Of a stretch of DNA of 25,088 nucleotides, positions 1-25,088 are shown piece after piece. The notes below the pieces were generated by a model. It worked only from the letters and a program-made list of their open reading frames with translations, searched no databases and was not told the origin of the DNA. The number at the start of each line of letters is the position of its first letter. Within the stretch, counting starts at the first letter, position 1. The DNA is from a virus. The DNA lies in the IMG/VR virus record IMGVR_UViG_3300042542_001385, positions 1 through 25,088 of that record; one strand, written 5' to 3'. The position numbers were made by a program, and so were the translations under genes.

Positions 1-50
1 CGTAAGCTACTTACTAACTAGCAGGGTGCTAGTAGATTAAGTGGCAAGAG

Positions 51-64
51 ATGAGATGAGATGA
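51..64 (+). promoter_or_regulatory. two overlapping ATG-AGA-TGA mini-ORFs before the clamp gene
   Basis: ATGAG occurs three times in tandem at 51-65. The first two copies form two-codon reading frames (51-59 and 56-64, each Met-Arg-stop), and the third copy is the clamp start codon. Termination at 62-64 falls on that start, so reinitiation or local ribosome shuffling is possible. Any regulatory role is inference; it could be chance expansion of a 5-base repeat. Confidence 0.35.
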
Positions 65-696
65 GTACGATGATCCAAACCCGCGTAACTCTAGATTTAG
101 TGGACTTTGATCCGCTAGTTAGGGCCGTTGCTGGTAATGCTGATAGCCCTAAAGGGATAGAAGCTCTAACTGCTATCCATTTAGTGGTTGATGATGGCAG
201 ATTAGAGCTAGTCGCTACTGATCGCTACCGATTAGGAGTAGCCCGATTAAGTGGTGTTGATGGCAAGATGGACGTGTTATTACCTGCTAATGAGTTAGTC
301 AAGTGGGTCAAGAGCTTAACTAAACCTACTAGATTTAGTACTAATACCATCGAGCTAGTAGATGATGAGTATTACACCACTATGAATTATCTAGTGAGTG
401 GTGAGCAGACTAGCTCAATTAAGTTACGTAAGGTGAACGGGAACTATCCTTCAATTACTAACTTACCTAATCCCGATAGTGAGATCTATCTAGAGTCTAA
501 TCTATCCGGAATAGATGGATTAGATCCTAAGAAGTTATCCAGCGGGGCAGAATTAGCTGGAATACTGACCCGTAAGGGTAGTCCCATAGTTATCAAGATC
601 CCTGCTAATAAGAAGCCGACACTTATCCTAGTAACTAATCCGATTAGCGATAACATCAGCTATTATGGGTTAGTTATGCCTATGCGGGTGATCTAA
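61..696 (+). CDS. short DnaN-like DNA polymerase sliding clamp
   Basis: The product is 211 residues. Residues 46-59 (GRLELVATDRYRLG) match the signature of bacterial DnaN beta clamps, and the C-terminus (YGLVMPMRVI, 202-211) matches the DnaN terminal strand, which ends in a VMPMRL-like sequence. DnaN rings hold the replicative polymerase on DNA. Cellular DnaN is about 370 residues with three clamp domains and works as a dimer. This protein has room for two domains, so it may form a trimeric ring as PCNA does, or act as a competitor of the host clamp; both are inference. ATG61 is chosen because an in-frame TGA lies at 52-54. The start is the third copy of a tandem ATGAG repeat. The stop overlaps the next start by one base. 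Homology is judged by eye. Confidence 0.75.
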   Translation: MSTMIQTRVTLDLVDFDPLVRAVAGNADSPKGIEALTAIHLVVDDGRLELVATDRYRLGVARLSGVDGKMDVLLPANELVKWVKSLTKPTRFSTNTIELVDDEYYTTMNYLVSGEQTSSIKLRKVNGNYPSITNLPNPDSEIYLESNLSGIDGLDPKKLSSGAELAGILTRKGSPIVIKIPANKKPTLILVTNPISDNISYYGLVMPMRVI

Positions 697-872
697 TGAG
701 GATCACACCTAACACCAAGGAGAAGTACCCGCTAGTGATGTGGGAATCTAATGATCGTACCCCTAACGCTATGTGTAGTACCTGCGGGTGGATCTATGTG
801 GCGAGAGACTGGCGGGACTTAGCTATCACCGCTATCAGACATAAAACGGATCACGCGAGGGTAGACAGATGA
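696..872 (+). CDS. 58-residue protein with a C2H2-like zinc motif
   Basis: The reading frame begins at the ATG that overlaps the clamp stop (TAATG) and ends in TGA at 870-872, which overlaps the next ATG. The protein has Cys27-x2-Cys30 and, 19 residues on, His49-x3-His53 (CSTCGW and HKTDH). This spacing is compatible with a single C2H2-type zinc-binding fold. It may bind nucleic acid, but no family is recognised. Tight coupling to its neighbours supports real translation. Confidence 0.7.
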   Translation: MRITPNTKEKYPLVMWESNDRTPNAMCSTCGWIYVARDWRDLAITAIRHKTDHARVDR

Positions 873-1096
873 GATACACCATTTATGAAGTGGAATACAG
901 TTGCTCCCCCGGTGGCATAGATAAGTGGGAGATAGCCACTAACGAAGGGAACTTTGTTGCTGGCAACTTTGATACGGCTCGATCTGCCTTCGATTACCTA
1001 ATAGATAATAGACCGGCAGATAAGTTGAAAATCAAAGTTTTATCACTAGAGTGGTGGCGGAATAAAGAAAAGCGAGAGGGGAATACTAATGAGTGA
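869..1096 (+). CDS. hypothetical small protein, 75 residues
   Basis: The start overlaps the previous stop by four bases (ATGA) and the end overlaps the next ATG, so it belongs to the same translationally coupled run. The protein has no cysteine pairs beyond a single Cys, no membrane segment, and a charged C-terminus (RNKEKREGNTNE). The N-terminal half, with alternating Tyr, Val and Ile, suggests a small alpha/beta fold. No family is recognised. It probably acts early in infection, as such clusters often do, but that is inference from position. Confidence 0.65.
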   Translation: MRYTIYEVEYSCSPGGIDKWEIATNEGNFVAGNFDTARSAFDYLIDNRPADKLKIKVLSLEWWRNKEKREGNTNE

Positions 1097-1217
1097 TGAG
1101 CTAGATCATAACTGCGATTGTTTTTTATGCTGTCCGAATGGACACTGTGAGTGTGAGGATTGCAACGAACCTTGCCCGCAAGATTGCTTAGATGAACTAG
1201 AAGCGGAGGATAACTAA
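1089..1217 (+). CDS. cysteine-rich mini-protein, 42 residues
   Basis: ATG1089 lies inside the end of the preceding gene and TAA at 1215-1217 overlaps the next ATG. Nine of 42 residues are cysteine (positions 9, 11, 14, 15, 20, 22, 25, 29 and 33) with two histidines (8 and 19), flanked by an acidic N-terminus (MSDELD) and an acidic C-terminus (LDELEAED). The density is that of a metal-binding knuckle or metallothionein-like peptide. Its role is unknown; metal binding is inference from composition. Confidence 0.65.
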   Translation: MSDELDHNCDCFLCCPNGHCECEDCNEPCPQDCLDELEAEDN

Positions 1218-1366
1218 TGTTGGGATACACGATTGACGACATAGATAAGTGGCAAGGAGTTTTGATGAACGTCTACAGTATGGGCAAGTGTAATAAAAAA
1301 CAAGCTGAAGTACTGAAAGAAGTTAAAGAGTTTTTTGATGGACTTGTAATGGAAGGGAGAGTCTAA
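1217..1366 (+). CDS. hypothetical helical small protein, 49 residues
   Basis: The gene starts at the ATG overlapping the previous TAA and ends in TAA at 1364-1366, overlapping the next ATG. The sequence is mostly charged and helical (KKQAEVLKEVKEFF, 28-41). There is one cysteine and no membrane segment. No family is recognised; coupling to its neighbours is the main support. Confidence 0.6.
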   Translation: MLGYTIDDIDKWQGVLMNVYSMGKCNKKQAEVLKEVKEFFDGLVMEGRV

Positions 1367-1551
1367 TGACGATACGGGAAGTTGAATTACCGCTTACTAA
1401 TCTACAGGTTAAATTACGTAAGGAACTTAAAGCGGTAGAGTACTGGCACGATAATACAGATGGTTGCGATAGTAACTTTCACTACACCGATGGCAAGGCA
1501 GATGGTATCCGTCTAGCTCTCTACTTTATTGGGCGAGAGATGAAGCTATGA
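1366..1551 (+). CDS. hypothetical small protein, 61 residues
   Basis: ATG1366 overlaps the previous stop (TAATG) and the TGA at 1549-1551 overlaps the next ATG at 1548. The N-terminal part is a probable amphipathic helix (LQVKLRKELKAVEYWHD). The centre is rich in Asp, Asn and Gly (DNTDGCDSNFHYTDGKADG), and a hydrophobic stretch closes the protein. Function is not recognised. Confidence 0.6.
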   Translation: MTIREVELPLTNLQVKLRKELKAVEYWHDNTDGCDSNFHYTDGKADGIRLALYFIGREMKL

Positions 1552-1706
1552 TAACTAACTGGAGTGTACGTAAGAATACTGCCGGATTTTATTTAGTGGA
1601 ACTTAGGGATAGTTGCAACACAATTCTATTCCAAAGATCTTATGCCACTAGATTAGAAGCTGAGGATTATTTAGCGACCATAAACAAGAAGGAGATCTGT
1701 GCGTAA
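1548..1706 (+). CDS. hypothetical small protein, 52 residues
   Basis: ATG1548 overlaps the end of the preceding gene and the frame ends in TAA at 1704-1706. The sequence reads as two or three short strands followed by a helix (RLEAEDYLATINKKE, 35-49), typical of compact phage regulators. The 3' end carries the AAGAAGGAG ribosome-binding site of the next gene. Function is unknown. Confidence 0.6.
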   Translation: MITNWSVRKNTAGFYLVELRDSCNTILFQRSYATRLEAEDYLATINKKEICA

Positions 1707-1821
1707 TTTAGTATTGCTAATAGGCTTCTTAACCCTACCGGTAGCGTTAGGTACAGGAGATTTACTTATGGCTACGATCATAGTTACTTTGGTGGCAGGT
1801 GGTGTGATAGCTACCAGCTGA
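1699..1821 (+). CDS. small membrane protein, 40 residues, GTG start
   Basis: The start is GTG1699, six bases after an excellent AAGAAGGAG site, and the frame ends in TGA at 1819-1821. There are two hydrophobic stretches, residues 4-18 (LVLLIGFLTLPVALG) and 22-38, joined by a short GDLL turn, so it is probably a hairpin membrane protein. It is the last gene of the plus-strand operon, 15 bp before the terminator. Its role is unknown. Confidence 0.55.
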   Translation: MRNLVLLIGFLTLPVALGTGDLLMATIIVTLVAGGVIATS

Positions 1822-1836
1822 TCTGATTTAATACTT

Positions 1837-1869
1837 AACCCGCTAGGAGCAATTCTAGCGGGTTATTTA
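1837..1869 (+). terminator. intrinsic terminator ending the plus-strand operon
   Basis: AACCCGCTAG (1837-1846) pairs perfectly with CTAGCGGGTT (1855-1864) around an 8-base loop, followed by ATTTATTT. The 10-bp stem and T-rich tail lie 15 bp after the last plus-strand stop codon. Confidence 0.85.
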
Positions 1870-1906
1870 TTTACCCATACTGGGATACTTAAACTTAATT
1901 AACTAG

Positions 1907-1953
1907 CCTTAAAATAAAGATGGGGCTACCGATGGGAGGATCAGTAGCCCCGT
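1907..1953 (-). terminator. intrinsic terminator of the minus-strand replication operon
   Basis: GGGGCTAC (1922-1929) pairs with GTAGCCCC (1944-1951) around a 14-base loop. Read on the minus strand the hairpin is followed by TCTTTATTTTAAGG. It lies about 90 bp beyond the WhiB-like stop codon. With the terminator at 1837 it separates the two converging operons. Positions 1954-2040 hold no gene that I can see. Confidence 0.65.
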
Positions 1954-2040
1954 ATTAGATCTGTCTCTAGCTTATCCGGAGATGAGTACGAACAAGCGAG
2001 CCATCTCTAAACTTATTTTATTATGATGATGGTGGCGCTG

Positions 2041-2379
2041 TCAAGTCGGGCGCTTATGCACTGGAACCCAATTTCTACTTCTGCGATTCATTAACTTATC
2101 GCGTTGATGTCTGGTGGTACCACCCCAGATTCCGTGTTCATCATTCTTTAATGCCCATTCTAAACATTCATTCTTGTACACACAATCTTGACATAATCTA
2201 ATCGCTGTCTGCACTTCATACGATCCAATAAGTCCAGGTTCAGGGAAGTATGCTTCTGGATCTACCTCTGTGCATACGGCTGCACCTTTACTAAAGAAGT
2301 CAGGGTATCGAACATCTGATTCATAAGCTCTTATTTTTAATCTTTTCATATCAGAACAATAGCAAACAGTTATCCTCAT
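2041..2379 (-). CDS. WhiB-like Fe-S transcription regulator
   Basis: The product is 112 residues. Cysteines 36, 63, 66 and 72 give the WhiB arrangement C-x26-C-x2-C-x5-C, which holds a 4Fe-4S cluster. The region DPEAYFPEPG (40-49) and the turn GIWGGTT (83-89), followed by a basic helix (RHQRDKLMNRR), are classic family marks. Wbl proteins act on transcription, usually through the primary sigma factor; mycobacteriophage TM4 carries a known phage example. It is the last gene of the operon, after a sigma-like gene. A second start (ATG at 2349, giving 102 residues) lies one base after the upstream stop and keeps all motifs. No clear ribosome-binding site favours either. It points to an actinobacterial host. 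Confidence 0.93.
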   Translation of the reverse strand: MRITVCYCSDMKRLKIRAYESDVRYPDFFSKGAAVCTEVDPEAYFPEPGLIGSYEVQTAIRLCQDCVYKNECLEWALKNDEHGIWGGTTRHQRDKLMNRRSRNWVPVHKRPT

Positions 2380-2737
2380 TACAAGTTAAGAAACCAACTT
2401 CTTTTAATATCTTTTCTCTGTTATTAAACTCAGTAGTAATTGGTAACATCATCTTGGTCCACTCAATAGTGCTGCTGAGCAGGGGAAATGACCAGATACC
2501 TTTAGGTGTTGAGTTGACATAGAGAGGATCATTCTCATACTCGGCTGCCATAAGTAGCAACCTGTCATACTTCTTCTTCTCTATCATTAGAGTATCGTAA
2601 TGAGTGTTGCGACTTTTAAGTTCAATAGTTAACTTACTGCCGCGACTGTAACAATCCCAAGTAGCGTAGCCAGTAGTAGCTTCTAGATCAGGATACTTAT
2701 TTTCTTTGAGCCAGTCATATAACTGTTGCTCTTTCAT
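2351..2737 (-). CDS. putative small PD-(D/E)XK nuclease
   Basis: The product is 128 residues. After an N-terminal helix (EQQLYDWLKEN), Asp28 in TWDCYS and Glu39-x-Lys41 in TIELKSRN form a plausible D...ExK catalytic core, as in resolvase and restriction-type nucleases. A helix with IEKKKYDRLLLMA follows. The C-terminal third has no recognisable motif. The start overlaps the upstream sigma-like gene's stop by one base. It probably nicks or trims phage or host DNA, but the exact family and substrate cannot be named. Confidence 0.5.
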   Translation of the reverse strand: MKEQQLYDWLKENKYPDLEATTGYATWDCYSRGSKLTIELKSRNTHYDTLMIEKKKYDRLLLMAAEYENDPLYVNSTPKGIWSFPLLSSTIEWTKMMLPITTEFNNREKILKEVGFLTCNEDNCLLLF

Positions 2738-3369
2738 TATTTGTATGGTGTATCCCCGCCTAGATTATCTATTATCTTTCGTAGAGCAGACTGAATCCGT
2801 CTGTCTATTTGAGAATCAGATACCTTCCAGGCTTCCGCTAAATCTTTTAGCAACATAGAGTTAGTACCGTAACGCTGATCTAATAACTGTTGATCATCCA
2901 TATCTAACATCTCATAAGCATTACGAATATCAATCACCATAGCAAGTAAGTTGCCACCCTCACCTGGAGTCTTAGGTGCTTTAGGTGTGTCATCTAAATG
3001 CTCAACCAACAATGCACCTTCAGTATCAAAGTTAAGTGCTGTTGGGAGTAACTGTGCTATGTGTGTGGTGTCATAAAAGAATTCATCGCTGGATAAATAT
3101 CCTGATGAGGCGGCCTTTTCCTTGCGAGCGTAGCGTTCAGCTGCTCGCCTAAGTCTTGCACTAATCTTACGTTGCATCCATTTGTATTCTTCTATCGAAT
3201 TGGATTGCGCTTCAGTAAGTTCTCGATTGAGTTGAGTAGATCTAGATAGTACGAATGTATATAGCTCTTGAGATATATCTGCTGCTGTGGTGTGGTGTCT
3301 GTAGTTACGTGCGATAGAGTGCGAGACACCCTTTATAAGATCAGGTAATGCTTCGTGAAGTTGGGTCAA
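2737..3369 (-). CDS. sigma-70-like factor with C-terminal helix-turn-helix
   Basis: The product is 210 residues. Residues 159-200 (DQQLLDQRYGTN... LKDLAEAWKVSDSQIDRRI) have the layout of sigma region 4: a helix with a short turn, then a helix-turn-helix beginning LKDLAEAW and a recognition helix ending in RRIQSALRKI. The N-terminal half contains ADISQELYTFVLSR (30-43), similar to the region-2 core of ECF-type factors, followed by a basic stretch (71-85). Both parts are divergent. It may redirect host RNA polymerase to late phage promoters. It neighbours the WhiB-like gene, whose relatives bind sigma region 4, so joint action is conceivable (inference). A non-sigma DNA-binding role is possible. 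Confidence 0.6.
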   Translation of the reverse strand: MTQLHEALPDLIKGVSHSIARNYRHHTTAADISQELYTFVLSRSTQLNRELTEAQSNSIEEYKWMQRKISARLRRAAERYARKEKAASSGYLSSDEFFYDTTHIAQLLPTALNFDTEGALLVEHLDDTPKAPKTPGEGGNLLAMVIDIRNAYEMLDMDDQQLLDQRYGTNSMLLKDLAEAWKVSDSQIDRRIQSALRKIIDNLGGDTPYK

Positions 3370-3755
3370 AGTTTACTCACTGCGTTCATCACCTTGATCG
3401 CCATAAAACTACAGTAGTTAATGATGTCTGCTAGTTCATCTAGCAACTCATCCACTAATTCATCTGGCGTTAGCTTCTCAAATGCTTGACCATCTTTAGA
3501 GTATTGATCTGCACCTACACCGCGCAACCTACTGGCTGCGTACGATGAGAAAGATTCCTGGAACGAAACTAAATTATCTAACTGGATATTCTCGCCGTGT
3601 TCTTTGACTGCGATATGATCGTTTAGATACGCAACTGCGGAAGCTTTACGGTTATGCTCTGACTTATCAGGTCCACTTGTATCACTACGAATCCCAGATC
3701 CTGCAAAAGTTTTACTGCTATCTGCAAGTCCTCTGTCAATGTTCGTCAACTCCAA
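3366..3755 (-). CDS. hypothetical protein, possible MazG-like pyrophosphohydrolase
   Basis: The product is 129 residues. The N-terminal third is polar and probably disordered (SSKTFAGSGIRSDTSGPDKS). The C-terminal helix has ELLDELADIINYCSF (103-117), reminiscent of the ExxxE...D metal-binding helices of all-alpha NTP pyrophosphohydrolases such as MazG, but the full motif set is not visible. Phages use such enzymes to alter nucleotide pools. It overlaps the primase frame upstream and the sigma-like gene downstream. The function call is weak; the coding call is strong from context. Confidence 0.4.
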   Translation of the reverse strand: MELTNIDRGLADSSKTFAGSGIRSDTSGPDKSEHNRKASAVAYLNDHIAVKEHGENIQLDNLVSFQESFSSYAASRLRGVGADQYSKDGQAFEKLTPDELVDELLDELADIINYCSFMAIKVMNAVSKL

Positions 3756-4473
3756 GTCTCCTTCTTAGTCCAGTCAAACCTTCTTTCAGTGCGAGACTAT
3801 TAACGTCTTCGTTTGGTGGTAGTACTATAACCTCTGCGTGAGGAACATCCTCTGCGACACGCCGAGCAAACTCCTGCCCAGGATTAGACCCATCCTTCTT
3901 GATGTCGTTATCTCCAATGATAAGAACCCGTCTATGTCCAACAAACAATCTACCAAAGTGTTCTTTCCAATGGTTTACTCCAGCTATGCCTACTGCCGGT
4001 ACTACCTGACAAGCAACGATAGTGTCTAACTCACCCTCGCAGATAGCAATAGTATCTGACGGATCCAGCACTGCTCTAGCGTTAAATAATCTAGAAGGTT
4101 GGTGGGCTGGTGCCATATACTTAACACCAAGATCATCTAATCTTCTGAACTTCCACGCTGCAACTCCGTGTATTACCCGATAAGGAATAGAGATCCAACC
4201 TACGTACTGAGCGTGGCTACTATCGCAATCTAGTGGGACGGTTCCGAGAAGAAAGTCCGCTGCGATTCTCGCTGAGAACCCTCGGCTTGCCAAGTAATCC
4301 TTTGCTTCTTGGCTTAATGCTTGATGATATTTCTCCGCTAGATTTTGGTGCGATTGTAGTCGCTCTTTGCTTGGCAGTAACAAAGTCGCATCCTTCCATT
4401 TCCATAATAATTGTATATCCATCGCCACCTTTACCGCAAGTGTGACAGAAATATAAACCTTCATTCTGACCAA
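3736..4473 (-). CDS. DNA primase, TOPRIM part (frame-shifted from its zinc finger)
   Basis: The open frame is 245 residues, but residues 1 to about 42 look like out-of-frame translation of the upstream zinc-finger gene. True primase sequence seems to begin near 4350. From EKYHQALSQEAKDYLASRG (47-65) on, the sequence follows DnaG-type primases: a substrate-binding linker, then the TOPRIM fold with Glu146 in ICEGELD and Asp188-x-Asp190 in IIGDND, the metal-binding residues for primer synthesis. The zinc-binding half is in the frame at 4220-4600, one base out of register, so one polypeptide would need a +1 shift. Alternatively the halves act as two proteins; an internal ATG at 4422 follows AAAGGTGG. 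Confidence 0.85.
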   Translation of the reverse strand: MVRMKVYISVTLAVKVAMDIQLLWKWKDATLLLPSKERLQSHQNLAEKYHQALSQEAKDYLASRGFSARIAADFLLGTVPLDCDSSHAQYVGWISIPYRVIHGVAAWKFRRLDDLGVKYMAPAHQPSRLFNARAVLDPSDTIAICEGELDTIVACQVVPAVGIAGVNHWKEHFGRLFVGHRRVLIIGDNDIKKDGSNPGQEFARRVAEDVPHAEVIVLPPNEDVNSLALKEGLTGLRRRLGVDEH

Positions 4474-4600
4474 GAGTAGTCATCACTGCTGAGCGATGAG
4501 TATCTCTGTGCATTACACATCTCACTGGTTTAGAGATGCCTTCTTTGACTTCGCCACCATAGTGACGAAGCACATCAATCAAAAAGGTACTGCTCGCCAT
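4220..4600 (-). CDS. DNA primase, CHC2 zinc-binding part
   Basis: The product is 126 residues. Cys28-x2-His31 (RCVMHRD) and Cys52-x2-Cys55 (FCHTCGKGGDGY) form the CHC2 zinc ribbon of DnaG-type primases, and EMEGCDFVTAKQRA (67-80) is the usual following helix. After about residue 83 the sequence becomes Ser/Arg-rich and loses family likeness, exactly where the other frame acquires it. The 254-bp overlap with the TOPRIM frame and this switch argue for a frame change between about 4351 and 4330. A sequencing or assembly error of one base is the simplest alternative. The start overlaps the end of a small Cys-pair gene. Confidence 0.85.
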   Translation of the reverse strand: MASSTFLIDVLRHYGGEVKEGISKPVRCVMHRDTHRSAVMTTLGQNEGLYFCHTCGKGGDGYTIIMEMEGCDFVTAKQRATTIAPKSSGEISSSIKPRSKGLLGKPRVLSENRSGLSSRNRPTRLR

Positions 4601-4778
4601 TGGGATGATCTAGTGGGGTAGGTGCTGTGACTGGTGCTTTGCAGGCGTAGCAGTAAGCTGCTGTTCCCCACATCGCGGGGAAGTATGTTTCAGGATCAAA
4701 TATAACAGGAACCATAAACCAACGTTCGCCGCAAGAAACACACTCACAACTTGGAATACCTCTCGCATTGATACTCAC
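4575..4778 (-). CDS. small zinc-ribbon-like protein, 67 residues, GTG start
   Basis: The frame starts at GTG4778, overlapping the preceding TGA. The next Met (residue 22) would remove the first Cys group, so GTG is preferred. CECVSCGERW (11-20) and CYACKAP (43-49) supply two CxxC-type knuckles about 27 residues apart, the spacing of a treble-clef or zinc-ribbon fold. The middle holds a PETYFPAMWG segment like that seen in short phage zinc proteins. It overlaps the primase zinc-finger start by 26 bp. Function is unknown; binding of nucleic acid or a partner protein is inference. Confidence 0.6.
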   Translation of the reverse strand: MSINARGIPSCECVSCGERWFMVPVIFDPETYFPAMWGTAAYCYACKAPVTAPTPLDHPNGEQYLFD

Positions 4779-4927
4779 TCCCTATTCCTGTCAATCTCTT
4801 GTTCCACTAGATAACTTTGATACGCAAGTATTGCATCACCACAATTATCGCATAGATCATCTTTACAATTCCAAGGGTTATGAATATACCTTTGATAGTC
4901 CTGTAAATTAAACTCGCTTACTTCCAT
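4775..4927 (-). CDS. hypothetical Cys-containing protein, 50 residues
   Basis: ATG4927 is preferred over the upstream ATG4975. The 16 extra residues are a translation of the neighbouring 53-residue gene in another frame, and AGGGAGTGGAG precedes ATG4927. The protein has Cys22, Cys27 and Cys30 (CKDDLCDNCG), a likely metal-binding cluster, then a helix (ILAYQSYLVEQEIDRNRE). It sits in a row of three small Cys-pair genes upstream of the primase. No family is recognised. Confidence 0.55.
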   Translation of the reverse strand: MEVSEFNLQDYQRYIHNPWNCKDDLCDNCGDAILAYQSYLVEQEIDRNRE

Positions 4928-5079
4928 CTCCACTCCCTCGGTTGGTGTTGACAATAACAATCTTTGTAGCGACAAGACTTATGTAGCTCTAGTACTTTAG
5001 AGATAGCAAACACTTGCCCATAGTACCTCTCATACACTTCATAAGCATCAGCTGCATTAGTGCAGGATCTACACATCAT
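4918..5079 (-). CDS. small CxxC protein, 53 residues
   Basis: The frame starts at ATG5079 (a second ATG follows directly), overlapping the end of the resolvase-like gene, and stops at TAA 4920-4918. It fills what would otherwise be a gap. MCRSCTN (2-8) gives one CxxC pair; SCRYKDCYCQH (35-45) gives three more cysteines and a histidine, so a zinc-binding fold is likely. A Tyr-rich helix (YEVYERYYG) lies between. Function is unknown. Confidence 0.55.
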   Translation of the reverse strand: MMCRSCTNAADAYEVYERYYGQVFAISKVLELHKSCRYKDCYCQHQPREWRWK

Positions 5080-5494
5080 TGAGATCCTTCTTTCCTCTGC
5101 CCACTAAGTTGCAGAATTCGTCTAGTTGCATAATCACAAATGCTTTACTGGCGGATTTGTTTCTACGTTTAGCAATCACTACACCATAGATGTAGCCAGA
5201 GTGTTTAGATTGGAGTGCCTTAGTGTAGTTCTCCTTTTCTACTAATACCTGGTCTACCCACTCAGCAGGTGTGAACCTGGCTGCGTTCTTAGCCTCAATG
5301 ATTAGAGTCACATCATCACCATCTAAAGTTTCTAGTTGCACTGCTAAGTCTCCTTTGTCTAAGCGACCAGATTTAGCAAGTCGTACTACAATCTGGTGGT
5401 TCAATAGAAATCCATCTGACTTTAGATAGCGTTCTAAATCTGTTTCAAATCCTGTGCCTTTGGCTTTGTTAGCCCGCGATTGTTTGCTGTCCAC
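5069..5494 (-). CDS. Holliday-junction-resolvase-like PD-(D/E)XK nuclease
   Basis: The product is 141 residues. The N-terminus (SRANKAKGTGFETDLERYL, 6-24) has the conserved basic start and early Glu of archaeal Hjc-type and phage resolvases. The core follows as RLDKGDLAV (44-52) with its catalytic Asp, then LIIEAKNA (64-71) giving E-x-K. Enzymes of this fold cut branched DNA during replication, recombination or packaging. Here it sits directly downstream of, and overlaps by 26 bp, a RecA/DnaB-type ATPase gene. The name is by motif, so another nuclease role in the same superfamily is possible. Confidence 0.7.
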   Translation of the reverse strand: MDSKQSRANKAKGTGFETDLERYLKSDGFLLNHQIVVRLAKSGRLDKGDLAVQLETLDGDDVTLIIEAKNAARFTPAEWVDQVLVEKENYTKALQSKHSGYIYGVVIAKRRNKSASKAFVIMQLDEFCNLVGRGKKDLNDV

Positions 5495-6314
5495 TGTGCA
5501 TCTCCTGCCACATTAAAGGTTTCATCTGCGATGGATCAAGTATCTGTACCTTACTCGCATTACAGTGTAATGAGAAGTAACTCTTACCATCAGCAGAATG
5601 ATTACCAAATCTATTCTTTACTGCTGCAACTCTTAACTCGTTTGATATCGGATCCATAGCGATAGATAAGATCATAGCGGGTAACTGACTTGCTTTACCT
5701 AATATGGCTCGCCTTGGTGCAGGTATGTTAGACGCATAGTCTGACTGCTCGGACATATGTGTAAGTGCAAGCACACAAGATCCAGTAAGTCTTGCTACTT
5801 CGTGGAGCTGAGACATAATCGCTCTGATTCCTGCCCATTCCTCACCCTGCTGAGCAACTGCGTTCATTAAGTTATCCACAACAATCAACGCTGGACTAAC
5901 TCCGTACACCTCAGCGTACGCAAGTATCTCTAGTTCTATTACATCTAAGGTAGGGGAAGGATCAAAGACCCACCGAATATGTCCTCCGAATTCTCGGACT
6001 ATCGGATCATACGCGTGTGGGTCTCTGTCCAACGCTACTTCCACTTCGGACTGGTTCTGCTTAGTAATGTGTGCTGCTGTCCGTAACATCTGAGTTATCG
6101 GATCGGTATCAGCAGAGAAGTAGAGAGTGTCTATTCTGCTTTCTAGCGCATACACCAAGGCCATCAATGACTTACCACTATTAGGTTGCCCTGCTATCAG
6201 GATAAGTTGTGACTGCCTAAACTTCATACCAGCCTCATCTAGAACAGGCCACACTGACGGCAAAGGCTGAGCCTTTGTCGCTTGTGCGTGTACCGCTCTA
6301 GTAAGTGAAAGCAT
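5469..6314 (-). CDS. RecA/DnaB-superfamily ATPase (replicative helicase or recombinase)
   Basis: The product is 281 residues. Walker A is GQPNSGKS (42-49), followed by ALVYALES. Walker B is LIVVDNLM (143-150), and ALTHMSEQ (about 182-189) fits the RecA-fold sensor strand. Near the end, VKNRFG resembles the basic beta-hairpin region of DnaB helicases. There is no DnaB N-terminal domain, and the size is close to compact phage RecA-like ATPases such as Sak4, or to a helicase core. With the primase 1 kb downstream, unwinding at the fork is likely; with nucleases on both sides, recombination is the alternative. The stop region overlaps the resolvase-like gene. Confidence 0.75.
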   Translation of the reverse strand: MLSLTRAVHAQATKAQPLPSVWPVLDEAGMKFRQSQLILIAGQPNSGKSLMALVYALESRIDTLYFSADTDPITQMLRTAAHITKQNQSEVEVALDRDPHAYDPIVREFGGHIRWVFDPSPTLDVIELEILAYAEVYGVSPALIVVDNLMNAVAQQGEEWAGIRAIMSQLHEVARLTGSCVLALTHMSEQSDYASNIPAPRRAILGKASQLPAMILSIAMDPISNELRVAAVKNRFGNHSADGKSYFSLHCNASKVQILDPSQMKPLMWQEMHSGQQTIAG

Positions 6315-6784
6315 TAGCCGTTATACCAAGGGCCTTCTTCTAGTGAATCTTTGTTAACTGGTCCACCTTGCCACGCTGGTCCAGCTGCAGGATCAAACCA
6401 CTTCTTACGTGGCTTACCTGATTTATCCACCCAAGACTTCAATGCAAATGAACCTCTGCCATTAGAAGTAACTGGTGCTCCTGGTAATCCATAAGTCCAA
6501 GTGTTGTTGTACTTATCTTGGATTACTTGTGGCCCATCCGTTGAAGCAATAGCAAGGCTCCTGGAGACCACGTCAGTTGTAATACTTTTTGGTTGTAGCG
6601 GGGCTAGTGCTGAAAGCTCCGATCCAACCAGTGTTAGTGCCATAGCATTGACGATGTGTTCAGCATCTCCACTGCCTACTACGTTTGCTAAGTTCGTATT
6701 GAACTCAGCAATATCTTTACCACTGACCACAATGATTCTTCCTAAGTGGTCTTTGGCGCTTATCTGTATCCCGTGTTCCGCCAT
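6314..6784 (-). CDS. hypothetical protein, possible DNA-binding accessory
   Basis: The product is 156 residues and not recognised. The N-terminal part (IQISAKDHLGRIIVVSGKDIAEFNTNLANVV) reads as a small beta-beta-alpha unit. A polar linker follows, then WTYGLPGAPVTSNGRGSF and a basic aromatic stretch KPRKKWFDP. The C-terminus has acidic residues and aromatics (SLEEGPWYNG), faintly like the acidic tips of ssDNA-binding proteins. Position between a Cas4-type nuclease and a RecA-type ATPase suggests a recombination or ssDNA-binding role (inference). AAAGGAG seven bases before the ATG supports the start. Confidence 0.5.
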   Translation of the reverse strand: MAEHGIQISAKDHLGRIIVVSGKDIAEFNTNLANVVGSGDAEHIVNAMALTLVGSELSALAPLQPKSITTDVVSRSLAIASTDGPQVIQDKYNNTWTYGLPGAPVTSNGRGSFALKSWVDKSGKPRKKWFDPAAGPAWQGGPVNKDSLEEGPWYNG

Positions 6785-6785
6785 T

Positions 6786-7622
6786 TTATTCTCCTTTGGC
6801 TATAGTCGGGTCATCCAGTGTACCGCTCCCAAAGAAGCAAGATTGCTGGACACCACAGGTGTCGCAGTTTTCTGTGTTGGGAACGTACACATCATTTTCA
6901 ACTGCTAGTTGAAACCTTGTTAGTAAAGCATCTACCATATTTTTGTGACGACCAAGATCAAAAGTCTGAGTCATCTTGTTACTACGTAGATTGTAGTAGC
7001 AACCCTGAGTTACCTTGATTGGGTTATCAGGTAGTAACGATAGACCCCAAGCATAGAAGGCCAACTGCAACGGGGTGCGAGGTGTGGACTTACCAGTCTT
7101 TAGATCTACTATCACTAGGTCGCCATCGTTATTCATAAATACTCTGTCGAGAAACATCTTCACTGGCTTGCCGGTAGAGATAGAAGGTATCAATCCAATT
7201 TCTATGGCGGGTGTGTTGTTGATGTTAGCTATCTTCCAAGGTGACTGCTTCCTCCAGTCTCTGTAGTTAATCAACATCTCTAGACCTTTGAATCTCCACC
7301 AAGTCTCATCTTCATTAGGATAAAAAGGATCTTTATCTGATCTGACCTTGCTGGATCTAAGATTTTGTAAGTCCCAACCCTGTTGGATTGCTTCTTTAAT
7401 ACAGTTATCTATGTGTTGATGCCAAAATAATTCTAGATCCATACCTTCTAAGTCTAGAAGATTATGTTCATCCATCTCTTGAGTGGCATTATGGATTGCT
7501 GAGCCACCAATAGACCACCAGGCAGGCTTCTCTTGTACGTTGTATCGCTTTGTTAGTTGGTATGCGTGTCCACATCTAATGTAATTAGATAGTGAACTGT
7601 AAGATAAATGCGTTAGTTCCAT
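6786..7622 (-). CDS. Cas4/RecB-type Fe-S exonuclease
   Basis: The product is 278 residues. It shows the PD-(D/E)XK exonuclease order: His44 (SAIHNAT), Asp159 (FLDRV), then Asp173-Leu-Lys175 (VDLKTGK), and the RecB-type motif QLAFYAWGL (186-194). Cys17 (IRCGHAY) and the C-terminal Cys253-x2-Cys256-x5-Cys262 would hold a 4Fe-4S cluster as in Cas4 and AddB. Such phage enzymes resect DNA ends for recombination or degrade host DNA. There is no cas1, cas2 or CRISPR array nearby, so an immunity role is not supported. It heads the recombination genes; its ribosome-binding site lies in a 7-bp hairpin. Confidence 0.88.
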   Translation of the reverse strand: MELTHLSYSSLSNYIRCGHAYQLTKRYNVQEKPAWWSIGGSAIHNATQEMDEHNLLDLEGMDLELFWHQHIDNCIKEAIQQGWDLQNLRSSKVRSDKDPFYPNEDETWWRFKGLEMLINYRDWRKQSPWKIANINNTPAIEIGLIPSISTGKPVKMFLDRVFMNNDGDLVIVDLKTGKSTPRTPLQLAFYAWGLSLLPDNPIKVTQGCYYNLRSNKMTQTFDLGRHKNMVDALLTRFQLAVENDVYVPNTENCDTCGVQQSCFFGSGTLDDPTIAKGE

Positions 7623-7627
7623 TGGAA

Positions 7628-7650
7628 CTCCTTTGTTAGTGTGACAAAGG
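7628..7650 (-). promoter_or_regulatory. hairpin that can cover the nuclease gene's ribosome-binding site
   Basis: CCTTTGT (7630-7636) and ACAAAGG (7644-7650) are perfect inverted repeats around a 7-base loop. On the minus strand the 3' arm contains most of the AAAGGAG site that lies five bases before the nuclease ATG at 7622. Pairing would hide the site, suggesting translational control. The effect is inferred. Confidence 0.45.
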
Positions 7651-7675
7651 TATCACATAGGTCCGACAGAAGTTT

Positions 7676-8254
7676 CTATTGAAGGCGGCGTTTCTTTAAC
7701 CACAGTTGATTGTTTTGTTCAAGGATCTCTACCTCTGGATTAAACAAAGCTACGAATCTGTTGATACCTTTTTGTGGCTCATATTCAATACCTTGTGGGT
7801 GATGCCAAACATAATCATCAAAGGCTAGTATGCCACCTTCTTCAAGGTGAGGCCAAGCCAGTAGAGCATCAGTGAATACATCTAGTGCGGTGTGCGATCC
7901 ATCTATGTAGATGAAGTCATACATCCCTGTGTCTGTAATTAAAAATAGTAGGCTAGCTTGCTTAATGTGCTTGGCGTTTGGGTAAGGCTTTAGTCTACGC
8001 TTGTAGGTTTTATATACATCTTCCCAATCAAATTCTTTGTGGTCTATCTCATCAGAACCTTGCCAAGTATCCACATCCATTAGATGATGGTCTGGTCCTA
8101 CCAATAGATTCTTCATTAGCCAGATAGAAGCGTCCCCAGTAAAGGCACCGATCTGTAAGGCTGCCAGGTCTTTGCGACCTGCCAGTGGTTTAAGATGTTT
8201 CTCAAAATTATCTTGCGCCGTTTGCTTAAACCAATTTGGATACTTAGACATCAT
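7676..8254 (-). CDS. class I SAM-dependent methyltransferase
   Basis: The product is 192 residues. LQIGAFTGDASIWLM (33-47) is motif I of the Rossmann fold for S-adenosylmethionine. MYDFIYIDGSH (about 108-118) and LEEGGILAFDDYVWH (about 132-146) match the Methyltransf_24/TylF-type group, where acidic residues bind metal. Members often methylate sugar or small-molecule hydroxyls, so modification of a virion glycan is possible here, given two glycosyltransferases in the genome. The acceptor cannot be told from sequence. AGGAG sits close upstream of twin ATGs at 8254 and 8251. It is the first gene after the long intergenic region. Confidence 0.82.
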   Translation of the reverse strand: MMSKYPNWFKQTAQDNFEKHLKPLAGRKDLAALQIGAFTGDASIWLMKNLLVGPDHHLMDVDTWQGSDEIDHKEFDWEDVYKTYKRRLKPYPNAKHIKQASLLFLITDTGMYDFIYIDGSHTALDVFTDALLAWPHLEEGGILAFDDYVWHHPQGIEYEPQKGINRFVALFNPEVEILEQNNQLWLKKRRLQ

Positions 8255-8285
8255 TACTCCTAGTCCTGAACTTGAACTAGGAAAG

Positions 8286-8302
8286 CCCCCCCCTACCCCC
8301 CC
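8286..8302 (-). repeat. G7-TA-G8 homopolymer pair upstream of the methyltransferase
   Basis: The plus strand has C8 (8286-8293), TA, C7 (8296-8302). The minus strand, which is the coding direction, is therefore G7TAG8 about 30 bases before the methyltransferase start. No other G-run of this length appears in the window. It could form a G-quadruplex in RNA or single-stranded DNA, or be a phase-variable tract. The role is unknown. Confidence 0.6.
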
Positions 8303-8402
8303 AAAATAAAAAAGGGTGGTTCGGGGAGAGCATCTAGTCCGTCACTGTCACTGAGGTTTCGCCCCCACTCTTGCGAGCGAGAGGATAATAGCACAAAAAA
8401 AA

Positions 8403-8440
8403 AGAGAGACACGCAGTCGGTCATTACTGCGTGTCTCTCT
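8403..8440 (-). terminator. strong intrinsic terminator after the lysis genes
   Basis: AGAGAGACACGCAGT (8403-8417) pairs perfectly over 15 bp with 8426-8440 around an 8-base loop. On the minus strand it is followed directly by nine T residues (8403-8395). It lies 50 bp after the transglycosylase stop and separates late from early/middle transcription. A second, weaker inverted repeat (GTTGACTT 8447-8454, AAGTCAAC 8468-8475) precedes it. The rest of 8255-8489 shows no gene and no promoter that I can name. Confidence 0.92.
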
Positions 8441-8489
8441 GAGACGGTTGACTTGTCGCTTCAAGTTAAGTCAACGATCTAAATCTATA

Positions 8490-8945
8490 TCAGTACCAGT
8501 TATTTAGCAAATGGAACTCCAAAGCTTTACAAGGAGATCCGTAATACCTAGCACCTAAGTACTCTAATCCTTTCTCAATTTGTTTTTTAGGGTGTTTGTT
8601 TGGGTTTAATCCAAGCATCTGTGGAATCCCTCCCGCGTGGCGGTACTCTCCATTTAGATAGACTGGCTGTTTATTGAAGGCTCGGCTTCTCCAGTTGGAT
8701 TCTTTAGTCCAGAGTTTATCTAGACACTTCCATTCCTTACCCCGCCCTAATGATTCTAGACGGGTCTTAGCGTAGTTCTTACTGCGACTTACATCCCAAG
8801 ACCTTACCTCTTTACTTATGGCCTTAGATTCAATCCTAGAGGCTTTTAGGACTAGGTGATTTTCAGGCCATAAGTAGGCATTGGGTTGACCAGGTAGTAA
8901 CCAAAATGTAATTGCCATTACTACCGCTGTTATTTTTACTTCCAT
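8490..8945 (-). CDS. secreted lytic transglycosylase
   Basis: The product is 151 residues from ATG8945, chosen over ATG8990 because the latter lies inside a terminator hairpin and AAGGGGGA precedes ATG8945. Residues 1-23 form a hydrophobic signal-like segment (ITAVVMAITFWLLPG). The catalytic-type motif is WTKESNW (79-85) with Glu82, followed by AGGIPQMLGL (104-113) and GLEYLGARYYGSPC (126-139), the layout of actinobacterial SLT-type domains in resuscitation and endolysin proteins. Cys74 and Cys139 may form a disulfide. It should cleave peptidoglycan glycan strands. It completes the lysis module with the M23 peptidase. Confidence 0.78.
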   Translation of the reverse strand: MEVKITAVVMAITFWLLPGQPNAYLWPENHLVLKASRIESKAISKEVRSWDVSRSKNYAKTRLESLGRGKEWKCLDKLWTKESNWRSRAFNKQPVYLNGEYRHAGGIPQMLGLNPNKHPKKQIEKGLEYLGARYYGSPCKALEFHLLNNWY

Positions 8946-8970
8946 CGGGTCCCCCTTCGGGTTAGCTGAT

Positions 8971-9013
8971 AAACAGAAAAAGCCCCCCATCTAGGGCGAA
9001 CTAGATGAGGGGC
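8971..9013 (-). terminator. intrinsic terminator inside the lysis module
   Basis: Positions 8982-8994 pair with 9001-9013 (12 pairs, one mismatch) around the loop GGCGAA. On the minus strand it is followed by TTTTTCTGTTT. It lies just after the holin-like gene, so the transglycosylase may be made at lower level through readthrough or from its own promoter. Confidence 0.75.
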
Positions 9014-9029
9014 ATCAATGTAGCAGATC

Positions 9030-9224
9030 CTACTTAGTAGAACCAACTCCAAAGTCTGGTGATTTTGGGTCTAATGCTTTAAGCAGTGGACCCGCTACGG
9101 CGGTAGCTCCTGCTGTAAGGATAGCCTTCCAGTCAGTAACTCCAGCCAAGTACAAAGCCAAACCTGCTGCTACGAAAGCACGAAAGTATGACTGACTTGC
9201 ACTTATTAGTTGTTCTTTATTCAT
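9030..9224 (-). CDS. putative holin
   Basis: The product is 64 residues with two hydrophobic stretches, about 14-30 (YFRAFVAAGLALYLAGV) and 34-48 (ILTAGATAVAGPLLK), small residues in both, and a polar C-terminus (DPKSPDFGVGSTK). Size, topology and position between a peptidoglycan peptidase and a transglycosylase fit the holins of actinobacteriophages, which open the inner membrane at lysis. The start overlaps the upstream gene by 8 bp. Holins share little sequence, so the name rests on context. Confidence 0.65.
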   Translation of the reverse strand: MNKEQLISASQSYFRAFVAAGLALYLAGVTDWKAILTAGATAVAGPLLKALDPKSPDFGVGSTK

Positions 9225-9423
9225 CTTTACCTTTCATAATTAATAGGTAGTAAATCTGGTCTACCTTGCCCTCTAACCTGTTAACCCTGTCTGAGAGCGA
9301 TGATCCACCATTTGGTTTAAGTTCCGATAAATAAGTCTTAACCAACCATCTGATAAAACCAAAAAAAGTAATTACTATTGTGATCACAGCCACTACGGTA
9401 GCTGCCCATTCGTTCGGTTGCAT
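9217..9423 (-). CDS. small membrane protein with coiled coil, lysis-associated
   Basis: The product is 68 residues. A transmembrane helix spans about residues 8-28 (ATVVAVITIVITFFGFIRWLV). After a basic/polar linker, SLSDRVNRLEGKVDQIYYLL (42-61) forms a short heptad-like coiled coil. Such proteins often sit beside holins in actinobacteriophages as a second holin or an antiholin. The start overlaps the M23 peptidase stop by one base. Its exact role is unknown. Confidence 0.6.
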   Translation of the reverse strand: MQPNEWAATVVAVITIVITFFGFIRWLVKTYLSELKPNGGSSLSDRVNRLEGKVDQIYYLLIMKGKDE

Positions 9424-9836
9424 TACTCCCCTGCCTTCTTCTTGATAAGCACAGCAGGGTCTATGTCATTACCATATAGGAATGGTTTAGTACGTATTTC
9501 TACGTGAAGGTGAGGACCAGTACTATTGCCAGTGTTACCTGACTCAGCGATGTGCTGACCAATCTTAACCTTGCTACCCTTCTTAACTAATACTTTGGAG
9601 AGGTGTGCATAGATAGCCCGTTGCCCATCTCCGTGATCAATGATTACTGATAGTCCATAAGAAGGACCAAAGGATACATTGTCACCCACTTCTAGTACTT
9701 TGCCATCAGTCATAGCACAGATGTCTGTACCTACAGGACAGGTGTAATCAACACCGGTGTGATAGCCAAGTTTCCAGTGCTTACCTGGTTTTCTGTATGG
9801 CGTATTTAGTTTGTGGGTTGGGCAAGGGCTTGCCAT
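9423..9836 (-). CDS. M23-family endopeptidase (endolysin)
   Basis: The product is 137 residues. It is a complete LytM/M23 domain: His26-x3-Asp30 (HTGVDY), His78 (YAHLS) and His109-x-His111 (PHLHVE) are the zinc and catalytic residues. It would cut peptide cross-links of peptidoglycan. There is no signal peptide and no separate wall-binding domain, so it is short for an endolysin and may rely on the holin to reach the wall. Its gene lies directly after the large tail protein (one base apart), so a virion-borne entry role is an alternative. Confidence 0.9.
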   Translation of the reverse strand: MASPCPTHKLNTPYRKPGKHWKLGYHTGVDYTCPVGTDICAMTDGKVLEVGDNVSFGPSYGLSVIIDHGDGQRAIYAHLSKVLVKKGSKVKIGQHIAESGNTGNSTGPHLHVEIRTKPFLYGNDIDPAVLIKKKAGE

Positions 9837-11771
9837 TTATACCGTCCTTACTGTTACTGTTAGTAATCCACCAAAGCCATTAAACCTATCTCCTGGTGGT
9901 GTCATATTCATAAAGTCAACTTCCTCTACTTGAGCAATAAATGTTTCTCCAGTACGGAAGTCTTGAACTGTCACTGTGTCGCCAGTATTTTCTACTGCTT
10001 CTAACTCAAGGATGCGGTCATAGGCTCGGCCTTCATAGCCAACTTGGTTACCTAACGAATCAGTTTCTTGATCAAAGCAATAGAGTGGGAATTGAATAAG
10101 TCTTTGCTTTGGTGTAGCAGGTAGGGCTTTGATCTGGTAGCCAGTCATTACTGGCCCAGAGCTTGTAGTGCCAGCAGATCTACCTAGTGTAAACTTAAAT
10201 GATACATATTCCTGAGCACCAGTTGGGTAAGGAGTTGTACTCTCACCAGCAAAACTACCTTCACTAAAAGTATTAATGTTGTATTCGGTTCCATCTGCTG
10301 CCACTGAGTCAACTACTAGGCTTCCGTAAGTTAGATCTATTCTTGGTCGGATTAATTTATATACCTTTGGCTCTAGAGTGTTGTATCTAATACGACCAGT
10401 AGTTAAGTATCCGCTAGTAACTTTAACAGTAGCTGTCTCAACCCATACACCATCGCCAGGTACAGCAAACACTGCTCTGTCTGTATCTCCTAAGAAGGTA
10501 ACTCCAGTAGCAGAGGCGGTCTCGCCTGCTGCAACTAAGTCCCAAGCAAATGGAAATCTAAGTGTGTTACCAATAGGGGTAGATAGATCAATGCGAATTA
10601 GTCCTGCTTCACCATCTACTAAACCAGATACGTAAGCAAATCTATCTCTAAAGGATATTCCTTTAATGTCACCTTCAAATAGTAGCGGTCCATAAGACAA
10701 GTCACCGTTGTCTCCAAGTACACCAATTCGTACACCCTTGTTGGTACAAATAACTGCGTAAGTCCCAAGGTAGATGTCAAAGGCTTGAACTATCTCACCT
10801 TCTGGAAAGTCAGCAATAACTGTAGGAACATTTAGAGTTGGGAATCCAAGAGCATTGTCAGTGGACTCGTCTAATGTAATCTTAAAGATAGAAGACTGTG
10901 AGCCAGCATAACCTGCAGCATAGAAAGCAACTGGACCCTCAGCAATAGCACTCCACTTCCAACTTGGATTAGGATGTACGTAGTGTTCGGTTGGTAAAGC
11001 GTGACCACCCGCAGTGGTTGCTTTATTAGAATCTAATTCATATAGATCTCTATCTATTCCAGCAATTAATCTTTGCTTAACGTAACGTAATACAACTGTA
11101 CCAACTGGACCATCTAGATCATAGATGTGTCCGTCAGATGTAGATCCAAAGATATTACCTCTGTGAAGTTTGTCATTATCTGCAGCAAAGTATCTAGTAC
11201 CATCAGATGTTAAAGCCATAAAATCAAGTGTATGTGGTGCTGCTGTTAAGGTATAGGTAGTAACAGTAGGAGTATCAGTAGCCATAGTAAGTTTTTTAAG
11301 ATCAATACCTTCAGTAAAAACAACAGCATCTACATCATTAGTATTATCTCTAGCACCAACTACCAGTAAATTAGTAGAGGCTGTACTTCTGCCTCTTACT
11401 GTATTGTTTAACAGCGACACTTCACCTTGAGTCCATACATCTATACCTTTGGATTCTGTAAATCTGTAACGCAAAGTTTCATCCTGCCCTGGTTCAAAGA
11501 ACTTAATACCAGCACCTAAGTGGAATGATGACTGAGAGCGTAGCCACCAACCTGTAAGTGTTTGCTCACCTGGTTCAGTAGTTTGGTCAACCTGATCCTT
11601 ACGGTACTTAGCAGTTACCCTGCGGTAAGGTCGCTCATCAGTATTAGCTAGAAAGAACGGCTTACTATTAATAGCAACATTGTATTCAACTGAGTTGTTA
11701 GAGAAGGTAGATACAAGGTTATTACCTATGGCGAAGTTTCTTACCTTTTCGGTAATATGCTTATTAGTCAC
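9837..11771 (-). CDS. large beta-rich tail or tail-hub structural protein
   Basis: The product is 644 residues and the largest in the window. From about residue 110 to 450, repeated units of roughly 45-60 residues (for instance TSDGTRYFAADNDKLHRG, KQRLIAGIDRDLYEL, RFAYVSGLVDGEAGL) alternate strands and turns as in beta-propellers. The C-terminal 180 residues are also beta-rich. Phages of podovirus type carry similar propeller-like nozzle or stabilising proteins at the tail tip, but I cannot assign a named family. It is the last structural gene before lysis. No signal peptide or membrane segment is seen. Confidence 0.6.
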   Translation of the reverse strand: MTNKHITEKVRNFAIGNNLVSTFSNNSVEYNVAINSKPFFLANTDERPYRRVTAKYRKDQVDQTTEPGEQTLTGWWLRSQSSFHLGAGIKFFEPGQDETLRYRFTESKGIDVWTQGEVSLLNNTVRGRSTASTNLLVVGARDNTNDVDAVVFTEGIDLKKLTMATDTPTVTTYTLTAAPHTLDFMALTSDGTRYFAADNDKLHRGNIFGSTSDGHIYDLDGPVGTVVLRYVKQRLIAGIDRDLYELDSNKATTAGGHALPTEHYVHPNPSWKWSAIAEGPVAFYAAGYAGSQSSIFKITLDESTDNALGFPTLNVPTVIADFPEGEIVQAFDIYLGTYAVICTNKGVRIGVLGDNGDLSYGPLLFEGDIKGISFRDRFAYVSGLVDGEAGLIRIDLSTPIGNTLRFPFAWDLVAAGETASATGVTFLGDTDRAVFAVPGDGVWVETATVKVTSGYLTTGRIRYNTLEPKVYKLIRPRIDLTYGSLVVDSVAADGTEYNINTFSEGSFAGESTTPYPTGAQEYVSFKFTLGRSAGTTSSGPVMTGYQIKALPATPKQRLIQFPLYCFDQETDSLGNQVGYEGRAYDRILELEAVENTGDTVTVQDFRTGETFIAQVEEVDFMNMTPPGDRFNGFGGLLTVTVRTV

Positions 11772-11779
11772 TTACTCTC

Positions 11780-12694
11780 CTATTTTTCTACTACTTTTCC
11801 ATTTGTAAAATCTAACCCAGTAAATTCTTCAAACTGTTTTAGACTTCTGATAGTACCTAATTCTTGTTCTCCAACTACTTGCTCAGTGATAATTCTTTTT
11901 AGTTCTGCTCTCGAAATAACATCAGCCTCACTGTGTTCGGTAGGCCAGTCTTTCCAGACGTGCCTTCTCAAGTTATGCTGAAATGTTTTGTCGTGTGCGT
12001 AATACAAGTGAAAGACATATTGCTTATCAGGTAGAAGCAAGTGATAGCCATTAGTAAATGCTCTTGCTGCTATAAGTATTTCTTCTCCCCAAAAGGCCAT
12101 CTTTTTATTCACTGCTATTTTGTGAAAGTCACCGACAGTAAAGATAGAACCAGCAGACACTGACTTAGAACATTTGTTACTACTACCCACTGCTGTTTGG
12201 TGCGGAATCATAGTGTCACTAAAGTCAGGTCGTTCGTGAAAACTTATGTTAGTTACTTCGTATGGAGTATTGATAACTTCCATTAAACAATCGTCATAAT
12301 AATAAGAAGCAGGATATGCAGTGATAAGTGGCTTCTCAATACCACACGCTTGATAAGCCTTGAGGCAATCTACTAAACCTTTATCCCAATCTTTATCAAG
12401 CCTAGTGTGTGAATCTATTTGGAAGTAGTAATCCTCACCAGCATAAAGGTTATTAGCCATTGTCCTTGATGCTCCAACTCCTATGTTCTCAGGAGCTTGG
12501 CTTTCTACCACACTGATCTTGATGTGTTCTACCGCAGTGACATTAGGTATGTGTATGTGGTTTGGTTCGTAATAAGAATTGTGTATGCCGAAATGAATCT
12601 TATGCTTGCCACTACTTTGCTCTATGGCATTTAGTATTGTCTTAGGTAATTCGTAATCGTGGTATGAAGCAATCTGTACAAAGATACTTTCCAT
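11780..12694 (-). CDS. polypeptide GlcNAc-transferase-like glycosyltransferase (GT60-like)
   Basis: The product is 304 residues. IFVQIASYHDYELPKTI (4-20) and YAGEDYYFQIDSHTRL (84-99) match the GlcNAc family (Pfam PF11397, CAZy GT60), where the DSH motif (94-96) binds metal and nucleotide sugar. The spacing, SRTMANNLY helix and later FWGEEILIAARAF (about 205-217) fit as well. Known members transfer GlcNAc to Thr of trypanosome mucins or to hydroxyproline of Skp1. The gene for a polythreonine protein lies about 450 bp upstream in the same operon, a likely acceptor (inference). Donor sugar and acceptor are not proven by sequence. Confidence 0.78.
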   Translation of the reverse strand: MESIFVQIASYHDYELPKTILNAIEQSSGKHKIHFGIHNSYYEPNHIHIPNVTAVEHIKISVVESQAPENIGVGASRTMANNLYAGEDYYFQIDSHTRLDKDWDKGLVDCLKAYQACGIEKPLITAYPASYYYDDCLMEVINTPYEVTNISFHERPDFSDTMIPHQTAVGSSNKCSKSVSAGSIFTVGDFHKIAVNKKMAFWGEEILIAARAFTNGYHLLLPDKQYVFHLYYAHDKTFQHNLRRHVWKDWPTEHSEADVISRAELKRIITEQVVGEQELGTIRSLKQFEEFTGLDFTNGKVVEK

Positions 12695-12931
12695 TTACCA
12701 CTTCCCGATAGGGCAAGTCGCCTTCTGCAATTTAGTTTTGGCAGCCATAAAACAACCACACTTCTTGCATTGTTTAGTTACTTGTAAGAAGTGCTCGCAA
12801 CCATTACAGATTTCATAGCGACTAGCACTTACTTCTTCTGTTGCTCGCTCTTGTTTTGGGCTGAGTAAATCCCAAGGTTTAACTTGGTTTGTTTCTCGCC
12901 AAATCTGCCAAGGAGTTTTATTCTCAGGCAT
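12695..12931 (-). CDS. hypothetical zinc-binding protein, 78 residues
   Basis: ATG12931 is preferred over ATG12973, since the 14 extra residues overlap the upstream gene and contain no motif. The N-terminal MPENKTPWQIWRETN is followed by a helix, then RYEICNGCEHF, KQCKKCGCFM and KATCPIGKW. These supply six or seven cysteines in three groups, a compact metal-binding domain seen in short proteins of tail regions of phages. Its function is unknown. It lies between the tail-fibre-related 66-residue protein and the glycosyltransferase, and the stop abuts the latter's ATG. Confidence 0.6.
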   Translation of the reverse strand: MPENKTPWQIWRETNQVKPWDLLSPKQERATEEVSASRYEICNGCEHFLQVTKQCKKCGCFMAAKTKLQKATCPIGKW

Positions 12932-13124
12932 CAGGTGCAGTGAAGTCAGTTCCGTTGTAAGTCCAGCCAACATTCACTGGGCTATCTTCAGCAACAGGAA
13001 CTACAACAGGATTAGATTTCATACCTGCTACCCACATTTCTGCTGCAGGATTTATCGTAGTGTCCAATGTAAAACGCATAAACACTTCTCCGTCAGCAAC
13101 GAAGGCAAAGATTTCTTTACTCAT
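12924..13124 (-). CDS. small tail-region protein, 66 residues
   Basis: The protein shows FAFVADGEVFMRFTLDTT (6-23) and a C-terminal NVGWTYNGTDFTAPDA. This arrangement is common among small phage proteins next to fibres, some of them assembly helpers; the resemblance is by eye. No cysteine or membrane segment is present. It is placed between the polythreonine protein and a Cys-rich gene, overlapping the latter by 8 bp. It may help fold or attach a fibre. Confidence 0.5.
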   Translation of the reverse strand: MSKEIFAFVADGEVFMRFTLDTTINPAAEMWVAGMKSNPVVVPVAEDSPVNVGWTYNGTDFTAPDA

Positions 13125-13142
13125 AGTTATTCCTTTTTTAGA

Positions 13143-13454
13143 TTAGCCTAAACATACACCAGTCCAGTTGCAATTATCATCACATACTGGGGTAAATCCT
13201 GGGTCACAAGCACCGCTACATACGCAAGCAGTAGTAGTTGTCGTTGTAGTCGTAGTCGTAGTGGTAGTAGTTGAAGTAGTTGAAGTAGTTGTAGGAGGTG
13301 CTTCAGTTGTTGTAGTAGGTGCTTCAGTGGTTGTAGTAGTTGTGCCTGGGCCAGCCGTAGTGGTTGTTGTAGGGCCAGCAGTGGTAGTTGTTGTTGTCGT
13401 TGTTGTAGCTGGAATTATTATTCTATGTAAGATACCTAATAGACTGACATCCAT
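13143..13454 (-). CDS. mucin-like polythreonine protein with Cys-rich tail
   Basis: The product is 103 residues. After a short hydrophobic start (MDVSLLGILHRIIIP), residues 17-75 contain 43 Thr in runs of 9, 5, 6, 4, 3, 2 and 14, spaced by AGP, AGPG, EAP, EAPP and Ser. The C-terminus (76-103) has six cysteines (77, 79, 83, 91, 95 and 101) and probably folds with disulfides. Thr codons are mixed (ACA, ACT, ACC, ACG), so selection appears to act on the protein rather than on a simple DNA repeat. It resembles an O-glycosylated stalk carrying a small knob. The ATG overlaps the upstream TAA by one base. Virion location is inferred from the operon. Confidence 0.75.
   Translation of the reverse strand: MDVSLLGILHRIIIPATTTTTTTTTAGPTTTTTAGPGTTTTTTEAPTTTTEAPPTTTSTTSTTTTTTTTTTTTTTACVCSGACDPGFTPVCDDNCNWTGVCLG
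13230..13406 (-). repeat. threonine-codon tract (ACN repeats)
   Basis: This is the stretch encoding residues 17-75 of the mucin-like protein. It is a near-continuous ACN array with third-base variation, including 14 Thr codons in a row at 13230-13271. Length variation between related phages is likely. Confidence 0.85.
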
Positions 13455-14245
13455 TACGCTGCTAAGTCTCCTACTAGGAGGAAAGTATTAGAAGCTGTGC
13501 AAATTAAAGCAGCAGTAGAGTACTGTGCTCTTAGGTTTAACCCAGGAGTTCCATTAACTGTAGTTCCGCTAGCAGTAGCAGCAACAGCACCAGTTCCCAT
13601 ACGGGCAAAGTAAATCACATCTCCAGCATTAAAAATCCCAGAAGGAACTGTTAGGTTTGCGGTGCTTGAACTTGTGATAGTTACTAACTTATTCTTATCG
13701 GTTGCTACCAGTGTGTAAGCGGCGGTCTGTGCGTTGAGTCCAATGCTAATTACTGGAGTGGTTAGAGTCTTGCTAGTCAGCGTCTCTGTTCCTGCAATAC
13801 TAACGAAGTTAGCATCAGATAAAGCAGTATTAAACTGAGCAAGTGTTCCTGTAAGAGTATTGTTTGCTAGGTCTATTGTCTTAGTTGTCAAAGTGGCTGC
13901 ACCAGTAGCACTAACATAGCTACTCTTAACTGTTTCAAAGTCTGTAAGTTCTAGGCTAGTCAATACGTGGCGTACGGTTGCACCTGATAGGTGCTCAACT
14001 GCTGAAGTTCCAGCCTGTCCTCTAGTAATAGTAAGAGTATTACTGGCTCTAGCGGTGATCAAGCAAATTTCTTCTGATGCGGTATCAGGATCTATGGCAA
14101 TAGTAAAAGTATCAGGTGAACTGATAGTGGCCCCTGCTAACAAAGCAGCAGCATCTGCAACTACAGCGGTAGTATTGCCAGCACCAGCAGACAGTGTAGA
14201 AGTAAGTGTTGTATCTGTAGAAGTTGATCTATATATTCTTGCCAT
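13454..14245 (-). CDS. tail-fibre-like structural protein
   Basis: The product is 263 residues. It is rich in Thr, Ala and Ser, with strand-like repeats including ATLTTKTIDLANNTLTGTLAQ (about 117-137) and ETLTSKTLTTPVISIG (about 153-168), the TLTxKTLxxP motif common in tail fibres of many phages. The N-terminus (YRSTSTDTTLTSTLSAGAGNTT) suits a virion-attachment segment, and GQAGTSAVEHLSGATVRHVLTS resembles a baseplate/fibre module that recurs in marine and freshwater phages. It precedes the polythreonine gene and overlaps it by one base. Confidence 0.65.
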   Translation of the reverse strand: MARIYRSTSTDTTLTSTLSAGAGNTTAVVADAAALLAGATISSPDTFTIAIDPDTASEEICLITARASNTLTITRGQAGTSAVEHLSGATVRHVLTSLELTDFETVKSSYVSATGAATLTTKTIDLANNTLTGTLAQFNTALSDANFVSIAGTETLTSKTLTTPVISIGLNAQTAAYTLVATDKNKLVTITSSSTANLTVPSGIFNAGDVIYFARMGTGAVAATASGTTVNGTPGLNLRAQYSTAALICTASNTFLLVGDLAA

Positions 14246-14254
14246 TAGTTTTCC

Positions 14255-15151
14255 CTATACTGTGTAATGTAGGCGGATTGGGTTGCGATCTTTTAGTTTT
14301 GCGGATTCCTCTGCAAGTCTTAACTGATAGTTAGTGTAGAAGAATCTAGACAAACCTTGTGCTGCGTTAGAAGGTACCTTGCTATCTTGTAGGTCTGCCT
14401 CTGGCGAGGTAAGCCCAATACGACCTGCATCTTGATAAGCTGCTAAACGATACGCAGCACCCCAAGTAATTACATCTCTGCAGGATTCAGGTAGTCCACT
14501 AACATCAACAAAGTTATCTGTTCCATTTTCTAATTTAATTGGTGCCTGTGTGTACCACACCTGAACTGTGCGTCCAGGAGAAACAGAATCATAAATACTA
14601 ATTGTGTTATTACTATTGAAACTAGATACGTTGGCTAGTGAATCTTGTCTCCAACGTTTAATTGGCAACCACTCTTTACTAGATCCTAAAGTTTCCCAAG
14701 ATACAGATAGTACTGTTTCAGCATCATCTGATAAGGCATAGGTAGTAGTTGCAGCATTGAAAGTAAAGGTCTGATAAGTGGTAGCAAATAGATTAGGAAA
14801 GACGCTACCGATAGTGTCATTGATTGCTCGCTTAACAGCTATCCTTGGGAAAGTAGGAGCAAAGATAACCTTTGAGTATTGGGCGTGGGACGCAGCATTA
14901 GTGCCATCGTAGCCTCTACCAAACCCAGGAGCCAAGTTAACAGTATTGTTTCCGGTGTTAAATGAAACAGCATAAAGTAATTCATCATCTATTTCTATTA
15001 CACCTTTAGCAAAGTTTGAAGAATCACCAACAGTAAAGGTGGTGGCAGTTGTATTTATAGCAGCATTAAGATAATTGATTCTTTCTTGCTTCAAGGTGTA
15101 GCCTGATAGTGACTGACGTACCTCATCAATCATTTCATTTAGTGTGCTCAT
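14255..15151 (-). CDS. virion structural protein, possible head-tail adaptor
   Basis: The product is 298 residues. The N-terminal helix (LNEMIDEVRQSLSGY) is followed by a beta module (NTTATTFTVGDSSNFAKGVIEIDDELLYA) that phages use in adaptor or baseplate proteins. The C-terminal 90 residues are helical, with DVITWGAAYRLAAYQDAGR and LRLAEESAKLKDRNP, as in tail-tube or connector proteins. No named family is certain. It overlaps the glycosyltransferase gene upstream by 17 bp. In a short-tailed phage this would be a suitable gp11-like adaptor (inference). Confidence 0.55.
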   Translation of the reverse strand: MSTLNEMIDEVRQSLSGYTLKQERINYLNAAINTTATTFTVGDSSNFAKGVIEIDDELLYAVSFNTGNNTVNLAPGFGRGYDGTNAASHAQYSKVIFAPTFPRIAVKRAINDTIGSVFPNLFATTYQTFTFNAATTTYALSDDAETVLSVSWETLGSSKEWLPIKRWRQDSLANVSSFNSNNTISIYDSVSPGRTVQVWYTQAPIKLENGTDNFVDVSGLPESCRDVITWGAAYRLAAYQDAGRIGLTSPEADLQDSKVPSNAAQGLSRFFYTNYQLRLAEESAKLKDRNPIRLHYTV

Positions 15152-16202
15152 TTACCTTCTCCTGATAGAACTTCAAGTTATTTTGAAGTCGCTCATTCGT
15201 TGGATCTAACTCCAACGCTTTCTTTCCTAACGCGTATGCAACGTCATATTCTTCTAAACTCCAAGCAGCTAATGAGGTTATGTCATAACCCATATAGCCC
15301 CAAGCCCAAGCTTCTGATAGGAAGCCTTTTTCCCTGTGAGTTATTGATAATGCTTTCTCGCCTACCACTAAACACTCAGCCCACATCTGTTTGCTGTAGT
15401 AATAATTGGCTAATGCAAGTATTGATTCCCGACTTGGGTGGGCTTCAGTTGATTGAGTCAACCATTCTTCTGCATTATCAGGTTCTACTTTTGCTAGAAC
15501 TCTAAGGGCTGATGCCTTCTCCGCAGGAAACTCACTTACTTTTATGTAACGCTTTAGTAAATCGGCAGATTCTTTATCGCGGTTTTTGTAGTAGTACTCT
15601 CGGCCTAAGTAGTAGAGATGTCTAGGTATTGGATCTTCTTCTACCGCATCCTCTAACATAGTGAGATAACTTTCCCTAGACTTAGTATTGTCAGGGTAGT
15701 GATGGATCTCGAACTTAGTTGAGTGGGCTTTAATCTCTGGAATCTTGTATGGACATACTACTTCGTGTATTGGGTACTTCCAACGGTATCCAATACGAGA
15801 GTGACACTTGAATCCATCAAACTCTATATCCGCTTCTTCGCCTGTCTTACCTTCCTTCCAAGAAGATACATAGCGATAAGTGATACGGTTATTACCTTTT
15901 TTCCATAGACGTTCAATGTCTTTTCTCCAGTTGCCTACTAATACTTCATCCATATCTAATTGGATACACATATCTATATCCTTGGGTAATGCAGCTAAAG
16001 AAGCATTACGAGCGTCATCAAACCTCCAGGGTTTGACTGATATTTCTAATACGTTTATTCCCAGTCCTCTGGCTTTGCGAACAGTATTGTCAGTAGAACC
16101 AGTATCAGCAATAAGTAGGAAGTCAGCAGACTTTGCACTTTCATACCACCGATCTAAGAACTGTTCCTCGTTGAGGGAGATTGTATATACAGCTAGTTTC
16201 AT
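15135..16202 (-). CDS. GT2-type glycosyltransferase with TPR-like C-terminus
   Basis: The product is 355 residues. The N-terminal half is a GT-A fold: LAVYTISLNEE (3-13), IADTGSTDNT (31-40) and the metal-binding Asp83-x-Asp85 in QLDMDEV. The C-terminal half (from about 185) has helical repeats of TPR type, for example RHLYYLGREYYYKNRDKESA, ILALANYYYSKQMWAECL and DVAYALGKKALELDP. The same two-part design occurs in bacterial and phage enzymes that glycosylate proteins or glycans. Its place between fibre and adaptor genes suggests a virion target (inference). It may extend a chain begun by the GT60-like enzyme. Confidence 0.85.
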   Translation of the reverse strand: MKLAVYTISLNEEQFLDRWYESAKSADFLLIADTGSTDNTVRKARGLGINVLEISVKPWRFDDARNASLAALPKDIDMCIQLDMDEVLVGNWRKDIERLWKKGNNRITYRYVSSWKEGKTGEEADIEFDGFKCHSRIGYRWKYPIHEVVCPYKIPEIKAHSTKFEIHHYPDNTKSRESYLTMLEDAVEEDPIPRHLYYLGREYYYKNRDKESADLLKRYIKVSEFPAEKASALRVLAKVEPDNAEEWLTQSTEAHPSRESILALANYYYSKQMWAECLVVGEKALSITHREKGFLSEAWAWGYMGYDITSLAAWSLEEYDVAYALGKKALELDPTNERLQNNLKFYQEKVNEHTK

Positions 16203-16237
16203 ACGCTTACCTTATTACACACTGAGTTAGAAAGGGT

Positions 16238-17092
16238 TTAAGCCCAACTTACATTTCCTGTGCCAGCAGTCACTGTAGTTACTTTGAAGCCACCGCTAGG
16301 ACTGGCAGTAGTTCCTGTTAAACCTGCTCCGATAGTGATGGTTTTTGAGTCTGGATATTTTAGAATTACTGTGCCTGAGCCGCCATTAACACCGTTTGTA
16401 CCAGTGCCAAAACATCCACCACCACCGTTTCCAGTATTTGCTGCACCTGTTGTTCCTGTAGTGGCGGCAACTGGTGTTCCAGCACCACCCGAGGCTCTTG
16501 TTACAGAAGAACCAGTAATAGAACTGGCTGTACCAGCACCAGCAGCACCAGCACCACCGCCACTTGTACTTCCTCCAGCACCACCTGAACCTCCACCACC
16601 TGCACTTTGGTCACTTCCTCCAGTAACAGAACCACCAGCATATCCTTCTACTGGTGAATAACTACCAGCATTTCCAGTACCGCCAATTCCATCTGCTCTA
16701 CCTCCACCGCCACCACCTGAGCCACCTGAACGGCCACTTTCTTTTATCCCATCACCAGCACCAGGTTGATTTCCATCACCGCCTCCACCGCCACCTGAGC
16801 GTGTAATAGTGCTAAACACAGAATTACTACCACTAGCACCTCTACCGTCTGTTCCATTCCCTGCAATACCACCTGCACCGCCACCGCCAACAGTGACTGT
16901 GTAATTGGTTGATGCAGTTAATCCAGTTAATGTTGCAGTTCCATAACCTCCAGCACCTCCACCGCCACTACCAGCGTGCCAACTTCCACCACTTCCACCG
17001 CCTCCAGCAATAACTAAATACTCAACATCAAATGGAATTACAGTGACTCCATCCCAAAAGGAATCAGACTCTCTAAAACTTCTGATAGTCAC
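16238..17092 (-). CDS. glycine-rich receptor-binding protein, copy 3
   Basis: The product is 284 residues from GTG17092, overlapping the upstream TAG by one base. It starts with an attachment-like segment (TIRSFRESDSFWDGVTVIPF), then VEYLVIAGGGGSGG and about 200 residues dominated by Gly, Ser, Ala and Thr in polyglycine loops. This is the pattern of glycine-rich adhesins such as the gp38 type, whose loops contact the host surface. The last 40 residues (from ILKYPDSKTITIGAG) match copy 2 exactly at protein level but not at DNA level. It is the third of three tandem paralogues. Confidence 0.7.
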   Translation of the reverse strand: MTIRSFRESDSFWDGVTVIPFDVEYLVIAGGGGSGGSWHAGSGGGGAGGYGTATLTGLTASTNYTVTVGGGGAGGIAGNGTDGRGASGSNSVFSTITRSGGGGGGDGNQPGAGDGIKESGRSGGSGGGGGGRADGIGGTGNAGSYSPVEGYAGGSVTGGSDQSAGGGGSGGAGGSTSGGGAGAAGAGTASSITGSSVTRASGGAGTPVAATTGTTGAANTGNGGGGCFGTGTNGVNGGSGTVILKYPDSKTITIGAGLTGTTASPSGGFKVTTVTAGTGNVSWA

Positions 17093-17436
17093 TAGACTCG
17101 CTCAATCCAACTTAGTGTTGCTTCATCCCAATCCCATAGACCTTCACCTTCTGGGCGAGGTACAGGAGATTCCCATAGACAAGTATCTTCATTTAGTAAC
17201 CAAGACTCATAAGGCTTAGGAGGAATAAAAGCATCTCTTACACTGTCAAAGGTGTAACCAATGCCAGCATAGTTCTTACGATAATTATTGTTGTAGGAGG
17301 TACGCTTGCAAGTTTGTCCTCTAAAGTTGCCATACCAAGTTTCAGTGTCTAAGCCTTCGATTAGCTCAGTTTCGTCAATGCCAGTGATTACTTCAGTGAC
17401 AATGTTATTCTCATCTAAAAACGCATAATGAGCCAT
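17092..17436 (-). CDS. small conserved fibre-region protein, 114 residues
   Basis: The protein begins MAHYAFLDENNIVTEVITG and has KRTSYNNNYRKNYAGIGYTFD (44-64), then FIPPKPYESWLL (70-81) and a closing WDWDEATLSWIERV. This pattern is shared by many aquatic phages, where the gene lies among fibre genes; function is not established. The Trp-rich end suggests a compact beta fold. It lies between two glycine-rich adhesin genes and may be a cap or assembly factor for them (inference). Confidence 0.65.
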   Translation of the reverse strand: MAHYAFLDENNIVTEVITGIDETELIEGLDTETWYGNFRGQTCKRTSYNNNYRKNYAGIGYTFDSVRDAFIPPKPYESWLLNEDTCLWESPVPRPEGEGLWDWDEATLSWIERV

Positions 17437-17457
17437 TTATTTTCTCCTTGATTTCAT

Positions 17458-18279
17458 TTAAGCCCAACTAACATTACCAGTACCTGCAGTCACTGTGGTA
17501 ACTTTGAAGCCACCTGAAGGTGAGGCTGTAGTACCAGTAAGTCCAGCACCGATAGTAATTGTTTTTGAGTCTGGATATTTCAAAATCACTACACCTGAAC
17601 CGCCTGAACCGCCGACAAAGTTTTCTCCACCGCCTTTAGCGCCATTTCCTCGGTTTGCCGTTCCGTTTGTTGCAGCACCACTAGTTCCATTACCACCAAC
17701 AGCATAGGTAACACTTGTGCCACTTATTGAATTAGCAGTACCGGCACCACCTGTACTATTTTCTTGTCCAGTCGGAGTGCCAGCAGACCCGCCTCCCCCG
17801 CCGCCCCATCCTGATGTCCCAACGGCACCATTATTACCTTCACTTGGAGAAAAACTGCCTTGATTTCCTGTACCTGCAGCGGCTCCAGGAGTACCCGAAG
17901 AACGGCCGCCTCCTCCGCCTCCTGAACCGCCATTTCCTCCAGCCGTTGGTGAGGCTGCTCCGCCTCCTCCAAAACCTCCTCCAGTTGAAGTTATGGTTGC
18001 AAATACTGAATTAGAACCTTTTGTGCCTGCTGTCTGTAATGCACCGCCACTTCCACCAGCACCAACTGTTACGGTGTAAGCAACTCCAAGGGTTAAAGTT
18101 TGTGCAGTAAAGTTTCGATAACCGCCTGCACCTCCGCCACCGCCAAAAGCCCCAACACCATTTCCGCCGCCGCCCGAACCCCCAGCACCTGCTACTACTA
18201 AGTAATCAACAGATAAGAAAAGTTCAACATCATTCAAATTAAATCTAACACCAGCATCTCTGAATCTATTCACTGTCAT
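17458..18279 (-). CDS. glycine-rich receptor-binding protein, copy 2
   Basis: The product is 273 residues from ATG18279, which overlaps the TAA of copy 1 (TAATG); an upstream ATG at 18288 lies inside copy 1 and is less likely. The start (MTVNRFRDAGVRFNLNDVEL) parallels the other two copies, followed by VDYLVVAGAGG and a long polyglycine-loop region. The C-terminal 40 residues equal those of copy 3. A virion surface adhesin role fits the family and the neighbourhood. Gene duplication followed by loop divergence is apparent. Confidence 0.7.
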   Translation of the reverse strand: MTVNRFRDAGVRFNLNDVELFLSVDYLVVAGAGGSGGGGNGVGAFGGGGGAGGYRNFTAQTLTLGVAYTVTVGAGGSGGALQTAGTKGSNSVFATITSTGGGFGGGGAASPTAGGNGGSGGGGGGRSSGTPGAAAGTGNQGSFSPSEGNNGAVGTSGWGGGGGGSAGTPTGQENSTGGAGTANSISGTSVTYAVGGNGTSGAATNGTANRGNGAKGGGENFVGGSGGSGVVILKYPDSKTITIGAGLTGTTASPSGGFKVTTVTAGTGNVSWA

Positions 18280-19109
18280 TATGCCCAACTCACATTTCCA
18301 GTACCAGCAGTAAATTTCTTGTAACTAAAATCACCATCAGTGCCAGTAGCATCTGCTGTCAGTCCAGCACCTACAGTGAGTGTGCCTAGTGAGGTTTTCC
18401 AACGAAGTATCACTACACCTGAGCCACCAGCACCTGCTGTTCCTGAGCCACTCCAAGCACCACCACCGCCACCTGTGTTCACTGTTCCTGCAGTGCTTGC
18501 ATTACCCCCACCACCAGTTCCACCAACAGCACCAGCATTGTAAGAAGCACCGCCACCAGCATAATTGACTGAAGAACCTGTAATTGAAACTGCTACACCA
18601 TCTCCGCCGTGTGCTTGACCGTCAGTGTTGCCAGCCTCACCTGCTCCACCGCCACCGCCACCTGAAGTTACACCTCCAGAGCCAGTGCCACCATTAAATC
18701 CTTGATTTGCTGTTCCAGTGCCTACAGAACTAGAACTATCACCACCGCCACCACCAGAGCCACCATTAGAAGCATTTACACTGTTTTTACCACCACCGCC
18801 ACCTTTAGTGGAAGTAATAGTAGAAAATACTGAATCAGACCCTGAAACTCCAGCACCATTTGTGCCACCACTTGCGCCACCAGCACCGACAGTGATTGTG
18901 TAGTTTGTTGATTTGGTAATACCCAAAATAGTTTCTAAAGAACCGCCACCGCCAGTTGCTGTAATTGTTGAGCGAAGGCCACCTGCTCCTCCACCGCCAC
19001 CACCAACAGCACCACCGCCACCACCGCCAGCAACTACTAAGTAATCAATAAGTACAGTGACTTGGTCCCAGAACTTACCTTTATTTCCCTTTAATCGAGA
19101 AACTGTCAT
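18279..19109 (-). CDS. glycine-rich receptor-binding protein, copy 1
   Basis: The product is 276 residues. N-terminus MTVSRLKGNKGKFWDQVTVLIDYLVVAGGGGGG is followed by about 190 residues with many Gly4-Gly7 runs. The C-terminus ILRWKTSLGTLTVGAG is more divergent than in copies 2 and 3, but the final TAGTGNVSWA is the same in all three. That shared terminus probably docks to the fibre or trims folding, while the Gly loops vary. It is translated first of the three, after a 109-residue structural protein. Confidence 0.7.
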   Translation of the reverse strand: MTVSRLKGNKGKFWDQVTVLIDYLVVAGGGGGGAVGGGGGGAGGLRSTITATGGGGSLETILGITKSTNYTITVGAGGASGGTNGAGVSGSDSVFSTITSTKGGGGGKNSVNASNGGSGGGGGDSSSSVGTGTANQGFNGGTGSGGVTSGGGGGGAGEAGNTDGQAHGGDGVAVSITGSSVNYAGGGASYNAGAVGGTGGGGNASTAGTVNTGGGGGAWSGSGTAGAGGSGVVILRWKTSLGTLTVGAGLTADATGTDGDFSYKKFTAGTGNVSWA

Positions 19110-19111
19110 AG

Positions 19112-20784
<1,673 letters not shown>

Positions 20785-20785
<1 letters not shown>

Positions 20786-21051
20786 TATGAAGCCACCTGT
20801 CGTAGTGCTAGGGCAGGACCTACACCAGTAGTTCCTGCGAGTTCGTTACATACACCTTGAAGATCCAAGCCTGTAGTTCCTGCCTTCGCGTTAAGTGCTC
20901 CGACAGTATCTAGTCCAGTAGTTCCAGCCCAAGCGTTAGCAGCACCTGCTGCATCTAGAAATGCATTTCTAGTTGGATAGGCTGCACCGCCATTGGCTAA
21001 ACGATTTAGTTCTGCCACAAAGGTAGAACCTTCTGTGCCATACACTGTCAT
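20785..21051 (-). CDS. repeat-containing small structural protein, 88 residues
   Basis: The protein contains three imperfect copies of an AGTTGLD unit: WAGTTGLDTVGALNA, KAGTTGLDLQGVCNE and LAGTTGVGPALALRQ. The first third (GSTFVAELNRLANGGAAYP) is a plausible helix. Repeats of this kind occur in minor virion proteins near fibres. The stop is followed at once by the Ig-like gene. Function is not known. Confidence 0.5.
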
Positions 21052-21060
21052 AGTTAATCC

Positions 21061-21216
21061 TTACTTTTTTCTTGAAACCGCTGCGTTATCTATTAAATTA
21101 GGATAAGGCCGCCCTGCTGCCTTAGCTCTTGATTTGGCTTGAGCTTTCTGTGCAGGGGTTAATGGTGTAGATTTTTTCTTTGGGTTCTTTGTATCCCAAA
21201 ATGCTTTCTTCTTCAT
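21061..21216 (-). CDS. very basic small protein, 51 residues
   Basis: The frame starts at ATG21216, overlapping the upstream TGA, and stops at TAA 21063-21061. About a third of residues are Lys or Arg (MKKKAFWDTKNPKKK, KAQAKSRAKAAG), ending RPYPNLIDNAAVSRKK, a tail motif seen in small phage head-region proteins. It may neutralise packaged DNA or bind scaffold. It belongs with two similarly basic genes upstream. Confidence 0.6.
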   Translation of the reverse strand: MKKKAFWDTKNPKKKSTPLTPAQKAQAKSRAKAAGRPYPNLIDNAAVSRKK

Positions 21217-21491
21217 TTACAACTACAATCCCAAGCCCGCAAAGACTTGTTTATTCTTGAGTTTGGATCTCTGGCTGTTTTGCTAGAGGTGTTCTTTGCT
21301 TTCATTCCACACATACGACCACAAAAAGATTTACGTCTACCAGCAGCAGCAGGTGACTTAGCAGCTGCTGCCTTTTTGACTGGAGGTTTTAGATTCATTC
21401 CCTGTGCTTTAGCAGAGGCTCTACCCACTGCATTAAGACCGCCTTTAGGGTTTTTACCTGCTGCTCTTTGCCAGGCTGGAGACTTTGGCAT
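21213..21491 (-). CDS. basic protein with conserved RRKSFCxRM motif, 92 residues
   Basis: The product is Lys/Ala-rich up to residue 50 (PPVKKAAAAKSPAAAG) and then has RRKSFCGRMCGMKAKNTSSK and RDPNSRINKSLRAWDCSCK. The second part is a recurring motif in phages of aquatic bacteria, where it is found near packaging or head genes. The Cys pattern suggests metal or disulfide bonding. It overlaps the next gene start by four bases. Function is not established; DNA binding in the capsid is inferred. Confidence 0.65.
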   Translation of the reverse strand: MPKSPAWQRAAGKNPKGGLNAVGRASAKAQGMNLKPPVKKAAAAKSPAAAGRRKSFCGRMCGMKAKNTSSKTARDPNSRINKSLRAWDCSCK

Positions 21492-21599
21492 CTACTTCTT
21501 CTTGCCCATCTTTTTCATCATCAATTTTTTCTCTGCTGCTGTTGCAGCTTTTTTACCTGCTGCTGTGTAAGGAAATTTCTTTCCGCCTACGTTTGGCAT
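21492..21599 (-). CDS. very basic mini-protein, 35 residues
   Basis: ATG21599 overlaps the HslV-like stop and TAG at 21494-21492 touches the next ATG. The sequence MPNVGGKKFPYTAAGKKAA continues as Lys/Ala/Met-rich helix and ends MGKKK. The KFPYTxAGKKAA pattern is recognisable from short head-region proteins of many phages. Probably DNA- or capsid-associated. Confidence 0.65.
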   Translation of the reverse strand: MPNVGGKKFPYTAAGKKAATAAEKKLMMKKMGKKK

Positions 21600-22168
21600 T
21601 ATTTCTCCTGTATGATAGTTTGTATTTCCCCACCCGTATACAAGTTATATTGGATGGAAATCTGTAAAGCAGCCTTGGCTGCTGATACGGCTGAGGCTAT
21701 ATTTTTTTTACTTGGGTTAAAAGCTGCCAAGGCTCCCAGTGCTATTTGCCCACCAGATCCGATAGCGTACAAACCCTGAGAGTCCTTGAGCCAAGCAAAA
21801 TCTTCTGAGGATATCTGATAGATAATTCCTCGTATGCTGAGCAGGCCCTCAAAGCCTGCCTCAGAATCCTTTTCTTTTTCCTTTTGTGCATCATACCCTG
21901 CAAGGGCGCAGGAAGCCTTTAGAGAGGTTAATACCTTGGTCGTAAGGAACTTATCCAAGTCCACCACTTTCGTGGCTCTCGGTGGATTCCAGAGGTATTT
22001 AGCGACATCTATGGCTACCGCATCACCGGCAATAGCCAAGTTGTATTCTCCCTTTGTGAAACATTTCTCCATACCCCTAGAATAGAAGGGCTGGGAATCT
22101 GAATTAATCATTGAGTCAGATGCTATTACGGACCAGCCGTCACCTTGTATCCCAACGATCGTTGTCAC
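21599..22168 (-). CDS. HslV/proteasome-like Ntn-hydrolase peptidase
   Basis: The product is 189 residues. MTTIVGIQGDGWSVIASDS lines up with the N-terminus of E. coli HslV: after loss of Met, Thr1 is the nucleophile, with Asp17 and a Lys near 33-34 (MEKCF) as partners. Further matches are NLAIAGDA, LYAIGSGGQIALGAL and AVSAAKAALQISIQYNLYTG. No HslU-type ATPase gene is in the window. Placed after the capsid genes, it may be the head-maturation protease, a role usually held by other folds (inference). A role in degrading host proteins is the alternative. Confidence 0.85.
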   Translation of the reverse strand: MTTIVGIQGDGWSVIASDSMINSDSQPFYSRGMEKCFTKGEYNLAIAGDAVAIDVAKYLWNPPRATKVVDLDKFLTTKVLTSLKASCALAGYDAQKEKEKDSEAGFEGLLSIRGIIYQISSEDFAWLKDSQGLYAIGSGGQIALGALAAFNPSKKNIASAVSAAKAALQISIQYNLYTGGEIQTIIQEK

Positions 22169-22170
22169 TA

Positions 22171-22446
22171 CTAATCCTTAAATGAGTTGGTATCTCCATC
22201 GTAAGCTTTGCCTACCTTATCAGATAACTGCTTGGCTTCGTTGATGGCTTTCCAAGAAGTTCCTCTAGGTTCTATTCCCTCTGACCTAACATCTCTGTAA
22301 GCCTGAAGTCTGCTATCCCATTTTTTGCTAGATACCCCAGCAGTGTGTTTAGCATCTCCTGCGTTCATTTGAATGTTGGAAGCCCGCAAGCAGTCACCCC
22401 AACTGGCGTGATTTTGCGTAGGACATCCTGATCTGCAATTACTCAT
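22171..22446 (-). CDS. small Cys-containing head-region protein, 91 residues
   Basis: The N-terminus MSNCRSGCPTQNHASWGDCLRAS carries three Cys and one His in a likely metal-binding arrangement. It is followed by KKWDSRLQAYRDVRSEGIEPRGTSWKAI and a helix. The same layout recurs in head modules of actinobacterial phages. Function is not known; a capsid decoration or completion role is inferred from position. The start overlaps the upstream stop by four bases. Confidence 0.6.
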   Translation of the reverse strand: MSNCRSGCPTQNHASWGDCLRASNIQMNAGDAKHTAGVSSKKWDSRLQAYRDVRSEGIEPRGTSWKAINEAKQLSDKVGKAYDGDTNSFKD

Positions 22447-22775
22447 AAAGCGGTAAGATACTCTCCATACCCTGCATTAGTCAAGATTGCTGCAACCGCG
22501 TCTGAAACTGTATGGACGTGACCACCTTCAAAGTAGAAGTCTGCTGCTGCTATATCATCTTGGCTAGGAACTCTAAATTCTTGGACGCTAGTTCCAGTAA
22601 TTAGTAACGCCACCCCTCTAGGAATGTCAGTTGCTAATGGAGGGATTGTGCCTCTCGCAGTTCCACCCGTAATCCGCTTACCGCTAAGACTACGCATAGC
22701 TCTGTTATTACTTGGGTAAGTTTCATTTTCCCAAGGTCCAATTAAACGATATGGCACAACCCCTCCTTTACTCAA
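22443..22775 (-). CDS. hypothetical head-region protein, 110 residues
   Basis: It lies directly downstream of the capsid gene. The sequence has a Gly/Arg/Ser-rich N-terminal half (NNRAMRSLSGKRITGGTARG), then EFRVPSQDDIAAADFYFEGGHVH and a closing helix (DAVAAILTNAGYGEYL). No cysteine, membrane segment or family motif is seen. A head-completion or decoration protein is the likely role. GGAGG precedes the start closely. Confidence 0.55.
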   Translation of the reverse strand: MSKGGVVPYRLIGPWENETYPSNNRAMRSLSGKRITGGTARGTIPPLATDIPRGVALLITGTSVQEFRVPSQDDIAAADFYFEGGHVHTVSDAVAAILTNAGYGEYLTAL

Positions 22776-22778
22776 GCA

Positions 22779-23720
22779 TTAGCTTGTGATTGACGATCCA
22801 GTCTCAATGCGAATCAATGAGGCTTCACGTAGACGGTTGAATCCACCGAAGTAGTACCAACCGATTGTGCGGAAGCGGCGTAGTGCGTCAATCTCTGGAC
22901 CTAGAACGGTAGAGATATCTTGCGCTGTTGCTTCTGCTAGTGCTTCCTTACCAAGTACAACTGCCTTATAGACGTTGACTGTGGCGGTGTTTGTTCCAAA
23001 AGGAACGCGTGGAGTCTCAATGATTGTGGCTCCAGCAAGAACACCTACTACACCAGTTGCGAACTGTGAACGACCTGACTCAACAAACTTGCTGAGATCT
23101 TGGAAGCCACCTGTTCCAGTCTCGGCCTGAAGGTCGTGAGACTGACGTGGATGTAGGAAAGCGGTGTAAAGGTCACCCATTCTTGGGATTGCTTTATTTG
23201 TACGAAGCTTGGTTACAGCCTCGCGGATGTCTGCTACAGATAGAACTGCAGCATTTGTGATTGTGTCAGTAGTGGTAGCAGTTGCTCCACCATAGATTAC
23301 GTTAGTTCCACCGGTTAGCACTGTGGCTACGATAGAGTCTAGGGAATCTGCTGCGTTGTAAGCGATGATGTTGGCTAGTGCCTCGTCTACCGCTGAGAAC
23401 GACAACTGACGTAGTTGGTTAGATGTTGTAACTACGTTACCATATTCGTTAAGGGTAACAGTTACTTGGCTTGGATTGCCAAGGGCTACAGAGTTTACGT
23501 CTGATTCTTCTGCTAGAGTGGATGTCGCTGTGGACAAGTCACTGTAGATTGAGAAGACTACGGACGAACCTGGCATAGCCTGTTGTACTGGCTTGACATC
23601 TGCTACAGAACGCATAACAGGAATTGAGCGAAGTGCCATTCGAACATACTGATCGAACGCTTGTTTCACTAATTCATCAATTTCGCCAGTACCTGTAATG
23701 GTTCCACCTGGAAGTGCCAT
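22779..23720 (-). CDS. major capsid protein, N4-gp56-like (HK97 fold)
   Basis: The product is 313 residues. MALPGGTITGTGEIDELVKQ begins a helix that leads into FDQYVRMALRSIPVMRSVAD, and PGSSVVFSIYSDLSTATSTLAEESD follows, as in the N4-gp56 family of capsid proteins. Later regions (FLHPRQSHDLQ, ALAEATAQDIS, GWYYFGGFNRLREASLIRIE) match the domain and the C-terminal strand order. It forms the capsid shell. The gene follows the scaffold directly and precedes head-completion genes, the usual order. No obvious protease cleavage site is identified. Confidence 0.88.
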   Translation of the reverse strand: MALPGGTITGTGEIDELVKQAFDQYVRMALRSIPVMRSVADVKPVQQAMPGSSVVFSIYSDLSTATSTLAEESDVNSVALGNPSQVTVTLNEYGNVVTTSNQLRQLSFSAVDEALANIIAYNAADSLDSIVATVLTGGTNVIYGGATATTTDTITNAAVLSVADIREAVTKLRTNKAIPRMGDLYTAFLHPRQSHDLQAETGTGGFQDLSKFVESGRSQFATGVVGVLAGATIIETPRVPFGTNTATVNVYKAVVLGKEALAEATAQDISTVLGPEIDALRRFRTIGWYYFGGFNRLREASLIRIETGSSITS

Positions 23721-23753
23721 TTAGGTATTGCCTTTCGTTTGATTGATGGGAGT

Positions 23754-24218
23754 TTAGATACCAGAATCCATCAACAGTTTTTTCAGTTCCTCTGGGGTTT
23801 CAGTATTGAGGATACGTTTAAGAATATCCGCTTGACCGTCTGCCGTTAGACCTGCATTAGCTGCGTTTTGAATTCGCTGATAACTCTGCACATTGGCAGA
23901 ATCAACATTGGTTTCTTTCTTGTTGACTTCAAATCCGAAAACATCAGCGTTTTCGTCAAGCCAACGTGACACAGATTCCTCATCGGAATCAATGTCCGAA
24001 GGAATAAACTTAGAAATCTTCTCGTTTATTCCGCGAGCACCAAGGACATCTTTGATCGTCCTAGATCGGGTTTGATTTCGCAGTGCTTCCAATTCCGCTT
24101 GCATTTCTTTCAATGCTTTTTCTTTGCTTCTATTGGCTTTTCTTAGTTCTTTTACTGCGTTACCTGACTCTGGTTCTAAATCAAAGTCGTCTTCTTCTTC
24201 GTACTCATATGTGGACAT
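23754..24218 (-). CDS. capsid scaffolding protein
   Basis: The product is 154 residues from ATG24218, which lies nine bases after AAGAAGG; a GTG at 24227 is too close to that site. An acidic head (YEYEEEDDFDLEPES) is followed by a coiled-coil (KELRKANRSKEKALKEMQAELEALRNQ, about 22-48) and a helical C-terminus (TPEELKKLLMDSGI). This composition and the position just before the capsid gene define phage scaffold proteins, which guide shell assembly and then leave or are cut. The HslV-like enzyme downstream may process it (inference). Confidence 0.82.
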   Translation of the reverse strand: MSTYEYEEEDDFDLEPESGNAVKELRKANRSKEKALKEMQAELEALRNQTRSRTIKDVLGARGINEKISKFIPSDIDSDEESVSRWLDENADVFGFEVNKKETNVDSANVQSYQRIQNAANAGLTADGQADILKRILNTETPEELKKLLMDSGI

Positions 24219-24339
24219 AGTCCGCACCCTTCTTCTTGTTAGTTGATTCGCAATCCACTACATAGTCGGGGTAACTAAGTAGGCTATTGCTATCGGTCTT
24301 GTACACCGTTCGGGGCCGATAGATCCGAACAGGATTCTT
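24205..24339 (-). other. open frame beyond the upstream gene's TAA (possible readthrough extension)
   Basis: Directly after the TAA at 24342-24340 the same frame stays open for 44 codons to TGA 24207-24205, encoding KNPVRIYRPRTVYKTDSNS and LLSYPDYVVDCESTNKKKG. The composition looks protein-like, and the frame has no ATG; its only ordinary alternative start is GTG at codon 12. It fills the 121-bp gap to the scaffold and overlaps its start by 14 bp. It may be a readthrough domain, a gene with an unusual start, or a remnant. Confidence 0.45.
24290..24330 (-). promoter_or_regulatory. predicted H-type RNA pseudoknot after a stop codon
   Basis: On the minus strand GTTCGG (24330-24325) pairs with CCGAAC (24313-24308), and CTATCGG (24322-24316) with CCGATAG (24296-24290). 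The arms interleave: stem 6 bp, loop 2 nt, stem 7 bp, 2 nt between, and an 11-nt last loop. It begins nine bases after the TAA at 24340, the distance typical of recoding stimulators. Alternative simple hairpins are possible. Confidence 0.5.
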
Positions 24340-25088
24340 TTAGTATTGTCCAGCGGTAGGAGTAGCTAGAGCACCAGAAGTCAAGTTAATTGACTTCTTA
24401 AATCTGGCTCGTTCAGCACTAGCAAGTTTCTGACCTGCTTGCTTACTTTGCTCTAGTCCACCAAAGACAGTTTCTACTGCTTGCTCTTGCCCATAGAGTC
24501 CTTGGTTCTTATCTATTGCAGATAAGAATTCACCTCTCTTAGCACCAGCAGCAGCAAGACTAAATCCTCGTTGCTGCTCAGCAAACCTTAGATCTCCAGC
24601 ACCTAATGCAGTTGCTCTGGCTGCTGCAGTATCAGAGATACCTGACAACAGTGCTGCTGCAGCAGAAAGATTCTTACCTGCTAGTGCGTTAATTACTTGC
24701 TGACCTTTAACTGGATCAGTTGCATAAGCAGCAATAGCAGACTCATCTATGTTAAATCTGCTCTTTAATTGATCTTTGACATACTGATCTGTGTTAGCAG
24801 CGATAGCATAACCAGCCTGTAGAATGTCAGTCACATCCATCATATCTAAGTTGTTTGCTAATAAACTTTGGAAATCTTCTGGGGTATCATAGAATCCAGC
24901 AGGCATATTGTAATCCTTAAATGCCTTCTGGTATTCATCTTCCATACCCAAGATAGTCTTTTCGTCAAGGGCAGTGTAGCCAGACTTAACTCGCATCTCA
25001 TTTACTTTACCAAAGCGTTCGTAATAAGATTTAGTTTCAGTAAGTGCTAAGTAAAAACCTTCTGAAGTAGTTGGTATCTCGGTTACTG
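24340..25088 (-). CDS. minor structural protein, 5' end outside the window
   Basis: The frame is open to the window edge (249 codons seen), so the protein is longer than the 218 residues after the internal Met at 24996. The visible part is helical: EDEYQKAFKDYNMPAGFY and LLANNLDMMDVTDILQAGYAI are followed by Ala-rich helices (AAAALLSGISDTAAARATALGAG). It ends ASAERARFKKSINLTSGALATPTAGQY, a C-terminal motif I associate with phage head- or tail-region proteins of unknown function. It precedes the scaffold, so it may be a portal-linked or internal virion protein. Confidence 0.6.
   Translation of the reverse strand, partial: VTEIPTTSEGFYLALTETKSYYERFGKVNEMRVKSGYTALDEKTILGMEDEYQKAFKDYNMPAGFYDTPEDFQSLLANNLDMMDVTDILQAGYAIAANTDQYVKDQLKSRFNIDESAIAAYATDPVKGQQVINALAGKNLSAAAALLSGISDTAAARATALGAGDLRFAEQQRGFSLAAAGAKRGEFLSAIDKNQGLYGQEQAVETVFGGLEQSKQAGQKLASAERARFKKSINLTSGALATPTAGQY

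Follow-up and report, generated by a model that had tools for sequence, protein, structure and literature searches.

In Trypanosoma cruzi, an enzyme of the GT60 kind glycosylates an eight-Thr peptide, KPPTTTTTTTTKPP, with UDP-GlcNAc and Mn2+ (PMC3769586). TcOGNT-2 of this organism and Gnt2 of Dictyostelium, both alpha-GlcNAc-transferases, share with the phage enzyme described here the family (GT60/PF11397), a DxH motif and polythreonine (polyThr) tracts as acceptors, in the phage a predicted one (PMC3769586). However, they work in the Golgi on secreted mucins, whereas the phage enzyme is a 304-aa, single-domain and putatively cytoplasmic protein whose predicted acceptor is encoded in a tail module. 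GT60 also includes Gnt1, the Skp1 hydroxyproline enzyme (PMC6939170). In Toxoplasma and Dictyostelium, Gnt1 is paired with the prolyl hydroxylase PhyA (PMC6939170), and the same combination of a GT60 enzyme and a hydroxylase was found in four of the Pro-rich viral loci described below (L017, L021, L022 and L035); Skp1 contains a single modified proline, whereas the phage proteins contain long PT or TPPPIIA repeats, and the window described below carries no hydroxylase. The animal and Toxoplasma ppGalNAcTs (GT27), which initiate mucin-type O-glycosylation, gave the best whole-model structural match to the phage enzyme, but identity was 12%, GT27 enzymes have an extra lectin domain that the phage enzyme lacks, and GT27 is a separate CAZy family. 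A DxH form of the metal motif characterizes both GT27 and GT60, two sister families whose members O-glycosylate Ser/Thr of polypeptides (PMC7185993).

Glycosylation of phage virions is known in a few cases, but the link between enzyme and acceptor is often missing. In mycobacteriophages, glycans on structural proteins have been proposed to act as a shield (Freeman et al. 2023, cited in PMC12619734); PMC12619734 places these glycans on the capsid and on tail-tube C-termini, whereas the present phage encodes a distinct Thr-rich stalk protein together with a GT60 enzyme. Proteins of uncultured Caudovirales annotated as "Glycosyltransferase, GlcNAc" (e.g. A0A6J5R1Z4) belong to the same family as this enzyme (43% identity, TM 0.93), but in the literature searched they are names only, with no acceptor linked. 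Glycosylated phage virions and enzymes of the GT60 family are each known already, and the open-access literature searched yielded no earlier link of GT60, PF11397 or polyThr to a phage acceptor.

The stretch of viral DNA analyzed here (25,088 nt, hereafter the window) is likely to carry a two-component cassette for the mucin-type O-glycosylation of a tail-associated stalk in a podovirus-like phage; we infer its activity, sugar, acceptor, virion location and benefit from gene context, motifs and structural models. In this case genome context names a candidate acceptor, and the stalk–enzyme pair is small and easily testable.

Organization of the tail module

Profile scans of the window, a 25-kb virus record, identified a major capsid protein, a primase, a DnaB helicase and a WhiB-like regulator. 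The nearest isolates, as judged by the hub protein, were Streptomyces phages, one of which is filed in Beephvirinae. The genes of interest lie on the minus strand in the order GT2-like glycosyltransferase with TPR repeats (GT2-TPR), head-tail adaptor, fibre-like protein, Thr-rich stalk, 66-aa protein, zinc-ribbon protein, GT60 enzyme and hub/nozzle-like protein, followed by lysis-type genes. One flank of the cassette site is formed by the adaptor gene (14255–15151; SU10_adaptor in Pfam, phrog_7578 in PHROG), which served as an independent anchor in the linkage tests, and the other by the gene for a hub/nozzle-like beta-propeller protein (9837–11771; phrog_11667). The latter was assigned by structure: the top PDB matches of its model, which is of moderate confidence (pLDDT 61), were P22 gp10 and Sf6 gp8 (E 5e-11). 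Since the hub model is closest to these two proteins, the stalk–enzyme pair appears to lie in a podovirus-like tail module, between the genes for adaptor and hub. This position, based on Pfam, PHROG and the hub structure, agrees with the phage-appendage setting that an earlier note on this DNA had suggested for the pair.

The fibre-like protein (13454–14245, 263 aa) matched phrog_38058 (tail fibre, 7.5e-19) and phrog_8780 (minor tail, 7.9e-16), and the stop codon of its gene overlaps the start of the stalk gene as TAATG. A programmed frameshift from the fibre into the stalk was considered and rejected (local RNA fold z −0.95), because this overlap and an upstream AGGAG suffice. The earlier note had placed the stalk gene beside the enzyme gene; the two are near each other on the same strand, but two ORFs intervene. 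One encodes the 66-aa protein (12924–13124; phrog_14370, E 4.5e-6), homologues of which occur in many cassettes. The other encodes a DUF6171-like zinc-ribbon protein (12695–12973, 92 aa as listed), which matched phrog_13558 at 3.1e-17 and DUF6171 at 3.2e-5, the latter under the cut-off; its homologues point to a start at 12931 (MPENKTPWQIW...). The TAA of the zinc-ribbon gene directly abuts the ATG of the enzyme gene, and a zinc-ribbon gene was present in 44 of the 47 tract-bearing near-clade enzyme loci (defined below) with at least 4 kb of upstream sequence. This linkage makes the zinc-ribbon protein a probable accessory of the GT60 enzyme. The GT2-TPR gene (15135–16202; Pfam, phrog_13126) possibly encodes a second-sugar enzyme, without a tie to the stalk; when GT2-TPR was used as a control query in an IMG/VR scan, its sole match was the window's own contig. 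No nucleotide-sugar gene was recognized in the window's cassette. Upstream of the cassette, three Gly-rich proteins of one family (phrog_2295) are encoded in tandem at 16238–19109.

The Thr-rich stalk protein

The stalk gene (13143–13454, minus strand) encodes a 103-aa protein composed of a 15-residue, mostly hydrophobic head (MDVSLLGILHRIIIP), a 59-residue Thr tract with AGP and EAP breaks (residues 17–75; 13230–13406) and a six-Cys C-terminal cap (residues 77–101; 13152–13226; CVCSGACDPGFTPVCDDNCNWTGVCLG). Thr accounts for 43 of the 59 tract residues (binomial 3e-29 against a local Thr frequency of 10.7%) and for 45 residues of the whole protein, the longest Thr run is 14, and all six Cys fall within the final 27 residues. 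The coordinates of the stalk and enzyme ORFs are exactly those given in the earlier note, its observations of 43 Thr in 59 residues, runs of up to 14 and a six-Cys C-terminal part are confirmed, and its proposal of a mucin-like acceptor architecture is supported; a long Thr/Ser(/Pro)-rich tract is what is expected of a mucin-type O-glycosylated protein. The Thr codons are ACT (21), ACA (14), ACG (5) and ACC (5), and single-codon runs do not exceed three. This mixing of all four codons in short runs indicates upkeep at the protein level rather than a microsatellite. A plus-strand ORF of 107 aa over the stalk gene (13168–13491) was rejected as a shadow reading (polyVal). Stalk equivalents at the same site in L130, L131 and L396 keep the plan of head, tract and cap with differing caps, while a homologue of the window stalk's cap is retained in L042.

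The GT60 enzyme

The enzyme gene (11780–12694, minus strand) encodes a 304-aa polypeptide O-glycosyltransferase-like protein, which matched PF11397 with 121.8 bits (E 5.7e-35; curated cut-off 21) and the PHROG family phrog_24687 ("glycosyltransferase") with 114 bits. PF11397 was the sole Pfam match for 37 of 37 aligned relatives. The ASYHDYELPKT and QIDSH motifs, from which the earlier note had recognized the enzyme, are both present in this gene. The DxH motif corresponds to D94-S-H96 and the C-terminal metal His to H229, and D94, H96 and H229 were invariant in the alignment of 37 viral relatives. The enzyme also contains WGEE at residues 202–205, which we take to resemble the WGGEN-type motif of GT27/GT7.

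An AlphaFold (AF2) model of the enzyme, built from 37 sequences, had a pLDDT of 93.2. In comparisons of this model by Foldseek and VIA-align, GT27 ppGalNAcTs ranked first among the PDB matches (Z 21.6, rmsd 3.2, 258 residues aligned across residues 1–304), and the first non-GT27 chain followed at Z 17.4; a sequence search of the PDB with the enzyme matched no chain. The profile match over the curated cut-off, a modeled GT-A fold near polypeptide O-glycosyltransferases, and DxH replacing DxD together with the C-terminal metal His support membership of the enzyme in GT60/PF11397, and the GT60-like nature claimed in the earlier note is thereby supported by profile, motif and fold. The enzyme lacks the domain architecture of GT27 itself, a catalytic domain plus a C-terminal ricin-type lectin domain: the catalytic-domain alignment spans the 304-aa model, and PF11397 is the only family matched.

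Linkage of the enzyme to Thr-bearing tracts

Relatives of the enzyme were collected as 64 viral loci, for which the enzyme was the only query, and then as the best 80 of 518 by its profile. Near-clade enzymes were defined as those with at least 35% identity to the window enzyme; they were clustered at 90% identity, and the counts cover those with at least 2 kb of upstream sequence. A Thr-bearing low-complexity tract was encoded upstream, within 7 kb and on the same strand, in 55 of 60 near-clade enzymes, against 2 of 60 with any T/P-rich tract downstream and 1 of 13 in the far clade (Fisher 4e-9; INDEPENDENCE: the loci share ancestry, and the P values given here therefore overstate the association). 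Removal of two near-clade loci that came from the polyThr scan left 53 of 58 with an upstream tract. As for the exceptions, the genes of L397 and L399 lie in replication modules, the contig of L038 ends too close to the gene, and L013 and L037 carry short TTTTT or Pro-Tyr tracts. At a fixed threshold (at least 10 Thr in 20 aa within 4 kb), tracts were found upstream of the enzyme in 22 of 41 cases and downstream in 0 of 39; the corresponding controls were 8/53 and 2/47 beside adaptor genes and 5/96 in polyglycine loci. The tract lies 0.3 to 6 kb upstream of the GT60 gene, in some cases 2–6 kb apart. The tract label requires 6 changes on the tree, and the gene order is partly inherited, so that the loci are not fully independent.

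The adaptor group comprises 64 loci (38 clusters) that hold the whole adaptor-to-hub interval. The stalk, zinc-ribbon and GT60 genes occurred together in 3 clusters, neither stalk nor GT60 in 35, and either of the two alone in none (P 1.2e-4); two further cassettes occupy the same site in L396 and L400. GT2-TPR accompanied all 3 cassette clusters, but 11 of the 35 clusters lacking both stalk and GT60 had it too, so that it does not explain the stalk. The pair recurs in other phages, a check that the earlier note had proposed, both among the near-clade relatives and in the adaptor-group cassettes, and no close relative among the 38 clusters has lost one member while keeping the other. The stalk–enzyme pairing is not due to chance. 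In the collection of isolated phages the near clade was found in none, and only three jumbo phages hold relatives, at 25% identity. Near-clade GT60 genes are also located in replication modules of short contigs, apart from tail genes, at L397:5033–5953 and L399:2275–3195.

The proteins that carry the tracts (carriers), taken here as functional equivalents of the window stalk, range from 100-residue miniproteins to fibre proteins of more than 1500 aa; fn3 or PASTA domains occur in some of them, and several can be recognized as tail proteins (fn3, central tail fibre J). With the tracts masked, they fell into 30 BLAST groups, and among the approximately 10 groups with at least 150 unmasked residues no shared sequence outside the tract was detectable at the sensitivity of BLAST. 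What the cassettes have in common is a tract rich in Thr or Pro upstream of GT60, with 4 to 11 Cys closely behind it in most carriers, and a zinc-ribbon gene. The linkage holds across enzyme identities of 39 to 67%, a range over which the carriers are replaced completely.

The converse association, from tract to enzyme, is weak. Among (ACN)12 stretches in viral contigs, 118 of 120 were polyThr ORFs, and PF11397 was found in 1 of 50 whole records with polyThr, compared with 0 of 50 for the polyGly control. PolyThr was accordingly rejected as a predictor of GT60: it is common in environmental phages, usually without the enzyme, and prediction runs one way, from enzyme to tract and not from tract to enzyme. 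As a predictor of GT2, polyThr was also not convincing (10/36 vs 4/36). In the viral contigs L145–L264, polyThr runs of 12 to 60 residues were common in phage proteins, mostly without GT60.

Proposed glycosylation of the stalk and alternative explanations

We propose that the GT60 enzyme, whose gene lies in the tail module, adds a sugar to the Thr residues of the disordered polyThr stalk while the tail is being assembled in the host cytoplasm. The predicted sugar is most likely alpha-GlcNAc from UDP-GlcNAc, because of the GT60 family, although GalNAc or a hexose is possible; a divalent metal would be held by D94, H96 and H229. Dense O-glycans could stiffen and extend the stalk and protect it from proteases, and might create a sugar-covered surface or keep the Cys-rich cap at a distance from the particle. 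The result would be a rigid, glycan-bearing appendage tipped by the Cys-rich cap, with candidate roles in binding to surfaces or to partners that recognize glycans, in resistance to proteases or in masking. If this is true, tailed phages employ, for a tail appendage, a type of polypeptide O-glycosylation described from eukaryotic mucins and Skp1, and the pair would constitute a compact cytoplasmic enzyme–substrate set for dense O-glycans in bacteria.

The enzyme may instead act on another virion protein, such as the Thr-rich fibre at 13454–14245, the Gly-rich proteins or the hub, with polyThr serving as a spacer in the tail operon. The fibre protein is fairly Thr-rich and always present, and the abundance of polyThr proteins without GT60 (all but 1 of the 50 records) means that a tract can serve as a plain linker. 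Yet fibre, adaptor and hub occur in the 35 adaptor-group clusters that have no GT60, whereas the stalk is found only where GT60 is, and upstream tracts are what mutually non-aligning carriers have in common; we therefore regard another acceptor as unlikely. A complete lack of functional connection, with low-complexity tracts common in tail regions and the pairing a matter of inherited gene order, is in keeping with the clustering on the tree, which partly reflects shared ancestry, and with the moderate Thr tracts in 8 of 53 adaptor loci. Nevertheless, the adaptor group gains or loses the pair as a unit, the linkage is kept between diverged enzymes with entirely different carriers, and tracts are strongly asymmetric between upstream and downstream, which makes this explanation highly improbable.

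Modification of host surface glycans or teichoic acid is frequent among phage glycosyltransferases, and the TarS/TarP fold was a lower-ranked Foldseek match of the enzyme model (E ~1e-6). A role of this kind, in serotype conversion or superinfection exclusion, seems very unlikely, since GT27 polypeptide transferases clearly outrank TarS/TarP, the gene lies in a tail operon coupled to the zinc-ribbon gene, and the cassette showed no membrane partner. Glycosylation of phage DNA bases, as performed by other phage glycosyltransferases, would fit the distant GT60 relatives in jumbo phages XacN1 and RAS14, which lie near DNA polymerase and carbamoyltransferase genes with no tract, and the replication-module genes of L397 and L399. 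Against it, PHROG scans recognized no base-hydroxymethylation gene in the window, and near-clade genes come after tail genes and tract carriers; we give this possibility scarcely any weight, as little as the lack of any functional link. In XacN1 and RAS14 (loci L461 and L462), the GT60 relative beside the carbamoyltransferase gene might modify DNA and not protein.

Pro-rich tracts and bacterial relatives

In some loci the tract is rich in Pro: PTPTPT in L017, L021, L022, L035 and L036, TPPPIIA in L018 and L023, and PPSPYYAP in L037. The Pro-rich cassettes add a PF13640 2OG-Fe(II) oxygenase, related to bacterial prolyl 4-hydroxylases, in whose alignment the HxD...H...K residues are visible; many also encode a radical SAM-SPASM enzyme, and several an NAD-dependent epimerase. 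The hydroxylase accompanied 7 of 9 Pro-rich and 6 of 38 Thr-rich tracts (Fisher 7e-4), but the tree offers only 3 independent contrasts, and most of the association comes from one clade. This suggests hydroxyproline glycosylation in the Pro-rich variant, which, given the few contrasts and the single main clade, is a lead and not a result. On a broader and more tentative reading, which we consider less likely than not, one widespread and modular GT60 clade would make both mucin-like (Thr) stalks and, with a phage prolyl 4-hydroxylase, extensin-like (hydroxyproline) stalks of the PT/PPP type, in some cases aided by a sugar epimerase and a radical-SAM enzyme of the cassette. If so, both the mucin route and the Skp1-type hydroxyproline–GlcNAc route would exist in bacterial viruses. 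In L017, L021, L022 and L035, the radical SAM-SPASM enzyme, the prolyl-hydroxylase-like oxygenase and the epimerase are encoded together with GT60 in tail modules; in L017 the PT protein is encoded at 6970–7764, the hydroxylase at 8464–9063 and GT60 at 9995–10909. Extensin-like repeats (TPPPIIA, PPSPYYAP) with Cys-rich ends are encoded upstream of hydroxylase and GT60 genes at L018:3087–3575, L023:4511–5011 and L037:2–301.

The GT60 enzyme has 256 bacterial relatives, and glycosylation of the phage stalk, if true, would raise the question by which route the family passed between phages, bacteria and protists. At bacterial GT60 loci, a Thr tract was found upstream in 5 of 72 and downstream in 1 of 73, a difference that was not significant (P 0.12). 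In the Nostoc locus L494, two PqqD-domain proteins with a TAT/signal-like leader and polyThr or Thr-rich tails are encoded on the plus strand (3947–4498 and 4621–5253), a short way upstream of a GT60 relative (6001–6870), and L508 is similar. These PqqD-domain proteins look like a bacterial peptide-type substrate for the GT60 family.
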